Assembly: GCF_004912275.1 (NCBI RefSeq)
Contig: NZ_STGY01000083.1
Coordinates: forward strand, 186,001 to 250,000
Length of the DNA: 64,000 bases
Source: Glycomyces buryatensis
Lineage (GTDB): Bacteria > Actinomycetota > Actinomycetes > Mycobacteriales > Micromonosporaceae
Reading direction: 5' to 3'
The notes beneath the pieces are model-generated. The model did not search any database. It was given only the letters and a program-made list of their open reading frames with translations, and had not been told where the DNA came from. Positions within the stretch are counted from its first letter, which is position 1; each line of letters opens with the position of its first letter. Below are positions 1-64,000 of this stretch, piece after piece. The position numbers and the translations under genes are program-made.

Positions 1-2
1 AG

Positions 3-662
3 GTGCGCATGGGCGCTGATGTGACGTTGTCCGCCGAAGTCTTGCTGTTCGACATGGACGGGACGCTGGTCGATTCGACCAAGTCGGCCGAGGACGCCTG
101 GGTGCGGTTCGCCGCGCGCCATGGGATCGACGCCGAGAAGATCGTGGCCGTCTCCCACGGCCGGCCCACGATCGAGGTGGTCGCCCAGTTCGCGCCTCCG
201 GGCCTGGACATCCAGGCCGAGACCGACCGGATCGAGAGCGAGGAGATCGACCGGACCGAGGGCATCACCGAGATCCCGGGCGCGGCCGCGCTGCTGGCGT
301 CGCTCGATCCCGAGCGGTGGGCGGTGGTGACGTCGGCATCCCGGCCGCTGACGGTCAAGCGGCTGCCCGCCGCGGGACTGCCGCTGCCGAAGGTCCTCAT
401 CACGGCCGACGACATCGTCCGGGGCAAGCCCGATCCCCAGGGATATCGAATGGCGGCCGAGGCGCTCGGTTTCGACGCGGCGAACGCGGTGGTCTTCGAG
501 GACGCCGAGGCCGGTCTGCTCGCGGGCAGGGCCGCGAAGGCGGCCACGGTCGTCGTCGGTGACTACAACGGCTTGGCCGCCGAGGGCCTGCCGAGGATCG
601 CGGACATGCGGTCGGTCCGGGTCACCCCCAACGGCACCGGCCTGGGCGTCTCACTCGGATAA
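3..662 (+). CDS. HAD-superfamily sugar-phosphatase-like hydrolase
   Basis: This is a cytosolic phosphatase of the haloacid dehalogenase superfamily, probably acting on a small phosphorylated sugar or polyol. The four HAD motifs are visible: DMDGTLVDS near residue 18 (nucleophile Asp and acid/base Asp), the Thr/Ser motif in VVTSASRP, the Lys motif in GKPDPQGY, and the acidic motif in FEDAEAG. About 219 aa with a helical cap between motifs I and II suits the sugar phosphatase/phosphoglycolate phosphatase-like group. The GTG at base 3 sits on the window edge; the ATG at base 9 is an alternative, and a start further upstream cannot be excluded. The substrate is not predictable from sequence. Confidence 0.85.
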   Translation: MRMGADVTLSAEVLLFDMDGTLVDSTKSAEDAWVRFAARHGIDAEKIVAVSHGRPTIEVVAQFAPPGLDIQAETDRIESEEIDRTEGITEIPGAAALLASLDPERWAVVTSASRPLTVKRLPAAGLPLPKVLITADDIVRGKPDPQGYRMAAEALGFDAANAVVFEDAEAGLLAGRAAKAATVVVGDYNGLAAEGLPRIADMRSVRVTPNGTGLGVSLG

Positions 663-699
663 TCCGAGACGTGGTCAGCCGACCAGTGCCGGTCGGTGC

Positions 700-1275
700 T
701 CAGACGACCGACTGGGCGGCGTCCATCGTGGCGACTCGTGCGGCGCGCAGGCGCCCGGCCAGGTCCCGCGTCGGGCCGCCGCGCAGCAGCAGGACCAGCC
801 ACGGGTCGTCGTCCATGCGGGCGGCGCTGACCAGGGCCAGGGCCATGATGTGGGCGCACACCTCGCGGGTGTCGGAGCAGCCGCAGGAGGTCGTGATGAT
901 GTTGTGCGGCTCGGCGGCGAACTTCTTGGGCAGCAGGCGCATCCCGGCGCTGGAGAGCACTTCGTCAATGCGTTTCGGCAGGCGTCCGGCCAGCAGACCG
1001 GCCACACAGGAGGGCGACAGCGACAGGGCCGTCATTCCCGCGTTCCAGGTCGTGTTGTCGTACACGGGAATGCGGATCTCGGCCTCGAAGGTCCCGTTCG
1101 CGTCGGCGACGGTGCCCGAGACGGATCCGGGGTCGATCGACATCCCGGAGACGGCGCTGTGCCCGGCCAGGGCCCGGCCCTTGACGATGCGCTGGTCGGG
1201 GTAGTTCAGGCCGATGGTCTCCAGAGCTCGCCACCATTTGCGTCCCCACCAGGTCTTGCCGTACGGGTCGCTCAC
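700..1275 (-). CDS. SWIM zinc-finger protein, partner of the SNF2 helicase
   Basis: A 191-aa protein with a SWIM-type zinc finger near residue 125: CGC, then a spacer, then CAH (the C-x-C ... C-x-H pattern), followed by hydrophobic helices. SWIM fingers bind DNA or proteins and commonly accompany bacterial SNF2 ATPases. The GTG start (1275-1273) overlaps the helicase stop as GTGA, so the two are translationally coupled and probably form a complex or act in one process. The N-terminus is rich in Trp (KTWWGRKWW), typical of this helicase-associated family. I am sure of the family; the biological role (repair or chromatin remodelling) is inferred only. Confidence 0.85.
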   Translation of the reverse strand: MSDPYGKTWWGRKWWRALETIGLNYPDQRIVKGRALAGHSAVSGMSIDPGSVSGTVADANGTFEAEIRIPVYDNTTWNAGMTALSLSPSCVAGLLAGRLPKRIDEVLSSAGMRLLPKKFAAEPHNIITTSCGCSDTREVCAHIMALALVSAARMDDDPWLVLLLRGGPTRDLAGRLRAARVATMDAAQSVV

Positions 1276-3278
1276 AGGTGGCCTCCGTCTTCGTCGAGCT
1301 CGATGAGCTTGCGCAGCTGGGTGTCGTCGAGTTCGCCGAGCCAGTCCTCGCCGTTGCCGACGACGGCGTCCGCGATGGCCCGTTTGCGGTTGAGCAGTTC
1401 GTCCACACGCTCTTCCAGGGTGCCGGCGGTGACGAGCTTGTGGACGTGGACGGTCTGAGTCTGGCCGATGCGGTGGGCCCGGTCGGTGGCCTGGTCCTCG
1501 ACGGCCGGGTTCCACCACCGGTCGTAGTGGACGACGTGGCTGGCGCCGGTCAGGTTGAGGCCGGTGCCGCCGGCGCGAAGGGAGATCAACAGGATCGCCG
1601 GTCCCTCGATGGTCTGGAAGTCGTCCACGAGGTTGTCGCGGGCGTGCTGGTCGAGCCCGCCGTGCAGGAACGGGGCGGCCGTGCCGGTCTCGGCGGCCAG
1701 GTGCTTGGAGAGCAGCTCGCCCATCTGCCGGTACTGGGTGAACACGAGGGCCTTGGCCCCCTCGTCCACGACCTCGCCGAGCATCTCGGTGACGCGGTCG
1801 AGCTTGCCGGAGCGCTCGGCCAGTCCCCCGTCGCCGACCCCCACGGCCTGGGCGGGGTGGTTGCAGATCTGCTTGAGCTTGGTGAGGAGCTTGAGGACGC
1901 GGCCGCGGCGGGTGATGCCGTCGCCCAGGCCCTCGTCGAAGGCCTCGCTGATGGCCTCCTTGTAGAGCCCGGCCTGCTCGTCCGTCATGGTGCAGACGAC
2001 GGTGCCCTCGATCTTCGGGGGCAGGTCGGCGGCGACCTCTTCCTTCAAGCGGCGCAGGACGACCGGGTCGATACGGGCGCGTAGGAGCGCGGCCGCGACC
2101 GGGTCGCGGCCGATCTCGATGGGGTCGGCGAAGCGGCGTTTGAAGTCGGCCTGGGTGCCCAGCAGGCCGGGGTTGACGAACTCGGAGATCGACCACAGCT
2201 CGGCGAGGTGGTTCTCCACGGGCGTACCGGTCAGCGCGACGCGGACGCGGCCGGTGAGGTCGCGGACGGCCCCGGCGGTGCGGGAACGGTGGTTCTTGAT
2301 GGCCTGGGCCTCGTCGATGACGACCGTGTCGAAGCTGATCGAACGCAGCAGTTTGATGTCGCGCAGCGCGATCGAGTACGAGGTGACGACGATGTCGGCC
2401 TCCATCAGGGGACCGGCGTGCTTGGCGCGCTGCGGCCCGTGGTGGAGGTGCACGCGCAGCTGCGGGGCGAAACGGCCGACCTCTCGCTGCCAGTTGCCGA
2501 CCAGCGAGGTCGGACAGACCACGAGGTGTGGTGCGAACTGCCGGAGCGAGACCCCGTCCGGTTCGGGTTGCGGGTCGAGCGACGGCTGCGGGCGCGCGCC
2601 CGTGCGGCGGACCAGCAGCCCGATCGACTGGAGGGTCTTACCGAGACCCATGTCGTCGGCGAGGATGACGCCGGCCCCGCCCTCGGCCGCCGCTTCGAGC
2701 CAGGCGATGCCGTGGGACTGGTAGCGGCGCAGGTCGGCATTGACGCGGACGTCGCCGGGGTCGGTGTGCTGGGCGGTGATGAGGCGCAGGTTGAGTCCGG
2801 AGTCCGAGCGCAGGAGTTCGGTGAAGGACTCCACGAAGGCGCCCACGGCGGCCTGCTTGGTCCACACGTGGTCCTCGGAGTGGACCGCCGAGTGGCCCTC
2901 GGCGGGCAGCTCCGCGGTGATCCGGTCGAGGTCGTCGAACTTGTCGTCGTCCACGGCGTTGGCAATGCGTGCCCACACCGCCACGGACTCGGTGATGTCG
3001 GGGCGCGAGGCGATCCGCGTCAGGTTGGCGACCACGGGACGGACCGGGAGCGCGACACCCTCGACCAGCCTCAGCTCACCGTCGAGATAGAGCTCCGCCT
3101 CGACCAGGTCGCCCGGCGGAAGTCCGAGTTCGGCCGCGGCCGCCTCAGGACGATCGCCACCATAGAACAACAGCCGCCCGTCGGAGGGCGCGGCGTGGTC
3201 GGGGAGGAAGGTGGCGTGCAGATCGCTGGGTGGCAACGAGGCTCCTACGGGTTCGCGGCAGACGAGCCATTTTGCCAC
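1272..3278 (-). CDS. SNF2-family DEAD/DEAH helicase
   Basis: A 668-aa SNF2/RapA-type ATPase. An N-terminal domain of about 180 residues precedes the helicase core. Motif I is ADDMGLGKT (about residue 210), motif II is DEAQ, motif III is ALTGTPVEN, and the C-terminal lobe ends in the SNF2 signature AHRIGQ. Such enzymes translocate on double-stranded DNA and remodel protein-DNA complexes. The GTG start at 3278 precedes AKWLVC; an ATG a few bases further in lies in another frame. It is followed by the overlapping SWIM gene, so this is a two-gene operon. A minus-facing hairpin lies about 65 bp upstream. Confidence 0.93.
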   Translation of the reverse strand: MAKWLVCREPVGASLPPSDLHATFLPDHAAPSDGRLLFYGGDRPEAAAAELGLPPGDLVEAELYLDGELRLVEGVALPVRPVVANLTRIASRPDITESVAVWARIANAVDDDKFDDLDRITAELPAEGHSAVHSEDHVWTKQAAVGAFVESFTELLRSDSGLNLRLITAQHTDPGDVRVNADLRRYQSHGIAWLEAAAEGGAGVILADDMGLGKTLQSIGLLVRRTGARPQPSLDPQPEPDGVSLRQFAPHLVVCPTSLVGNWQREVGRFAPQLRVHLHHGPQRAKHAGPLMEADIVVTSYSIALRDIKLLRSISFDTVVIDEAQAIKNHRSRTAGAVRDLTGRVRVALTGTPVENHLAELWSISEFVNPGLLGTQADFKRRFADPIEIGRDPVAAALLRARIDPVVLRRLKEEVAADLPPKIEGTVVCTMTDEQAGLYKEAISEAFDEGLGDGITRRGRVLKLLTKLKQICNHPAQAVGVGDGGLAERSGKLDRVTEMLGEVVDEGAKALVFTQYRQMGELLSKHLAAETGTAAPFLHGGLDQHARDNLVDDFQTIEGPAILLISLRAGGTGLNLTGASHVVHYDRWWNPAVEDQATDRAHRIGQTQTVHVHKLVTAGTLEERVDELLNRKRAIADAVVGNGEDWLGELDDTQLRKLIELDEDGGHL

Positions 3279-3615
3279 AGGTCGGGGTGCTAACCCAAAC
3301 GCCGAGGAGCGTACTGGACGGTTTCGGTCCCTTCGTCGCGAAAACGGGGCGGACCAAGGCGGTCCGCCCCGTCAACCCCAGAGCAAGGTCTTTCATGTTC
3401 GAACGCGTGGAGATTATCGATAAGTTCGAACACTGTCAATACATGAATTGGTAGGAAGGGGACCGTCCGGACGTCCTGCCCACGCTTTGGACGGGGCCGA
3501 CGCGGATGGTCCGGGTCCAGGTCGGACCGGTAGTCTGGAAACCCCTTTCAGACACACCCGAAGCCCCACCCTCCGGCATCGCAGGCGATGCCCGCCCGAG
3601 AGTCAGGAGCCATGA
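3279..3615. other. Intergenic region with divergent promoters and hairpin
   Basis: This 337-bp gap separates the leftward helicase gene and the rightward KDG kinase gene. It holds a strong hairpin (3344-3372) and two GTTCGAAC palindromes at 3397-3404 and 3424-3431, 27 bp apart. A relatively AT-rich stretch (3405-3450) is likely promoter DNA for the sugar kinase. A TGTCAAT motif at 3434-3440 weakly resembles the ROK-type element found upstream of the sugar importer. No ORF here looks real. Confidence 0.5.
3344..3372 (-). terminator. Hairpin with minus-strand T-run
   Basis: A 12-bp perfect stem (ACGGGGCGGACC with GGTCCGCCCCGT) closes a 5-nt loop. Read on the minus strand it is followed by TTTT, the layout of an intrinsic terminator. 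It sits upstream of the helicase start, so it would either stop antisense transcription coming from the kinase side or act as a leader attenuator of the helicase transcript. Confidence 0.6.
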
Positions 3616-4533
3616 ATGGACGTGTTGTGCCTGGGTGAGTCGATGGTCGTGCTCGCCCCCTCCCCGGTCGGTTCGTTGCGTCACGCACGCGAGACGACCC
3701 TCGGAGTGGCCGGGGCCGAGTCCAACGTCGCGATCAGCCTCGCCCTGCTCGGCGCCGACGCCGCCTGGCGCGGCAAGGTCGGCGACGACCCCTTCGGCCA
3801 CCGCATCCTCGACGTCCTACGCGAGGCCGGAGTGGACTGTGAGGGCGTCGTCCCGGACCCCGACCACCCCACCGGCGTCTACTTCAAGGACCCCGACCCG
3901 CAGGGCACCACCGTCCACTACTACCGCAAGGGATCGGCCGCCTCCACCATGCGGCCCGGCCACCTCGACGGCGAGCCGTCCCCGCGGATCCTCCACCTCT
4001 CCGGCATCACCGCGGCCCTGTCCCCCGAGTGCCACGCGCTCGTGCGCGAACTCCTCGCCGGCCACGCCGACGACTCGCCCCTGGTCAGCTTCGACGTCAA
4101 CTATCGCCCGGCGCTGTGGCCGGTCGAGACCGCCGCGCCGATCCTGTCCGAGCTCGCGAACGCCGCCGGCCTCGTATTCGTCGGACTGGACGAGGCCGAG
4201 ACCCTGTGGGGCTGCAAGACCCCCGACGACGTCCGAGAAGTCCTCCCCGACCCCCCTTACCTGGTGGTCAAGGACGGCGGCAACGGCGTCACCCTGTACT
4301 CGGGCTCCAGCATCCACTTCAGCGCCGCCGAACCGGTCGACATCGTCGAACCCGTCGGCGCCGGGGACGCCTTCGCCGCCGGATTCCTCTACGGCCGCTT
4401 GCAACACGCCTCCGAAGAGGCCTGCATGCGCCTGGGCCACCTGCTGGCCGCCGGCGCCCTCCAGACCACCGGCGACCTCGCCGCCCCTCCCAGTCCGCAG
4501 ACCGTCCGATCCATCCTGGAGCAGCGATCATGA
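3616..4533 (+). CDS. kdgK: PfkB-family 2-keto-3-deoxygluconate kinase
   Basis: A 305-aa ribokinase/PfkB sugar kinase. The N-terminal signature starts MDVLCLGESM, a G-rich substrate loop (AGAESNVAISLALLG) follows, and the C-terminal PfkB motif VGAGDAFAAGF supplies the catalytic Asp and anion hole. Its coupling to a KDPG aldolase (4-bp ATGA overlap) indicates that it phosphorylates 2-keto-3-deoxygluconate to KDPG, the entry of uronates or gluconate-type sugars into the lower Entner-Doudoroff route. The start follows an AGGAGCC Shine-Dalgarno. Substrate specificity is inferred from the neighbour; a fructokinase-like activity is the alternative. Confidence 0.85.
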   Translation: MDVLCLGESMVVLAPSPVGSLRHARETTLGVAGAESNVAISLALLGADAAWRGKVGDDPFGHRILDVLREAGVDCEGVVPDPDHPTGVYFKDPDPQGTTVHYYRKGSAASTMRPGHLDGEPSPRILHLSGITAALSPECHALVRELLAGHADDSPLVSFDVNYRPALWPVETAAPILSELANAAGLVFVGLDEAETLWGCKTPDDVREVLPDPPYLVVKDGGNGVTLYSGSSIHFSAAEPVDIVEPVGAGDAFAAGFLYGRLQHASEEACMRLGHLLAAGALQTTGDLAAPPSPQTVRSILEQRS

Positions 4534-5123
4534 ACCAAGCCGAGTACTTCGACGGCCTCTTCAAGGGCCAGCGCGTCATGGCGATCTGGCGGGGCCTGCC
4601 CGCCGACGAGACCGTCGGGCTCTCGAAGGCCATGTGGAAGGCCGGAATCGACCTGGTCGAGGTCCCGATCGGGCAGCCGGGCCAGGAGGCCGCCCTGGCG
4701 GCGGCCGTGGAGGCCGGGGCCGAGTACGGGCACCCCGTCGGGGCCGGCACGGTCGTCTCGACCGGGCATGTCGCCCGCGCCGCGGCCGCCGGTGCCGCCT
4801 ACACGATCGCGCCGGGCCTGAACGCGGCCGTCCTGGAGGCCTCGCACGCGGCGGGGATGCCGCATCTGCCGGGCGTGGCCACGGCCTCGGAACTCCAGCG
4901 TGCGGTGGAGCTGGGCTGCAAGTGGGTGAAGGTGTTCCCGGCCTCGTCGCTCGGCGCGGACTGGTTCAAGGCGATGTCCGGGCCGTTCCCCGACGTGCGG
5001 TTCGTCGCCACCGGCGGCATCGGCCCCGACGAGGTCGACCGCTACCTGGCGGCCGGGGTGTCGGCGATCGGCATGGGCTCGGCGCTGTCGGACCCGGAGA
5101 ACCTGAAGAAGCTCCTCGGCTAG
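4530..5123 (+). CDS. eda: 2-dehydro-3-deoxy-phosphogluconate (KDPG) aldolase
   Basis: A 197-aa class I aldolase of the KDPG/KHG family, cleaving KDPG to pyruvate and glyceraldehyde-3-phosphate. The catalytic Glu is in DLVEVPIG (E44), the Schiff-base Lys is in WVKVFPA (K134), and the phosphate loop is in TGGIGPDEV. Length and motifs are complete. The ATG at 4530 overlaps the kinase stop (ATGA), so translation is coupled. The pair forms a small catabolic operon ended by the hairpin at 5141-5163. No dehydratase or dehydrogenase feeding it is seen nearby, so 2-keto-3-deoxygluconate must be made elsewhere. Confidence 0.92.
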   Translation: MNQAEYFDGLFKGQRVMAIWRGLPADETVGLSKAMWKAGIDLVEVPIGQPGQEAALAAAVEAGAEYGHPVGAGTVVSTGHVARAAAAGAAYTIAPGLNAAVLEASHAAGMPHLPGVATASELQRAVELGCKWVKVFPASSLGADWFKAMSGPFPDVRFVATGGIGPDEVDRYLAAGVSAIGMGSALSDPENLKKLLG

Positions 5124-5140
5124 CGGGCCGAAAAAGCAGA

Positions 5141-5163
5141 CGGGAGGGCCGAGGGCCCTCCCG
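5141..5163. terminator. Bidirectional terminator between eda and apt
   Basis: A 10-bp perfect GC stem (CGGGAGGGCC with GGCCCTCCCG) with a GAG loop is followed by TTTCGTTTT on the plus strand. It lies between the convergent ends of the KDPG aldolase and apt genes, so it serves the aldolase transcript and possibly both. Confidence 0.85.
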
Positions 5164-5193
5164 TTTCGTTTTGGGTGTCGCTCGTGCTCGCGG

Positions 5194-5709
5194 CTAGAGC
5201 TTGCCGAGCAGGGAGATGACCGGGTATCCGTCGAGGCGGTCGCGGCCGGAGAGGACGCCGATCTCGAGCAGTGCCGCGCAGGCGGCGACGGTGCCGCCGA
5301 GGCCTTCGACGAGTCGGATGCCGGCGGCCATGGATTCGCCGGTGGCGATGACGTCGTCCACGAGCAGGACGCGGTCGCCGGGGGCGACGGCGTCGGCGTG
5401 CATTTCGACGCGGACTTCGGCGTATTCGCCCCGGTAGTTCTCGACCGCGGCGCGGCGGGGCAGCTTGCCGGCCTTGCGGATCGGGATGAGGGGCTTGGCG
5501 GTGCGGTCGGCCAGGGGCGCGGCCCACAGGAAGCCGCGGGCGTCGAAGGCGGCGATGGAGTCGTACGGGTGGGCGTCGCAGGCCGATTCGAGCGCGTCGA
5601 TCGAGGTGCGGAACGCCTCCGGCGAGGCCAGGAGCGGCGTGATGTCTCGGAAGCCGACGCCGGGTTCGGGGAAGTCGGGCACGACGGGCACAAATTCGGT
5701 CAGGTCCAC
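5194..5709 (-). CDS. apt: Adenine phosphoribosyltransferase
   Basis: A 171-aa type I phosphoribosyltransferase that converts adenine and PRPP to AMP (purine salvage, cytosol). The N-terminal VPDFPEPGVGFRDITPLL block is diagnostic of Apt. The PRPP-binding loop VLLVDDVIATGES lies near residue 120, and KAGKLP with the downstream ENYRGEY matches the flexible loop. The start is GTG at 5709. Unlike many actinomycetes it is not next to secF or rel; it stands alone between a terminator and a small membrane protein. Confidence 0.95.
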   Translation of the reverse strand: MDLTEFVPVVPDFPEPGVGFRDITPLLASPEAFRTSIDALESACDAHPYDSIAAFDARGFLWAAPLADRTAKPLIPIRKAGKLPRRAAVENYRGEYAEVRVEMHADAVAPGDRVLLVDDVIATGESMAAGIRLVEGLGGTVAACAALLEIGVLSGRDRLDGYPVISLLGKL

Positions 5710-5775
5710 GCAGGCAAGATTAGCCTGCGCGGACCCGGCGTACGAGGCACTGTGCCGTGCCCGACTCAGTTCGGT

Positions 5776-6201
5776 TTAGTAGCCGGGCTGCTGCTGGTAG
5801 CCGCCGCCCTGGAACTGCTGCTGCGGCTGCTGCATCCGCTGCTGGATCGCGATGACGACCTGGTTCTGCTGCGACTGCACGTAGATCGAGCTGAAGCCGA
5901 TGAGGGCCAGGAAGGTGGCCAGACCGGTGCTGAACATCGGCTGGAGGCCGACGGCCTGCTGCTCGGCCTTGACCGAACCGCAGAACTTGAACCAGTTGAT
6001 GATCGGCCAGATGTAGAGCGTGAACACGCCGAAGAACAGCGAAAGGATGACGTTGGCTCCCGTGCGGTTCTCCGGGTTCTGCGGGTTGATCGAGCGAACT
6101 TCCTCGGTCACCTTGTACATCCACACCATCCCGTAGATGCCACAGGTGATGATGGACAGGATCCACACGCCGAAGGGGCTGCGCGTTTTAGCTTGGGGCA
6201 T
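5776..6201 (-). CDS. DUF4234 small membrane protein
   Basis: A 141-aa predicted inner-membrane protein. The DUF4234 pattern is clear: a hydrophobic first helix (WILSIITCGIYGMVWMY), then a polar stretch, then two to three more membrane segments around residues 48-70 and 90-110. The C-terminus is a Gln/Gly/Tyr-rich low-complexity tail (QQPQQQFQGGGYQQQPGY), probably disordered. The function of the family is unknown. An AAGGAAAG Shine-Dalgarno precedes the ATG. It is monocistronic as far as can be seen. Confidence 0.8.
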   Translation of the reverse strand: MPQAKTRSPFGVWILSIITCGIYGMVWMYKVTEEVRSINPQNPENRTGANVILSLFFGVFTLYIWPIINWFKFCGSVKAEQQAVGLQPMFSTGLATFLALIGFSSIYVQSQQNQVVIAIQQRMQQPQQQFQGGGYQQQPGY

Positions 6202-6330
6202 AAGAATTCTTTCCTTTTTAAGACGGGAGGGGGACTGGCCGCGGAACTGCCGGGCGGGCGGTCCCGCGATTCGATTTGAACCCGGTTCAGACTAGCGGAC
6301 GCTCGCACTATCAATTGTGGATGGTGCAGG

Positions 6331-7206
6331 TCAACCCTTCAGTCCGGTCTGGGCGACGCCTTGGACGAGGAACCGCTGGAGGAACAGGAAGACGAACACC
6401 AGCGGGAGGATCGCCACGGCGGCGGCCAGGAAGAGCTGGTTCAGGCTGACCGTCTGTGCGGTCATGAACGTCGACAGGGCCACCTGGACCGTCCAGGACT
6501 CGGGGTCGCGGCCGATGACCAGCGGCCACAGGAACGCGTTCCAGGAGCCGACGAAGGTGATGACGGCGATCGCGGCCATGAAGCCCTTGGAGTTGGGTAC
6601 GACGATGCGCCAGTAGGCGCCCCAGTAGCTGAGTCCGTCGACGCGGGCGGCCTCTTCGAGTTCCTTTGGGAAGGACAGGAAGTACTGGCGGCACAGGAAG
6701 GCCACGAAGGCGTTGAACAGGGTCGGGATGATCAGGCCCCGGTAGTCGGAGACCCAGCCGAGGCTGGAGACCATCACGAAGCTGGGCAGGAAGGTGATCG
6801 CGCTGGGGATCATGAGGGTCGCCAGGATCGCGTAGAAGACCTTGTTCACGTGCTTGTAGGGGATGCGGGCGAGGCCGTATCCGGCTGTGGAGCACAGGAA
6901 CAGCGTGCCGACGGTGGTCGCGATCGCGATGATCGCGGAGTTGAGGAGGCTGCGCGCCATCGGCACCGCCGGATTGTCGAACAGGGTCTGGAAGTTCTCC
7001 CAGTGCAGCTCGGGCGGGAACCACATCCAGCCGGGCGCGGTGATCTCGGCGTCGCTGGCGAGCGCGTTGCGCACGATCAGGTAGAACGGGATGAGGAACA
7101 GGATGGACAGGGCGCACAGGACGGCGAAGTTGACCGCCCTGGACGCCTTGGATCCCGCTCCGGGCCGGTAGCCGACGGGACGGCGTCCTTCCTTGACGAT
7201 GGTCAT
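6331..7206 (-). CDS. Carbohydrate ABC transporter permease (MalG/CUT1 type)
   Basis: A 291-aa inner-membrane permease with six predicted helices. The EAA loop contacting the ATPase is EEAARVDGLSYWGAYWRIVVP (about residues 180-200), typical of the second CUT1 permease. It ends AQTGLKG, a common MalG-family C-terminus. It is last in the order binding protein, permease 1, permease 2. No ATPase gene lies in the cluster, so it probably uses a shared MsiK-like ATPase encoded elsewhere, as is usual in actinomycetes. Confidence 0.93.
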   Translation of the reverse strand: MTIVKEGRRPVGYRPGAGSKASRAVNFAVLCALSILFLIPFYLIVRNALASDAEITAPGWMWFPPELHWENFQTLFDNPAVPMARSLLNSAIIAIATTVGTLFLCSTAGYGLARIPYKHVNKVFYAILATLMIPSAITFLPSFVMVSSLGWVSDYRGLIIPTLFNAFVAFLCRQYFLSFPKELEEAARVDGLSYWGAYWRIVVPNSKGFMAAIAVITFVGSWNAFLWPLVIGRDPESWTVQVALSTFMTAQTVSLNQLFLAAAVAILPLVFVFLFLQRFLVQGVAQTGLKG

Positions 7207-7210
7207 GGCG

Positions 7211-8179
7211 CTACTGCCCTTCCGATCTGCCGAAGCCGAGGAACTTGCCCTGGAGGACCGTCACCAGGGCGATGAGGAGCGCCAGGATGAGCGCCCCGGC
7301 CGAGCCCTTGCCGAGGTCTTGGACGGTGCCCAGGGCGGTGTTGTACAGGTACATCAGCGGCGGTCTGGCGTAGGCCTGATTGCCGATGAGGTTGTAGAAC
7401 TCGTCGAAGGCCTGGTAGGCGGCGATGAGGATGAGCATGAGGACGGCGACGGACGTGGCCCGCAGCTGCGGCAGCGTGATGTGCCAGAAGGTCTGCCAGC
7501 CGGGCTTGGCCCCGTCGACGTAGGCGGCCTCGTAGAGGTGCTCGGGGATCTGCTGGAGCGCGGCGATGAACAGGATCATGTAGAAGCCGCACTGGATCCA
7601 GAGCCTGAGGGTGACGATGACCAGCCAGTACCAGGGCGGGCTGGGGTCGAACAGCCAGGCGATGTCCTCGATGCCGAACAGGTCGAGGATCGAGTTCGCC
7701 ATGCCGTAGCGGACGCCGTTGAAGATCGACATCTTCCATACCAGCGACGCGACCACGTAGGAGCACGCGAAGGGCAGGAAGAACACCGACCGGAAGAACG
7801 ACCGGGCCAGCCGCACCTTGTTGAGCATGAGCGCCAAGGCGAGCGAGGAGGCGAAGGTCAGCGGGACGATGAAGGCCGCGAAGACGGTGAAGGTCCCCAG
7901 GCTGTCGATGAACGCGTCGTCGCGGAGCATCGCGACGTAGTTGTCCAGGCCGACGAAGTCCTCGGACGCCGGCGAGACGGTATTGCGGGCCTCGAAGAAG
8001 GAGAGGTAGGCGCTCCAGATGACCGGGATGTAGGTGAAGACCAGCAGCCCGGCGACGAAAGGTCCGACGAAGTACCAGAAGGTCAGGGTGGTCCGCCAGC
8101 GGCCCGCGCGGCGGGCCCGGGAAGTGCGCTCCCCGGTGCCCGCCCGATCGGCCGGGGCGGTCTCGGTTGAGACGGCCAC
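7211..8179 (-). CDS. Carbohydrate ABC transporter permease (MalF/CUT1 type)
   Basis: A 322-aa first permease of a CUT1 sugar importer. A short charged N-terminus precedes six predicted membrane helices. The EAA motif is YEAAYVDGAKPGWQTFWHITLPQ (about residues 210-232). The gap to the next permease is only 4 bp, and the binding-protein gene ends 13 bp upstream, so the three genes form one operon. Substrate is unknown; the co-regulating ROK protein and the nearby KDG pathway make a plant-derived sugar or uronide plausible, but that is inference. Confidence 0.93.
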   Translation of the reverse strand: MAVSTETAPADRAGTGERTSRARRAGRWRTTLTFWYFVGPFVAGLLVFTYIPVIWSAYLSFFEARNTVSPASEDFVGLDNYVAMLRDDAFIDSLGTFTVFAAFIVPLTFASSLALALMLNKVRLARSFFRSVFFLPFACSYVVASLVWKMSIFNGVRYGMANSILDLFGIEDIAWLFDPSPPWYWLVIVTLRLWIQCGFYMILFIAALQQIPEHLYEAAYVDGAKPGWQTFWHITLPQLRATSVAVLMLILIAAYQAFDEFYNLIGNQAYARPPLMYLYNTALGTVQDLGKGSAGALILALLIALVTVLQGKFLGFGRSEGQ

Positions 8180-8192
8180 GATTCCTCCGTCG

Positions 8193-9494
8193 CTAACCGA
8201 AGATCGAGTCGAGCTCGGTCTGGATGGTGCCCTGGGCCGCCTCGAACTCGGACTCGGGGTCGGCGCCTTCGAGGACGATGCGGGTCATCATGTCGTCCAC
8301 GGCGGTCTCCATCGTGGGAGTCCAGTTGGGGTTCTCGGCCCAGCCGTACTCCTCGGAGATCCGCACGGCCTCGGCGGCCGGCCCGTCGGCGAGCGCCTCG
8401 GCGTTGGCGCGCATGGACAGCCGCGGCGGAATGTGGAAGCCGTAGGAGAGGTTCCAGTCGAGGATGTACTCCTCGTTGTCGATCCACAGCCACTTCGCGA
8501 AGGCCTTGGCCTCGTCCACGTGCTCCGAATTGGCGTTGACGAACGTGTCCCAGCCGCCGTTGAAAACCGTGGGGTTGCCGCCGTTGAAGCCGGGGACCGG
8601 CATGATGGCGACGTCGTCGCCGTGCGCCTCCTGGATCGCGGGCAGGGCCCACAGGCCGCACCACTGGATCGCACACAGCTCCTGGATGAACGAGGACGGG
8701 TCCCAGGCCTCGGTCGGGGCGCCGACCAGGAGGGAGCTCGAGTCGTGCAGCTCCTTGACCTTGAGGGCCCCCGCGAGCACGGTGTCGGCGTCGAAGCCGA
8801 TCTGGTTGTCGTCGGTGAGCAGGGTCTGCCCCGCGCCGAAGACGATCGACTGGAACATCTTGGTGGCCGAGTCGTCGTTGCCGAGGAAGATGCCCTTGAC
8901 GTCGCCGGTGGTCAGCTCGGCCGCGGCGGCGATCAGGTCGTCGAAGGTCTCGGGGACGCCCACGCCGGCCGCGTCGAACAGGGACGGGCGGTAGTAGAGG
9001 AACTGCGGGTCGTCGATCATGCGGATGCCGTAGACCTTGCCGTCGATCGTGTTGCGCGCCAGGTCGTCGGTGGTGTAGTCGTCCTTGACGTCCTCCAGGA
9101 TGTCGTCGAGCGGGACGACCTGGCCGGAGTCGACCATGGAGCGGTTGAGGTGGCCCTCGAACACGTCCGGGTAGTCGCCGGGCTTGTCGGCGAGCAGGCC
9201 GGAGGACAGCACGGTCTCGTACTCGCCGGGCACCCAGTTGATGACGACGGTGGCGTCTTCGTACGCCTCGGCGTACTTCTTCACCGCTTCCTGGGTTCCG
9301 GCCTCGCCGTACTCGTGGTACCACTGGTAGAGCGTGATTCCATCGCCGTCGCCGTCGCCGCGACCGGTGTCGCCGCCGCAGGCGGACAGCGCGCCGGCGC
9401 CGGCGGTGAGCCCGCCGAGGGCCAGCATGCGGCGGCGGTTCATCGCCAGTCCTGCGAGCGCTTTCTCATATGGGTTGTTGCCTGAAGCCACCAT
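8193..9494 (-). CDS. Sugar ABC transporter substrate-binding lipoprotein
   Basis: A 433-aa family 1 extracellular solute-binding protein. The N-terminus has a twin-arginine-like MNRRRMLALGG segment leading to a lipobox (LSAC), so it is probably exported by Tat or Sec and lipid-anchored outside the membrane. The mature part shows the expected LYQWYHEYG start and a MetI/MalE-like fold pattern. I chose the ATG at 9494 because GAGGAG lies 6 bp upstream; an in-frame extension to 9626 would run through the promoter. Its promoter region carries an element shared with the ROK gene (9618-9642). Confidence 0.92.
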   Translation of the reverse strand: MVASGNNPYEKALAGLAMNRRRMLALGGLTAGAGALSACGGDTGRGDGDGDGITLYQWYHEYGEAGTQEAVKKYAEAYEDATVVINWVPGEYETVLSSGLLADKPGDYPDVFEGHLNRSMVDSGQVVPLDDILEDVKDDYTTDDLARNTIDGKVYGIRMIDDPQFLYYRPSLFDAAGVGVPETFDDLIAAAAELTTGDVKGIFLGNDDSATKMFQSIVFGAGQTLLTDDNQIGFDADTVLAGALKVKELHDSSSLLVGAPTEAWDPSSFIQELCAIQWCGLWALPAIQEAHGDDVAIMPVPGFNGGNPTVFNGGWDTFVNANSEHVDEAKAFAKWLWIDNEEYILDWNLSYGFHIPPRLSMRANAEALADGPAAEAVRISEEYGWAENPNWTPTMETAVDDMMTRIVLEGADPESEFEAAQGTIQTELDSIFG

Positions 9495-9617
9495 GGCTTG
9501 CTCCTCGCTACGTTGAGAGGTCGGAAGGGTGCCGCTGCGACCCCGGATCTCGAACGACGCCGCTGCGGAAAATCGACAGCCGCCGATTCGACTTCCAGTC
9601 TTGCGAGGGCACGGGCC

Positions 9618-9642
9618 CTTTGTCAATGGGTTGATTTAAGTG
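9618..9642. promoter_or_regulatory. Putative ROK-repressor operator (importer copy)
   Basis: The 25-bp element, CTTTGT, then CAATGGGTT, then AAGTG at the far end, lies about 125 bp upstream of the binding-protein start. It matches the element at 11015-11039 upstream of the ROK gene at 20 of 25 positions, including uninterrupted AATGGGTT and AAGTG blocks. TTTGT-type AT-rich sites are known for ROK/NagC/Xyl regulators. Confidence 0.6.
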
Positions 9643-9719
9643 TTCGGGTAACGATTTGTGTTCGAACTTGTTGAGAGCGGTCGTCTTTGTGATCCCGAAT
9701 CCGGACATGGCACGACAAA

Positions 9720-9752
9720 GGCGGCCCCTCCGCTACTGGCGGAGGGGCCGCC
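9720..9752 (-). terminator. Terminator of the ROK regulator gene
   Basis: A 14-bp perfect stem (9720-9733 with 9739-9752) and a 5-nt loop lie 31 bp beyond the ROK stop codon. On the minus strand it is followed by CTTTGT, a short U-run. It insulates the ROK gene from the importer operon downstream. Confidence 0.85.
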
Positions 9753-9782
9753 GCAGTCTCATCAATGAGTCTAGGACGCAGG

Positions 9783-10988
9783 CTACTTCCGGTTGCGGGA
9801 ACCGACCGTATTGATCAGGTTGAGGTGGCCCTCCAGGGCCAGCGCGGCCGCGCCGAGGCTCACCATGTTCCGTTCCTGGCGGTTGCGCAGTAGCCGCAGT
9901 GCGCCCAGCGGCGCGGCCATGGCCTGCTGCGGGAGCCGGCGTTCGAGCTCGGGTATGAGCGCGTCGCCCAGTACGCCGGTGACCCAGCCGTTGAGCACCA
10001 CCAGGTCCGGATTGACCAGGTTCACCAGGTTGGCGACGCCCGCGGCCAGGTAATCCGAGACGGTCTCGACCGTGCGCAGCGCCGTGGGCTCCCCCGCCCT
10101 CCAGGCGGCGGCGAGGGTGGCCATGGCCTCGGTCTGGCTGCCCGAGTCGGCCCGTTCGTCGAGCTGGCCCCACTGCCACAGGATCGCGGGGGCGCCGACG
10201 TAGGCCTCGATGCATCCCTTCGCACCGCAGCGGCATTGCGGCCCGCCGGGGTTGATGGTGGTGTGGCCCCACTCCCCCGCCGAGTTCGTCGCGCCCCGGT
10301 AGAGCTGGCCGCCGAAGGCGAGTCCGGCGCCGACGCCGGTGCCCAGGACGAGGACGGCGAGGCGGTCGACGCCCCGGCCGTCGCCGAACCACAACTCGCC
10401 GACCGTGACGGTCTTGAGCGGGTTGTCCAGGTAGATCGGCACGTCCAGGCGCAGGCGTTCGCCGAGGAGGTCCCGGAAGGGCACGTCGTGCCAGTTCCAG
10501 TTCGGGGCGAAGCCCGACACGCCCCAGGTGACGTCGACCTGGCCGGGCAGGCTCACCCCGAGGCCGAGGATCGGCCGCTCCCCCAGGTGCTCGCGGACCA
10601 CGTCCATGCCGGCCGCGATGTGGCCGATGACCTGGTCGGGGCTGTTCTCGGAGGGCTCCATGCGCTCCTCGACGCGTTCGATGACGGTCATGGCGAGGTC
10701 GTAGACCTCCAGGTGCACGTACGTCTCGGCCACGTCGACACCGATCAGGACGCCGCCGCCGACGTTCGGCGAGAGCAGCGCCCGGGGCCTGCCGCCGCCG
10801 GAATCCTCGCGCCCGACCTCCACCACGACGCCGAGCTCGATCAGGTCGGTCACGAGATTCGAGACGGTGGCGACGCTGAGATCGGTCTCACGGGCGAGCA
10901 GCTGCCGCGATGTCGGGGCGTCCGCGATGAGGTGCCTGAGCACCGAGAAACAGTTGCGGAGGCGGATATCGCGTGAGGTCGACTTCAT
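9783..10988 (-). CDS. ROK-family transcriptional regulator
   Basis: A 401-aa repressor with an N-terminal winged HTH (TSRQLLARETDLSVATVSNL, about residues 26-46) fused to a ROK sugar-kinase-like domain. The ATP/sugar fold shows LVLGTGVGAG, and the zinc site is CRCGAKGCIE (C-x-C-G-x(2)-G-C). It probably binds a sugar and releases DNA. The gene lies directly upstream of the sugar importer and divergently from an aldo/keto reductase. An identical-style operator lies before it and before the importer, suggesting autoregulation plus control of uptake. Confidence 0.93.
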   Translation of the reverse strand: MKSTSRDIRLRNCFSVLRHLIADAPTSRQLLARETDLSVATVSNLVTDLIELGVVVEVGREDSGGGRPRALLSPNVGGGVLIGVDVAETYVHLEVYDLAMTVIERVEERMEPSENSPDQVIGHIAAGMDVVREHLGERPILGLGVSLPGQVDVTWGVSGFAPNWNWHDVPFRDLLGERLRLDVPIYLDNPLKTVTVGELWFGDGRGVDRLAVLVLGTGVGAGLAFGGQLYRGATNSAGEWGHTTINPGGPQCRCGAKGCIEAYVGAPAILWQWGQLDERADSGSQTEAMATLAAAWRAGEPTALRTVETVSDYLAAGVANLVNLVNPDLVVLNGWVTGVLGDALIPELERRLPQQAMAAPLGALRLLRNRQERNMVSLGAAALALEGHLNLINTVGSRNRK

Positions 10989-11014
10989 AATGGAAGCCTA
11001 CGGCGGACCGGCCA

Positions 11015-11039
11015 CTTTGTAAATGGGTTATATGAAGTG
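11015..11039. promoter_or_regulatory. Putative ROK operator (ROK/aldo-keto reductase intergenic copy)
   Basis: This 25-bp element lies between the divergent ROK and aldo/keto reductase genes, 27 bp from the ROK start and 73 bp from the reductase start. It begins CTTTGTAAATGGGTT and ends GAAGTG. Twenty of 25 bases match the copy before the importer. Its position could control both divergent genes. Confidence 0.6.
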
Positions 11040-11111
11040 CTTTGGGAGGCGTTGCGCGCAAATCCACCTGGTGGCCTACAAGAAAAATCCGCCTGGTCTT
11101 AGGCTCGCCGC

Positions 11112-12089
11112 ATGGAACAGAGAGCACTTGGCAGAACCGCCACCCCCATCGGCGTCGTCGGATTCGGCGCATGGCAGATCGGCGCCTCCTGGGGCGAGGT
11201 CAGCGAGACGGACGCCGACGCGGCCCTGGAAGCGGCGGTGGAGGCGGGCGTGACCTTCTTCGACACCGCCGACGTCTACGGCGACGGCCGCTCCGAGCGG
11301 CTGGTCGGGGCGCTGGCGAAGCGCCACCCGCACTTGACCGTGGCCACCAAGATGGGTCGGCGCGCCGAGCAGGTTCCCGAGAACTACAACCCGGACAACT
11401 TCCGGGCCTGGAACGACGATTCGCGCGCCAACCTGGGCGTCGACACGATCGACCTGGTGCAGCTGCACTGCCCGCCGACGCCCGTCTTCGAGTCCGAGGC
11501 CGTGTTCGACGACCTCGACGACATGGTCGATGAGGGCCTCATCGGCGCCTACGGAGTCAGCGTCGAGACCTGCGAGCAGGCGCTCGCGGCGATCGCGCGG
11601 CCGCATGTGGCGACGGTGCAGATCATCCTGAACCCGTTCCGGCAGAAGCCGATCGAAGCGGTCCTGCCCGCGGCGAAGGCCGCCGGGGTGGGGATCATCG
11701 CGCGGGTGCCGCTGGCGTCGGGGTTGCTGTCGGGCAAGTACACCGCCCAGACCCGGTTCGACGCGGACGACCACCGGAACTTCAACCGGAACGGGGAGGC
11801 GTTCGATGTCGGAGAGACCTTCGCGGGCGTCGACTTCGAGACGGGCCTGGCCGCGGTGGAGCGGCTGCGTCCGCTGGTGCCGGAGGGCATGACGTTGGCG
11901 CAGTTCGCGTTGCGTTGGATCCTGGACCAAGAGGGCAGCACGGTGGTGATCCCCGGTGCCCGGAACGCGAAGCAGGCCAATGGGAACGCGGCCGCGGCCG
12001 GTTTCGCGCCGCTGCCCGAGAACGTCCACGCCGAGGTGCGGGCGGTCTACGACGAGCTGATCCGGCCCCACGTCCACGACCGCTGGTAG
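11112..12089 (+). CDS. Aldo/keto reductase
   Basis: A 325-aa NADP(H)-dependent aldo/keto reductase of the AKR11-14-like bacterial group. The TIM-barrel catalytic tetrad is recognisable: Asp and Tyr in FFDTADVYGDGRSE (residues about 48-61), Lys in ATKMG, His in VQLHCPP. The C-terminal cofactor site is IPGARNAKQANGN. It is transcribed away from the ROK gene and shares the presumed operator, so it may reduce or oxidise the imported sugar, as inositol- or xylose-type AKRs do. Exact substrate is unknown. Confidence 0.92.
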   Translation: MEQRALGRTATPIGVVGFGAWQIGASWGEVSETDADAALEAAVEAGVTFFDTADVYGDGRSERLVGALAKRHPHLTVATKMGRRAEQVPENYNPDNFRAWNDDSRANLGVDTIDLVQLHCPPTPVFESEAVFDDLDDMVDEGLIGAYGVSVETCEQALAAIARPHVATVQIILNPFRQKPIEAVLPAAKAAGVGIIARVPLASGLLSGKYTAQTRFDADDHRNFNRNGEAFDVGETFAGVDFETGLAAVERLRPLVPEGMTLAQFALRWILDQEGSTVVIPGARNAKQANGNAAAAGFAPLPENVHAEVRAVYDELIRPHVHDRW

Positions 12090-12129
12090 CACAGCCGCGA
12101 CCGCCGATAGGACCGCACCACAACGTAAA

Positions 12130-12173
12130 ACGGCCCGCGAACCACTCCCGGAACGAGGCGGTTCGCGGGCCGT
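12130..12173. terminator. Terminator between the aldo/keto reductase and ptsI
   Basis: A 14-bp stem (12130-12143 with 12160-12173) and a 16-nt loop lie between convergent genes. On the minus strand it is followed by TTTTACG, so it mainly ends the pts/fru transcript 7 bp past the ptsI stop; the plus side lacks a T-run. Confidence 0.8.
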
Positions 12174-12179
12174 GCTCCC

Positions 12180-13838
12180 TCAGAGTTCGGTCACGACGCG
12201 CCGGGCGGTGACCGCGTCGGGCGCGTGCAGCACGGCGGCGGCCATGGCGGCGCACTCGGCCAGGGTGCGGGTGGCGAGTTCGGCGCGGACCTCCGCGACC
12301 GAGCCGGGCGACATGGACAGGCTGGTGACGCCCAGGCCGACCAGGACGCAGGCGAGCTGCGGGTCGCTGGCGGCCTCCCCGCACACCCCGACGGGTTTGT
12401 CCAGTTCGCGGCCGGATTCGGCGGCCAGGCTCACCAGTTCCAGCAGCGCGGGCTGCCACGGGTCGAGCAGTTCGGCCAGGTCGCCGTTCATGCGGTCGGC
12501 AGCCATCGTGTACTGGCCCAGGTCGTTCGTACCCAGGCTGGCGAAGTCGCATCCGTCCAACACGAGTCCCGAACGAAGCGCGGCGGCGGGGACCTCGATC
12601 ATGGTGCCGGCCTTGGCGATCCCGTGGGCGCGGCAGGCCGCGGCGAAGGCGGCGGCCTCGGCGGGCGTGGACACCATCGGGGCCATGACCCAGACGTCGG
12701 CCTCGTGCTTCGCGGCGGCGGCGCTGATCGCGGTGAGCTGGTCCTCCAGCAGCGCCCGGCCCGCGTCGGAGTGGTCGGCCAGCCGGATGCCGCGCACGCC
12801 GAGCGCGGGATTGGGCTCGTCGCCGTGGTCGACGAAGGCGAGGGGCTTGTCGGCCCCGGCGTCCAGGGTGCGCACCACGACCTTGCGGCCGGCGAAGGCC
12901 GCGAAGACCCGCCCGTACGTCTCGGTCTGCTCATCGACGGTCGGGGCGTTCTCGCGGTCGAGGAACAGGAATTCGGTGCGGAACAGGCCCACGCCCTCGC
13001 TGTCGATCGCGGCCGCGGCGTCCAGGTCGGCCGGGGATCCGAGGTTGACCATCAGTTGGACGGTGTGCCCGTCGGCGGTGCGGCCGGGTCCCCTGCTGGA
13101 GGCCAGCGCCTCGGCGCGGCGGCGCTCGAATTCCAGGGCGGTCTCGACCCAGCCGGGACCCGGATCGATCGTGACCATGCCGGTGCGGCCGTCGACCAGC
13201 ACCTTGACGCCGTCGGCCAATCCGGTCGCACCCGCGCAGGCGACGACGGCGGGAATGCCGATGGACTTGGCCAGAATCGCGGTGTGGCTGGTCGGTCCGC
13301 CCTGCTCGGTGACCACGGCGACGACCTGCTCCGGGTCGAGCGTGGCGGTGTCGGCCGGGGCCAGGTCCGCCGCGACCAGCACGAACGGGTGGCCGGGGTC
13401 GGGCAGGCCCGGCATGGGCTGTCCGAGCAGCACGGCGACAGTGCGGTCCCGCAGGTCGTCCAGGTCGGCGGCGCGTTCGGCCATGTAGCCGCCGACGGCC
13501 TCCAGTGCGGCCCGGAAGAACCCGTAGGCCTCGATGACCGCGTGCGGCGTCGACTTGCCGCCGGCCAAAGCCTTTTCGACCTGCGCGGCCAGCGCGGGAT
13601 CGCGCGGCATCATGGACTGTGCGAACAGGACGTCGGCGGACGGCCCGGTGGCCGCCGCCGCGCGGGCGTCGAGGTCGGCGGCGACCGCTTCGAGGGCGGC
13701 CTGGGCCGTCTCCAGTGCGGCGGCCGGGTCGGCCTCGGGCCCGGTGTCGGCGGGCGGGGCGGGCGTCGGGGCGAGCCTGGCTACCGGCGCGTACGCGGCG
13801 CCCGGGCTCACTCCGATGCCGTGGATTTCGACGGCCAT
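12180..13838 (-). CDS. ptsI: PTS enzyme I (PEP-protein phosphotransferase)
   Basis: A 552-aa soluble enzyme I that takes phosphate from PEP and passes it to HPr. The phosphorylated His is H185 in GGPTSHTAILA. The PEP-binding barrel shows GVGLFRTEFLF and ASLGTNDLGQYTMAADR. Length is normal for the family. It is the last gene of a six-gene fructose PTS operon, 10 bp after ptsH. Having the general PTS enzymes inside the fructose operon suggests that fructose is the main PTS sugar here. Confidence 0.96.
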   Translation of the reverse strand: MAVEIHGIGVSPGAAYAPVARLAPTPAPPADTGPEADPAAALETAQAALEAVAADLDARAAAATGPSADVLFAQSMMPRDPALAAQVEKALAGGKSTPHAVIEAYGFFRAALEAVGGYMAERAADLDDLRDRTVAVLLGQPMPGLPDPGHPFVLVAADLAPADTATLDPEQVVAVVTEQGGPTSHTAILAKSIGIPAVVACAGATGLADGVKVLVDGRTGMVTIDPGPGWVETALEFERRRAEALASSRGPGRTADGHTVQLMVNLGSPADLDAAAAIDSEGVGLFRTEFLFLDRENAPTVDEQTETYGRVFAAFAGRKVVVRTLDAGADKPLAFVDHGDEPNPALGVRGIRLADHSDAGRALLEDQLTAISAAAAKHEADVWVMAPMVSTPAEAAAFAAACRAHGIAKAGTMIEVPAAALRSGLVLDGCDFASLGTNDLGQYTMAADRMNGDLAELLDPWQPALLELVSLAAESGRELDKPVGVCGEAASDPQLACVLVGLGVTSLSMSPGSVAEVRAELATRTLAECAAMAAAVLHAPDAVTARRVVTEL

Positions 13839-13848
13839 GTCATCGCTC

Positions 13849-14115
13849 CTAGGCGTCGTGGTCGGTCTTCAGCTCGGCTTCGAGGGCGTCGAGGGCTTCC
13901 TCGGCGCCTTCCCCCTCGGCGGTGAGGATGACCTCGTCGCCGCCCTTGGCGTCCAGGGTGAGGATCATCAGCAGCGAGGCGGCGTCGACCGGCTCGGTGC
14001 CCTCCTTCGCGACGGTGACCTTCACCGGCTGCCTGGCGGCGGCCTGCGCGAACAGGGCGGCCGGGCGGGCGTGGAGGCCCACTTTGGAGCCGACTACTAC
14101 GCGACGTTCGGACAT
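13849..14115 (-). CDS. ptsH: PTS phosphocarrier protein HPr
   Basis: An 88-aa HPr. The active-site His is H15 in GLHARPAALF, and the regulatory-position Ser is S47 in DAASLLMIL. It shuttles phosphate from enzyme I to EIIA. I chose the ATG at 14115 because GGAAGGAA lies 6 bp upstream and gives the usual length; an in-frame ATG at 14130 has no Shine-Dalgarno. It lies between fruA and ptsI in the operon. Confidence 0.95.
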   Translation of the reverse strand: MSERRVVVGSKVGLHARPAALFAQAAARQPVKVTVAKEGTEPVDAASLLMILTLDAKGGDEVILTAEGEGAEEALDALEAELKTDHDA

Positions 14116-14136
14116 TGCGGTTCCTTCCATTGCGGA

Positions 14137-15609
14137 TCAGATGGCGAGCACGTGCTCGTCGGCCTCGGCGGCGGCCTCGGAGCGGGCGACGGACTTGAGC
14201 GCGAGCACGGCGATGCAGGTCGCGGCCGTCCCGGCGAGCAGAGCCACGAGGAATCCGCCCCAATTGCCGATGAGTCCGATGACCCAGATGCCGCCGTGCG
14301 GGGCCCGGAGCGTCGCTTCGAAAGCCATGGAGACCGCGCCGGCAACGGCGCCGCCGATCACGGTCGACGGGATGACGCGTAGCGGGTCGGCCGCCGCGAA
14401 CGGGATCGCGCCTTCGGTGATGAACGAGGCGCCCAGCAGCCAGGCGGCCTTGCCGGCCTGCCGTTCTCCCGGCGTGAACCGCTTGGGACGCACGACGCTT
14501 GCGAGCGCCATACCCAGCGGCGGGACCATGCCGGCAGCCATGACGGCGGCCATGATGGTCAGGTCGCCGCTGGCGAGGGCGCCGACGCCGAACAGGTAGG
14601 CGACCTTGTTGACAGGGCCGCCGAGGTCGAAGCCCATCATGGCGCCGAGCAGCAGGCCGAGCAGGATCGCGTTCGCGCCGGAGAGCCCGGCGAGCCAGTC
14701 GGTCATGCCGTCCTGGGCCGCCGCGATCGGCTTGCCCACGACTACGAGCATGATGAACCCGACGACGAACACGCCCACCAACGGGATCACCACGATCCGC
14801 ATGATGCCCTGCAATGCCTGGCCCGGCTTGATGAGCTTGAGCGCCATGACGACCGCACCGGCGAGCAGACCGGCGACCAGGCCGCCGAGGAAGCCCGCGC
14901 CGATGGCGACGGCCACCAGGCCACCGACGACGCCGGGCGCGATACCCATGCGGTCGGCCATGCCGAAGGCGATGTAACCGGCCAGGATCGGCACCAGCAT
15001 GCCGAAGGCGGTCGCACCGAGGTACATCAAGACCCCGGCGATCCCGGCCTGCGTGAGGATGTCGGTCGGATTGGCGATGGCCTCGTAGGTGACGCCTTCG
15101 AACTCGCCGCCATAGACCTTTTGGTTGACCTCTGCGCCCCCGATGACGAAGGCGAGCGCGATGAGAATACCGCCGGCCGCGACGAACGGCAGCATGTAGG
15201 ACACACCGGTCATCAGCCACAGGCGCAGTTTCGCGCCGGGGCCGAGTCTCGGCGCGGCCGCCGTCATCGGGGCGACACTCGCCGCGATCTTGGGGGCGGG
15301 TGCGGCTTCGGCCATGGCCACGGCCTCTTCGACCATGGCGGCGGCGTTGTTGATGCCCCGCTTGACGGGGCCGGAGACGGTGGGCTTGCCGGCGAAGCGC
15401 TCCTTGTCGCGCACGTCGACGTCGGCGGCGAAGATGACCGCGTCGGCCTCGGCGATGTCCACCGGGTTGAGCGCTTCGGCGCCGGCGGCGCCCTGGGTCT
15501 CGACGTGGATTTCGTGCCCGGCCGCGATGGCGGCCTGTTCGAGGGCCTCTGCGGCCATGTACGTGTGGGCGATCCCCGTGGGGCACGAGGTGACTGCTAC
15601 GAGCTTCAT
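14137..15609 (-). CDS. fruA: Fructose PTS EIIBC component
   Basis: A 490-aa membrane permease. The N-terminal EIIB domain (residues 1-100) carries the phosphorylated Cys9 in VTSCPTGIAHT. A linker rich in Ala/Pro follows, then an EIIC domain with about eight to nine membrane helices from residue 135 (SYMLPFVAAGGILIALAF). It imports and phosphorylates fructose to fructose-1-phosphate. EIIA is a separate gene 23 bp upstream, not fused, unlike the EIIABC form of Gram-positives. Confidence 0.95.
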   Translation of the reverse strand: MKLVAVTSCPTGIAHTYMAAEALEQAAIAAGHEIHVETQGAAGAEALNPVDIAEADAVIFAADVDVRDKERFAGKPTVSGPVKRGINNAAAMVEEAVAMAEAAPAPKIAASVAPMTAAAPRLGPGAKLRLWLMTGVSYMLPFVAAGGILIALAFVIGGAEVNQKVYGGEFEGVTYEAIANPTDILTQAGIAGVLMYLGATAFGMLVPILAGYIAFGMADRMGIAPGVVGGLVAVAIGAGFLGGLVAGLLAGAVVMALKLIKPGQALQGIMRIVVIPLVGVFVVGFIMLVVVGKPIAAAQDGMTDWLAGLSGANAILLGLLLGAMMGFDLGGPVNKVAYLFGVGALASGDLTIMAAVMAAGMVPPLGMALASVVRPKRFTPGERQAGKAAWLLGASFITEGAIPFAAADPLRVIPSTVIGGAVAGAVSMAFEATLRAPHGGIWVIGLIGNWGGFLVALLAGTAATCIAVLALKSVARSEAAAEADEHVLAI

Positions 15610-15632
15610 TGTTCGAGCACCTTCTTCTCTGC

Positions 15633-16100
15633 TTACGGCCGTAGGGCCTCGGTGATGAGGATGGACACGGCGGCGGCGTCGGGCGCGCCGCGCAGCGAGT
15701 CCTTGAACGACTGGTGGACGAGTTTGCGGGCGAGTTTGGCGAGGATGGTCATGTGCTCGCTGCCGCCGCCTTCGGGGGCAGCGATGAGGAAGACCAGGTC
15801 GGCGGGACCGTCGGCGGCGCCGAAGTCGATGCCCTCCTTGGTGGCCCGGCCGAAGGCCAGGCTGGGGGCGGTGACGTGGGCGCTGCGGGCGTGCGGAATG
15901 CCGATGCCGCCCTCGATGCCGGTGGGCATCTGCTCTTCGCGGGCGCGGACGTCGGCGAGGAAGCCGTCGACGTCGGTGACGCGCCCCGCGTCGGCCAGGA
16001 GGCGCGCCAGTTTGGCGGTGGCCTCGTGGCGGTCGGCCCCGGTGAGGTCGAGGTCGATCAGTGCGGCACTGATGAGATCGACGGTGTCTTCGGACGACAT
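15633..16100 (-). CDS. Fructose PTS EIIA component
   Basis: A 155-aa cytosolic EIIA of the fructose/mannitol (PTS_EIIA_2) type. The phosphorylated His is H70 in GIGIPHARSAHV. It passes phosphate from HPr to the EIIB domain of fruA. The ATG at 16100 has GAAGGAGAC upstream. It lies between the 1-phosphofructokinase gene (19 bp gap) and fruA. Confidence 0.93.
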   Translation of the reverse strand: MSSEDTVDLISAALIDLDLTGADRHEATAKLARLLADAGRVTDVDGFLADVRAREEQMPTGIEGGIGIPHARSAHVTAPSLAFGRATKEGIDFGAADGPADLVFLIAAPEGGGSEHMTILAKLARKLVHQSFKDSLRGAPDAAAVSILITEALRP

Positions 16101-16119
16101 ATGGTGTCTCCTTCGTGTC

Positions 16120-17052
16120 TCAGCTGAGGATCCGGCTCGCGGCCGGGGCGGCGGTGGTCTCGACGGCGTCGAGGTCGATGTCGTGGGGCGCGGGCATGAT
16201 GGAGCCGGGCAGGGCGACGGCGGCGGTCCCCCAGGCGACTGCGGCCGCGAGCGCGTTCGGGCCCTGCCCTCCGGCGGCGAGGAATCCGGCCAGGGCGGCG
16301 TCTCCGGCGCCGACGGTGCTGGCGACGGGGCGCGCCAGGGGCGCCTTCGCGTGCCAGACTCCGCCCGCTTCCACCAGGATCGCGCCGTCGGCGCCAAGGC
16401 TGGCCAGCACGGCTCCGGCTCCGGCGTCGCGCAGTGCCTCGGCGGCCTTGACCGCGTCGCCGAGCGTGGCGATCGGCATCCGGGCGGCCTCGGCGAGTTC
16501 TTCGAGGTTGGGTTTGACCAGGTCGGGACCGGCCGCGAGGCAGGCCTCGAAGGCGGGCCCGGAGGAGTCGACGACCGACTTCGCCCCGGCGGCGTGGGCG
16601 CGGTCGACCAAGGTGGCGTAGAAGCCGGTGCCGACTCCGGGCGGCAGCGAGCCGCAGCCGGCGATCCAATCGGCGCCGGAGCGGGCGGCGGCGTCCAGGA
16701 GCGCGGCGGCCTCGGCCGCATCGAGCACCGGCCCGGCCTCGTTGAGCTTGGTGACGGTGCCGTCCGCTTCCGCCAGGGTCAGGTTGGAGCGCACGCCCCC
16801 GGCCACCGGAACCTCGGTGACGGGGACGCGGGCCGCATCGAGCAGTGCGATGAGCTCGATCCCGGCATGGCCGCCCGCGGACAGCACCGCGCGGGTGGCG
16901 CGTCCATTGGCGACCAGGGCACGGGAGACGTTGACGCCCTTGCCTCCGGCGTCGACGCGGGCGTTCTGGGCGCGCTGTACCTCGCCGCGCCGCAGCCGGT
17001 CGACCTCGATGGTCCGGTCCAGGCTCGGATTGGCGGTGACGGTGACGATCAT
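16120..17052 (-). CDS. fruK: 1-phosphofructokinase
   Basis: A 310-aa PfkB-family kinase converting fructose-1-phosphate to fructose-1,6-bisphosphate. It begins MIVTVTANPSLDRTIEVD, the classic FruK/LacC start, has the G-rich motif AGGKGVNVSRAL near residue 37, and the C-terminal VGAGDAALAGFL with catalytic Asp. Its ATG overlaps the regulator stop by 4 bp. It supplies the enzymatic step after uptake through fruA. Confidence 0.95.
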   Translation of the reverse strand: MIVTVTANPSLDRTIEVDRLRRGEVQRAQNARVDAGGKGVNVSRALVANGRATRAVLSAGGHAGIELIALLDAARVPVTEVPVAGGVRSNLTLAEADGTVTKLNEAGPVLDAAEAAALLDAAARSGADWIAGCGSLPPGVGTGFYATLVDRAHAAGAKSVVDSSGPAFEACLAAGPDLVKPNLEELAEAARMPIATLGDAVKAAEALRDAGAGAVLASLGADGAILVEAGGVWHAKAPLARPVASTVGAGDAALAGFLAAGGQGPNALAAAVAWGTAAVALPGSIMPAPHDIDLDAVETTAAPAASRILS

Positions 17053-17810
17053 GCGCGCACCACTTTCAGGTCGGCGGCCTCCAACTCGGCGACGAGGTCC
17101 GCGTCGAGACTGGAGTCGGTGATGAACGTGTCGACCTGGTCGAGCGTGCCGAAGCGGGCGAGGCAGTCGTTGCCGACCTTGGTGTGGTCGGCCACTACGA
17201 CGGTCTTGCGGGAGGCGCCGATCATGGCGCGCTTGACGGCGGCTTCGCCGGTGTCCGGAGTGGTCAGGCCGCGTTCGACGGAGATCCCGTTGGCACCGAT
17301 GAAGGCCACGTCCACATAGGTGTCGGCCAGGGCGCGCAGCGCCCAGTCGTCGACGGCGGCCATCGTGCGGCCGCGAACCTTGCCGCCGACGATGAGGACG
17401 GTGAGGCGGGGCTTGGCGGTGAGGAGGGTGGCGATGGAGACGGAGTTGGTGACGACGGTGAGTTCGCGGTCAGCCGGGAGTGCTTCGGCGATGCGGGCGG
17501 TGGTGGTGCCCGAGTCGAGCAGGATCGCGCCCTCTTCGGGGACTTCGGCGAGGGCGGCGTGGGCGATGCGCTCTTTGGCGTCGGTCTGGACGGTGTCGCG
17601 GGCGGCGACGGTGGGTTCGAATCCGAGGCGCTCGAGAGGGATGGCGCCGCCGTGGACCTTCTTGACCACGCCCTGGTGTTCGAGGGCGGTCAGATCGCGG
17701 CGAATGGTCTCGGTGGTGACGTCGAAGTCGACGGCCAGAGCGCTGACGTCCACGCGTCCATCGGTGCGGGCACGTTCGGCGATCAGCTGCTGTCGCTCTT
17801 CTGCGAACAT
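17049..17810 (-). CDS. fruR: DeoR/GlpR-family regulator of the fructose operon
   Basis: A 253-aa DeoR-family repressor. The N-terminal HTH is DVSALAVDFDVTTETIRRDL followed by the family signature VVKKVHGGAI. The C-terminal sugar-phosphate isomerase-like sensor shows LLDSGTTTARIAEAL and ANGISVERGLTTPD. It is the first gene of the operon and overlaps fruK by 4 bp, so it is autoregulated with the pathway; the effector is probably fructose-1-phosphate. Phased repeats upstream (17827-17861) are the likely operator. Confidence 0.92.
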   Translation of the reverse strand: MFAEERQQLIAERARTDGRVDVSALAVDFDVTTETIRRDLTALEHQGVVKKVHGGAIPLERLGFEPTVAARDTVQTDAKERIAHAALAEVPEEGAILLDSGTTTARIAEALPADRELTVVTNSVSIATLLTAKPRLTVLIVGGKVRGRTMAAVDDWALRALADTYVDVAFIGANGISVERGLTTPDTGEAAVKRAMIGASRKTVVVADHTKVGNDCLARFGTLDQVDTFITDSSLDADLVAELEAADLKVVRA

Positions 17811-17826
17811 GTTGTTTCACCCCCGT

Positions 17827-17861
17827 TTCATCTTGATTCATTTGGTTATACATGGCTTCAT
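17827..17861. promoter_or_regulatory. Putative FruR operator with phased TTCAT repeats
   Basis: TTCAT occurs at 17827, 17837 and 17857, that is at 10- and 20-bp spacing on one face of the helix, 17-51 bp upstream of the fruR start (ATGAA read toward the gene). DeoR-family repressors bind such direct repeats. The stretch is also the AT-rich part of the gap and so probably overlaps the promoter. Confidence 0.5.
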
Positions 17862-18002
17862 GTGGCATCGTCAAGCCTCGGGGGACGGACTTGGCGATTG
17901 GGTCGGGGTTGAATTCCCCTCTGACCTCGAACGTTACTGCCCCGCAGGGTTCTAGGTTGCAAAACAGCCACGGTCGAACCCGAGCCGTGACCACATGTTT
18001 CA

Positions 18003-18524
18003 ATGCGGGGTATGCCGATCACGATTCAAAGCGGGGACATCACCGAGCAGCGCGCCGACGCGATCGTCAACGCCGCGAATTCGTCGCTGATGGGCGGCGG
18101 CGGGGTGGACGGCGCGATCCACCGGGCGGGCGGGCCGCAGATCTTGGCCGAGTGCCGGGAGCTGCGCGATTCCCAATACGTGCAGGGCCTGCCGACGGGC
18201 CAGGCGGTCGCGACGACCGCGGGGAACCTGAAGGCGCGCTGGGTAATCCACACGGTCGGGCCGGTGTATTCCACGGAGGAGGACCGGTCGGCGCTCCTGG
18301 CCTCGTGCTACCGGGAGTCGCTCCAGGTAGCCGACACTCTCGGCGCGGATTCGATCGCCTTCCCGGCCATTTCGGCCGGTGTCTATGGCTGGCCGGCGGA
18401 GTCGGCGGCCCGCATCGCGATCGACACGGTCCGCGAGGCGGACACGTCGGTGACGGACATCCGCTTCGTCCTGTTCAACCGCGCGGTCCTGGACGCCTTC
18501 CAACGCGCCGCCGCCGAATCCTGA
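18003..18524 (+). CDS. Macro-domain ADP-ribose hydrolase
   Basis: A 173-aa macro domain protein of the MacroD/YmdB group, hydrolysing O-acetyl-ADP-ribose and possibly mono-ADP-ribosyl modifications. Motifs are complete: GDITEQRADAIVNAANSSLMGGGGVDGAIH (residues about 11-40) with the catalytic Asn and Asp region, and FPAISAGVYGWP for the phosphate loop. The ATG at 18003 or 18012 may start it. It is divergent from the fructose operon, with no clear link to it. Confidence 0.93.
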   Translation: MRGMPITIQSGDITEQRADAIVNAANSSLMGGGGVDGAIHRAGGPQILAECRELRDSQYVQGLPTGQAVATTAGNLKARWVIHTVGPVYSTEEDRSALLASCYRESLQVADTLGADSIAFPAISAGVYGWPAESAARIAIDTVREADTSVTDIRFVLFNRAVLDAFQRAAAES

Positions 18525-18587
18525 GCATGTCGGACCCCGCCGGTACGGTCGAAGGCCCGCGCAGGGACCGACCGAAGGGGTTTATCC

Positions 18588-19463
18588 ATGACATCGCTGA
18601 CCAGGGACGCGTTCGAGGCCGCCGAACGGTACATTGCCCTCAATGCCAGGCTCATCGACCGGCTCCGCTTCGCCTCCCGCTTCCATGACGCCGCGGCCGA
18701 CCCGGTGCTGGAGGCCGTGCGCGCCTACCAGAACCCCGACGGCGGCTTCGGCAGCGCCATCGAACCGGATCTGCGTGGCGCGGGCAGCCAGCCCCAGGGC
18801 ATCGAAATGGCTTTCTGGGCACTCGACGAAGCCGGCGTCTTCGACGAGTCGACCGTGTTGCGCGCCTGCGATTGGCTTCAGGCGAATGCCACCCCGGAGG
18901 GCGGTGTGCCGTGGGTGCTGCCAAGCGTCGTCCACGACCAGCGCGGCCCCTGGTGGCAGCCGCAGGGCGAGCGGCCTCCGGCGGCGCTGAACCCGACCGC
19001 GCCGATCGTCGGGCTGATACAGGCCCACGGCGTCGAGCATCCTTGGGTCGAGGCCGCCGGCGAGTTCTGCTGGCGGGGAATCGCCGCGCTCGACGAGATC
19101 GGTTCCTATGACACAATGTGCGTCCTGGCGTTCCTCGAACGCACCCCCGAACGGGAGCGAGCCGAGTCCGAGTTCAAGCGGCTGAAGGCATCGCTCCGAG
19201 CCACAGCGGCGCTCGACCCGGACGCGCCGGGCCATGTCCACTCCCCGCTCGACCTCGCCCCAAGCCCGGATTCCCTGGGCCGCAGCCTCTTCACCGGTGC
19301 CGAGATCAACCTTCATCTCGACGCGCTCATCACCGCCCAGGGCGAAGACGGCGGTTGGGCGCCGAACTTCGAGATGTGGACTCCGGTCGTGGCCCACGAA
19401 TGGGGCGGCTACCTCACCCGCATGAGGCTCACGACGCTCCAGGCCTACGGCCGCATCGCCTGA
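18588..19463 (+). CDS. Prenyltransferase/squalene-cyclase-like alpha-barrel protein
   Basis: A 291-aa protein with a repeat typical of the prenyltransferase and squalene oxidase family: YQNPDGGFGSAIEPDL (about residues 47-62), a weaker repeat at ATPEGGVPWVLP and a C-terminal QGEDGGWAPNFEMW. Proteins of this type form alpha/alpha toroids. The DxDD cyclase motif is not seen, so cyclase activity is unlikely and the role is unknown. No signal peptide. It starts 63 bp after the macro-domain gene and may be cotranscribed. Confidence 0.75.
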   Translation: MTSLTRDAFEAAERYIALNARLIDRLRFASRFHDAAADPVLEAVRAYQNPDGGFGSAIEPDLRGAGSQPQGIEMAFWALDEAGVFDESTVLRACDWLQANATPEGGVPWVLPSVVHDQRGPWWQPQGERPPAALNPTAPIVGLIQAHGVEHPWVEAAGEFCWRGIAALDEIGSYDTMCVLAFLERTPERERAESEFKRLKASLRATAALDPDAPGHVHSPLDLAPSPDSLGRSLFTGAEINLHLDALITAQGEDGGWAPNFEMWTPVVAHEWGGYLTRMRLTTLQAYGRIA

Positions 19464-19483
19464 GTGCGCAACGCCCTCAACGG

Positions 19484-19675
19484 TCAGTCGCCTTCTTCGC
19501 CGCGGGGCCTGGCCATGACGATCACGGCCACGACCGTGCCGGCCAGCAGGATCACCGCGACGTAGATCGGTTCGACCGATAGCAGCGCGCCGATTGCCGA
19601 GGCCAGGAATGGCGCCGCCATTGCCACCAGCACGACCAGCGCGATCCACCGTGCGTATCGCCGCATTCCCTGCAT
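19484..19675 (-). CDS. Small two-helix membrane protein
   Basis: A 63-aa hypothetical with two predicted membrane helices (residues 9-28 and 35-54) and a charged C-terminus (ARPRGEEGD). GGGAAGGGGACC precedes the ATG, a strong Shine-Dalgarno, which supports it as a real gene. It converges with the prenyltransferase-like gene. No family recognised. Confidence 0.6.
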   Translation of the reverse strand: MQGMRRYARWIALVVLVAMAAPFLASAIGALLSVEPIYVAVILLAGTVVAVIVMARPRGEEGD

Positions 19676-19790
19676 TCGGTCCCCTTCCCGATTCCGTTCC
19701 CGAGCTTACCCATACGACCCTGAAGGACACCTGAAGTCCGATCGCGCCGCATTGTCGCCGCAGGGCGGTCGCGTCCGCTATGTTCGCCGG

Positions 19791-20099
19791 ATGGAGCGAG
19801 CATCGAGCGATCTGGGCCCGGGGCCACCGGTCCGGCGGCGAGTGGTCGTCCACGGCCGGGTGCAGGGCGTGTTCTTCCGTCAGGAGTGCCGGAACCGGGC
19901 CGAGTCGCACCACGTGAACGGCTGGGTCCGCAATCGACCGGACGGCACCGTGGAGGCCGTCTTCGAGGGCCCGGCCGCCTCGGTGGAGGCGATGGTCGAT
20001 TGGACCCGCGGCGGGCCGCCGCTCGCCGAGGTGGTGCGGGTCGAGGTGACCGAGGAGGAACCCGAAGGCATGCCGCACTTCAGCGTCCGCCACCGGTGA
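19791..20099 (+). CDS. acyP: Acylphosphatase
   Basis: A 102-aa acylphosphatase hydrolysing carboxyl-phosphate bonds. The conserved phosphate-binding Arg is in GVFFRQECR and the catalytic Asn in VNGWVRN, with HGRVQGV as the family N-terminal signature. An in-frame upstream extension to 19752 is possible, but the ATG at 19791 gives the usual domain with a short tail. It appears monocistronic. Confidence 0.93.
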   Translation: MERASSDLGPGPPVRRRVVVHGRVQGVFFRQECRNRAESHHVNGWVRNRPDGTVEAVFEGPAASVEAMVDWTRGGPPLAEVVRVEVTEEEPEGMPHFSVRHR

Positions 20100-20118
20100 C
20101 GGCCGCCCGGCGGCGTCC

Positions 20119-20619
20119 TCAGTCGACCCAGTACGTGTCGTGGTACTCGAAGAACGCGCGGCGCTCTTCCTCGCTCAGGTCGCCGAGCGTCGCCAGGCCT
20201 TCGAAATAGCCCTCGCGCGGCGCGCCGGGCGCGAACAGGAGCAGCATCGAGGCCGGTTCGCCCGACTCGTTGCGGAAACCGTGGATGCCGCCCTCGGGCA
20301 CGAACAGGAAATCGCCCTGCTTGGCGTCGACCCACTTGGTGCCGTTAAAGAGGCTCACCGTGCCGGAGAGAATGTAGAACGACTCCGAAATGGTCTTGTG
20401 GAAGTGCGGGTCGGGACCGGAGCGGTTGGCGCTCATGTTCCATTGGTAAAGCCCGAACTGCCCGCCCGTGGAGGCGCCGGTGGCCAGGTAGTCGGCCGAG
20501 CCGTTCACCTTCGCGAACACCAGGTTCGCCGCCTCGTCCGCCGCGCGGAAGACAGTGTTGATCTCGCCGGTGTCGCCGTGGTACTTCGGTTCTGGATAGG
20601 ACACGGGGCCTCCTGACAT
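20119..20619 (-). CDS. Cupin-domain protein
   Basis: A 166-aa small cupin. Cupin motif 1 with metal ligands is PDPHFHKTISESFYILSG (about residues 68-85), and motif 2 is VPEGGIHGFRN (about 106-116) with the second His. The family includes dioxygenases and isomerases; the substrate cannot be named. The ATG at 20619 has GGAGG directly upstream. It is followed by a convergent acylphosphatase gene. Confidence 0.85.
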   Translation of the reverse strand: MSGGPVSYPEPKYHGDTGEINTVFRAADEAANLVFAKVNGSADYLATGASTGGQFGLYQWNMSANRSGPDPHFHKTISESFYILSGTVSLFNGTKWVDAKQGDFLFVPEGGIHGFRNESGEPASMLLLFAPGAPREGYFEGLATLGDLSEEERRAFFEYHDTYWVD

Positions 20620-20648
20620 CGGTGCGGATGATCGGTCCTCATAATACG

Positions 20649-20681
20649 GATCGGCGCGCCCGGAAGCCGGGCGCGCCGATC
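20649..20681 (-). terminator. Hairpin after the DoxX gene
   Basis: A 15-bp perfect stem (20649-20663 with 20667-20681) and a 3-nt loop lie 11 bp past the DoxX stop. There is no U-run, so termination efficiency is uncertain, but position fits an end-of-gene hairpin. Confidence 0.65.
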
Positions 20682-20691
20682 GAATTCGAGG

Positions 20692-21162
20692 TCATCGGCG
20701 GTGAAGCAACGCCAGCAGCCGGCCCGTCTCGGCCCGGCGGGCCCACGCGATCGCGACGAAGAGTGCGCACAGGACGGCGGTCGGGGTGAGCATGGCCAGG
20801 GGCGCGTCCATCACGACGAGGTTGGTGTAGCTCGCGCACACCATGACCAGGGCCAGACCCCCGGCGGCGAGACTGGACAGTCGCGGGATCACCAGTCCGA
20901 TCGCGCCGGCGAGTTCGACGGCGCCGGTCAGGATCCGGAACCACGGGGCGGCGCCCATCGCTTCGAACCCGGCGACGGCGGCCTCGGCACCGGCCAGCTT
21001 GGGGACGGCGGCCCACACGAAGAAGGCCGAGAGGAGGACCTGGAAGGCCCAGAGCGTGATGTTCCAGCCGCGGCGCGGAGTCCGGGCGACGGCATTGACG
21101 GTGGCGGTGGTGGTGGGGTTGCCGATGACGGTGAACGTGGCGTTGGCGGTCTGCGCGGTCAT
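20692..21162 (-). CDS. DoxX-family membrane protein
   Basis: A 156-aa integral membrane protein with four predicted helices after a polar N-terminus of about 30 residues. The DoxX pattern is visible: LLSAFFVWAAVPKLAG, then WFRILTGAVELAGAIGLVIPRL. DoxX proteins have been linked to oxidative-stress respiration complexes, but most, like this one, are uncharacterised. I chose the ATG at 21162, which has AAAGGAC 8 bp upstream, over one at 21201. Confidence 0.87.
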   Translation of the reverse strand: MTAQTANATFTVIGNPTTTATVNAVARTPRRGWNITLWAFQVLLSAFFVWAAVPKLAGAEAAVAGFEAMGAAPWFRILTGAVELAGAIGLVIPRLSSLAAGGLALVMVCASYTNLVVMDAPLAMLTPTAVLCALFVAIAWARRAETGRLLALLHRR

Positions 21163-21270
21163 GATGATCGTCCTTTTGGAGAGGTGCTGGTTTGCGTACA
21201 CCCCTAGGTCGATCGGGCCGACCGCGTTTCGACACCTCGGCAGAAGTTTTCTGGAAAAACTTCTGCCGGC

Positions 21271-23220
21271 TCAGTTCGTACGCGTATTGGGCAGGTGATC
21301 CCCCAGGTAGCCGATCCAGACCCGGCCCGTCGTCCCGCCCGCGTCGTCCAGAAAATGCATCCTCGGGGCCGGCGAACCGACCTGCTGGAGCTTGATGTGG
21401 GAAGGCATGTAGATCCGGCCCGACGGATCGATCGACTCCGGCACCCGGAACGTGCGCGCGTCGCGGAACTTCGACCGGCCGCTGACCGTCTCCGATTCCT
21501 TCATGGACACCATGGTCGGCGTGATCGCCGGTTTCCCCGGCAGCGGACGGCAGCACCAGTCATAGAACCCGCCGGTGAAGCGCCCCTCCGCGCGGGCGGC
21601 CGCGTAGGCGTCGAGGGCGCGCAGGGCGTCCCAAGTCTTCGCGGTCCAGCGCCGCCGCAACCGGGGATGGGTGACATCGAGCTTGGCGACCTCGGCGTCC
21701 AGCGTCTCGGGAAGTTCGAGGTGCTCGAGCCTCGCGCGAGCACGCAGCACCACCTCCATGAGGCTGTCAGCCTCCCACACCTCTCCTGGCTGCTCGACCC
21801 CGTAGACGGGATCGGCGTGCTCGGCCAGGCGCGCCTCCAGCCACCGAATGCGTTCGACCCCACGGCGTTCGGCATCGAGTATCAGCTTGTACTCGGCTTC
21901 GAGCTGGTCGTACTCGCGCCGCAGCCGGTCGAGTTCACGCTTGTGGTGATCGCCGCGGCTGCGCCTGTCGCGCAGCACATTCGTCTCATCTATGGCACCG
22001 ACCAGCGCCTCCATCTGCGTCGACAACCCCCGGACGAGCCGCGCGGTCTCCGTGTCACCGGATCCGATATCGAGCGCATTGAGGATGCCGTCCTCGAGTT
22101 TCCCGGTGACCAGGTCGCTGACTCGGTCCGCGATTCGATCGGCCTCGCGACTTGGAATCTCCGAAGACGCGGACGTCCCGGCCGGTTCCGGCAGGTCTAT
22201 CTGGGTCGATTCGGCCGCTTCGGCCTTCCTCGGTTTCGGCACCGGCGATTCATTGTCTGCGGCGGAGACCGGCGGGCCCGATTCGGCGACGCTGACCCTC
22301 GGTTCGGCGCTCATCGGCGCCGGCGCCTTCGGATTGCGGGCCCGGATGAGCTCGGCCGGGTTGGGCGGGGCGGCGTGAAGCTGGTCGGGCGCGAGTTCTC
22401 CGGCGAGGACCCGGTCGATGCGGGCGTCGGCCTGGCGTACGTCGGTCGGCAGCGGTCGGTGGACCGCGAAGTCGATGACGCCGTCGAAGACCACCTCCAG
22501 TGCCCGGGCCCCCTGGTCGCGCAGGGCCTTGCCGCCGCGAGGCTGGTGGCGCATCGGGTAACGCTCCTCGCCGGGTCGCAGCCCGGGCAGGTAAGTGCGC
22601 AGCCCGCCGCCGAACACGGTCAGGTCCGCGCCGAGGCGCCGGTTGAGCAGGTCTTGGGCGGAGACGTCATAGAGGCGGGCCACCACCGCGATGCCGGCGA
22701 GGCGCTCGGCCAGCAGGTCCGCGTGGCCGGCGACGATCTCGGCGTCGGAGCGGTCGACGGTGAGGACGATGACCGGGACATTGCGGCGCGGGTTCACGAG
22801 CCAGTTCAGCAGCTGGTCGACCTCGTCGCGTCCGATGAGGTGGGCGGCGGCCTCGAGTGGAATGGCCCCGTCGGTGGCGCGCCCGGACTCCAGGAAGCGC
22901 GGGAGGAGCGCGGGTGCGCGGACCGGTTCCGCGTCCTCGGAGAGCTCGCCTTCGATGGTGAAGGCGACCCATCCGCCGCCGCGGGCGTCCTTGGCCCAGG
23001 TAGCGGTGGTGCGCAGCCGTCCCGGCCCGGTGGGGAGGTCTACGCGATAGCGCCCGCAACTCTCGGAATCGGCCAGCGCGATCCGGGTCCGACCGCGGGA
23101 GAGTTCGACGTGTGTCGATCCGTCGTCGTCGAACGGGACCCATTCGGCGAAGCGCCCGCGCAGTCTCGACCCGAGTCGGTCGCCTCCGTCGCGGAGGACT
23201 GCCTGGTAGTACAGCGTCAC
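21271..23220 (-). CDS. Large uncharacterised multidomain protein with central coiled coil
   Basis: A 649-aa soluble protein I do not recognise. Residues 1-270 are a globular region beginning TLYYQAVLRDGG. Residues 275-370 are Pro/Ala/Ser-rich and disordered. Residues 375-480 form a coiled coil (RELDRLRREYDQLEAEYKLI). A helical stretch follows, ending in RFTGGFYDWC. The C-terminal 60 residues (RIYMPSHIKLQQVGSPAPRM, then RVWIGYLGDHLPN) resemble a RelE-like small beta-fold tail seen on some large bacterial proteins. GTG at 23220 has GGGAGG upstream; an ATG at 23250 is the alternative. It stands alone, not in an operon. Defence or DNA-associated roles are speculative. Confidence 0.7.
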   Translation of the reverse strand: MTLYYQAVLRDGGDRLGSRLRGRFAEWVPFDDDGSTHVELSRGRTRIALADSESCGRYRVDLPTGPGRLRTTATWAKDARGGGWVAFTIEGELSEDAEPVRAPALLPRFLESGRATDGAIPLEAAAHLIGRDEVDQLLNWLVNPRRNVPVIVLTVDRSDAEIVAGHADLLAERLAGIAVVARLYDVSAQDLLNRRLGADLTVFGGGLRTYLPGLRPGEERYPMRHQPRGGKALRDQGARALEVVFDGVIDFAVHRPLPTDVRQADARIDRVLAGELAPDQLHAAPPNPAELIRARNPKAPAPMSAEPRVSVAESGPPVSAADNESPVPKPRKAEAAESTQIDLPEPAGTSASSEIPSREADRIADRVSDLVTGKLEDGILNALDIGSGDTETARLVRGLSTQMEALVGAIDETNVLRDRRSRGDHHKRELDRLRREYDQLEAEYKLILDAERRGVERIRWLEARLAEHADPVYGVEQPGEVWEADSLMEVVLRARARLEHLELPETLDAEVAKLDVTHPRLRRRWTAKTWDALRALDAYAAARAEGRFTGGFYDWCCRPLPGKPAITPTMVSMKESETVSGRSKFRDARTFRVPESIDPSGRIYMPSHIKLQQVGSPAPRMHFLDDAGGTTGRVWIGYLGDHLPNTRTN

Positions 23221-23455
23221 GGTGCCTCCCCATGTGCATGCTGAGGGCACATGCTAGTCCAGCGGGGCTCGTGAGTCGTCCCCCAATTCTAATAGGGACA
23301 GTGGAAGAGTCGTGGTCCGACCGCCGGTAGGTCGTCGGCGGGGTGCTGCGGCGTTCGGCGTACTCGTCCACCGCTGAACGCACTCTGACGGGGCCGCTCG
23401 AGTCCCGCGACCCACCGCACATTCCGCTCAGTGAGATGAAGGTTGTTCGCTCAGG

Positions 23456-23521
23456 TCGGGCAATCCTAGAATTCCTACTAGATTGATCAAATATATCGGA
23501 TAACTAGAAGATCGAGGCCCA
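23456..23521. promoter_or_regulatory. Promoter region of the Ssu/Tau-type importer
   Basis: An AT-rich stretch of about 55 bp in otherwise GC-rich DNA. It has an imperfect inverted repeat, ATCCTAG then CTAGAT (23464-23486), then TTGATC and ATATATC, which may serve as core promoter elements. A GAGG Shine-Dalgarno precedes the ATG. Control by sulfur status would be expected for this transporter class but is inferred. Confidence 0.45.
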
Positions 23522-24586
23522 ATGAACACTGTCAGACGACGCAGCGTCCTCGCTGCCGCAGGCACCGCCCTCACCGCAGCCCCGGTGCTGGCCGCCTGCG
23601 GTTCGGACGACGCCTCGGGCGGCGAGGGCGCAGGCGGCGTCATCCGGCTCGGATACTTCGGCAACATCACCCACGCCCCCGCCCTCGTCGGGCTCCAGGC
23701 CGGCGTCTTCGAGGACGCCCTGCCCTCGGAGGTGACGATCGAGACCGAGGTCTTCAACGCCGGCCCCTCGGCGATCGAGGCGCTGTTCTCCGGCGCCATC
23801 GACATCTCCTACATCGGACCCAACCCGGCCATCAACGGCTGGGCCCAGTCCGGCGGCCAGGCCCTCCACATCGTCGCCGGATCGACCTCCGGCGGCGCCG
23901 GACTGGTGGTCGGCGAAGGCATCACCTCCGCCCGAGACCTGGAGGGGAAGTCCGTCGCCACCCCGCAGCTGGGCAACACCCAGGACGTGGCGGCCCGCTA
24001 CTGGCTGCGGGAACAGGGATACGAGACCGACGAGAACGGCGGCGGCGACGTCTCCGTCGTCCCCATCGACAACTCCGAGGTCGCCGCGGCCTTCGACGGC
24101 GGCACCGTGCAGGCCGCCTGGGCCGTCGAGCCGCGCTACTCCGAACTCGTCCTCGACCATGGCGCCCACATCTTCCAGGACGAGCGGGAGCTGTGGGAGG
24201 GCGGCGAGTTCGTCACCGTCCACATCATCGTCGCCACCGAATTCCTGGAGAACAACCCGGAACTGGTGAAGGCCTTCATCACCGGGCACCTCGCCGCGAT
24301 CGACTACATCACCGACTCCCCCGAGGAGGCCCAGACCGCCGTCAACGATCACCTCGAAGCGCTCTCGGGCAACCGGCTCACGGACGAGGTCGTCGCCTCC
24401 GCCTTCACCACCCTCAGCTTCACCGCCGACCCGATCGCCGCCTCCCTCAAGGGAAGCGCCGACCACGCCACCGAGGTCGGCCTCCTCGACGAGGTCGACC
24501 TCACCGGCATCTACCGCCTCGACCTCCTCAACGAGGCCCTCACCGAACGCGGCGACGCCGCAGTCTCGGCAGGTGACCTCGCATGA
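23522..24586 (+). CDS. ABC transporter substrate-binding lipoprotein (sulfonate/taurine/nitrate type)
   Basis: A 354-aa NMT1/SsuA-like solute-binding protein. The N-terminus is a lipoprotein signal (VRRRSVLAAAGTALTAAP, then lipobox LAAC) with arginines compatible with Tat. The mature part opens IRLGYFGNITHAPALVGLQ, the standard SsuA/TauA beginning, and shows SGAIDISYIGPNPAI. It captures an aliphatic sulfonate or similar anion outside the membrane. It is the first gene of a three-gene operon (overlapping ATGA with the ATPase). Confidence 0.9.
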   Translation: MNTVRRRSVLAAAGTALTAAPVLAACGSDDASGGEGAGGVIRLGYFGNITHAPALVGLQAGVFEDALPSEVTIETEVFNAGPSAIEALFSGAIDISYIGPNPAINGWAQSGGQALHIVAGSTSGGAGLVVGEGITSARDLEGKSVATPQLGNTQDVAARYWLREQGYETDENGGGDVSVVPIDNSEVAAAFDGGTVQAAWAVEPRYSELVLDHGAHIFQDERELWEGGEFVTVHIIVATEFLENNPELVKAFITGHLAAIDYITDSPEEAQTAVNDHLEALSGNRLTDEVVASAFTTLSFTADPIAASLKGSADHATEVGLLDEVDLTGIYRLDLLNEALTERGDAAVSAGDLA

Positions 24587-25365
24587 GCCTCACCCGGCAA
24601 GCGACGCCGGCGGCGACGGCCCGGGGCGCGGCCGTGGCACTCCACGATGTCGTCAAACGCTACGGCCGCGGCCCCGGCGCCGTCACCGCCCTCGACGGCG
24701 TCTCCCTGAACGTCGAGCCCGGCCGGTTCACCTGCCTGCTCGGCGCCTCCGGCTGCGGCAAGAGCACTCTGCTCTCCCTCGTCGCCGGACTCGACGAACT
24801 CACCGCCGGCTCCATCGACCACGTCGACCGGCCCGTCGCGATGATGTTCCAGGAATCGGCGCTGTTCCCCTGGCTCACCGTCTCCGGCAACGTCGAGATC
24901 GCCATGCAGGTGAAGGGCGTCGGTCGGGCGGAACGACGCCGGCGCGCGCGGGAACTCCTCGAGGTCGTTCGGCTCTCGGGCTTCGCCGACAAGCGCCCGC
25001 ACGAGCTCTCCGGCGGGATGCGCCAGCGGGTCGCCCTGGCGCGGGCGCTCGCGCAGGACGCCTCGGTGCTGCTCATGGACGAGCCGTTCGGCGCGCTCGA
25101 CGCGATGACCCGCGACCTGCTCCACGATGAGCTGGAACGGATCTGGCGCGAGCGGAACCTGACGGTCCTGTTCGTCACCCACAACGTCCGCGAAGCGGTG
25201 CGCCTCGGCGACCAGGTGGTGCTGCTCAGTTCACGTCCTGGCCGGGTGCTCGAGACCTTCGATGTCGGCATCGAGCGGCCGCGGCGGATCGACTCCGCCC
25301 CGGTGGCCGAGCTGGCCGCCGAGATCACCGATGCCCTGCGAGCGGAGGTCTCCCGCCATGCCTAG
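24583..25365 (+). CDS. ABC transporter ATPase (SsuB/TauB type)
   Basis: A 260-aa cytosolic ATPase. Walker A is GASGCGKST (about residues 54-62), Q-loop in MMFQESALFPW, signature LSGGMRQR, Walker B VLLMDEP, H-loop TH. The FQESALFPW Q-loop is typical of the nitrate/sulfonate/taurine group. It powers the permease encoded next; the gene overlaps both neighbours. Confidence 0.95.
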   Translation: MSLTRQATPAATARGAAVALHDVVKRYGRGPGAVTALDGVSLNVEPGRFTCLLGASGCGKSTLLSLVAGLDELTAGSIDHVDRPVAMMFQESALFPWLTVSGNVEIAMQVKGVGRAERRRRARELLEVVRLSGFADKRPHELSGGMRQRVALARALAQDASVLLMDEPFGALDAMTRDLLHDELERIWRERNLTVLFVTHNVREAVRLGDQVVLLSSRPGRVLETFDVGIERPRRIDSAPVAELAAEITDALRAEVSRHA

Positions 25366-26284
25366 TAAACAGGAGGCACTGCAACCGGACGCGCTGGAAC
25401 CGGACACATTGGAATCGGAACCGCAGGACCGGTCGGCCGAGTGGGTCTCCGGGCTCGATGAGCTGGATCGGGTTCCGGTCACCGAGACGCGTCTGGGCCG
25501 CGTCGGGGCCGGGCTGTGGGCGGCGACGTGGCCGAAGGTCCTCGCCCTGGCACTGGTGATCGCCGCCTGGCAGGTCATCTTCGAACTGGAGCTCAAACCC
25601 GCGTGGACGCTGCCTGCGCCGCTGACGGTCTGGGAGGACCTGTCGTCGTTCGTGGTCACGGCCGAATTCTGGACGGCCATCCGGATCACCATGTGGCGGG
25701 CGCTGACGACCTTCGCGCTGGCGCTGGCGGTCGGGACGGTCCTGGGGATCGCGGTGGCGCGGTTCAAGCCGCTGCGGGCGGCGATCGGCTCCCTCATCAC
25801 CGGGCTGCAGACGATGCCCTCGATCATGTGGTTCCCCTTGGCGATCCTGCTGTTCCAGATCTCGGAGTCGGCGATCGCGTTCGTGGTGGTCCTGGGCGCG
25901 GTGCCCTCGATCGCCAACGGCCTGATCTCGGGGATCGACTACGTGCCGAAGGAATGGCGCCGGGTGGGCGCGATTCTGGGAATGCGGGGCCTGACCCTGT
26001 ACCGGCACGTGATCCTGCCGGCGACGCTGCCGTCGTACGTTTCGGGTCTCAAGCAGGGCTGGGCGTTCGCTTGGCGCTCCCTCATGGCCGGTGAACTGCT
26101 GGTGATCGTGGCGGGGCAGGGCTCGATCGGCGCGCTCATGCAGGGCGCCCGCGAGTTCAACAATGCGCCGCGGGTCCTGACTTGGATCATCGTGGTCCTG
26201 CTCATCGGCATCGCCGTGGACGCGATCTTCAGGACCGCCGACAGCCGCATCAAGCGGAAATGGGGCCTGGCCGAGGTCCGCTAG
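25358..26284 (+). CDS. ABC transporter permease (SsuC/TauC type)
   Basis: A 308-aa permease with a polar N-terminal extension of about 50 residues containing repeated LEPD/LQPD-like units, then six predicted helices. The EAA-like loop is near KEWRRVGAILGMRGLTLYRHVILPATLP, typical of SsuC/TauC. I chose the ATG at 25358, which overlaps the ATPase stop by 8 bp and has GGAGG 8 bp upstream. It completes the importer. Confidence 0.93.
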   Translation: MPSKQEALQPDALEPDTLESEPQDRSAEWVSGLDELDRVPVTETRLGRVGAGLWAATWPKVLALALVIAAWQVIFELELKPAWTLPAPLTVWEDLSSFVVTAEFWTAIRITMWRALTTFALALAVGTVLGIAVARFKPLRAAIGSLITGLQTMPSIMWFPLAILLFQISESAIAFVVVLGAVPSIANGLISGIDYVPKEWRRVGAILGMRGLTLYRHVILPATLPSYVSGLKQGWAFAWRSLMAGELLVIVAGQGSIGALMQGAREFNNAPRVLTWIIVVLLIGIAVDAIFRTADSRIKRKWGLAEVR

Positions 26285-26289
26285 CGCTT

Positions 26290-26320
26290 CCCCGCCGGGC
26301 GCCACGGGGGCCCGGCGGGG
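26290..26320 (+). terminator. Hairpin after the Ssu-type operon
   Basis: An 11-bp perfect stem (26290-26300 with 26310-26320) with a 9-nt loop begins 6 bp after the permease stop. It is GC-only with no U-run, as is common for actinomycete terminators. Confidence 0.6.
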
Positions 26321-26452
26321 GCTGCCCAGTGCGGGGCGATCGCGGCCGCGGGCCGCGATGGTGTCGACAAAGTACTCGCCGTCCGATTACGCTCAGTACC
26401 GTTCATGCATATACCCCTTCAAACCGCTCCGATCCACCCGGAAAGGACACCC

Positions 26453-28240
26453 ATGCCCCACCTTTCAACCCTCAACGGCGGCAATAAATCCCGAGCACGC
26501 CTACTGGCCGCGATAGGCGCCGCCCTCCTCCTCGCGGTGGGCGCCTGCACCGATTCGGGCGGCGATGCCGCCACCGGCTCCGGGTTCGAGGACTGCGAAT
26601 CCGAGCCCACGACCTGCAACTCCGGTCCCCGCCGGGACGGCGGCGACCTGGTGTGGGCCGTCGGCGGCGCCTGGGAGGCCTGGGGACAGGCCGACGTCTA
26701 CGGCTCCAGCCTGGCGACCTCGATCATCAATCAGCCCCTGCGCCCGACGGTCTTCACCTATGACCAGAACGGCGAGATCCACTACAACGACGGCATCTAC
26801 TCCGAAGGGCCCGAACTGCTCTCGGAGGAGCCGCTCCAGGTCGCCTACCATCTCAAACCGGAAGCGACCTGGGGAGACGGGACGCCGATCGGCATCGACG
26901 ACTTTCTGTGGCACTGGAAGGCCACTTCCGGCGACGAGGCGCAGTGCGCCGAATGCGCGCCCGCCAGCGACTACTACGGCTCGAACGTCGCGAGCATCGA
27001 GGAGGGTGGGGAGAACACCGTCGTCGTGACCTATAAGGACGGTTTCCTCGACGGCGAGTGGTTCGCCATGCAGGTGATCACGCACCCGGCCCATATCGCC
27101 GAGGCCCGCGGGTACCCGGACTGGCGGACCGACCCGCAGCAGATGGCGGACTCGATCGCGGACTTCTCCCAGAACCCGCCGCTGGACTACAGCGCCGGGC
27201 CGTTCAAGATGGTCGACGCGAAGCTCGGCGAGTGGGCCGAGTACGAGCCCAATCCCGAATGGACGGGATCGCAGCAGACCACGCTGGACTCGTTGACGCT
27301 GCGGTACATCGAAGGCGCCGAGGCGATGGTGACCGAGTTGCGGCAGGGCACCATCGACGGCGCCGCGCCCTCCAGTTTCGATCCCGAGCTGCTCGATCAG
27401 CTCGCGGGCGAGGAGGGCGTGCGCTACAACGTCGCGCCCCAGTCGGGTTGGTCGCACATCGACGCGAATATCAAGAACGAGTTCCTGTCCGACGAGGCCC
27501 TGCGCCTGGCGGTCTTCACCGCGATCAATGCCGACGAGGTGAACCAGCGGGCCTACGGTGCCGCATACGAGGACATCGAGACCATGAAGAGCGTGCCGTT
27601 CCGGCCCGAGTCGCCTTACTACACCGACCAGATCGGGGATTCCGGGCTCGGCTCGGGCGACACCGACGCGGCGCGCGCCATCCTGGAGGACGCCGGTTAC
27701 ACGTGGGAGGACGACGTGCTGCACACCGCCGAGGGCAAAGCGGTGACACTGACCTACCGCGCCGGCCTGGACGGCAATTCGTTCGCCCCGATCATTCTCG
27801 ACCAGGTCATCGCGACCCTGGAGGGCATCGGCATCGCGGTGGAGAGCGATCCCGTCCCGGCCGGGGGTCTGAATACAGTCCTCACCGAGGGCGACTTCGA
27901 CCTGGTCCAGTTCGACTACATCGAGACGCCGCTGTTCACATCCGCGGCGGCCGACTACTGGGGCGAGGGCAACTACCTGGGCTACCAGAACGACGAGGTC
28001 GACGCGATCGTGGACGAACTGGCGACCACCCTCGACCTGGACCGGGCGGCCGAGCTGACCAATGAGGCCGCGACGATCGCCCTGGGCGACGCCGTGCAAC
28101 TGCCGCTCGCCTGGGCACCGGCCCTGATCATGGTCAGCGACGACGTCGTGAACGTCCGCGACAACTGGGCGACCACCATGCGCGCCTTCTCCAACGTCGG
28201 CGAATGGGGCTTCCGAGACGAGGAGGCCGCCGAGGAATGA
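26453..28240 (+). CDS. Oligopeptide/nickel-type (family 5) ABC substrate-binding lipoprotein, orphan
   Basis: A 595-aa family 5 extracellular solute-binding protein. The signal peptide LLAAIGAALLLAVGAC ends in a lipobox Cys near residue 34 of this start. Characteristic blocks are WGDGTPIGIDDFLWHWKA and a C-terminal QLPLAWAPALIMVSDDV. It binds a peptide or similar ligand outside the cell. The ATG at 26453 has GGAAAGGACACCC upstream. No permease or ATPase gene is adjacent, so it must pair with a transporter elsewhere. Confidence 0.92.
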   Translation: MPHLSTLNGGNKSRARLLAAIGAALLLAVGACTDSGGDAATGSGFEDCESEPTTCNSGPRRDGGDLVWAVGGAWEAWGQADVYGSSLATSIINQPLRPTVFTYDQNGEIHYNDGIYSEGPELLSEEPLQVAYHLKPEATWGDGTPIGIDDFLWHWKATSGDEAQCAECAPASDYYGSNVASIEEGGENTVVVTYKDGFLDGEWFAMQVITHPAHIAEARGYPDWRTDPQQMADSIADFSQNPPLDYSAGPFKMVDAKLGEWAEYEPNPEWTGSQQTTLDSLTLRYIEGAEAMVTELRQGTIDGAAPSSFDPELLDQLAGEEGVRYNVAPQSGWSHIDANIKNEFLSDEALRLAVFTAINADEVNQRAYGAAYEDIETMKSVPFRPESPYYTDQIGDSGLGSGDTDAARAILEDAGYTWEDDVLHTAEGKAVTLTYRAGLDGNSFAPIILDQVIATLEGIGIAVESDPVPAGGLNTVLTEGDFDLVQFDYIETPLFTSAAADYWGEGNYLGYQNDEVDAIVDELATTLDLDRAAELTNEAATIALGDAVQLPLAWAPALIMVSDDVVNVRDNWATTMRAFSNVGEWGFRDEEAAEE

Positions 28241-28349
28241 GACGGCGATCGCCTCGGATCTGGCCGCGCGAGGATCGTGCGCGGGCATGATCTCGGCGTC
28301 GACCGGGAAGGCCGTTACTCCGACCGGCTAGCGCCAGAACGCAACGGGG

Positions 28350-28389
28350 AAGCCGCCTTCGGGACTCGAACGAGACCTGAAGGCGGCTT
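28350..28389. terminator. Terminator between the peptide-binding protein and DUF1963 genes
   Basis: An 11-bp perfect stem (AAGCCGCCTTC with GAAGGCGGCTT) with an 18-nt loop lies between convergent genes, 110 bp after the binding-protein stop and 20 bp from the DUF1963 stop. It can serve both directions. Confidence 0.75.
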
Positions 28390-28408
28390 GCCGCGTCCGC
28401 GGGAAACC

Positions 28409-29281
28409 TCAGGTGCACTGTTCCTGGAGGATCGACCGGTCGAACCGGCGGGCGGTCAGGTCCTCGGCGGTGATGAACCAGTAGGCATGCGTGTAATCAC
28501 CGCACCAGAGCTTCGTGTCAGCGAATGGGAAGAATTGCAACAGCAACCGCCAGCGCGCCATTTCAGCCGTCACCGCGGCCTCGCCGCGGTCCTCCCCCTC
28601 GAACACGCCATATTGGACCAGCTCTTCGAGGGTGTCGTTCTGGAGTGAGAAGTGGTGACCGCCCAGGTGGGTCCCGGCATTTCCCCAGAGTTCTAGGTCG
28701 ATATTGAAATCGTCGCCTTCGAGCACCGCCAGTACATCGGTGTCGGAGTCACCGTAGCGCTCGAACCAGGCATGTGCGGGCATCCAGGGCCCGCTCAGGG
28801 CGATCCGGGCCGTCAGTGGTTCGGCCTCGGCCACGCAGTGCAGCCGCGCCGGATGCGGGCGGGGACTCACGGGAGTGCCTTCGGGCAGGTAGACGACCCG
28901 GTGCGAGTTGTGGTCAACGCCGTCGGTGTAGCCGATGGGGGTCGCCGAACTTTCCCAGAGCTGGCCGTCGGCCAGGAAGAACAGCAGCTTTCCCGACTCG
29001 GGCAGGTCCAGGTCCAGGTCGAGGCGTGGCAGGGCCGCGCAGTCGATCGTCGCCCACAGCGTCAGCGGACCGTATTCCTCCCATTCGGGCCAGGCCATCT
29101 CCTCGGGAAGGAATGCCTCGCCGCCGAGATATCCTACTGTGGAGTCGCCGTCGGCTGCGTGCTCGAGATAGACGGCCGGTTCGAGCAGTTGCCGCCAGCG
29201 TTCGTGCGCGGACTTGGGCAGGTGGGCCTCGCCGATTTCGATCAGCCTGTCGCGCTTGGTCTCAGAGTTCATGGCGTCCAT
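28409..29281 (-). CDS. DUF1963 (YwqG-like) protein
   Basis: A 290-aa cytosolic protein of the DUF1963/YwqG family. Family-typical segments are GGEAFLPEEMAWPEWEEYGPL, then LTLWATIDCAALP, and a C-terminal LLQFFPFADTKLWCGDYTHAYWFI. The family is widespread and functionally uncharacterised, often in polymorphic-toxin immunity settings. No toxin is visible nearby. It lies upstream of, and in the same direction as, no other gene. Confidence 0.8.
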   Translation of the reverse strand: MDAMNSETKRDRLIEIGEAHLPKSAHERWRQLLEPAVYLEHAADGDSTVGYLGGEAFLPEEMAWPEWEEYGPLTLWATIDCAALPRLDLDLDLPESGKLLFFLADGQLWESSATPIGYTDGVDHNSHRVVYLPEGTPVSPRPHPARLHCVAEAEPLTARIALSGPWMPAHAWFERYGDSDTDVLAVLEGDDFNIDLELWGNAGTHLGGHHFSLQNDTLEELVQYGVFEGEDRGEAAVTAEMARWRLLLQFFPFADTKLWCGDYTHAYWFITAEDLTARRFDRSILQEQCT

Positions 29282-29316
29282 TCAATCGCACCCCTGCGAC
29301 AATCCCGTCAGGGGCG

Positions 29317-29372
29317 ACTGCGCTCACCTTCAGACCTCCGGCCTACTGCGCTCACCTTCAGACCTCCGGCCT
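29317..29372. repeat. 28-bp perfect tandem duplication at the end of kdpE
   Basis: Two identical 28-bp units (29317-29344 and 29345-29372), each starting ACTGCGCTCACC and ending CCTCCGGCCT. The right unit includes the last codons and stop of kdpE (ending at 29358), so the left unit is a copied 3' end of the gene just beyond its stop. Confidence 0.95.
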
Positions 29373-30038
29373 GAAGCGGTACCCCATGCCCGGCTCGGTC
29401 AGCAGATGGACCGGCCGCGACGGGTCCGCTTCGAGTTTGCGGCGGAGCTGGGCCATGTACTGGCGCAAGTAGTTCGTCTCGCGGTCGTACGACGGGCCCC
29501 ACACGCGGTGAAGCAGCTCGCGCTGACTCACCAGCTTGCCCGGGTTGCGCAGCAGGATCTCCAGCAGCTGCCACTCGGTCGGCGTCAGCCGCACCTGCTC
29601 CCCCGCCCGCCGCACCTGGCGCGCGGCCAGGTCGATGACCGCGTCACCGAGTTCGGTGATCGGCTTCTCGGGCTCGCCGCCGCCGCGCCGGGCCACCGCG
29701 CGCACCCGCGCCAGCAGCTCGCCGATGTCGAACGGCTTGGTCACGTAGTCGTCGGCCCCGGCGTCCAGCGCCGCGATCTTGTCCGTGCTCGCCGCCCGGC
29801 CCGACAGCACCAGGATCGGCGCCTTCGTCCAACCGCGCAGGCCCGCGATGACCTCGGTGCCGTCCATGTCCGGCAGGCCCAGATCGAGCACGATCAGGTC
29901 CGGGAGCACCGCCGCGGCCTGCCGCAGCGCCTGCGCCCCGTCGATCGCCGTGCTGACCTCGTAGCCGTGCGCGGCGAGATTGATTCGCAAGGCCCGCAGG
30001 ATCTGCGGCTCGTCGTCGACCACCAGCACCTTGATCAT
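29358..30038 (-). CDS. kdpE: Kdp response regulator
   Basis: A 226-aa OmpR-family regulator. The receiver phosphoacceptor is D52 in VLDLGLPDMDG, with DD at residues 8-9 and the Lys in TKPFD. The C-terminal winged helix shows LTPTEWQLLEILLRN and ETNYLRQYMAQLRRKL, which is specific to KdpE. It activates kdp transcription on potassium limitation. Its ATG overlaps the kdpD stop by 4 bp. Confidence 0.95.
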   Translation of the reverse strand: MIKVLVVDDEPQILRALRINLAAHGYEVSTAIDGAQALRQAAAVLPDLIVLDLGLPDMDGTEVIAGLRGWTKAPILVLSGRAASTDKIAALDAGADDYVTKPFDIGELLARVRAVARRGGGEPEKPITELGDAVIDLAARQVRRAGEQVRLTPTEWQLLEILLRNPGKLVSQRELLHRVWGPSYDRETNYLRQYMAQLRRKLEADPSRPVHLLTEPGMGYRFRPEV

Positions 30039-32614
30039 TCGTCCCCGCCTTCCACGGACTCGCGCTCGACTCGATCTGCCGGGGCCGGTCGCTGCGGCAA
30101 CGTCAGCACCATCGTCAATCCGCCGCCCGGCGTCGCCTCCGGGACCAGGGAGCCGCCCATCGCCTCCGCCAGGCCCCGTGACAGCGCCAGCCCCAATCCG
30201 ACGCCGGTCGTATTGTCCCGGTCGCCGAGCCGCTGGAACGGCGTGAACATGAGCTCCTGATCCTCCTCGGGCACGCCCGGGCCGTGGTCCGAAATGCGCA
30301 GTTGCACCAGTTCGCGGTGGGCGCTCGCGCCCACCTGCGGGGCCCGGCCCTCCGGGCTGAACCGCAGCGCGTTGCCGATGACGTTTACCAGGATTCGTTG
30401 CAGCAGACCGGGATCGGCCATCACCTCGGGCAGGTCGGCCGAGACCCGCACCGCGACGTCGGCGGCCGCCTCGCCCAGCTCGTCCAGGGCCGGCGGCACC
30501 GCCTCGTCCAGCGCGATCGGCACCGGGCTGGCACCCAGCACTCCCGCCTGAAGGCGGCTCATGTCGAGCAGGTTGTCCACCAGGCCCGACAGCCGCGCCA
30601 GCGACGCCTCCGCCGCCTCCAGCAGCTCGTCCCGCTCGTCCGCAGTGAAGAGATCCCCGGTGGACTTGAGGCTGCTCACCGACACCCGCGCCGACGCCAG
30701 CGGCGTGCGCAGATCGTGCGAGACGGCCGCCAGCAGCGCCGTCCGCAGCTTGTCCGTGTCGGTCAACCGCTGCACCGCTTCGGCCTGCCGCTCCAACCGC
30801 TCCTGCTCCAGCGCCGCGGCCGCGTGCATCGCGAACGCCTGCGCGATCCGCCGGTCCGGCGCCTCCAGGGTGTGCCCGCGCAGCGCCAGCGCCAGGTCGT
30901 CATTGATCGGAATGTCGTTCTCGGCCACGCCCGGGCTCTGGCACGGCGCGCCCGCGCAGGCCAGGGCCCGCCACGACTTGGCGTCGTGCCGCTCGGTCGG
31001 GCCCGCGCCCGGTTCGACTCGCTCCAGCAGCGTCACCGAGTCCAGCGAGAACGTCACCCGCAGCTGTTCGAGCAGGTCGGACACGCGATGGTGGGAGCGC
31101 AGCACGTTCCCGGCGAGGGTCGCGAGGGTCTGGGCTTCGGCGCTTGCTCGCGCGGCCAGCCGGGCGCGGGCCGCCGAGAGGTTGACGACGCTCGCGCCGC
31201 CGATTGCCAGGGCCACGAAGATGACCAGAGAGACGATGTGCTCCTGGTCGGTCATCTTGAACGTGTAGTAGGGGACGGTGAAGAAGAAGTTCAGCAGGAA
31301 GAACCCGGTGAGCGCGGCCAAGAGGGCGGGCCACATGCCGCCGGTGAGGGTCAGGCCCATGACGGCGGTGAGGACGATGAGGATCATCGTGGTCAGCGAC
31401 AGGTCCTCGCGCAGCGGCACCAGTGCGGTGACGAGGGCGGGGATGCCCAGCAGCGCCAAGGTGATTCCGGTCCAGCGGCGGCCGGATCCGATGAGGCCGC
31501 GGCCGGCCCGGACCCGGCGGGCGCTCGCGACCTTCTCGTGGGTGACGAGGTGGACGTCGATCGGCCCGGATTTGGCGGTGGTGGTGACGCCGACACCGCG
31601 CGAGAGCACCTGGGCGAAGCGGCCGCGGCGGGAGGCGCCGAGGACGAGTTGGGTGGCGTTGGCGCCGCGCGCGAATTCGAGCAGCGTCTCGGGGATGGAG
31701 TCGCCGACGACCTGGTGGTAGGAGCCGCCGAGGTCTTCGACGAGGCCCTGTTGGCGGGCCAGGTTGCGGGCGTGGCGGGCGCTGGTGAGGCCGTCGCCCG
31801 AGGCGATGTAGACGGCCTTGAGGTCGGCGCCGCCGCTTCTGGCGGCGATGCGGGCGGCGCGGCGGACGAGGGTGTCGCCCTCGGCGCCGCCGGAGAGGGC
31901 GACGACCACGCGTTCCCTGGATTCCCAGGTGGCCTTGATGTCCTCGGCGGCGCGGTACTTCTCCAGTTGGTCTTCGACCTTGTCGGCCAGCCACAGCAGC
32001 GCGATCTCGCGCAGCGCGGTGAGGTTGCCGACGCGGAAGTAGTTGGCGAGCGCGGCGTCGATCTTCTCGGGCGGGTACACGTTGCCGTGGACCATGCGGC
32101 GGCGCAGCGCCTCGGGGGTGATGTCGGCCAGTTCGATCTGGTCGGCGCGGCGGACGACCTCGTCGGGGACGGTCTCGCGCTGGGGTACGCCGGTGATGGC
32201 GGCGACGACGTCGTTGAGGGATTCGAGGTGCTGGATATTGACCGTCGAGATGACGTCGATGCCGGCGTCGAGGAGTTCGTCGATGTCCTGCCAGCGCTTG
32301 TCGTTGCGCGAGCCGGGAATGTTGGAGTGGGCGAGTTCGTCCACGAGGGCGATGCGGGGGGCGCGGGCGAGGACGGCGTCGACGTCGAACTCTTCGAACT
32401 CGGTGTCGCGGTAGGCGAGGGTTCGCCTGGGGGTGGTCTCGAGGTCCTTGATGAGCGCGGCGGTCTGGGGCCGGCCGTGGGTTTCCACGAAGCCGATGAC
32501 GACGTCGGTGCCGCGTTCGGCGCGGCGGTGGGCCTCCTCGAGTGCTGTGAAGGTCTTGCCCACGCCGGGGGCGGCCCCGAGGTAGATCCGAAGTTGGCCA
32601 CGTGTCACAGCCAT
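30035..32614 (-). CDS. kdpD: Kdp sensor histidine kinase
   Basis: An 859-aa membrane sensor. The N-terminal KdpD domain has Walker A-like GAAPGVGKT (about residues 13-21) and DELAHSN; a universal-stress-like domain follows (about 240-370); then four membrane helices (about 395-500), a GAF-like linker, HisKA with SHDLRTPL (His near 640), and an HATPase with NALRFSPEG and DHGPGVP. It senses potassium and turgor and controls KdpE. The ATG at 32614 has GGAGG 7 bp upstream; an in-frame extension overlapping kdpC is a shadow. Confidence 0.96.
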   Translation of the reverse strand: MAVTRGQLRIYLGAAPGVGKTFTALEEAHRRAERGTDVVIGFVETHGRPQTAALIKDLETTPRRTLAYRDTEFEEFDVDAVLARAPRIALVDELAHSNIPGSRNDKRWQDIDELLDAGIDVISTVNIQHLESLNDVVAAITGVPQRETVPDEVVRRADQIELADITPEALRRRMVHGNVYPPEKIDAALANYFRVGNLTALREIALLWLADKVEDQLEKYRAAEDIKATWESRERVVVALSGGAEGDTLVRRAARIAARSGGADLKAVYIASGDGLTSARHARNLARQQGLVEDLGGSYHQVVGDSIPETLLEFARGANATQLVLGASRRGRFAQVLSRGVGVTTTAKSGPIDVHLVTHEKVASARRVRAGRGLIGSGRRWTGITLALLGIPALVTALVPLREDLSLTTMILIVLTAVMGLTLTGGMWPALLAALTGFFLLNFFFTVPYYTFKMTDQEHIVSLVIFVALAIGGASVVNLSAARARLAARASAEAQTLATLAGNVLRSHHRVSDLLEQLRVTFSLDSVTLLERVEPGAGPTERHDAKSWRALACAGAPCQSPGVAENDIPINDDLALALRGHTLEAPDRRIAQAFAMHAAAALEQERLERQAEAVQRLTDTDKLRTALLAAVSHDLRTPLASARVSVSSLKSTGDLFTADERDELLEAAEASLARLSGLVDNLLDMSRLQAGVLGASPVPIALDEAVPPALDELGEAAADVAVRVSADLPEVMADPGLLQRILVNVIGNALRFSPEGRAPQVGASAHRELVQLRISDHGPGVPEEDQELMFTPFQRLGDRDNTTGVGLGLALSRGLAEAMGGSLVPEATPGGGLTMVLTLPQRPAPADRVERESVEGGDE

Positions 32615-32658
32615 TAAGAATCCTCCGTCTTTCTCGGGGCCGCCAGTCGGTCGTGCGC

Positions 32659-33572
32659 TCAGGTGAGCGGGAACTCTTCGTCGAGGGCCAGGTTGAGTTC
32701 GAGGACGTTCACGGCGGGTTCGCCCATGAAGCCCAGGAAGCGGCCGTCGGTGTGGTCGTCGATGAGGTCCAGGACGGTGCCGGAGTCGGTGCCGCGTTCG
32801 GCCGCGATGCGCCCGGCTTGGAGCTCGGCGTATTCGGGGCTGATGTGCGGGTCGAGGCCGGAGGCGGAGGCGGTGACGGCGTCGGCCGGGACGGCCGGGT
32901 CGCCGCCCGCGTCGCCCGCGATGGGCGTGACGATGGCGGCCGAGTGGTCCTCGCCGTATTCGGCGCACTCGACCTCGGTGCCCTCGTAGACGGCGAGGAA
33001 CGGGGACTCGACGGTGCCGCACTGCTCGTTGAGGCTGACGACGCGGGTGACGTCGCCGCCGGTGCCTTGGGAGTAGTAGACGCCGAGGACGGCGCCGACG
33101 GCGCTCTCACCTGAGGGTGTGCAGTAGGGGCGCGAGCCGTCCACGCCTTCGCGGGCGCCGATGGTGAACGAGCGCTCGCACACCTGCGTGAGCAGGCTCT
33201 GCGCGGCGTTCTCGTCGCCGTCCCAGCCCAGGGCGGGGTCCGGCTGTGCGTCCACGACGTCTTCGGGGCCGAGGTTCGACGCCGAGGTGGTGAGGGGGTC
33301 GTAGCCGTCGCCGGCCGCGGAGGGCCGCGATTGGAAGTAGGACAGGACGGCGTCGCCTTCGTCGTCGGTGAAGGACTGGCCGAGGAGCGAGGAGCCGATG
33401 ACGTAGCCGTCCTCGTCGTAGACCAGGGAGCCGTCGGCTTTGTCCGAGAGGCCGGGGAGCTGGGCGACGGCGAGGATCGCCAGCGGGTAGAGGATGCCGG
33501 TGATGACGGTCAGCGCCAGCAGGGCGCGGAAGGCGGCCAGGTGCTGGGTGATCCAGCGGGGGAGACGTTGCA

Positions 33573-33573
<1 letters not shown>
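32659..33573 (-). CDS. kdpC: Potassium-transporting ATPase subunit KdpC, enlarged
   Basis: A 304-aa KdpC, about 100 residues longer than the usual 190-210. Family parts are intact: membrane helix (residues 17-38), LGQSFTDDE and SYFQSRPSAAGDGYDP (78-93), then VTASASGLDPHISPEYA (233-249) and the C-terminal EPAVNVLELNLALD. Between SNLGP (99-103) and VPADAVTAS there is an inserted region of about 90 residues with four cysteines (132, 151, 185, 203). KdpC stabilises KdpA-KdpB. The gene starts inside the kdpB stop (TAATG). Confidence 0.93.
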
Positions 33574-35711
<2,138 letters not shown>

Positions 35712-35723
35712 TTGCGGACCTCT

Positions 35724-37409
35724 CTATTGCAGTCCCTCGGCCAGGGGGCCGAGAGCCAGGACGGGCAGGAAGGTCAGCGCGACGAGAATGACGGTCACGC
35801 CGACGACCATGCCGACGAATAGCGGTTGGTGGGTGGGGAACGTCCCGCCCGAAGCCGGGGTGGGCCTCTGCCTGGCGAGCGATCCGGCCAGGGCGAGCGC
35901 CAGGATGATCGGCAGGAACCGGCCGAAGAGCATGCACAGTCCCAGCGCGGTGTTGAACCACGGCGTGTCGGCGCCGAATCCGGCGAAGGCCGAACCGTTG
36001 TTGTTCGAGGCCGAGGTGAAGGCGTACATCATCTCCGAGAGCCCGTGCTGCCCCGAGTTCGCCATCGACTCCAGATTGGAGGGGACGGCGATCGACGCGG
36101 CGAGGCCGATCAGCAGCAGCGCCGGGGTGACCAGGAAGTACATTCCCGCGAGCTTGATCTCGCGGGCGCCGATCTTCTTGCCCAGGTACTCGGGGGTGCG
36201 CCCGACCATGAGGCCCGCGATGAACACGGTGATGACGGCGAGCACGAGCATCCCGTAGAGCCCCGCGCCGACGCCGCCGGGGGCGACCTCGCCGAGCATC
36301 ATGTTCAGGATGAGCATCCCGCCGCCGAACGCGGTGTAGGAGTCGTGGAACGAGTCGACCGAGCCGGTCGAGGTCAGGGTCGTGCCGGCCGCGAACAGCG
36401 CCGAGTCGGGGACGCCGAAGCGCACGTCGCGTCCCTCCATGGCGGCGGTGACGGCCTGCGGGACGGTGCCGTCCGCGAACGACTCGAAGCCGACGACCAG
36501 TCCGGCAGAGACGATCGCGATGACACCCATGGCGGCGGCGATCGCCAGGCCCTGGCGCTTGTCGCCGACCATGCGCCCGAAGGTGCGCGGCAGCGAGAAC
36601 GGGATGGCCAGGAACAGGTAGATAATGATGAAGTTCGTCCACGACGTCGGATTCTCGAACGGATGCGCGGCGTTGACGTTGTAGTAGCCGCCGCCGTTCG
36701 TGCCGAGGTCCTTGATGGCCTCCTGGCTGGCGACCAGGCCACCGGTGATGATCTGGGTGTCGCCCGTGGCCGTGGTGGCCGTGGTGAAGTCGCTCAGGTT
36801 CTGGACCGCGCCGCCGGCGATCAGGACGATCGCACAGGCCGCGCTGATCGGGATCAGCACCCACAACACGATGCGGGTCAGGTCGACCCAGAAGTTCCCG
36901 AGCTTGTCGGTCAACTTGCGGGCGAACCCTCTGACCAGGACGATGGCGACGGCGATGCCGACGGCCGCGGACACGAAGTTCTGCACCGCCAGACAGGCGG
37001 CCTGCACCGCGATGCCCATCGTGGCCTCACCGGAGTAGGCCTGCCAGTTCGTGTTCGTGGTGAAGCTGACCGCGGTGTTCCATGCCAGCGGTGCGGGGAC
37101 GCCCTCGAGGCCGTTGCTGTACGGCAGCAGCGACTGGAGCCGCAGGAAACCGTAGAGGAACACGACGCTCACGGCCGAGAACGCCAGCACGCTGCGGGCG
37201 TAGCCGCCCCACCGCTGCTCGGTGTCGCGTTTGACGCCGACGAGCCGATAGATGCCGCGCTCGATGGTGTTCTGAAAGCAGGGCCGGTCGTGCTCGCGGG
37301 TGACCGTGCGGTAGATGTAGTCGCCGAGGGGGCGGTAGGTGGCGGCGAGGGCCGCGATCATCGCGACGATGAAGATGACTCCGGCCGCGCTGGTGCTCGT
37401 CTCGGCCAT
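35724..37409 (-). CDS. kdpA: Potassium-transporting ATPase subunit A
   Basis: A 561-aa polytopic K+-channel-like subunit with ten or more helices. Selectivity-filter-like loops appear at [12 protein letters not shown], then [20 protein letters not shown], then [10 protein letters not shown], and [12 protein letters not shown]. It starts [10 protein letters not shown]. The ATG (37409) overlaps the stop of the 16-codon ORF as TGATG and has no Shine-Dalgarno of its own, so translation is probably coupled. Confidence 0.97.
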
Positions 37410-37459
37410 CAGCGTTTATTCCGGTTCGGGGTGCGGGTGGGGCGACGGGTGCGGGCCAT
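37409..37459 (-). CDS. 16-codon linker ORF between kdpF and kdpA
   Basis: This ORF encodes [16 protein letters not shown], a very basic 16-aa peptide. Its ATG overlaps the kdpF stop (CTGATGG) and its stop overlaps the kdpA ATG (CTGATGG), so it fills the 49-bp gap exactly. A GGAG lies 8 bp before its start inside kdpF, whereas kdpA has no Shine-Dalgarno. It may act as a coupling leader rather than a functional peptide. I know of no described homologue. Confidence 0.5.
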
Positions 37460-37548
37460 CAGAAGCGCTCCGGCTTCAGCAGCGCGAAGACGAGGTAGAC
37501 GCCGACGGCGATGGCGAGGATGCCGCCGATGAGGTTGGCTGCGCTCAC
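37459..37548 (-). CDS. kdpF: Potassium-transporting ATPase subunit KdpF
   Basis: A 29-aa single-helix membrane peptide, starting MSAANLIGGILAIAVG (GTG) and ending LKPERF, the characteristic KdpF C-terminus. KdpF stabilises the Kdp complex. It is shorter than common ORF cut-offs. Its start overlaps the stop of the upstream 27-aa ORF (GTGA). Confidence 0.9.
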   Translation of the reverse strand: MSAANLIGGILAIAVGVYLVFALLKPERF

Positions 37549-37628
37549 AGCTTCTCCGCCGCCTTGACGACAAGGCCCAAGGCGATGAATCCAATCACCG
37601 TCAGCGCCAGATAGGCAAGATCGGGCAT
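37545..37628 (-). CDS. 27-aa single-helix micro-protein upstream of kdpF
   Basis: This ORF starts MPDLAYLALTVIGFIALG and ends KAAEKL: one hydrophobic helix with a charged C-terminus, the same architecture as KdpF. GAAGGAAGC precedes the ATG, and the stop overlaps the kdpF GTG. Similar short ORFs ending in VEKL-like tails precede kdpF in other actinobacteria to my recollection, but have no assigned function. It is the first gene of the kdp operon. Confidence 0.75.
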   Translation of the reverse strand: MPDLAYLALTVIGFIALGLVVKAAEKL

Positions 37629-37776
37629 TGCTTCCTTCTTCTCAATGGACTTCGGGGGGCGCGGCGTATTCCCGCGTCACCGTTCGAGGAGGTGTCCCGA
37701 CCGGCGAAACCGAGTGAACGCCGCCGCGCGGCCGCCGCCCACAGGTCTGACGCCTTCAATACGAGGGCCGCGCGGA

Positions 37777-37795
37777 TCTTGACGCGCTCTTGACG
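37777..37795 (-). promoter_or_regulatory. Putative KdpE-binding direct repeats
   Basis: CGTCAAGA occurs twice on the minus strand (37784-37777 and 37795-37788) with 11-bp spacing, the spacing expected for a dimer of an OmpR-family regulator. It lies about 150 bp upstream of the first kdp ORF, and TATTGA downstream of it could be a -10 element. Confidence 0.55.
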
Positions 37796-37925
37796 GGTCG
37801 GGTCCCGCATCGTGACCCACTGAACGGTGCACTCGTCCCAATGCCGGGACACGCCTGTTTTGCGGTGTTAAAACCGACTTGTGCGCCGCCGACTCCGGCG
37901 GCCGACGCAGAGGGGGAAGGTCCGC

Positions 37926-38426
37926 ATGAGCAAACTGATCGCCGTGGCGTATCCGGACGTGGCAACCGCCGATACGGTGCTGTCCAAGCTCGCCGACATG
38001 CAGAAACGCGAACTGATCCGGCTCGACGACGCGGTCGTGGTCGAGCACCGCGAGAACGGCAAGATCAAACTCCACCAGTCGAACTCGCTCGTCGGCGTCA
38101 GCACGGCGGGCGGGGCGCTGTGGGGCGGCCTGATCGGGCTGCTGTTCTTCGCCCCGCTGCTGGGCATGGCCGTCGGCGCGGCGGCCGGTGCCACCGGTGG
38201 GGCCATGACCGATGTGGGCGTGGACGACTCGTTCATGAAGAACCTCGGCCGGGAACTCGAACCGGGCGCGGCCGCGCTCGTTCTCCTGGTCCGCTCCGCC
38301 ACCGAGGACAAGGTCCTCGGCGAGCTCGGAGGCCAGTACCAGGGCCGGATCATCCAGACCTCGCTCTCCAGCGAGGAGGAGCAGCACCTGCGCGACCTGG
38401 TCGAGGCCGCGCGGCAGACCGGCTGA
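37926..38426 (+). CDS. DUF1269 membrane-associated protein
   Basis: A 166-aa protein of the DUF1269 family. A soluble N-terminus (KLIAVAYPDVATADTVLSKL) is followed by a glycine-rich hydrophobic hairpin (residues about 58-95: GGALWGGLIGLLFFAPLLGM, then AAGATGGAM) and a soluble C-terminal domain. The family is common in stress contexts; function is unknown. GGGGGAAGG precedes the ATG. It is divergent from kdp and may share its regulatory region. Confidence 0.85.
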   Translation: MSKLIAVAYPDVATADTVLSKLADMQKRELIRLDDAVVVEHRENGKIKLHQSNSLVGVSTAGGALWGGLIGLLFFAPLLGMAVGAAAGATGGAMTDVGVDDSFMKNLGRELEPGAAALVLLVRSATEDKVLGELGGQYQGRIIQTSLSSEEEQHLRDLVEAARQTG

Positions 38427-38434
38427 CGGCACAC

Positions 38435-38472
38435 CGTGGCGGGACCGGATACCCAGATCCGGCCCCGCCACG
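38435..38472 (+). terminator. Terminator after the DUF1269 gene
   Basis: A nearly perfect 16-bp inverted repeat (CGTGGCGGG.CCGGAT with ATCCGG.CCCGCCACG) begins 8 bp after the stop. There is no U-run. Confidence 0.65.
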
Positions 38473-38570
38473 TCGCACGTCCCCCTCCCCGAATCCCCAT
38501 TCGCGCCCCGTGCCCGCTTAGCGCGCTTACGCTCGCTCTCGTGAAGGCGACCGGGCGCACCGAGGGCGAC

Positions 38571-39713
38571 ATGCAGGGCTACCTCAGGTCCTACGTGCTG
38601 CCCGAAACCCCGTGGCACCGCATCGCCGCCGGGCACCCCACCACCGTGCTGTGGCTGCGGCTGCTGCCGCTCATCCTCCTCGCCGTCACCGTGCCGATCG
38701 CCTTCGTCACCCCGGTCATGATCCCGTACGCCAACTACGCGCTGGTTCTGTTGCCCGCGTTCACCGCCCTGGTCAACGGCCCCGTCGCCACCACCGCCGC
38801 CACGCTCTTCGTCATCGCGCTCGTCAGCGCCGGATCGGGAGCCCTGGGACTCCTCCCCTACCCGCAGAGCGCCTGGACCGACCTCCCGCCGATCGCGTTC
38901 GTCGGCCTCCTGTGCGCCGCACTCGCCTGGATCAGGAACCGGATCGTGATGCGGCTGCTGGAAATGACGCTCGTGGCCGAGACCGTCCAGGGCGCCATCC
39001 TCCCCGAACTCCCCGAGCACGTCGGCGGGCTGCGGGTCGCCGTCGCCTACCGCACCCACGAGGGCAGTCCCGGCCTCGTCGGCGGCGACTTCTACGAAGT
39101 GCAGGACACCGACCAGGGCATCCGGGCGGTCGTCGGCGACGTCCAGGGCCACGGCCTCACCACGGTCCACCTCACCGAGGCGCTCCTGGGAACCTTCCGG
39201 GAACGCGCCCTCGACGACCCCGACCTGGAAACCCTCGCCGCCCACATGGAACGGCGCGTCCGTCTCCACAACCGAGGCCGCGACGACTGGGAGCAGTCGT
39301 TCGCGACCGCCGCGCTCATCGAGATCACCCCCGGGCACGACACCGTCCGCATCGTCCTGTGCGGACACCCCGCCCCGCTGCTCGTGCGCGACAGCGCCAC
39401 TCCGCTCAACGTCCGGCCCATGCCGCCGCTCGGCCTGGCCGACTTCGGACTCCAGCGCACCGAGGTCCGCGAGGCAACGCTCATGCCCGGCGACCTCATC
39501 GTCGCCTTCAGCGACGGGCTGATCGAGGGCCGCAATGCCGACGGGCAGACGTTCCCGCTGATCTCCATGCTCAACGCCCACATCGCCTCCGGGATCAGCG
39601 ACCCGGACCGGCTGCACCACAAGCTCAAGGCCGACTTCCAGGGCGGCGGCTACGTCCGCACCGACGACCTCACCGTCCTCATCGTGCAGGTCCCCCGGCC
39701 GGGCCGTCGGTAG
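38571..39713 (+). CDS. Membrane-anchored SpoIIE/RsbU-type PP2C phosphatase
   Basis: A 380-aa protein. The N-terminal half has about four predicted membrane helices (residues 25-135), and the C-terminal half is a PP2C-like SpoIIE domain. Metal-binding Asp residues are in GLVGGDFYEVQ and RAVVGDVQGHG, with FSDGLIEGRN and DDLTVLIVQV at the end. These phosphatases dephosphorylate anti-sigma-factor antagonists. I chose the ATG at 38571 with GAGGG upstream; longer in-frame starts run through the previous terminator. No anti-sigma genes are adjacent. Confidence 0.88.
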   Translation: MQGYLRSYVLPETPWHRIAAGHPTTVLWLRLLPLILLAVTVPIAFVTPVMIPYANYALVLLPAFTALVNGPVATTAATLFVIALVSAGSGALGLLPYPQSAWTDLPPIAFVGLLCAALAWIRNRIVMRLLEMTLVAETVQGAILPELPEHVGGLRVAVAYRTHEGSPGLVGGDFYEVQDTDQGIRAVVGDVQGHGLTTVHLTEALLGTFRERALDDPDLETLAAHMERRVRLHNRGRDDWEQSFATAALIEITPGHDTVRIVLCGHPAPLLVRDSATPLNVRPMPPLGLADFGLQRTEVREATLMPGDLIVAFSDGLIEGRNADGQTFPLISMLNAHIASGISDPDRLHHKLKADFQGGGYVRTDDLTVLIVQVPRPGRR

Positions 39714-39749
39714 CGCCGCCTAGGTCTCTTAGTGGGCGGTACCCGCCGA

Positions 39750-40860
39750 TCAGGCGGTCTTCCCGTACGGGAAGAACGACGCCAGTCCCTCGGAAAGCGG
39801 CGCTTCGGTCCGGATGAGCTCCCATTCGGGGAACCGCTTCGCGACGTCCGCGGTGAACTCGCGTCGGCGCACGTGTCGGGCCGTCAGGCTCCCCGGGAAG
39901 TTCGTGGAGTAGGTGAGCACGAACCGATCAGCGCTGCCGAAAAGCTTCGACAGGTAGGCGTCGTAGTCGGTGTCGACTGGGAAGTGGAAGAGCACGTCCA
40001 TGCTCAAGGCGAGATCCCGGCCTTCCGAACGGTCGATACCGTCCGCCAGTTCGAAGCGATAGCAAGGCTGCGCCGCAAACCGCTCGCGCATGCGCCGCAC
40101 AATGGTCTCGGAGACGTCGACGCCCAGGTACGAGGCGCCGTGCAGGTCGATCTTCTCGAGGACCTGACCGTCTCCGCAGCCCCAGTCGATCACACTGGCA
40201 ATCTGCCGCTCCTTGATGAGGTCGCTGACATACTGCGCCTTGTGGGCGCCCTGTTCGCCGCGCGATCCCTCGTCTGAGTCCTTGCGCCCCGGTAACGCCG
40301 CTCCCAGTAAACGGTTGGGGTGTAGCCCAGCCGCTCTCGGAGGCGGTCCGATCGCACGCTGCGCGTCAGCCGCTCCGTCAGCGCCCGGTCCGAGAAATTG
40401 TCGGCGAGGTAGGACCAGGCCGACGACTGCTGCGACGCATACCGGTCCGGATCGGACATCAGCGCCTCCGCGATGGACGCGACCTAGTCGGGCTCGCAGT
40501 AGACCGCGGCGGGCCCGAACGTGGACCGGAACCGCGGGTCCATGATGACCTGCACGCCCGCGGCAATGGTGCCGAAGTGGTGGGAGGTCCAACCGGGCGG
40601 TATCGCCCCGAGGATGCGTTCGATCGCCTCGTGGCCTCCCAGCATGTGAACCTCCAGGTCCGCGGCGGTGGGTTAGGCGGCGCGGAGCCGCTTGGCCATG
40701 TTCGGGAACTTCGTGATGTGGTCGCGGCTGTGCCGCCCGATCCGGAGCGGATCGTCCTCCCGCCGGAGCCTTCGGTGTTTGGGCGTCCACTCGGCGATTT
40801 CGATGGTCTCGTACCAGAAGTCGTCTGCCAGTTCGATTCCGGCGAGCTCCACACCACATG
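39750..40860 (-). pseudogene. Glycosyltransferase-methyltransferase fusion pseudogene
   Basis: The left part (39750-40290) is a SAM-dependent methyltransferase with SVIDWGCGDGQVLEKI and YLGVDVSE. The right part is the C-terminal half of a group 1 glycosyltransferase (LRIGRHSRDHITKFP, then LEVHMLGGHEAIERILGAIP, then FGPAAVYCEPD). One frame is broken by TAA (40673-40675) and TAG after CEPD (about 40486). A 1-nt loss in the C-run at 40287-40290 then shifts frame; adding one base there joins YWERRYRG to RKDSDEGSRGEQG. The N-terminus is missing and ends at an iteron array (40880). It was once probably part of the polysaccharide locus. Confidence 0.8.
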
Positions 40861-40879
40861 GGCCCCCTCGCGGGGCCCA

Positions 40880-40919
40880 TGTGTTCGTCTGTGACCGCTT
40901 GTGAATGGCCGTGACCGTT
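40880..40919 (+). repeat. TGTG 10-bp iteron array, copy A
   Basis: Four contiguous 10-bp units (TGTGTTCGTC, TGTGACCGCT, TGTGAATGGC, CGTGACCGTT) follow an inverted repeat CACATGGGCCCC/GGGGCCCATGTG (about 40855-40884). It abuts the truncated end of the glycosyltransferase pseudogene. Copies B and C share unit length, order and consensus TGTGaCCGgC. Confidence 0.75.
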
Positions 40920-41038
40920 CTCAGGCCGGTACGACCGCTGGCTATCGCGGTGTGGACGTTCGACTCCGATTGTGCGTTCACCTGGCGGATTTCGGCCCTG
41001 TGCGCGCGGACGCGCCGGGGGCTTCTTCGTAAACGGCC

Positions 41039-41195
41039 GAGCCGGTCTCGGTCTTCGGGGAGCTCGCGCCCGAACGGCTCCTGGCATGCGCGCGGGCCCA
41101 GACCGAGGACGAGCAGGCCTTCAGCGATCCGTTCTATGAGCACGCCCGCGAAGGGGCGATCGAACGCTACGAGCAGTTCCTGGCCGCCTATTGTC
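41039..41195 (+). pseudogene. Gene remnant of unknown family
   Basis: A plus-strand frame opening after a TAA reads like a real protein end: EPVSVFGELAPERLLACARA, then DEQAFSDPFYEHAREGAIE, then RYEQFLAAY. It has no start codon or Shine-Dalgarno and no recognised domain. I take it as a fragment left by rearrangement. Confidence 0.35.
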
Positions 41196-41257
41196 ACACT
41201 GGTACTCGGGTGATTCGCAAAAGCCCGCCCTTGAATTACGCAAAGAGCACGTGAAGG

Positions 41258-41289
41258 TGCCGCCTAGCTTCGGTTGAAACTAGGCGGCA
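41258..41289 (-). terminator. Hairpin after the IPT/TIG gene
   Basis: A 10-bp perfect stem (TGCCGCCTAG with CTAGGCGGCA) with a 12-nt loop lies 21 bp beyond the stop of the IPT/TIG gene, read on the minus strand. No U-run. Confidence 0.6.
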
Positions 41290-41309
41290 GCGGCCGTTTG
41301 CGTTCGCGG

Positions 41310-41621
41310 TCAGGAACGGACGGTGAACTTAAGCCTGTTGCTCTCCCCGGCGCCGTTGGACACCAGGATCTGCCCGCCACCGGCGGGCAGGCCCTGCGGG
41401 ACCCGCACCTTCACCTGGTGGTCCTCGCCGCGGTGGACGATCTCGCCGCGGCGAGAGTCATGCCCGATTTGGAAGGTGCACTTGTCCACCGATGCCAGGT
41501 GGTTGCCCCTGATGGTGATGGTGTCGCCCTCCCTGCCGGACTCAGGCGACGCCTGATTGATGTCGGGCGCCTGGTAGGCGACATCTTCGTTGGGTCCGGG
41601 TCGCTGCTGTGCCTGTGTCAT
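41310..41621 (-). CDS. Small IPT/TIG-domain protein
   Basis: A 103-aa protein that is almost entirely one IPT/TIG immunoglobulin-like domain: PDINQASPESGREGDTITIRG, then FQIGHDSRRGEIVHR, then VRVPQGLPAGGGQILVSNG. There is no signal peptide, so it is probably cytosolic or released another way. TIG domains bind proteins or carbohydrates. A GGGGGAAC stretch lies upstream of the ATG. It is isolated within the decay zone. Confidence 0.75.
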   Translation of the reverse strand: MTQAQQRPGPNEDVAYQAPDINQASPESGREGDTITIRGNHLASVDKCTFQIGHDSRRGEIVHRGEDHQVKVRVPQGLPAGGGQILVSNGAGESNRLKFTVRS

Positions 41622-42087
41622 CTTGTTCCCCCGTAATCGATGACCGACTCTGGATGATCCGAGAGTCGCTCACATCAGAGTCTGCGGGAGGAGGAAGCCG
41701 GCGCGGCAAAACCGTGAAACTCGAACTGTCAGAAATGCGACACAACCATCCCATGCCCGCCCACCTGCGCTAGCCGATCCCCGTCCTCGGTCATGCCGCC
41801 GAGGACTCAATCGCCCGGAACCCTTGGCGAGCCAGTGCCGGGTCTCTACAAGCTCCGTCAGGTCCAGATCATGAGTTTTCCTTAGAGCGATACGGTCGCC
41901 AGTGAGCTGCTGGTCCCCAAGGTCCCCTGCGCTTGTGGCCGCTCCTTACTGTCCATTATGGATCATTAAACCAAGAGCCGTTGGAGTGGACAACAAGGGT
42001 CGACGAGGGCTCTTGACAGAGCGCATCATCTGGCCCCGAACTGGGCAGGCGCTTCTTGAACAGGGATGCCAAATGGGTTTTGTCGGC
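41622..42087. other. Gene-poor region left of the tRNA fragment
   Basis: About 470 bp with GC content lower than the surroundings. No ORF is convincing. A TTGACA at about 42013-42018 could be a -35 element. Otherwise I see only unassigned sequence, consistent with leftover mobile-element DNA. Confidence 0.4.
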
Positions 42088-42130
42088 TTCACACGCGAGG
42101 GTCCACTGGTTCGATCCCAGTATCGACCAC
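42088..42130 (+). other. 3' tRNA-Val(CAC)-like fragment (candidate attachment site)
   Basis: From TTCACAC (an anticodon loop with CAC) the sequence runs through a variable loop to a perfect T-arm (ACTGG, TTCGATC, CCAGT at 42105-42121), then ATCGACC-A, an acceptor 3' strand and discriminator base. The 5' half of a tRNA is absent: no D-arm and no matching GGTCGAT upstream. Such 3' halves are the usual scar left when a tyrosine integrase uses a tRNA gene. Confidence 0.65.
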
Positions 42131-42131
42131 T

Positions 42132-42181
42132 TGTGGACCCCTGTGTCCGTTTGTGACCGGCTGTGTAGGGCTGTGATCGGC
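42132..42181 (+). repeat. TGTG 10-bp iteron array, copy B
   Basis: Five contiguous 10-bp units (TGTGGACCCC, TGTGTCCGTT, TGTGACCGGC, TGTGTAGGGC, TGTGATCGGC) start directly after the tRNA-like fragment. Same period and consensus as copies A and C. Confidence 0.75.
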
Positions 42182-42408
42182 CAGTGGGGTCGATGTTCGA
42201 GCCGGCGTTTGTTCCGGACGTGACCTGTTCGGTGGACTGTCCCCGTGGCTCGCGGCCGGTATCGTCAAGGCATGGTGACGGCCCCCTTCGCCCACTCCTT
42301 GCCCGATCACCGCGATGCTATGCGCGCGGGGACGATCCGTTGCCGAATCTGCAAGCTCGGGCTTGCCGGACCCGTAGCGGTCGGCTGCGCGGTAGCGGTG
42401 GTGGGGCC

Positions 42409-43242
42409 GTGATCGAGTTCGGTGCGCTCGCCGGATCGGCGGCGAAGTCCCTTGTCCAGCAGTTGGCCCGTGGCGTGGTCGCGGGTCGCGGTCGGCAGCG
42501 GTTGCGGGCCGGCAAAGATTCCTCGGATCTGCAGAAGGCCCTGGTCGCGATCGATAAGGACGGTGTCGATGATGCCGCTCAAGAGCTGTTCACCGATCCC
42601 GAGGAGCAGGAGAGCTTCCGCCGCGGGTTGATCGATCAGGACCGGGGAGCGTGGCCGCTGGTAAACGGCACCTATCCGGGAGATCTGGTCGCCGTGGCCT
42701 GCGGGTGGGTGGCGCCGCTGCTGGCCGCAGTCGACGAAGGCGGCCGTGTTCCGGCCGTCCGATCCGATCATCCGTGGGTAGAGGCGGTATCGGTAGCGAT
42801 CATGGGGCGGTTGCAGCATTGGGCGTTGCGCGGCGACAGCGCCGTCACGCCCATGTGGCAGGCGTTCCTGACCGAGACCGAAGCGGCAGAGGTCTTCGAC
42901 CCGGGCAAGGTCCCGCCGCGGCTGGAAGAACTGCATCGGGAGTCGCTGTTCGACATCCTGCAGTTCAAGCACCGTTCGGTGCAATTCGTGACCGAAGGGC
43001 TCCATGATCGCGAAGCGGCGGCAACGATCACCTGGGTCCGGGATGGTGAGGGGGAACCGGGGATAGCGGTCGGGGTGATCACCGGTTGGGCCGGGACCGG
43101 CAAGTCGCGGTTGGCCGCTGAAGCCTGCGACCGCCTGGTCGATGCGGCGCCGGAGTGGCAGGCCGGGTTCGCAGACTACGCAGCGCTACCCGCAGTGGCA
43201 GTGCCGCAGCGGCCGATGCTGCTGGTGTGCGGCTACCCCTAA
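42409..43242 (+). pseudogene. N-terminal piece of a P-loop NTPase/TPR (STAND-like) gene
   Basis: 277 codons starting GTG (VIEFGALAGSAAKSLVQQL). An N-terminal alpha-helical domain of about 220 residues leads to Walker A ITGWAGTGKSRLA (near residue 240). The reading then stops (TAA at 43240) shortly after VPQRPMLLVCGYP, before Walker B and the rest of the ATPase. A TPR-encoding tail in the same orientation lies 1.5 kb downstream (44790-45170), so I infer one gene interrupted by 43243-44790. STAND NTPases with TPR tails often act in signalling or anti-phage defence. Confidence 0.65.
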
Positions 43243-43382
43243 AAGGCCACCAACAAATGCCACCGAAATTCGGACTCGGCGCCGAAGGTGGCCGGGCGGC
43301 GGATCGCGCCGACGTGGTCGCACAGGTACTCCCACACCTCGTGGGTGCTCTCATCGGCGCCGGATACCAGCTCCTTTCGGTC
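43243..43382. other. Unassigned sequence at the insertion edge
   Basis: This short region lies between the truncated NTPase gene and the small minus-strand ORF. I see no gene, repeat or hairpin of note. It holds the left boundary of the material interrupting the NTPase gene. Confidence 0.4.
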
Positions 43383-43781
43383 TCAACTCCCCGTCCTGAG
43401 CTGGAAGACCCTCCGCGTCTTGGAGCTGGCGCCCCGCTTGCGTTCGAACTTCGGGAGCGATTCAAGCAGGCCCTCCGCGTCGAAGGCGGAGGTGCCGATC
43501 GAGGTCGCGGTGTGTTGCTGCGAGCTGCCGGCGTTCGATTCGGTGTCGACGCTCGGTGTGCCGTGTAAACCCGACCCGCCTTCAGCGCCATCGATGATCT
43601 CCTGCGCCGTCTCAACAGCTTGGGCAAGAATCGACTTCACCCCGTCGACCTGGCCGGCTAGCCCGCTCATGTGTCGCGCGTCAGTCTTGAACCCGAGTGC
43701 CCCAGTCTCGCTCACCAACGTGAAGTGGCCGACCCTCGAGCGGACTCGCCAAGCTCGCCAACGACTGAGCCGCGTCGGCAC
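43383..43781 (-). CDS. Hypothetical hydrophilic protein
   Basis: Up to 132 aa; the likely native start is GTG or ATG near LVSETGALGF or MSGLAGQVDG, giving about 95-110 aa. The part GQVDGVKSILAQAVETAQEI is an amphipathic helix; the rest is Ser/Gly-rich and polar. The layout recalls small ESX/WXG-type or accessory proteins, but no WXG motif is seen. I do not recognise the family. Third-position GC is high, which supports coding. Confidence 0.4.
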   Translation of the reverse strand: MPTRLSRWRAWRVRSRVGHFTLVSETGALGFKTDARHMSGLAGQVDGVKSILAQAVETAQEIIDGAEGGSGLHGTPSVDTESNAGSSQQHTATSIGTSAFDAEGLLESLPKFERKRGASSKTRRVFQLRTGS

Positions 43782-43837
43782 GGCCCCGCTGTCGGAACGC
43801 CGGGAACGGGGCGTTCGGCCGTCCAGGCCGCGAACGC

Positions 43838-44635
43838 CTATCCGGCGGCGAGGACCTTTCGCAGCACCGGCGCGAACGCCTCCGGCTGCTCGGCGAACCC
43901 GGCGTGCCCGCCGGGGAAGCCGACCGGCTCGACACCGAGCAGGTCGGCCAGCGCAGTCGAGGTCGGGAAGGTGGTCAGGCCGTGCGAGTGCTCGCCGATG
44001 CCGACGACGATTCTCGCCTTCCGAAGCGCCTCGATGTCCGGCTCGTACCGCACCGTGTGCAGCAGCTCGTGCGCGAAGAACCGGGAGCCGTTGGCGATGT
44101 CCTGCTCCGAGGGCTCCTGCTGCGGGGGCGGAGCGTCGTCCTCGCCGAAGCCGGCGTCGGCCATGAACCGCCCGAACGCCGCGCCCAGTCCGTCGCGGTG
44201 GAAGATCTCGACGTTCTCCCGGGTCGAGGCCAGCCGGTCCTCCGCGTCCGGCAGCAGCGTCAGCAGCGGCGGCTCGTGCGCGACGACCGTGCCCACCCGG
44301 TCCGGGTGCCGGGTCGCCAGCGCGAGCGCGGTGACCGCGCCGCCGCTGGAGCCGAGGACGTCGGCCCTGTCCGCTTCGAGGTCGTCGAGGACGGCCGCGA
44401 CGTCGTCGGCGCGCAGGTCCGGTGTCGAGTCCTGCTCGGGATCGTTCAGGCGGCTGTTCGAGATGCCGCGTGGGTCGTGGGTCACGACCCTGTACCGGTC
44501 GGACAGGAGCTCGGCGATGGGCGCGAAAGCGGCGGCCTCCATCGGGGACCCGAGCGCGAGCAGCACGGGGCCTGAGCCGCGGACCTCGTAATAGAGCTCG
44601 GCGTCGCGGACGGCGAGCGTCTTGGCGGTAGTCAT
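43838..44635 (-). CDS. Alpha/beta-fold hydrolase
   Basis: A 265-aa alpha/beta hydrolase. The nucleophile Ser is in LGSSGGAVTAL (about residue 95), the oxyanion region in LLALGSPMEAAA, HDPRG lies near residue 50, and the catalytic His is in GGHAGFAEQP near the C-terminus. Substrate unknown. I chose the ATG at 44635, which has GAAAGG 14 bp upstream. It sits inside the interval that splits the NTPase gene and so was probably brought in. Confidence 0.87.
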   Translation of the reverse strand: MTTAKTLAVRDAELYYEVRGSGPVLLALGSPMEAAAFAPIAELLSDRYRVVTHDPRGISNSRLNDPEQDSTPDLRADDVAAVLDDLEADRADVLGSSGGAVTALALATRHPDRVGTVVAHEPPLLTLLPDAEDRLASTRENVEIFHRDGLGAAFGRFMADAGFGEDDAPPPQQEPSEQDIANGSRFFAHELLHTVRYEPDIEALRKARIVVGIGEHSHGLTTFPTSTALADLLGVEPVGFPGGHAGFAEQPEAFAPVLRKVLAAG

Positions 44636-44789
44636 GAGATGTTGCACCTTTCTGGTCGTCCTCTCTAAGGGCAGACGACGCGGCCGTCTCGGATTCATCG
44701 GTGCGCCGGATACGGACTTCGAAACCTACAGCGCTCGAGCCTTGGGGTTACCATTGCCAACTCGGTTCCCTGCCGCTTAGCCTGGTCGA

Positions 44790-45170
44790 ATCCCGCGGAG
44801 GCAGGGCGGCGAGCGGAGGCGCTGGCGGCCGCCGAGCGGGCGGTGGCGATGCGCGAGGAATTGGCCGAGGGCAACCGCGCCGCTTACCTGCCCCACCTGG
44901 CGCGGTCGGTGTGGATGACTGCCCATGTCCGGCAGGTTCTCGGCGTTGAGCTGGACGCCGCGCTCGTAATACTGCGACCGCGGGATCGGCCACTACCGCG
45001 AACTGAGCGAGGCCGAACCCGACGTTTTCAGCGACGACCTCGCGGCGGTCGAAGCACTGCGACGGACCCTGATCGAACAACGCGTCGAGCCCGCCGACGC
45101 CGGTGAAGCGCCTATGTGGCGCTTGCAGACGGAGCGGACCAGCCGCTTGACACTGCGGAGACTGATCTGA
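44790..45170 (+). pseudogene. C-terminal TPR remnant of the split NTPase gene
   Basis: The plus frame reads EALAAAERAVAMREELAEGN, then RAAYLPHLARSVW, TPR-like units of the AV.LYRELAE..P..YLPDLA type. An extra T at 44967 shifts the frame; removing it joins LDAALEYCDRG to IGHYRELSEAEPDVFSDDL, which runs to a TGA at 45168-45170. There is no start codon. This matches the tail expected for the NTPase piece at 42409-43242. Confidence 0.6.
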
Positions 45171-45186
45171 ACCCTCTCCGTTCAGA

Positions 45187-45525
45187 TCAGATCGCCCGAG
45201 TTCGAAGCTGCAGCCCTGACTTCCGGGCGTTCGCGATCAAGCGCTTGACACTTCGGTCGCTGATGCCATACTGGACAGCGAGGGTCTTCTGCGGCACGCC
45301 GTGGTTGTACGCCATAAGGATAGCTTCACGCTGTTCAGCTGTGAGCCGCCGATTCAGTGATCGCGGGGGCACCGGTGGCGCATCGTCAAGGGCGGGCTCG
45401 CAGTCGGAACGCGGCTCCCATGAGGGGCCTGAATCCGAGAGCCAAGACTTGACAGGCTCCGCGAGGCGATCCAGTGAGCCGTCTAGCTGGGGGTTTGGGT
45501 TCGCATAAGCGTGCAGTACCTCCAC
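45187..45525 (-). CDS. Small HTH protein, intact copy
   Basis: A 112-aa protein. The N-terminus (MEVLHAYANPNPQLDGSLDR) is polar and the C-terminus is a resolvase/homeodomain-like HTH: RLTAEQREAILMAYNHGVPQ, then KTLAVQYGISDRSVKRLI. It resembles the DNA-binding part of recombinases or transposase regulators without a catalytic domain. A damaged second copy lies at 56630-56863. Iteron copy C begins 28 bp upstream of its start, so it may act there. Confidence 0.6.
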   Translation of the reverse strand: MEVLHAYANPNPQLDGSLDRLAEPVKSWLSDSGPSWEPRSDCEPALDDAPPVPPRSLNRRLTAEQREAILMAYNHGVPQKTLAVQYGISDRSVKRLIANARKSGLQLRTRAI

Positions 45526-45552
45526 CCCGCACCGGCCCCCTCATGGTGCCCA

Positions 45553-45603
45553 TGTGATCGCCTGTGACCGGCTGTGGCCGGCAGTGGCCGGTCACAGGCG
45601 ATC
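45553..45603 (+). repeat. TGTG 10-bp iteron array, copy C, with long hairpin
   Basis: Four contiguous 10-bp units (TGTGATCGCC, TGTGACCGGC, TGTGGCCGGC, AGTGGCCGGT). In this copy the first units are repeated in inverse, making a 16-bp perfect stem (45556-45571 with 45588-45603) and a 16-nt loop. Confidence 0.75.
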
Positions 45604-45891
45604 ATGTTTCGCGGCTCTTGTTTGCCGCATCTCAATGCCGGCGGCGGGTTCGATTGCCTTGAAGTCCACAACCAGACATTCAGGCAGTAACATCTCATGA
45701 CAGATGATCCAGGTTTGGTTATCACTGGTTACAACCAAAACTCCCCCACTGCACCCCTCCCCTTCATCACCCTGAGAAGGAGGGTCCCGGCAAAGTTGGT
45801 GGAGGGTGATGGATTCCGTTGGGACGTAACGGAAGGGCAGGTTCCTCATTAGGTGAGGTGTTCTCACACGGCCGCGCCGAAGGATCCTGCC
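45604..45891. other. Region between iteron copy C and the transposase remnant
   Basis: Lower GC than its surroundings. A minus-strand frame ends with a plausible protein tail (TWIICHEMLLPECLVVDFKA, then IEPAAGIEMRQTR, stop at 45592), perhaps the end of a lost gene. CATCACCCT (45765-45773) and AGGGTGATG (45803-45811) form a 9-bp inverted repeat that may mark the left IS end. Confidence 0.4.
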
Positions 45892-46365
45892 GTGGCCGAA
45901 TCCTCCACCACCCCTGAGCTGATCGCAACTCTCGCCGAGTCCGTCGAAGGCCTGAACCTCGCCCCTGGCAGCCTGCTGGGGCTCTATGACCTGGTCGAAG
46001 ACCCGCGCAATCCACGCGGAGTGCGTCACCCGATCGGGTTGCTGCTGGCGATCGCGACCGCGGCAGTGGCCTGCGGCAACCGCTCGTGGGAAGCCATCGC
46101 CCAGTGGGCGACCGAAGTCGCTCCCGACCGCATGGACCTCACCGCCTACCGGCACGGCATCCCCGACGAATCGACCTTCCGCCGCACGCTCTCCGAAGTC
46201 GACGGCCAAGCGGTCGACAACGCCCTCGGCTCCTGGATCTGGGCGCACCTGCCCGAAAGGCCCGGTCTGCGGGCGGTGGCCTTCGACGGCAAGGCCACGC
46301 CGAATCCGCGATCCGGGACGAGTGCTAACGGTGCTGGCACCGCTCGGCCGCCACGATGCGGGTAG
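45892..46365 (+). mobile_element. ISAs1-family transposase, N-terminal remnant
   Basis: About 140 codons from GTG (VAESSTTPELIATLAES). Family-typical segments are LYDLVEDPRNPRGVRHPIGL, then WEAIAQWATEVAP, then HGIPDESTFRRTLSEVDGQA. It reaches the first catalytic Asp region (AFDGKA), then the frame degenerates into unrelated residues near 46310 and stops at 46365. The rest of the DDE domain is missing, so it cannot transpose by itself. Confidence 0.8.
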
Positions 46366-46531
46366 GCCGGGCACTTCCACTTGGCGTTAGGAGGTTCGGA
46401 GCCACTTGTCGATCCGTCCGATTCCGGGCGGCAACACGCCGGACGGCCGTCTGAATACCCTGATCGCGCCCATCGGCACCCGTAGGATCGGCACATCCAC
46501 CGAGCACCTCAAGTCGTTCGAAGGAGCCGCA

Positions 46532-47644
46532 GTGAGAGTAGTGAGCGTCGTAGGGGCACGACCCCAGCTGGTGAAGCTCGGGGCGATCGCGGCGGCATTC
46601 GCCCACGATGTCGACGAGCACCGCATCGTCCACACCGGCCAGCATTACGACGCCGACCTGTCCGACGTGTTCTTCGCCGGACTCGACATCCCCGCCCCGG
46701 ACTACTCGCTCGGCGTCGGATCGGGCAGCCACGGCGCCCAGACCGGCGCGATGCTCGCCGCGCTCGATCCGATCCTCGCCGATGAGCGCCCCGACTGGGT
46801 TCTCGTCTACGGCGACACGAACTCGACCCTGGCCGGCGCGCTGGCAGCGGTCAAGCAGCACCTGCCCGTCGCCCATCTCGAAGCCGGGCTCCGCTCGTTC
46901 AACCGCAGGATGCCCGAGGAGCACAACCGCGTGCTCACCGACCACTGCGCCGACCTGCTGCTCGCCCCGACCCCGGAGGCCGTTCGGCACTTGCGGACCG
47001 AGGGTCTGGCCGACCGGTCGGTGTTCGTCGGCGACGTCATGGTCGACGTGTGCCTGCGCAACCGCGACGCCGTCCTAGCCGACACTGAGATGCGGCCGCG
47101 CCTGCCCGCCGGCATCGACCCCGACGAGCCGTTCCTGCTCGCCACCCTGCACCGGGCGGAGAACACCGATGACCCCGAGCGGCTGCGCGAGCTGCTTGAC
47201 GCGCTGGCCTCGCTGCCGCTGCCGGTGGCGCTCTTGGCGCACCCGCGGCTGGTCGCCAGGGCGGAACAGTACGGGCTCGACCTCGGCGCGGGAGCACTGC
47301 GAGCTGGACGTCCACTGCCGTATGCGCAGCTGGTGTCCGCGATCCTGGCGTCGGTCGGCGTGTTGACCGACTCGGGCGGGCTCCAGAAGGAGGCGTTCCT
47401 GCTCGGCCGGACCTGCACCACTCTGCGACGCGAGACCGAATGGGTCGAAACCCTCGCCGACGGCTGGAACGTGCTGGCGCCCGATCCGGGCGACGTGACG
47501 GCCGGTAAGTGGGCCGCACTCGCCACCCGACCCGCGCCGGACGTCAGACCGGCCTCGCCCTACGGCGAGGGCAAGGCGGCGTGGGAGGTCCTCGACGTGC
47601 TCCGCGGCGAGGCCCAGGGAGGCCGGGAGCTCGGGTGCGTCTGA
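46532..47644 (+). CDS. UDP-N-acetylglucosamine 2-epimerase (WecB-like)
   Basis: A 370-aa non-hydrolysing UDP-HexNAc 2-epimerase. Signature blocks are GARPQLVKLGAI (N-terminus), VYGDTNSTLAGAL, HLEAGLRSFNRRMPEEHNR and ATLHRAENTDDPERL, then LTDSGGLQKEAF for UDP binding. It interconverts UDP-GlcNAc and UDP-ManNAc or a 2-epimer of a derivative. The GTG at 46532 has GAAGGAG 6 bp upstream. It leads the polysaccharide locus and is followed by the sulfotransferase gene. Confidence 0.93.
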   Translation: MRVVSVVGARPQLVKLGAIAAAFAHDVDEHRIVHTGQHYDADLSDVFFAGLDIPAPDYSLGVGSGSHGAQTGAMLAALDPILADERPDWVLVYGDTNSTLAGALAAVKQHLPVAHLEAGLRSFNRRMPEEHNRVLTDHCADLLLAPTPEAVRHLRTEGLADRSVFVGDVMVDVCLRNRDAVLADTEMRPRLPAGIDPDEPFLLATLHRAENTDDPERLRELLDALASLPLPVALLAHPRLVARAEQYGLDLGAGALRAGRPLPYAQLVSAILASVGVLTDSGGLQKEAFLLGRTCTTLRRETEWVETLADGWNVLAPDPGDVTAGKWAALATRPAPDVRPASPYGEGKAAWEVLDVLRGEAQGGRELGCV

Positions 47645-47815
47645 TGACCGGCCGCAGCGATCTCGCCGACGCACTGATCGAAGACCGCCATGGCATTCCG
47701 TCCGCGTCTTCTCCACAAGAGCTCGATCGTCGTGGTCGCGAATATCGCAAGAGGACGTCCGCGAGGTAATCGCACCGCCAGACGCCGCCGTGTCCAAACC
47801 GAGAGACGACATCCA

Positions 47816-49075
47816 ATGCCGAGTTTCCCAGCCGGATCGACGCTTCTGCACGTTGGGCCGCCGAAGACGGGCACCACTTCGCTGCAAGACGCGCTCGACG
47901 CCGCCGACGAACGACTCCGTGAACTCGGGGTCGCCCTGCCCGGCGGCTGCAGCAATCCCACTGTCGCCGTGAACGGCGGAACCGGGGTGTTCAAAGGCCC
48001 CAACTACGATCAGGCCTGGCGGGGACTCGTGGACGCGGTGAAGCGGAGCGAGAGCCGCATCCAGGTGATCAGCAGCGAGCACTTCGCGCACGCACGTGCC
48101 GACGACGCGCGGCGAATCGTCGAGACGCTCGGCGGTCCGACGGTCCGCGTCGTCATCACGCTGCGACCGCTGCAGGAGATCCTCCCGTCGCTGTGGCAGC
48201 AGTTCGTCCAGTCCGGTGAGGCCGACCCCTTCCCGATCTGGCTCAAGCGGGTCCTGTCCGACCTGCCGACCGATGAGCACAGTGACCGGTACCTGACGCA
48301 GATCTGGCAGCGGCAGTACATCGAGCGCTGGGCCGCCGCGGCTGGGCCCCAGAACGTCACCGTGGTCGTCGTCGACCGGCACCGGCCCGAGGACCTGCTG
48401 CGCCAGTTCGAGACCATGATCGGCGTGTCCGAGGGGCTGCTCACCATCCCCGAGCGACGCCGCAACGAGTCGCTGAACCTCGCGGAGGTCGAGCTCCTCC
48501 AGGACTGCTACGCCGAGCTCCGCGATCTGGGATGGGCCAAGCACGACGCCCGCCGCTACCTGCTGTTCGGGGCCGCCACGCGGATCCGGACCACCCAGAC
48601 CCAGCGGCCGACGGCACGCGACATCGTCACCCCGGACTGGGCCCAGGAGCGGGCGGTGGAGCTCGGGACCGAGCTCGCCGCGCTGCTGCCGACGATGGGC
48701 GTCGACGTCGTCGGCGATCCCACGAGGCTCAGAGGGGCCGTGGTCAGGAAGAGCGTCGAGCCCATCCCGCTCGACTCCTCGGCCGCGGTCCAAGCCGTGA
48801 TCGGCGTCCTCCAGATCGCCGCGGAAGACCGCGACCTCGCCGCCAGATCACGCGAAGGGGAACAAAGCGAGACCGATCGGGCGCTCCGAGCCGCGACGAC
48901 CCACTCCAAACGCGTCGAGCGCGAGCTCCGAGCGGAGCGGGCCAAGGTTGAGGAGGCCTTGAGGCAGCGGGACGCGCTCGCTGCCATCCCGGACGCCGTG
49001 CGCACCCGTTCAGCGGAGCTGCTGCGCATCCTGCGGCGCCGCGCCATCCGGAAACTCTGGCCGCGAGCTCGTTGA
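47816..49075 (+). CDS. Sulfotransferase-family protein
   Basis: A 419-aa protein with a PAPS-dependent sulfotransferase fold. The 5'-phosphosulfate loop is HVGPPKTGTTSLQ (K17), and the 3'-phosphate region is VRVVITLRPLQEILPSLWQQ (about residues 118-137). A coiled-coil C-terminal extension follows from residue 330 (RVERELRAERAKVEEAL). The ATG at 47816 lies 172 bp after the epimerase stop; no strong Shine-Dalgarno is seen. It could sulfate the polysaccharide made by this locus, which is inference from position. Other sulfotransferase-fold enzymes are possible. Confidence 0.75.
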   Translation: MPSFPAGSTLLHVGPPKTGTTSLQDALDAADERLRELGVALPGGCSNPTVAVNGGTGVFKGPNYDQAWRGLVDAVKRSESRIQVISSEHFAHARADDARRIVETLGGPTVRVVITLRPLQEILPSLWQQFVQSGEADPFPIWLKRVLSDLPTDEHSDRYLTQIWQRQYIERWAAAAGPQNVTVVVVDRHRPEDLLRQFETMIGVSEGLLTIPERRRNESLNLAEVELLQDCYAELRDLGWAKHDARRYLLFGAATRIRTTQTQRPTARDIVTPDWAQERAVELGTELAALLPTMGVDVVGDPTRLRGAVVRKSVEPIPLDSSAAVQAVIGVLQIAAEDRDLAARSREGEQSETDRALRAATTHSKRVERELRAERAKVEEALRQRDALAAIPDAVRTRSAELLRILRRRAIRKLWPRAR

Positions 49076-49167
49076 GGACCCGGCGCGTCGCCCGGCGAGA
49101 CGCCGGATTGTCGCGCCGGCTCCATGGCTGAGGAACGACCGACGGGGGCCTCAGCCCTCGATGGAGT

Positions 49168-52100
49168 TCAACGCTCACCGTCGAGGAACCGGCCGAGCAC
49201 CGCGGCCGTCAATCGTCCATCATGGACGACACGTGCGTAACGGGTGGAGGCCCGGCCGATCTCGCGAGCGCGATCCCGGTCCTCCAGGAGCGAGAAGAGC
49301 GCCTCGGCCAAGGTCGGCGGGGTCGCGTTGACGATCGGCAGTTCGGGCCCGTATCGCTCGGCGGAGGTCTCGCCGATGTAGGCGATGACCGGCCTGCCGG
49401 CCGCCATCGCCTCGCAGCCGAGCGTGCCGTAACTGCCGATGCCAATCTGATCGATGACGATGTCGGCGGCGGCGATGTGCTCGCGCATCCGCGAGTGCGG
49501 CACGTTCTCCAGCATCCGGAATTCGATCACACCCCGCTCGTGCAGGTCGCTGAGCACCGGCATGGCCTCCTGGGTGCCCTTGGTCCAGCGTCGTGACGGG
49601 GCGTGCAGCACCACCGGGACGGCGCGTTCCATGACCGGGGACGAGCACTGCCAGAAGTCGACGTCCACCACCAACGGCGCCCAGACCGCCTCGGGCAGGT
49701 CGTCCAAGAGATCCGGGGTCGTCACGTAGATCGGGCAGCCACTCTCACGCGCGACCTCTCCATTATGTCCGGTGATCGTCACCAACTTCTGAAAGAGGTC
49801 GTCAGGGGCGTGCCGAAAGGCCGACCACTCGTGGCGCTCCAGGTGCTCCCGGGGCCGCCGCACCTCGCTCCCGTGGGAGAGCAGCGCCGTGGTCATGCCC
49901 ATATTGCGCAGCATCGGCAGATCGGCGCCGAAGTCGTGGCCGTTGAGCCGCCCGAAGGCGGGCCGGAAGGCGTCGATCAGCAGGTGGGTATATGAGGCGA
50001 CCCGCTGCACCTGTTCGAGCTGGTGGCTCTCGGTGAACATGGTGGCGCGATCCACCCGGACGTCGGCGGGATAGCCCCGTGCGTCCCCTTCAGTGACGAT
50101 CTCAACGCCAACTTCGGGCCGGGCTTGGCACAGTGCTCGGGCGAAACTGCTCAGCTGGCCGGCGAAGTTCGCGGTCCCCATGCCCAGTCGAACCTCACGG
50201 TGGCCTGTCGGGGGCCACGGTGTGGCGCTGCCGAGTCGGAAGTCGGCGGCCGCGGCGGCCAGCTCGTAGCTGCCGGCCAGGGCTTTCTCGACCGCCATGG
50301 CGAGGCTGCCCGGATCGTCCGCCGTGTAGAGCTCACCGACTCGGTAGTGCGAGAACAGCCGTTCGACAGCCTCGGACCGGGCGACGACTACCGGGGTGCG
50401 TGCCTGCACGAAGCGGTAGACGGCCGGCGGCACCTGTCCTTCCGGCACCGAGGTTCCGACGATCCCGACGTCGGCCGCGGCGAGCAGCTCCCGCGGGTCG
50501 CCGTCACGGGTGACCGGGCGGATCCGTTCGTCGAGACCGGGATATTCGGCGCCGTCGATCGAATGAATCGTCATCAGGCGCCCCGTCGGGAGCTTTTCGA
50601 GCGCGGCCACGGCTGTCCCCAGCGCGTCCTCGTTCTCGAGTTCGCCGTACACGGCCAGGAGCGGCACATCGTCGGGACAGTCAATCGTGCCGCGGATGCC
50701 GCGCGCGACGTCAACAGCGTGGCGCTGCTCGACCTGGGCGAGGCGGACGGCGGCCCCGTGACGCGGGCGGCACCCGAGTCGCTCGTAGAGCTCGCAGTAG
50801 CGCTCAACCTGCCGCTCCCAGGAACGATCATCGAGGACCGCTGGGTTCCGGTAGGCGCTTTGGTAGGCCTGCTTGTCGCTGATGACCTTGCGCAGCGCGG
50901 CGGCCAGGGAGGCCGGTTCGGAGGGGTCGAAAACTTCGCCGTGTCCCAGCTCGGCGATCTCGGCGGCCATAGCCGGAAGGTCCGATACGACCAGCGGCAG
51001 ACGGGCGTGCATGTACTCGAAGTACTTGTTCGGCAGTGCGACCTCGTGGTTGAGGATGCCCGTTCGCATCGGGTGGATCCCGACGTCGGCGGTGCTCATG
51101 AACCGGGGCAGCACCTCATACGGCACATAGGTCATGAGGTGCAGCCGATCGGCGAGGCCGCTCTCGTCGCCGAGTTCGATGAGCGACTTCATGTAGGGGG
51201 AAGTCAGGGAATTGACGATGAAGGCCATGTGGACTTCGGGCAGATCCGTCAGGGCCTCGATGATCACCTCGAGGTTGCGCTCGGGGTTGGCGCCGCCGCA
51301 GTAGACGGCCAGCGGCGTCTCGGAGTCCAGGCCGCAGGCGGCACGCACGTCGGGGAATTCGAGGTCCGCATCGTCCTGGTCGCCGCATGAACGGTTGGCG
51401 GCATTGAGCACCACGGTGGGTCGGCGCTCCAGGTCGTACTCGCGCTCCAGCATCTCGGCGATCGCCGGCGAGACCGTGACGACCTCGTCGGCGAAGCCGA
51501 TGTGCTCGCGCTCGTAATCGGAGAGGGCGGCGAGCTGGTCGGGAGGGAAATTGTCGCAGCCGGGGATGTATTCGTGCGCGTCATAGACGATCTTGACCGG
51601 CTTCCCTTCGCGCTCCAAGTGGATCTTGACACGGGCGGCGATGCCGAGGGGACGAATGTCGTGGGCGTGGATGACGTCGGGTTCCAGGCGCAGTATGGCG
51701 CCGCGCAGGGCCAGTTCGAAGCGGCGGTTGACGTGGTCGATCGCGCGCCACGAACGCGCGCCGGTCAGCGTCCTGCGGGTCCACAGCTCGAGCCGGGAGA
51801 TCAGTGGATGCGGCACGCGGCCGAACTTGAGGGCGGCGGCGGTCTGCCTGGTGCGGAGGTCGAGCCAGCTCCGCTCGAGCTTGCCGCGGGCCTGGGCGGC
51901 CAGGGCGCTGGTAGGGCCGGTTCTGACACCGCGGGTGCGCCGCACCCGCATCCGACGTCCGTATCGGAGAGCTTCGACGTCGATCCAACCCAGTCGCTTG
52001 CGCCTCTCGGCGAGCGTCACCTCGGCCCAGGAATGGTAGGCGAGTGGGTAGCGCATGTGCTTGGCATGGTCGGCCCACCGTTTGGGAGGGGGCAGTTTCG

Positions 52101-52296
52101 GGATGGGAAGTCGCAACACGTGGACGTCTCCGTGCTGGTATTCCTCGGTGCGATTGCCGGTGGTGACGCCCAGGAGGTGAACCTCCAGGCCCTGTTCGGC
52201 CAGCGATCGCGCGGACTTCTGCACTCGCGAGTCGCCCTCGATTCCGTTGGCGACCACCATGACGACCCGTTTCATCTGAGCTCGGTCCTCTGCCAT
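49168..52296 (-). CDS. Double-module glycosyltransferase fusion
   Basis: A 1042-aa protein with two glycosyltransferase modules. Module 1 (residues about 7-490) is a GT4 enzyme opening RVVMVVANGIEGDSRVQKSA, with LAVYCGGANPERNLEVIIEA and a donor site near PNKYFEYMHARLPLVVSD. Module 2 (about 690-1040) starts LGMGTANFAGQL and ends with IGIGSYGTLGCEAMAAGRPV, another GT-B C-domain. The middle region (500-690) is a second, degenerate GT4-like domain. GGAGGGATC precedes the ATG at 52296. It converges with the sulfotransferase gene and follows another GT gene in the same direction. Confidence 0.85.
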   Translation of the reverse strand: MAEDRAQMKRVVMVVANGIEGDSRVQKSARSLAEQGLEVHLLGVTTGNRTEEYQHGDVHVLRLPIPKLPPPKRWADHAKHMRYPLAYHSWAEVTLAERRKRLGWIDVEALRYGRRMRVRRTRGVRTGPTSALAAQARGKLERSWLDLRTRQTAAALKFGRVPHPLISRLELWTRRTLTGARSWRAIDHVNRRFELALRGAILRLEPDVIHAHDIRPLGIAARVKIHLEREGKPVKIVYDAHEYIPGCDNFPPDQLAALSDYEREHIGFADEVVTVSPAIAEMLEREYDLERRPTVVLNAANRSCGDQDDADLEFPDVRAACGLDSETPLAVYCGGANPERNLEVIIEALTDLPEVHMAFIVNSLTSPYMKSLIELGDESGLADRLHLMTYVPYEVLPRFMSTADVGIHPMRTGILNHEVALPNKYFEYMHARLPLVVSDLPAMAAEIAELGHGEVFDPSEPASLAAALRKVISDKQAYQSAYRNPAVLDDRSWERQVERYCELYERLGCRPRHGAAVRLAQVEQRHAVDVARGIRGTIDCPDDVPLLAVYGELENEDALGTAVAALEKLPTGRLMTIHSIDGAEYPGLDERIRPVTRDGDPRELLAAADVGIVGTSVPEGQVPPAVYRFVQARTPVVVARSEAVERLFSHYRVGELYTADDPGSLAMAVEKALAGSYELAAAAADFRLGSATPWPPTGHREVRLGMGTANFAGQLSSFARALCQARPEVGVEIVTEGDARGYPADVRVDRATMFTESHQLEQVQRVASYTHLLIDAFRPAFGRLNGHDFGADLPMLRNMGMTTALLSHGSEVRRPREHLERHEWSAFRHAPDDLFQKLVTITGHNGEVARESGCPIYVTTPDLLDDLPEAVWAPLVVDVDFWQCSSPVMERAVPVVLHAPSRRWTKGTQEAMPVLSDLHERGVIEFRMLENVPHSRMREHIAAADIVIDQIGIGSYGTLGCEAMAAGRPVIAYIGETSAERYGPELPIVNATPPTLAEALFSLLEDRDRAREIGRASTRYARVVHDGRLTAAVLGRFLDGER

Positions 52297-52403
52297 AACC
52301 CGATCCCTCCATACCGTCGCCATCGCGCTTTCCCCGAAGCGTGGACGACTACCCCATTAGATGTGAGTGATAATCATTCGATTTCGTTGACGAGCTTCGT
52401 CGG

Positions 52404-53939
52404 TCATCGACCCTTCTCTCCGAGTACCTTGCGGTACAAGCTGTGCAGATGTGCCGACTGCTTCTCCCAGGTCCATTCGTCCACCAGCCCCGGCCGCTCA
52501 TAAGCAGCGCGGTAGTGGCCGGGGTCCGAGAGCACCGTCTTGACGGCCCGCACGAAGTCCTCGGTGTCCCCGGCCCGGAAAACCTCGCCCTGGCCGGTCT
52601 CTCGCACCGTCTCGGCGATGGTCTTGACGTCGCTGACGACGAGCGGGAGCCGTGCGTGCGAGTAGTCGAAGAACTTGGTGTTCAACGAGATCTCGTGGTT
52701 CTGGTGGTGATGGTTGGGGCTGACGCCGATGTCCGCCGCGGCAATGAAGGGCACGATCTGCCGGTGCGGCACGTGGGGAAGCACGTGCAGCCGGTCCGCG
52801 ACACCGAGCCGCTCGGCCTGGGCCACCAGGCCGCGCACGTACGACCAGTTGTGGTGGGAGACCACAAGCGCGGCGTGGAGGTTCGCGACCGCCGGAAGGG
52901 CGTCGACCATGATGTGCAGCCCGCGCTGGACGAGCGGTACGCCGCTGTAGACCATCAGGGGCGTGTCCGGGCCGATCCCGCACAGGCCGCGCAGGTCCGG
53001 TATCTCCTCGTCTTCGCCGGGGCTTTCGCTCAGGTCGGGGGCGTTCATGACCACCGTCGGCCGCTCGGTCAGGCGGTGCCGCTCCACCAGGAGGTCTGCG
53101 AGCGGTTCGGAGACGGTGACGACTGCGTCGGCCCAGGGGGCGTATTCGTTCTCGTGCGCGATCTGGGCGGGCTTCCACCAAGGATGGTTGACCCAGGGTT
53201 TCATGCCCGGCAGGTATTCGTGGACGTCCCACACCAGTTTGACCGGGCGGCCCTTCGCGCGGGCCCGGACCGCCTCCCGAGCGCCGACGCCGAGCATCTG
53301 AAAGTCGTTGGCGTGGATCAAGTCCGGTTTCAGTTGATCGATGACGGGGCCAAAGGCGAGTTCGAAGTCCCACAGGCCCGGATCCAGCCGTCGCCACGCT
53401 CGGTCGCCCATGACGATCTTCCAGAATGCCATCGACAAGTGGTCGAGTGGCGCGTTCAATTCCTTGCGCCGCCGGCGCAGCCGCTCGGTGCGGCGGGCGC
53501 GCAGATCGGCCCAGTCCCCGGCCAGACGCACCGTCACCCGCCTGGGAAGGAGCGCCGCGCGGCGCAACCGGGCGGCCACCGGGCTCTGGCGACGCGTGGC
53601 GATCACCTCGCGCGCCTTCATGAGATCGATCTCGGCACGCCGTGCCTCGAGCTGACGCTGCCGGTAGATCTCCATGGGCCCCAACGGGTATGCGATGGGG
53701 TCGCGCAGCCAGTGGCTGCGCAGTTCGTGGCGGCGGCGCGCGAGACCGCGCCGCATCGGGACCAGCCTCACCTCGGCTTCACCGAGCCGCCACATCCTCG
53801 GCTCGGTATCCGGCGAACGGCCGAGCAGGACGACCTCCCAACCTGCGGCGGCCGCGTGCTGCGCCTCCTTCTGGACCCGTGAGTCACCCTCGACCCCGTT
53901 CTGCACCAGCATCACAATGCGGCCCCGGCTGTTGTCCAT
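52404..53939 (-). CDS. Family 4 glycosyltransferase
   Basis: A 511-aa cytosolic or membrane-associated GT4. It opens GRIVMLVQNGVEGDSRVQKE, very like module 1 of the neighbouring fusion, so the two genes are paralogues. Other blocks are WDVHEYLPGM, then MVYSGVPLVQRGLHIMVDAL, and NTKFFDYSHARLPLVVSD (nucleotide-sugar site). I chose the ATG at 53939 with CGGGAG upstream; a longer in-frame start has no support. A gap of 107 bp separates it from the fusion gene. Confidence 0.9.
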   Translation of the reverse strand: MDNSRGRIVMLVQNGVEGDSRVQKEAQHAAAAGWEVVLLGRSPDTEPRMWRLGEAEVRLVPMRRGLARRRHELRSHWLRDPIAYPLGPMEIYRQRQLEARRAEIDLMKAREVIATRRQSPVAARLRRAALLPRRVTVRLAGDWADLRARRTERLRRRRKELNAPLDHLSMAFWKIVMGDRAWRRLDPGLWDFELAFGPVIDQLKPDLIHANDFQMLGVGAREAVRARAKGRPVKLVWDVHEYLPGMKPWVNHPWWKPAQIAHENEYAPWADAVVTVSEPLADLLVERHRLTERPTVVMNAPDLSESPGEDEEIPDLRGLCGIGPDTPLMVYSGVPLVQRGLHIMVDALPAVANLHAALVVSHHNWSYVRGLVAQAERLGVADRLHVLPHVPHRQIVPFIAAADIGVSPNHHHQNHEISLNTKFFDYSHARLPLVVSDVKTIAETVRETGQGEVFRAGDTEDFVRAVKTVLSDPGHYRAAYERPGLVDEWTWEKQSAHLHSLYRKVLGEKGR

Positions 53940-54052
53940 GGCGAAACTCCCGTTAGATGGCATCGGCAGTCTCGCAGCGTATCCACACAACGGCCCACGA
54001 GAGTGAAGACACGCGCGGCGCCGAATTTCGATAGCCGAACGGGAATAGAGCC

Positions 54053-55006
54053 CTACCGGTCCCCCATGTCGTCGGCGAAGCGACGCTGCCACGTTTCGAA
54101 CCGCGCATCACCTGTGATCTCGAAGAGCGCAGCCTGTTGCTTCACAGTTCGAGCCGGGCCATAGTCGTCATGGCACGGCGGCGTGAGGTCGTAGCAGTTG
54201 ATCTGCCCGGGCCGCCGGAAGGCCGGGAGATAGGCGAGTACCGACTCGGCACCACGCAGAATCGCGTCCTCGAGCGTCGGGTCGCGGTCATGCCGATCCC
54301 ATAGGTAGTAAAGCCCGGTGACGGCATGGATGTGACCATTGAGGATCATTGACTCGGTTTGCGGGACCTCCTCATACCAACGGAAACCCTCCGGAGTCTC
54401 GCGGGCGAACCACAGGTCCTCGCGTGGGCCCTCGACGCCGTAGGCGGCCGCCAGTTCCCAAGCCGTGTCGAGGTACCGGCTGTCGGGCCAACATTCATGC
54501 AGCATTACCGTGCCTGCGATCACGCTGCCGTTTCCCAGGCCAGAAGTCCATCCGCGAGGGATGGTGACACCCTCGTAGTTGTGTTCGAACTTATAGACCA
54601 CGAATCGTGCGCCGTCGACCACTTTGGTAAATTCGAGCATTCGATCGAACAGTTCCTCAGCGATTCTTTCGGCATTCTCGCTGGGCGGGTTGTCCCGTTG
54701 CCATGCGCACAGTAGTGCGGCGTTGCGGACGTAGTACCACGGCGCGAAAGGTTGCTTATACCCTTCAGGCCAAGGCATCGGCAGCGCTTCGTCGAGCGGA
54801 TCGTCGGTCGGCTGCCAACCCGTTGGTGCTTCGGCCGACGCCAATTGCTCCGGGTCCTCTCCCGGAACAAGCTCGAGTTCGCCGACATCCGCAGGAGCTG
54901 CCGCCCGCAGCGCCTCATCCGCATCAGACGAGCAGCCACCCGAAAATACCAGTAGCGCAACGATTGCAATCGTTGCGGAGACAGATATTCGCAAAGAACT
55001 CTTCAT
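54053..55006 (-). CDS. Lipoprotein with D-glucuronyl C5-epimerase-like domain
   Basis: A 317-aa predicted lipoprotein (signal SVSATIAIVALLVFSGGC with lipobox Cys near residue 25). The C-terminal 200 residues match the D-glucuronyl C5-epimerase C-terminal domain pattern: PRGWTSGLGNGSVIAGTVML and later VPQTESMILNGHIHAVTGLY. In heparan and alginate-type systems such enzymes invert C5 of uronate residues in polymers. Here it would act outside the cell. Residue-level proof is lacking. GC is lower than the neighbours (AT-rich codons), which suggests transfer. It heads a leftward run with the two GT genes. Confidence 0.72.
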   Translation of the reverse strand: MKSSLRISVSATIAIVALLVFSGGCSSDADEALRAAAPADVGELELVPGEDPEQLASAEAPTGWQPTDDPLDEALPMPWPEGYKQPFAPWYYVRNAALLCAWQRDNPPSENAERIAEELFDRMLEFTKVVDGARFVVYKFEHNYEGVTIPRGWTSGLGNGSVIAGTVMLHECWPDSRYLDTAWELAAAYGVEGPREDLWFARETPEGFRWYEEVPQTESMILNGHIHAVTGLYYLWDRHDRDPTLEDAILRGAESVLAYLPAFRRPGQINCYDLTPPCHDDYGPARTVKQQAALFEITGDARFETWQRRFADDMGDR

Positions 55007-55234
55007 GATTGCACCCACTTGACTGTCAGCGGCAAGAAACTGGATGAAGCGATTTCAGTGGCCCATTATAGATAAAACGCATCGCCGTGAGGCTATCGTC
55101 GAGGCCGTGTCTATGAATTCGGTGTCCAGTCGCGGATGATCGCCAGCTGGATCTGGAAGTGCTTGTCGAACGAGCCCATGCCGATTTCGGCGGCCTGGGT
55201 GACCTCCTGGCCCCGTTCCAACGAAAGGCCTCCC

Positions 55235-55591
55235 ATGGCGAAGCGGACCGAAGTGATCCTCATCGACGACATCGACGGCAGCCCCGCCGAAACAACGGTC
55301 AAATTCGGCGTCGACGGACAGCTCTACGAGATCGATTTGTCCGGAGCTAACAACGATGAACTCCGCCGCGGGTTGGCGAAATTCATTCTGAACGGAACAC
55401 GTCTCGGCAAGGTCCAAGCAGCTAAGAACCGCGGCCCCGTTCCCACTGGGATCCGTCAGCCGGCCGGTATCAACCGCGGCAGGAACATCGCAATCCGCAA
55501 CTGGTGCAAGCAGCAAGGCATCGAAGTGAACTCGCTCGGGCGAATCCCGCAGGCAGTCATTGCCAAGTTCGACGCTGCCCACGCGGCCTGA
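55235..55591 (+). CDS. lsr2: Lsr2-type nucleoid-associated xenogeneic silencer
   Basis: A 118-aa Lsr2. The N-terminal dimerisation domain starts AKRTEVILIDDIDGSPAET and continues FGVDGQLYEIDLS; the C-terminal DNA-binding domain has the RGR minor-groove hook in AGINRGRNIAIRNW followed by LGRIPQAVIAKFDAA. Lsr2 binds AT-rich DNA and silences acquired genes, as H-NS does. GAAAGG precedes the ATG. It lies inside the polysaccharide island, so it is probably an additional copy to the housekeeping one. Confidence 0.92.
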   Translation: MAKRTEVILIDDIDGSPAETTVKFGVDGQLYEIDLSGANNDELRRGLAKFILNGTRLGKVQAAKNRGPVPTGIRQPAGINRGRNIAIRNWCKQQGIEVNSLGRIPQAVIAKFDAAHAA

Positions 55592-55696
55592 GTATTAAGA
55601 GCATGTCCTGACTGGCGCCGCACAGTTCGGAAGGACGTGTGGCTCCAGCATGGGCCGTGTAGGTTCGGTGCACTGCGCGAGAGGCGGTGATGGGGC

Positions 55697-56230
55697 ATGG
55701 GTCCGGCCGACGAGTCCGTCTCCCTCGGAGTGGGACACCAGACCGGCAGTTCTCGGGTGATGAGGGGCCAATACGAAGCACTGAGAGCCACGTACGAGAC
55801 GACCCCAGTCCAGGTCCCGCGTCCCCCGCGCGACAGCAGCCTGGTCGAAGTTCGCTGCGACCATTGCGATGCCGTGCTGTCGGTGCTCGTCCTCAGCGTT
55901 CGCCGCACGATTCTGAAGCGGTGGCTCTGGGCGACGATGATGGCTCTCGGCCTGCTGCTCATTGCCTGGCTCCTCTACGAAGGGTTCTCGAACCACTTCG
56001 ATGGGGACCGTCGCTTGGTCGTCGGCTCCCTGGTCGCCCTCCTGGCCGGGTGCACGGCCACCGGCACCGGTCTCGGCCTACTGGTGATGGAGCACGGACT
56101 CCGACTCGAGGCCTGCTCGTCGCATGATGCTCCGCATGCACTGCTCAGCCGTCACGGTGGCGAGCTCGGCACTGTCACGCGCAGCGGCGAGGTGCGCGGG
56201 GTCATGGGCCTGCGTCGCGGTCGCCGCTGA
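55697..56230 (+). CDS. Hypothetical two-helix membrane protein with CxxC
   Basis: A 177-aa protein I do not recognise. A polar N-terminus with a possible metal-binding CDHC is followed by two predicted membrane helices (residues about 75-95 and 107-130) and a polar C-terminus. It starts 105 bp after lsr2 in the same direction. No signal peptide. The start codon is uncertain; a Met at residue 22 is an alternative. Confidence 0.5.
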   Translation: MGPADESVSLGVGHQTGSSRVMRGQYEALRATYETTPVQVPRPPRDSSLVEVRCDHCDAVLSVLVLSVRRTILKRWLWATMMALGLLLIAWLLYEGFSNHFDGDRRLVVGSLVALLAGCTATGTGLGLLVMEHGLRLEACSSHDAPHALLSRHGGELGTVTRSGEVRGVMGLRRGRR

Positions 56231-56255
56231 AGCCGAACGGTCCAAAGTCGGCAAC

Positions 56256-56414
56256 TCACTGCCGGTCGTAGTCGTCGACCTGGACTCCAGCGATCTTCTG
56301 GGCTTCCTGGACGGCTTTCACCCATGCCCGTTCAGGGTCGCTCATGCTGCGCATGACCGGCCGCAGGCCCGTGTTGATGACGCGAAGTCGAGTGGTGGTC
56401 CGGGATCCGCTCAT
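56256..56414 (-). CDS. Small hypothetical protein (52 aa)
   Basis: A 52-aa soluble peptide starting MSGSRTTTRLRVINTGLRP and containing DPERAWVKAVQEAQKIAG, an amphipathic helix. GGAGG sits 8 bp before the ATG, which is the best evidence that it is translated. It converges with the membrane protein gene. No family recognised. Confidence 0.5.
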   Translation of the reverse strand: MSGSRTTTRLRVINTGLRPVMRSMSDPERAWVKAVQEAQKIAGVQVDDYDRQ

Positions 56415-56629
56415 GGCTTCGTCCTCCAGGGGGTGCGGTGAGGCCGCCATCCGATCCCGCGTACGGCGGCCCCGGGGGGTCAAGTCTGGGAGGCGACAGT
56501 TTGCCTGCCCGGGTATCCGCCATGGTTTCATGTTTTCAACGAATTCATACGGGCCAGTTTCGCTGACCTCGAATCCGGTGAACCGGACTCCGTTGCGGTC
56601 GCTGTGGCCACGGCGCGGCCCTGAAGGTG

Positions 56630-56863
56630 TGATGGCCCCACTCAGTTCGGATCAGGCCCAGGGCGATGGTGCTCACTGGACACGATCCGTCCATCACGGC
56701 AAGGTCCTTCTGCGCCACTCCGTGGCTGTACGCCATCACAATCGAAACGCCGCTCCCATGAAGGGCCCGAATCCGAGATCCGTGGCTCGACAGGCTCTGC
56801 GAGGCGATCCAATGCGTTGTCTATCTGGGGATTTAGGTTCGCATAAGAACGCAGTACCTCCAC
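56630..56863 (-). pseudogene. Decayed copy of the small HTH gene
   Basis: The first 40 codons (MEVLRSYANLNPQIDNALDR, then SDSGPSWERRFDCD) match the gene at 45187-45525. About 30 codons are then missing, and the frame resumes differently as MAYSHGVAQKDLAV (compare MAYNHGVPQKTLAV in the intact gene) before losing similarity. It lies at the 3' end of the sugar transferase gene. Confidence 0.7.
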
Positions 56864-56878
56864 CTTGCCGGGAATGGC

Positions 56879-57634
56879 TCATTGAAGGTTCGTGGGTTCG
56901 AGTCTCGCACGGTCGGCCTGTCGCGGTCGATGCTCGTGAAGTGCGTCCCCGCGCCTCATGCGAGCACTGGCCTTCGCGTGTCTCGGGTGTCCGTTCAGTC
57001 CGTCCCCACTCACCACCACCCAGCACGACCGCAGCAGAATGAGCAGGTCCAGCCGCAGGCTCTGCGTCACCGAATACATGAGATCGTGATCAGTACGCCT
57101 GTCCCAGTCGAGACTGTTCCGACCTACCGTCTGCGCCCATCCCGTCAATCCCGGTAGCACGGCGAGCCTCCCCAACTCACGGGAACCATAGCCCTGGGCC
57201 CGTTCGGGCAGATGCGGACGCGGACCGACCAGGCTCATCTCTCCCCTGGCGACGTTGATCAGCTGCGGCAGCTCGTCAACCGAGAGCCGTCGCAGAATCC
57301 TGCCCACCCTGGTGATCCACGCGGCGTCGGGGACCTCCGACTCCGGTGCCGCGCAGGTGCTCATGGTCCGGAGCTTCAGCATCCTGAACGGTCGGCCCCG
57401 CAGGCCGATGCGAACCTGACGGAAGAAGACGGGCCGCCCGTCCTCGCAGAGGATCGCCACTCCGGCGACGGCGACCACAACGAGAGCCGGTATCGCGATG
57501 AGGCACAGCACCGTCCAGTCCAACAAGCGTTTGCCCCTATAGGAGTGGGGAGCGAGTGGGACGAGCGTTCGAGAATCGACGGCTGCCGGTCGACGCCTTG
57601 CCGCCCGCTTCCCTAGACGTTTTGACGCGCACAT
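56879..57634 (-). CDS. Initiating sugar transferase (WcaJ/PglC-type phosphoglycosyl transferase)
   Basis: A 251-aa bacterial sugar transferase that moves a sugar-1-phosphate from UDP-sugar onto undecaprenyl phosphate, the first step of repeat-unit assembly. Motifs are KRLLDWTVLCLIAIPALVVV (reentrant helix), PVFFRQVRIGLRGRPF, then KLRTM, and DELPQLINVARGEMSLVGPRP, followed by LPGLTGWAQ. GGAGGAATT precedes the ATG at 57634. The last 40 residues lie beyond the usual family end and may come from read-through into rearranged DNA. Confidence 0.9.
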   Translation of the reverse strand: MCASKRLGKRAARRRPAAVDSRTLVPLAPHSYRGKRLLDWTVLCLIAIPALVVVAVAGVAILCEDGRPVFFRQVRIGLRGRPFRMLKLRTMSTCAAPESEVPDAAWITRVGRILRRLSVDELPQLINVARGEMSLVGPRPHLPERAQGYGSRELGRLAVLPGLTGWAQTVGRNSLDWDRRTDHDLMYSVTQSLRLDLLILLRSCWVVVSGDGLNGHPRHAKASARMRRGDALHEHRPRQADRARLEPTNLQ

Positions 57635-57756
57635 TGAACAAATTCCTCCAAAGTCGAGTGTTCTGCCTACTAGCGACACTGCTCAACTTATAGTCCCTTC
57701 TACGCAAAAGGGTCTGAATACTTCGGTTGGTGGGCGACGGAAAGGGCACAGCGGTC
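57635..57756. promoter_or_regulatory. Divergent promoter region of the capsule genes
   Basis: A 122-bp gap between the leftward sugar transferase and the rightward cap operon. AT-rich tracts (TTATAGTCCC at about 57690 and CTGAATACTT at about 57713) are candidate -10 elements in either direction. No clear operator repeat. Confidence 0.4.
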
Positions 57757-59040
57757 GTGTCGGATGGAACGAGAACTGCTTTCGGAAATCCTGAACGTGA
57801 AGGGATGCGGCTGGGTGTCATCAGCCCCTGTTACGACCCCGAGACCGGTTCGGCGGCAGTCGCCGGAGGGATCTGCCGTTCCCTCGCAAAGCTCGGCCAC
57901 GACGTGCATGTGCTCACCGGTTTCCCCAACTACCCGACCGGCGCGATCTATCCCGGCTACCAGATGAAGCGCTACCTCTACGAGCACCGGGCCGGCGTGC
58001 ACGTCCACCGGGTCCCCCTGCTGCCGAGCCACGACCGCTCGGCTCTCAGACGGGCACTCACCTACCTGTCCTTCGCGGCTTCGGCGTCCGCGAAGTGGAA
58101 CGTCCTGCGCTCGATGGACGCCTGGCTGGTGATCTCCTCGCAAGCCACGGTGGCCTTCCCGGCCATCCTTGCGCGGCGGCTCTTCGGCCGCCCTTACGTG
58201 CTCTACATACAGGACCTGTGGCCCGATACCGTCCTCGCAAGCGGGTTCATCCGCCAGGGCCGACTGCTCGACCTGACGGCGCGCGCCATCAGCGGGTTCT
58301 GCGAGGCCTCCTATCAACGGGCCTCGGCCGTCGCCGTGACCGCTCCGGGGATGGCCGCCGTCCTGCGCCAGCGGAGCGTCCCCCCGGAGAAGATCACGGT
58401 GGTGCCCAACTGGGTCGACGAGGGGATCTTCCGTCCCGTTCCCCGCGATGAGCGACTGGCAGCCGAAACCGGCCTCGACGGGTTCGTCGTCATGTACGCC
58501 GGCAGCCTCGGAGATGTTCAGGGTCTCGAGACCGCCATCAAGGCACTGAAGTTCCTTCCCGATCTGCCCGACCTCCGCTTGGCGTTCGTCGGCAGCGGTG
58601 TCGCAGAGGCGAGGCTGCGCGCGCTGGCAGAAGGGGACGAGCGGGTGCGCTTCCTCGGTTCCCACCCCGTCGAGCGCACGGTGCAGCTCATGGCGCTCAG
58701 CGACGTCCAGCTGGTCAGCCTGCAGGACCGACCGCCGTTTCACCACATCCTGCCCAGCAAGCTTCAGGCCGCGATGGCCTGCGGAAAACCGATCATCGCC
58801 TCCGCCCCCGGCGATGCCGCGCGCGCCGTCCTCGAGTCGCGCGCCGGTCTCGTGGCGCCTCCTGGCGACCCCGCTGAACTTTCATCGGCCATGCGACTGC
58901 TGCACGGCTTCAATCCCCTGATCCGCGAGGCGATGGGGCACTTCGGAAGGGAGTACTACATGGACGAGATGTCGGCTCAAGTGGGCGGCTCGAGGCTGTC
59001 GGACCTCGTGACCTATGCGCTCGGAGGGAACCGGGGATGA
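57757..59040 (+). CDS. WbuB-like family 4 glycosyltransferase
   Basis: A GT4 of about 427 aa. N-domain: MRLGVISPCYDPETGSAA, then VHVLTGFPNYPTGAIYPGY; C-domain: VMYAGSLGDVQGLETAIKAL and the donor site LPSKLQAAMACGKPIIAS. The N-terminal pattern and HILPSK are typical of WbuB/WbjE-type L-FucNAc transferases. It overlaps capE by 4 bp, which fits L-FucNAc as donor. The GTG at 57757 has GGAAAGGG 10 bp upstream; ATG at 57805 is an alternative. Confidence 0.85.
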   Translation: MSDGTRTAFGNPEREGMRLGVISPCYDPETGSAAVAGGICRSLAKLGHDVHVLTGFPNYPTGAIYPGYQMKRYLYEHRAGVHVHRVPLLPSHDRSALRRALTYLSFAASASAKWNVLRSMDAWLVISSQATVAFPAILARRLFGRPYVLYIQDLWPDTVLASGFIRQGRLLDLTARAISGFCEASYQRASAVAVTAPGMAAVLRQRSVPPEKITVVPNWVDEGIFRPVPRDERLAAETGLDGFVVMYAGSLGDVQGLETAIKALKFLPDLPDLRLAFVGSGVAEARLRALAEGDERVRFLGSHPVERTVQLMALSDVQLVSLQDRPPFHHILPSKLQAAMACGKPIIASAPGDAARAVLESRAGLVAPPGDPAELSSAMRLLHGFNPLIREAMGHFGREYYMDEMSAQVGGSRLSDLVTYALGGNRG

Positions 59041-60080
59041 AGGAGGATCTGGCTGGCAAGACGGTGCTCATCACCGGCGGCACAGGAACGTTCGGCAAGA
59101 CGATGGTCGCTCGGCTGCTCGCCTCCGACTGCGCCGAGATAAGGGTGCTGAGCCGCGACGAGGCCAAGCAGGACGACATGCGGCTGCGGCTCCGCGACGA
59201 ACGGCTGCGCTTCTACATCAGCGACGTCCGCGACCACGACGGTGTCCTGCGTGCCTGCACGGGCGCGGACCACGTCTTCCATGCCGCGGCGTTGAAGCAG
59301 GTGCCCTCCGGCGAATTCTTTCCGCTCGAGGCGGTGCGCACCAACGTCATGGGCAGCGCGAACGTCATCGACGCCGCACGGGCCGCGAACGTGCGCAGCG
59401 TGGTCTGCCTCAGCACCGACAAGGCCGTGTACCCGATCAACGCGATGGGCATGTCGAAGGCGCTCATGGAAAAGGTCGCCCAGGCCTACGCCCGCATGGT
59501 GTGCACTGGTGACACGGTCGTCTCGCTGGTGCGTTACGGCAACGTGCTGTGCTCACGCGGCTCGGTGGTACCGGCGTTCGTGCGGCTCATCAAGCAAGGG
59601 TCGCCGCTGACCATCACCAACCCGAACATGACGCGCTTCCTCATGTCGATCAATGATGCGATCCGACTGGTGGAACACGCATTCAACGCCTCACGACCCG
59701 GCGATCTCTACGTGCACAAGGCCCCGGCGAGCACCGTCGAGGACATCGCGCGGGCGGTGGCGCGCATCTTCGATGTCGAGCTCAAAGCCGACATCATCGG
59801 CACCCGCCACGGCGAGAAGCTGTTCGAGACGCTGGTGGGCGACGAGGAGTCCGCGCGGGCGGAGGACCAAGGCGAGTTCTTCCGAATTCCACTCGACCAG
59901 CGGGGTTTGAACTACTTGCCGACCGGCGGCAGCGGCCGTGGAGCTCCGGAAGCAACTGCCGTGGGCTACACCTCCCACAATGCCAGGAGACTCGACGAGG
60001 ACGCCGTCGTCAAGCTCCTGCTGCAGACCCCGGAGTTCCGGTCCGAGATGCCGACCCAGCGCGTCCCGGAGACGGTATGA
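59037..60080 (+). CDS. capE: UDP-GlcNAc 4,6-dehydratase/5-epimerase (CapE/FnlA type)
   Basis: A 347-aa short-chain dehydrogenase fold enzyme. NAD is bound by ITGGTGTFGKT; the active site has MGMSK in place of the usual Y-x-x-x-K, the hallmark of CapE/FnlA enzymes, in STDKAVYPINAMGMSKALME. It begins UDP-L-FucNAc synthesis from UDP-GlcNAc. The C-terminal tail has GRGAPEATAVGYTSHNARRL typical of CapE. Overlaps the GT and capF genes by 4 bp each. Confidence 0.93.
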   Translation: MKEDLAGKTVLITGGTGTFGKTMVARLLASDCAEIRVLSRDEAKQDDMRLRLRDERLRFYISDVRDHDGVLRACTGADHVFHAAALKQVPSGEFFPLEAVRTNVMGSANVIDAARAANVRSVVCLSTDKAVYPINAMGMSKALMEKVAQAYARMVCTGDTVVSLVRYGNVLCSRGSVVPAFVRLIKQGSPLTITNPNMTRFLMSINDAIRLVEHAFNASRPGDLYVHKAPASTVEDIARAVARIFDVELKADIIGTRHGEKLFETLVGDEESARAEDQGEFFRIPLDQRGLNYLPTGGSGRGAPEATAVGYTSHNARRLDEDAVVKLLLQTPEFRSEMPTQRVPETV

Positions 60081-61192
60081 GGATCGCCGTCACCGGACCC
60101 GAGGGATTCCTCGGCTGGCATCTGCGCTGCCTGGCATTCAGCCGCGGCATCGCATGCGTCCCCATCGCCAGGTCGCTGCTCGGCGACCCGGAGCGGCTCG
60201 ACGCCGCACTCGACGGCGTCGACGCCGTCATTCACTGCGCAGGCGTCAATCGCGGCACCGATGCGGAGGTCACCGACGGCAATGCCGAGGCGGCCGGCCG
60301 CCTCGCCGAAGCCGTGCGGCGCCTCGATCGTCCGGTGCGGGTGGTCTACGCCGATTCGGTCCGCCGCAGTGACGACACCGCTTACGGGCGGGCCAAGCGC
60401 CGTGCCGCGGCGACGCTCGCCGGGACCGGTGACACCGCAGCGGCGTTCTCGGACGTCGTCCTGCCCAATCTGTACGGCGAGCACGGGCGGCCGCACTACA
60501 ACTCGTTCGTTGCGACCTTCTGCCACGAGTTCGCCCAGGGACGGCGTCCGACGGTCGTCCAAGACGGCGAAGTCGCGCTGCTGCACGCCCAGGAGGCGGC
60601 TGCAGTGCTGCTCGAGGAGGCGGGCGCGTCGGGGCGCCGGTTCGTCGAGCCGAAAGGCGAGCCGCGATCGGTGACCGAGACGGCGGCACTGTTGGAGGAG
60701 TTCGAAGTCGAATACCGGGACGGCAATCTGCCGGAGCTCACCGGCCGGTGGCGGACCACGCTGTTCAACACCTACCGTTCGCACCTGTTCCCCGCCCGCT
60801 ATCCGGTACCGCTCACGCAGCACGTCGACGGCCGCGGCGCGCTCGTGGAATGCGTCAGAGTCTCCGCTGCCGGGGGCCAGGCGTTCGTCTCCTCGACCGT
60901 CCCCGGGGCGGCGCGAGGCGAACACGTGCACTTGCGAAAGTTCGAGCGCTTCGTGATCGTGTCGGGGAAAGCCGAGATCGCCGTGCGCCGGCTCTTCTCC
61001 GACCGCATCGTGCGGTTCCAGGTCGACGGCGCCGATCCCGTGGCCGTGGACATGCCGACGATGTGGGCGCACCGGCTGACGGCGTTCGGGGACCAACCGG
61101 CCCTGGGGTTCTTCTGGAGCAACGAGCGGTACACACCGTACGACGCCGACACCTTCGCCTGCCCGGTCGACGACCCGAGCGAGGCGACATGA
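60077..61192 (+). CDS. capF: CapF-type bifunctional reductase/3-epimerase
   Basis: A 371-aa two-domain enzyme. N-terminal SDR: VTGPEGFLGWHL (NADPH loop) and AYGRAKRRAA (Y-x-x-x-K). C-terminal cupin (from residue about 255): GEHVHLRKFERFVIVSG with zinc-binding His residues and PTMWAHRLTAFGD. CapF does 3-epimerisation in the cupin and 4-reduction in the SDR domain, the second step to UDP-L-FucNAc. Overlaps both neighbours as ATGA. Confidence 0.93.
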   Translation: MRIAVTGPEGFLGWHLRCLAFSRGIACVPIARSLLGDPERLDAALDGVDAVIHCAGVNRGTDAEVTDGNAEAAGRLAEAVRRLDRPVRVVYADSVRRSDDTAYGRAKRRAAATLAGTGDTAAAFSDVVLPNLYGEHGRPHYNSFVATFCHEFAQGRRPTVVQDGEVALLHAQEAAAVLLEEAGASGRRFVEPKGEPRSVTETAALLEEFEVEYRDGNLPELTGRWRTTLFNTYRSHLFPARYPVPLTQHVDGRGALVECVRVSAAGGQAFVSSTVPGAARGEHVHLRKFERFVIVSGKAEIAVRRLFSDRIVRFQVDGADPVAVDMPTMWAHRLTAFGDQPALGFFWSNERYTPYDADTFACPVDDPSEAT

Positions 61193-62331
61193 CCAAAGTG
61201 CTCACCTTCGCCGGGACGCGGCCCGAGCTCATCCGCCTGTCGCGGGTGATCGACCGTCTCGCGGCCACGCTCGACCACAAACTGGTCCACACCGGCCAGA
61301 ACTGGGACCCGCTGCTGCGCGACGTCTTCTTCGCGGAACTAGGGCTGCCCGAGCCGGACCACCAGTTCGCCGTGGACCCGTCCACGCTCGGGCGCGCCCT
61401 CGCCGACATCCTCGTGAACGCCGAGCAGGCCATCGCCGCCGAGCGGCCCGACGCGGTCCTCGTGCTCGGCGACACCAACAGCTGCATCGCGGCGCTCATG
61501 GCCCGCAGGATGCGGATCCCGGTCTACCACATGGAGGCCGGTAACCGGTGCTTCGACCTGAACGTGCCTGAAGAGACCAACCGGAGCCTCATCGACCATG
61601 TCGCCGACTTCAACCTGGTCTACACCGAACACGCGCGACGGAACCTGCTCGCCGAGGGGATCCATCCGCAGCGGATCCTCCTGACCGGTTCCCCGATGCG
61701 CGAGGTCCTGGACCACCATCGCGCCTCGATCGCGGCCTCGGACGTGCTGCGCCGGCTCGGCGTCCGCAGCGGCGAGTACTTCGTGGCCAGCGCCCACCGG
61801 GAGGAGAATGTCGACGATCCCGGCCGGTTGCTGAGCCTCATCGCCTGCCTTCGCTCGGTGCACGTCAAGTGGGACCTGCCCGTACTGGTGTCGACCCATC
61901 CTCGGACCCGCAAACGGATCCAAGACCTGGTCGCCGACGCCGAACTCGACGGCGTGACGTTCTGCGAGCCGTTCGGCTTCTTCGACTACATACGGCTGCA
62001 ACAGGAGGCGCGCTGCGCGCTCTCGGACAGCGGCACCGTCAGCGAGGAGTCGGCGATCCTGGGCTTTCCGGCGGTGACGCTCCGAGACTCAATCGAGCGG
62101 CCCGAATCGCTCGACGCCGGGTCGATCGTCGCCACCGGGCTCGATCCGGCCGGGGTGGTCGAAGCGGTCGCGACCGTGGTCGCGCAGCACTCCCGGGAAC
62201 CGGTCGGCTGCGCCGCGGAGTACGAGATCGACGACACCTCCAGGCGCGTCGTCAACTTCATCCTGTCGACGGTTCGCAGGCACCACGAATGGGCCGGGAT
62301 CCGCACACGAACAGAGAGGACGGTGCATTGA
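61189..62331 (+). CDS. capG: CapG/FnlC-type UDP-HexNAc 2-epimerase
   Basis: A 380-aa non-hydrolysing 2-epimerase. Family blocks are LTFAGTRPELIRLSRVI, then VLGDTNSCIAALMARR, YHMEAGNRCFDLNVPEETNR, SAHREENVDDPGR and ALSDSGTVSEESAILG. FnlC/CapG members have exactly this GNRCFDLNVPEE form. It completes UDP-L-FucNAc by 2-epimerisation. Coupled to capF (ATGA) and to the following GT (ATTGA). Confidence 0.93.
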   Translation: MTKVLTFAGTRPELIRLSRVIDRLAATLDHKLVHTGQNWDPLLRDVFFAELGLPEPDHQFAVDPSTLGRALADILVNAEQAIAAERPDAVLVLGDTNSCIAALMARRMRIPVYHMEAGNRCFDLNVPEETNRSLIDHVADFNLVYTEHARRNLLAEGIHPQRILLTGSPMREVLDHHRASIAASDVLRRLGVRSGEYFVASAHREENVDDPGRLLSLIACLRSVHVKWDLPVLVSTHPRTRKRIQDLVADAELDGVTFCEPFGFFDYIRLQQEARCALSDSGTVSEESAILGFPAVTLRDSIERPESLDAGSIVATGLDPAGVVEAVATVVAQHSREPVGCAAEYEIDDTSRRVVNFILSTVRRHHEWAGIRTRTERTVH

Positions 62332-63299
62332 GCGGAGTGCTCCTCGACACCGCCGGGGGCGGCGTCGGCGGCGCCGCCCGCTGGCGGCGCGAGCTCGACG
62401 ACTACCTCGCCGGCGCCACGACGCGGCCAACCGTGATCGGACGTTCGCAGTACCTGACTCCGGCCTGGCTGGTCCGTCGCGAGTCGAAGGCCAGAGGCGC
62501 CGACGTCGTCGTGGCGGCGAACTCGGCCTCGTTCGCCCTCAGCGGCACGCAACGCCGGGTGCTGCTGCGTAACGCCCTGCACTTCCTGTATCCGCATGAG
62601 GAGCACCTGCTGCGGCCGATGCCGCGCAGTTTCAAGGCCCAGATCCCGGTGATCCGCGGGCTGCTGTCCCGGGCGGACCTGATCGTCGCGCCCACTTCGG
62701 TGATGGCGGAGCGGGTCGTACACCACGTGCGCGGGGTGCGCGGCCGGATCGTGGTCCGCGCCCATCCGACGAGTCCCGCCGGGCCTCGGCGTCCCACCGA
62801 CCGGCCGTTCGTGCTCGTGCCGGTCATGCCTGCCCCGTATAAGGATCTGGTGTCGGAGTTGCGGGCCCTGCTGGAGGCGGTCGACCGCACCGGGCGGGAT
62901 CTGCGGGTCGTGGTCACCGCCGCCCCGGAGCAGCTGCCGACGGACGTCGCCGCCCACCCGACGGTGGAAGCACTCGGGACGGTGCCGACGGCCACTACGG
63001 CTCGACTGTGGAGGTCGGCGGCGGCCGCGTTCTTCCCGTGCACTGTGGAGGCGTTCGGCTATCCGCTCGCGGAGGCCAGGGTCCACGGCGTGCCGGTGCT
63101 GTCGCCGGACGGCCCGCAGGCCCGCGAGATCGCCGGCCGCACCCTGGTCCCCTATCGGTCGGGTGACCGCAACAGCCTGGCCGACGCTCTGGAGCAATGC
63201 GCCGAGCCGGTCGTGCCCGAGCCCCGCGCCTTCGACGCCGAGGCCTACTTCCGGTGGCTGCTGGGGGAGTCCACCGAAGCCAAGGGCGGCAGGACATGA
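62328..63299 (+). CDS. Glycosyltransferase of the polysaccharide locus
   Basis: A 323-aa GT-B-type glycosyltransferase. It starts SGVLLDTAGGGVGGAARWRR, has LPTDVAAHPTVEALGTVPTA, and the donor site AAAFFPCTVEAFGYPLAEAR (about residues 230-250) resembling GT4. The TTG start at 62328 overlaps the capG stop, with GAGAGGAC 8 bp upstream. Donor and acceptor are unknown. It overlaps the flippase start by 4 bp. Confidence 0.8.
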   Translation: MSGVLLDTAGGGVGGAARWRRELDDYLAGATTRPTVIGRSQYLTPAWLVRRESKARGADVVVAANSASFALSGTQRRVLLRNALHFLYPHEEHLLRPMPRSFKAQIPVIRGLLSRADLIVAPTSVMAERVVHHVRGVRGRIVVRAHPTSPAGPRRPTDRPFVLVPVMPAPYKDLVSELRALLEAVDRTGRDLRVVVTAAPEQLPTDVAAHPTVEALGTVPTATTARLWRSAAAAFFPCTVEAFGYPLAEARVHGVPVLSPDGPQAREIAGRTLVPYRSGDRNSLADALEQCAEPVVPEPRAFDAEAYFRWLLGESTEAKGGRT

Positions 63300-64000
63300 C
63301 CGCTTCGACCGGGATCCGCGGCGGTTTCGCCCGATCGGTGGCCACCACGGCGGCGTGCAATGTGGCCACCGCCGTGGCGTCCGGCGTGGCGGGGATCCTC
63401 ATCGCCCGGGCGCTCGGCCCGTCGCTTCGCGGCGAATACGCGGCGATCATGGCCTGGTTCGCAGTCGTCCTAGTCGTCGGCCAGCTGGGCCAGACCGCCG
63501 CCACAACGTACTTCGTGGCCCGGGTTCCCGATCGCGCCCGCGACTACCTCGCGACGTCGCGCAACCTCATGGTGGCCTCGGGCTCGGTCACGCTCCTGGC
63601 CGGAATCGCTTGCGCCCCGCTGCTGGCGCCAGAGGACGACACCGTGGTGCTGGCCTACCGGCTGATGTTCGCCACCTGCCTCGCCAGCTTCGCGGGAGCG
63701 GGCTACGTGTTCGCGCTGCACGCCGCCCGACTGCCCCGCTGGAATCTGGTCCGGATCATGCAGCCGCTCGCGTTCCTCGCCGTCGTCGGCGTGCTGCACC
63801 TGTCCGACGAACTCGACCTGCTGACCGTGGCGGCGGCGCTGTCGGCGACGGTGGTGGCGCAGTCGATTCTGGCCTATGTGCTGTGCCGGGGCCTCGGGCT
63901 GACCGGCGGCCGCAGCGAGTCGGCGCTGGCCGCGCCCATGTGCCGTTATGGACTCTCGCAGCTCGCCGGAAGCGTCCCCGCGGCGATCACCGCCCGCCTC
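63296..64000 (+). CDS. Polysaccharide flippase (Wzx-like), partial
   Basis: At least 235 aa of a multi-helix membrane protein cut by the window end. It starts MTASTGIRGGFARSVATTAA, continues with IARALGPSLRGEYAAIM, the flippase ALGP.xRGEYA motif, and shows five to six hydrophobic helices in the visible part. Such proteins flip lipid-linked repeat units across the membrane. The ATG overlaps the GT stop (ATGA). Confidence 0.85.
   Translation, partial: MTASTGIRGGFARSVATTAACNVATAVASGVAGILIARALGPSLRGEYAAIMAWFAVVLVVGQLGQTAATTYFVARVPDRARDYLATSRNLMVASGSVTLLAGIACAPLLAPEDDTVVLAYRLMFATCLASFAGAGYVFALHAARLPRWNLVRIMQPLAFLAVVGVLHLSDELDLLTVAAALSATVVAQSILAYVLCRGLGLTGGRSESALAAPMCRYGLSQLAGSVPAAITARL

Follow-up and report, generated by a model that had tools for sequence, protein, structure and literature searches.

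Gene content of the locus

The DNA analysed here, hereafter called the window, is a stretch of 64,000 nucleotides from Glycomyces buryatensis. It contains a Wzx/Wzy-type capsule or exopolysaccharide cluster that extends about 11 kb past the window end. The initiating transferase, Wzx, Wzz/kinase, LCP and glycosyltransferase genes of a Wzx/Wzy capsule locus are all present in the cluster, and the Wzy-like membrane protein (L003:4474-6132), which has no Pfam match, was assigned by eye. The genes considered here are as follows.

46406-47644, plus strand: WecB-type non-hydrolysing UDP-GlcNAc 2-epimerase for UDP-ManNAc supply (TIGR00236, 256.1 bits; equivalog cut-off 210.15)
47816-49075, plus strand: probable PAPS sulfotransferase of the heparan NST/3-OST-like fold class (P-loop, Arg-Ser motif, AF2 model)
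49168-52323, minus strand: 1051-aa GT4-type protein with two glycosyltransferase domains (PF00534/PF13692 at 327-490, PF13524 at 912-1032)
52404-54092, minus strand: GT4 glycosyltransferase (Pfam), directly downstream of the PF06662 gene
54053-55018, minus strand: exported lipoprotein with a divergent D-glucuronyl C5-epimerase C-terminal domain (PF06662, 52.4 bits)
55136-55591, plus strand: Lsr2-type nucleoid/silencer protein, start probably near 55237 (PF11774, 79.0 bits; PF23359, 40.5 bits)
56879-57679, minus strand: initiating sugar-1-phosphate transferase (PF02397, 173.9 bits)
57727-59040, plus strand: WcaI-like glycosyltransferase (PF13579, 78.5 bits; NF007640, 182.5 bits, under the cut-off of 276)
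59037-60080, plus strand: FnlA/CapE-like UDP-GlcNAc 4,6-dehydratase/epimerase (PF02719, 314.5 bits; TIGR04130, 397.2 bits, under the equivalog cut-off of 730)
60077-61192, plus strand: FnlB/WbcJ-like reductase (PF14667, 122.7 bits; NF047837, 179.1 bits, under the cut-off of 500)
60748-62331, plus strand: WecB-family epimerase in the FnlC/CapG position (TIGR00236, 230.1 bits; cut-off 210.15); the ORF overlaps the preceding gene, and its true start lies later
61869-63299, plus strand: glycosyltransferase, its ORF start overlapping the preceding gene (PF13692, 36.3 bits; cut-off 27)
63197-64000, plus strand: 5′ part of a Wzx-type flippase that continues beyond the window end (L003:197-1582; PF01943, 68.5 bits; cut-off 28.2)

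An earlier sequence-only reading had placed a sulfotransferase-like gene, a lipoprotein with an epimerase-like domain, two glycosyltransferases and a UDP-HexNAc 2-epimerase together in a capsule-type locus, and all of these genes, as well as the setting, are confirmed.

A probable sulfotransferase of the heparan-type fold class

The sulfotransferase ORF spans 47690-49075 on the plus strand (461 aa), and its likely start is Met43, at 47816. The protein gives only a sub-threshold Pfam match (PF17784, 14.5 bits against a cut-off of 22.8), and has no match in NCBIfam at E<=0.01 or, by sequence, in the PDB at E<=1. None of its five homologues exceeds any Pfam cut-off when six members including the window protein are scanned, and the sole PDB match of the family profile at E<=10 is NDST1, at E 1.6. 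The motifs are nevertheless well preserved: in an alignment of 43 family sequences, which drew on 42 of 80 sulfotransferase loci, T60, T62 and R159 are invariant, and K59, G61, T63 and S167 are at least 90% conserved. We take K59-T63, within HVGPPKTGTT, to be the 5′-phosphosulfate P-loop, and R159-x7-S167 to be the Arg-x7-Ser 3′-phosphate motif of PAPS sulfotransferases.

The AF2 model (mean pLDDT 79.9) points in the same direction. Its VIA Z scores are 15.8 to the bacterial sulfotransferase 3rnl, 15.6 and 15.5 to NDST1, and 14.5-15.3 to the 3-O-sulfotransferases, and the following rows score 11.6 and lower. All 23 rows from Z 15.8 to 10.0 are sulfotransferases, with 199-238 residues aligned, and adenylate kinases appear from Z 9.6. 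Foldseek returns four matches at E<=0.001, every one a sulfotransferase, with modest TM-scores for the leaders (0.33-0.36 by query). NDST1 and the 3-O-sulfotransferases (Z 14.5-15.6) are thus the nearest solved folds alongside 3rnl, while the window protein differs from them in its low identity (13-20%), its scores under the Pfam cut-offs, and the lack of a signal peptide evident by eye. The assignment of 47816-49075 as a probable PAPS sulfotransferase of the heparan NST/3-OST-like fold class rests on the structure model and the motifs. This group of sulfotransferases deserves its own protein family.

The genome encodes an ATP sulfurylase-APS kinase (PAPS synthase). PAPS is cytosolic, and the earlier proposal of processing outside the cell therefore cannot hold for sulfation.

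In what company does this sulfotransferase family usually occur? One scan yielded 327 relatives, and wall-teichoic-acid-type genes accompany 57 of 80 loci, counted as a relative of a TarIJ-like, a CDP-glycerol-transferase-family or a TarS-linker GT2 gene, the first two occurring together in 52. These 57 loci are not independent, because they are mostly from Streptomyces; short BLAST matches were filtered out of this count and of the PF06662-locus neighbour counts below, and the gene calls in the GC-rich comparison loci are mechanical, some neighbour ORFs being in the wrong frame. The Streptomyces loci share the sulfotransferase family with the window but differ in having teichoic-type genes, relatives of which are absent from the window locus, and in lacking a PF06662 gene. 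One of them, L060, carries a 38% identical sulfotransferase adjoined by TarS-linker GT2, IspD/SDR and PF04464 genes; it was considered as a non-capsule setting because obg is present, and was dropped when the gene scan showed the teichoic-type genes. In two other Glycomyces, the same family occurs together with PF13469 sulfotransferases. Six family loci with distant sulfotransferase relatives contain mixed genes, and BLAST found no relatives of the window capsule genes and no Sat-CysC nearby.

The PF06662 lipoprotein and its altered active site

The lipoprotein (321 aa; the ATG form begins at 55006) scores well above the curated PF06662 cut-off of 23.3 bits, as the earlier reading had anticipated, and phmmer matches it to human GLCE (6hzz, E 1.1e-5) and zebrafish GLCE (5.4e-5), GLCE being the animal enzyme that forms iduronic acid. 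Its N-terminus looks like a lipoprotein signal (MKSSLRISVSATIAIVALLVFSGGC), with the lipobox judged by eye. The C-terminal catalytic region aligns with human and zebrafish GLCE (6hzz, 4pw2); at 321 aa, however, the protein is too short for the GLCE beta domains, and unlike GLCE it is a lipoprotein.

The catalytic residues of GLCE, as listed in the available text of PMC13308652, are E499, Y500, N510, Y560 and Y578. Three of the five are kept, as E217 (E499), N227 (N510) and Y276 (Y560), and positions that do not vary among 17 aligned sequences, W157, N227 and Y276 for example, are also retained. In contrast, the Tyr500 position is V218, and the Tyr578 column holds G287, with Y286 adjacent by one residue. 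Our residue table counts identical segments once, and one protein contributes several of its 41 rows as fragments. Of the 39 rows with a letter in the Tyr500 column, 13, the window lipoprotein among them, have V, C, A or S there, while the Tyr578 column holds Tyr in 34 of 35, the window lipoprotein being the only exception. The loss of catalytic tyrosines, which the earlier reading had named as evidence against itself, is thus seen in part: Tyr500 is replaced and the Tyr578 column holds Gly, while Tyr560 is kept. Since Y500 is also replaced in those 13 rows, its loss need not abolish activity, and Y286 may fill the Tyr578 site.

Scans with the lipoprotein sequence alone against the genome contigs and with the lipoprotein alignment against viruses found no relatives, and the protein was therefore modelled from its single sequence. 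The resulting model (pLDDT 45.5) is unusable for judging the placement of Y286. A fold search with this poor model gave nothing at E<=0.001; GLCE ranked 15th (E 0.039), outranked by GH76 enzymes, a methylmannose polysaccharide hydrolase and cellobiose 2-epimerase. There is no close relative in 396 genomes of the phylum, where three others match at 23-31% identity, or in 22 genomes of the genus, where two others match at 27-32%. Judged from its residues, the lipoprotein appears to be a diverged relative of the GLCE domain, and the loss of Tyr500 and the altered Tyr578 loop make a standard glucuronate C5-epimerase unlikely. It is probably either an epimerase modified for a different uronate or a relative that is inactive and binds the polymer.

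The sulfotransferase and PF06662 genes are not a conserved pair

None of 80 other sulfotransferase loci contains a PF06662 gene, and none of 20 other PF06662 loci (one of them short, 15.7 kb), fetched from a scan of 300 genomes of the family, contains the window-type sulfotransferase family. Among these 300 genomes, PF06662 occurs in 27, the sulfotransferase in 60, and both in 2, a figure that intersects two genome lists and assumes that the same 300 genomes were drawn. The pairing is not conserved across loci. Sulfotransferases of other families may possibly lie near PF06662 genes, as the P-loop pattern applied to those loci covers only some sulfotransferase motifs, and other matches were dismissed by eye as wrong-frame.

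The same genome has a second PF06662 gene, on contig C71, which also carries Y500->V, shows no match across the Tyr578 region, and lies beside a WecB gene and a member of the 52404-54092 GT4 family. Of 24 loci with PF06662, 5 have a member of this GT4 family no more than about 1.5 kb away from it, and we considered the family as a dedicated partner. The proximity may, however, reflect abundance, because 20 of 22 Glycomyces genomes give strong matches to the family, often in several copies.

A proposed route to a sulfated surface polymer

How could these gene products work together? The reading that we favour, with somewhat better than even confidence, is that a HexNAc-rich Wzx/Wzy surface polymer is sulfated in the cytosol, and that the diverged lipoprotein, probably not a standard C5-epimerase, modifies or binds the completed polymer outside. 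From the gene content we infer the following order of steps. First, the PF02397 transferase would start the lipid-linked repeat. Glycosyltransferases would then add HexNAc sugars, for which WecB would supply ManNAc and the Fnl-like trio probably a sugar of the L-FucNAc type. Still in the cytosol, and before flipping by Wzx, the repeat would be sulfated with PAPS by the 47816-49075 protein, which we place in a family of surface-polymer sulfotransferases. Polymerisation of the flipped repeat would follow, and the LCP ligase would link the product to the wall. Finally, the lipoprotein, which is encoded on the strand of the GT4 genes and directly before them, would be anchored outside to act on or bind the finished polymer.

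Another possibility, which we consider unlikely, is that the lipoprotein gene plays no role in the polymer and is carried along in the cluster as a passenger, either decaying or acquired recently. Its GC3 is 0.69, whereas the four genes at 46406-54092 have 0.84-0.88 (the next two genes on its other side have 0.73-0.78), an Lsr2 gene lies alongside, and the lack of close relatives and the altered active site fit such an origin. However, the frame is intact over 321 codons, includes a signal peptide, and overlaps the co-directional GT4 ORF, and the residues invariant in the 17 sequences are kept.

A true GAG-like module, in which the lipoprotein acts as an epimerase on the glucuronate, or on another uronate, of a sulfated surface polymer, with Y286 replacing Tyr578 and Tyr500 dispensable, seems improbable to us. 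The earlier reading had taken sulfotransferase plus glucuronyl C5-epimerase as a heparan signature, and several findings fit this: PF06662 membership with E499, N510 and Y560 kept, the NST/3-OST-like fold, the PAPS synthase, the capsule setting, the GT4 neighbours, and, at another place in the genome, a nucleotide-sugar dehydrogenase resembling TuaD. Against it, the pair recurs in no other locus tested, the sulfotransferase family mostly keeps the company of teichoic-type genes and not that of uronate polymers, and the Tyr500 and Tyr578 columns hold Val and Gly. In addition, PF03721 at E<=0.001 finds no uronate-forming, UDP-glucose dehydrogenase-type gene on the window contig (C14); the three full-length matches are all on contig C71, and C71 and C78 also have two partial matches that fall short of the cut-off. 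A bacterial "heparin" from this locus is possible, but the membrane would separate sulfation from epimerisation, and their order would be the reverse of that in heparan.

Alternatively, the lipoprotein may belong to a Y500->V subgroup acting on N-acetylmannosaminuronate, the WecB/WecC product, instead of glucuronate, a reading to which we give little credence. Both PF06662 genes of the genome share the replacement and lie near WecB genes that are 73% identical over 361 aa, and a nucleotide-sugar dehydrogenase lies some 4.6 kb from the C71 copy; the equivalog models that score better on it are those for UDP-ManNAc dehydrogenases. That dehydrogenase nonetheless scores far under the equivalog cut-offs, no such gene was found on the window contig, the other 22 PF06662 loci have no long match to the window WecB, and the gap of the C71 copy over the Tyr578 region also counts against this reading. 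Highly improbable, finally, is a glycosaminoglycan made in reverse order, by cytosolic heparan-fold sulfation followed by surface C5-epimerisation of a uronate or HexNAc-uronate at a rearranged GLCE site with Tyr500 lost and the neighbouring Tyr serving for Tyr578.

Comparison with known systems

The closest parallel to the favoured sulfated HexNAc polymer is the wps-1 cluster of Actinoplanes missouriensis, for which a sulfated Wzx/Wzy polysaccharide has been proposed (PMC13390465). As described in the available text, it is likewise a Wzx/Wzy-type actinomycete locus with sulfotransferases, of which one is a predicted heparan-type enzyme, and the gene for an ATP sulfurylase/APS kinase adjoins the cluster. 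Unlike the window, it has two named sulfotransferases, and the word "epimerase" does not occur in that text. Actinoplanes WpsH might belong to the window sulfotransferase family. The Agl32 system of Halobacterium salinarum is a prokaryotic case of C5-epimerisation and sulfation of one glycan (PMC13308652, PMC11980604, as far as their available text goes), but Agl32 is not GLCE-like and the glycan is an N-glycan, not a capsule (PMC13308652). The synechan locus of Synechocystis makes a bacterial sulfated exopolysaccharide, and the available text mentions "sulfotransferase" and "wzy"; it differs from the window in its cyanobacterial host (PMC8205485).

Implications

In the available text of PMC13390465, bacterial sulfated polysaccharides are said to be reported from cyanobacteria only, and that of PMC13308652 counts one bacterial glucuronyl C5-epimerase identified so far. 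The product of the window locus is probably a HexNAc-rich, sulfated surface polymer. The occurrence of the heparan-fold sulfotransferase family near wall-polymer genes suggests that Streptomyces may make sulfated wall polymers, and the PF06662 genes of actinobacterial polysaccharide loci, including the Y500->V subgroup, are a manageable group in which to look for new uronate epimerases.

The surface polysaccharide locus

In the 5.82-Mb actinobacterial host genome, a Wzx/Wzy-type surface polysaccharide locus extends from 46.4 kb to the end of the window (C14:186001-250000) and for a further 11 kb on the contig continuation (L003). WecB, the sulfotransferase candidate, two glycosyltransferase genes and the PF06662 lipoprotein, which the sequence-only reading had joined into a possible glycosaminoglycan-like module, indeed lie within this one locus.

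Features of the locus
46406-47644, WecB
47816-49075, sulfotransferase candidate
49168-54092, minus strand, two GT4-type glycosyltransferase genes
54053-55018, PF06662 lipoprotein
55136-55591, Lsr2
56879-57679, PF02397 initiating transferase
PF02397 transferase to window end, additional glycosyltransferases
59037-62331, FnlA/FnlB/WecB-like trio
from 63197, Wzx-type flippase (gene start only within the window)
L003, past the window end: more glycosyltransferases, Wzy-like membrane protein (by eye), FkbM methyltransferase, Wzz/tyrosine-kinase fusion, low-molecular-weight phosphatase (by eye), LCP ligase

The FnlA-like and FnlB-like genes score under the NCBIfam equivalog cut-offs, and the Fnl-like names are therefore putative. 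The 1051-aa product of 49168-52323 contains two glycosyltransferase regions, the first of which resembles 52404-54092 (35% identity over 509 aa). The small gene for Lsr2, a xenogeneic silencer, adjoins the low-GC lipoprotein gene, which suggests a horizontally acquired, silenced segment. At the far end, directly after the LCP ligase gene, lies an IS4/5-family transposase-type ORF (L003:12153-12677; DUF4096, 77.8 bits).

The sulfotransferase

The candidate reaches the cut-off of no Pfam or NCBIfam family, and none of five Glycomyces homologues reaches any Pfam cut-off; nevertheless, the fold proposed from sequence is borne out by the AlphaFold model (mean pLDDT 79.9; values of 90 or higher for 238 of the 461 residues; disordered ends). 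The top VIA-align match is an Alicyclobacillus sulfotransferase (Z 15.8, rmsd 4.2, 228 residues), followed by NDST1 (Z 14.9-15.6) and the 3-O-sulfotransferases 5, 3 and 1 (Z 14.5-15.3), where rows within 1 Z are ties; the remaining sulfotransferases score at most 11.6, and adenylate kinases 9.6. Foldseek (E<=0.001) gave four matches, which repeat the VIA-align leaders (E 9.3e-6 to 9.3e-4) and have modest TM-scores (0.33-0.36 by query, 0.23-0.60 by target). The modeled protein thus has a sulfotransferase fold closest to the heparan NST/3-OST class, a common fold being no proof of substrate. Among 43 aligned sequences, the P-loop K59-T63, E130, R159 and S167 are invariant or almost so, and the R-x7-S spacing is that of 3′-phosphate binding in sulfotransferases. 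The genome can make PAPS, because contig C77 encodes a bifunctional ATP sulfurylase-APS kinase.

The epimerase-like lipoprotein

The membership of the lipoprotein in PF06662 is clear, in agreement with the C5-epimerase-like domain read from its sequence. PMC13308652 gives E499, Y500, N510, Y560 and Y578 as the catalytic residues of GLCE, and all five were placed by adding 90 to the chain index of human GLCE (6hzz). The catalytic tyrosines are retained in part: the lipoprotein has E217, V218, N227 and Y276 at the first four sites, and G287 in the Tyr578 column, immediately preceded by Y286. Among 41 distinct matched segments, counted over the lettered rows of each column, the GLCE residue occurs in 35/39 (E499), 26/39 (Y500), 37/39 (N510), 37/37 (Y560) and 34/35 rows (Y578), the window lipoprotein being the sole exception in the last. 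The Y500-to-V change recurs in the second PF06662 gene of this genome (contig C71), another Glycomyces genome and one further genome. Unlike GLCE, the 321-residue protein has no space for the beta domains; its single-sequence structure model was not usable.

Pairing of the two genes

The two genes are convergent and 5 kb apart, with two glycosyltransferase genes in between. The heparan-signature pair does not recur in the loci searched: no PF06662 gene occurs in the 80 sulfotransferase loci (best 80 of 327 relatives from one scan of this large family; flanks up to 10 kb, less on short contigs), and the present sulfotransferase family is absent from 20 fetched PF06662 loci and two additional genus loci, where other sulfotransferase families were sought with one P-loop pattern only. 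Among 300 family genomes, 27 have PF06662, 60 the sulfotransferase and two both, as against 5.4 expected at random; these are the window genome and G. tenuis, where the genes lie on separate contigs. Within what was tested, the pairing is private to the window genome and not a conserved module.

Judged from titles and abstract openings, no paper in our searches places the two enzymes together in the capsule locus of an actinomycete. For Actinoplanes missouriensis, PMC13390465 reports a Wzx/Wzy cluster that probably specifies a sulfated polysaccharide; it has two sulfotransferases, of which one is predicted to be heparan-type, next to a gene for an ATP sulfurylase/APS kinase. According to PMC13308652, the one glucuronyl C5-epimerase to have been identified in bacteria comes from Bermanella.

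Comparison with the heparan pathway

How would the polymer be processed? With PAPS in the cytosol and no signal peptide evident by eye in the sulfotransferase, sulfation would come first, ahead of export, and the lipoprotein would act later, outside the cell. Of the extracellular processing originally proposed, the lipoprotein step alone would be left. In heparan, epimerization precedes most O-sulfation, the reverse of this order. A search of the locus contig revealed no UDP-glucose/UDP-ManNAc dehydrogenase. Together with the reversed order and the residue changes, this lack of uronate genes makes it unlikely that the heparan pathway is copied here; a modified epimerase is possible.

Three full-length dehydrogenases of this type lie on C71, all above the general subfamily cut-off and none above an equivalog cut-off; the best equivalog model is a TuaD-like UDP-glucose dehydrogenase for one and UDP-ManNAc dehydrogenases for two. 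A paralogous polysaccharide segment on C71 (L005, C71:116000-135000; positions 3119-11218) holds a nucleotide-sugar dehydrogenase, two GT4s (64% and 55% identical to 52404-54092), a hexapeptide acetyltransferase, a WecB 73% identical to that of the window, and the second PF06662 protein (250 aa; no match across the Tyr578 region). Because WecB, the GT4s and a PF06662 gene are shared between this segment and the window locus, with dehydrogenases on C71, the Y500-to-V subgroup of PF06662 may act on ManNAcA-type sugars.

Gene company of the sulfotransferase family

In a Streptomyces sp. V4I2 locus (L060), the neighbors of the sulfotransferase gene encode RmlD, RmlC, two TarS-linker GT2s, an IspD-SDR (TarIJ-like) protein, PhoD and a CDP-glycerol-transferase-family protein of PF04464; obg lies ~3 kb away. 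By BLAST with the L060 proteins, 57 of the 80 sulfotransferase loci, the majority from Streptomyces, hold at least one TarIJ-like, PF04464 or TarS-linker GT2 relative, and 52 hold both TarIJ-like and PF04464 relatives; the window and L003 hold none of the three (E<=1e-5). In Glycomyces salinus and Glycomyces sp. L485 (L055, L056), the family occurs in a polysaccharide-like locus directly after the ATP synthase genes, together with two PF13469 sulfotransferases each; L056 also has Pfam matches to GT2, WecG, MatE and acyltransferase. This gene company, at L060, the 57 loci and L055/L056, favors a surface glycopolymer in general as the substrate, and not a uronate polymer in particular.

Entries of the Glycomyces salinus and Glycomyces sp. 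L485 locus, which may specify a multiply sulfated polymer
L055:15044-16063
L055:19187-20071
L056:14196-15221
L056:18356-19240

Seven loci from actinobacteria and Chloroflexi (L058, L061, L062, L086, L091, L132, L134) each have 3-4 ORFs that match the sulfotransferase profile, so tandem repeats of the gene may occur in them. The family lies amid wall-teichoic-acid-type genes in L060 (299-16647) and 56 more of the loci L055-L134. A sulfated wall polymer is possible in these loci, and they may deserve attention ahead of the window itself.
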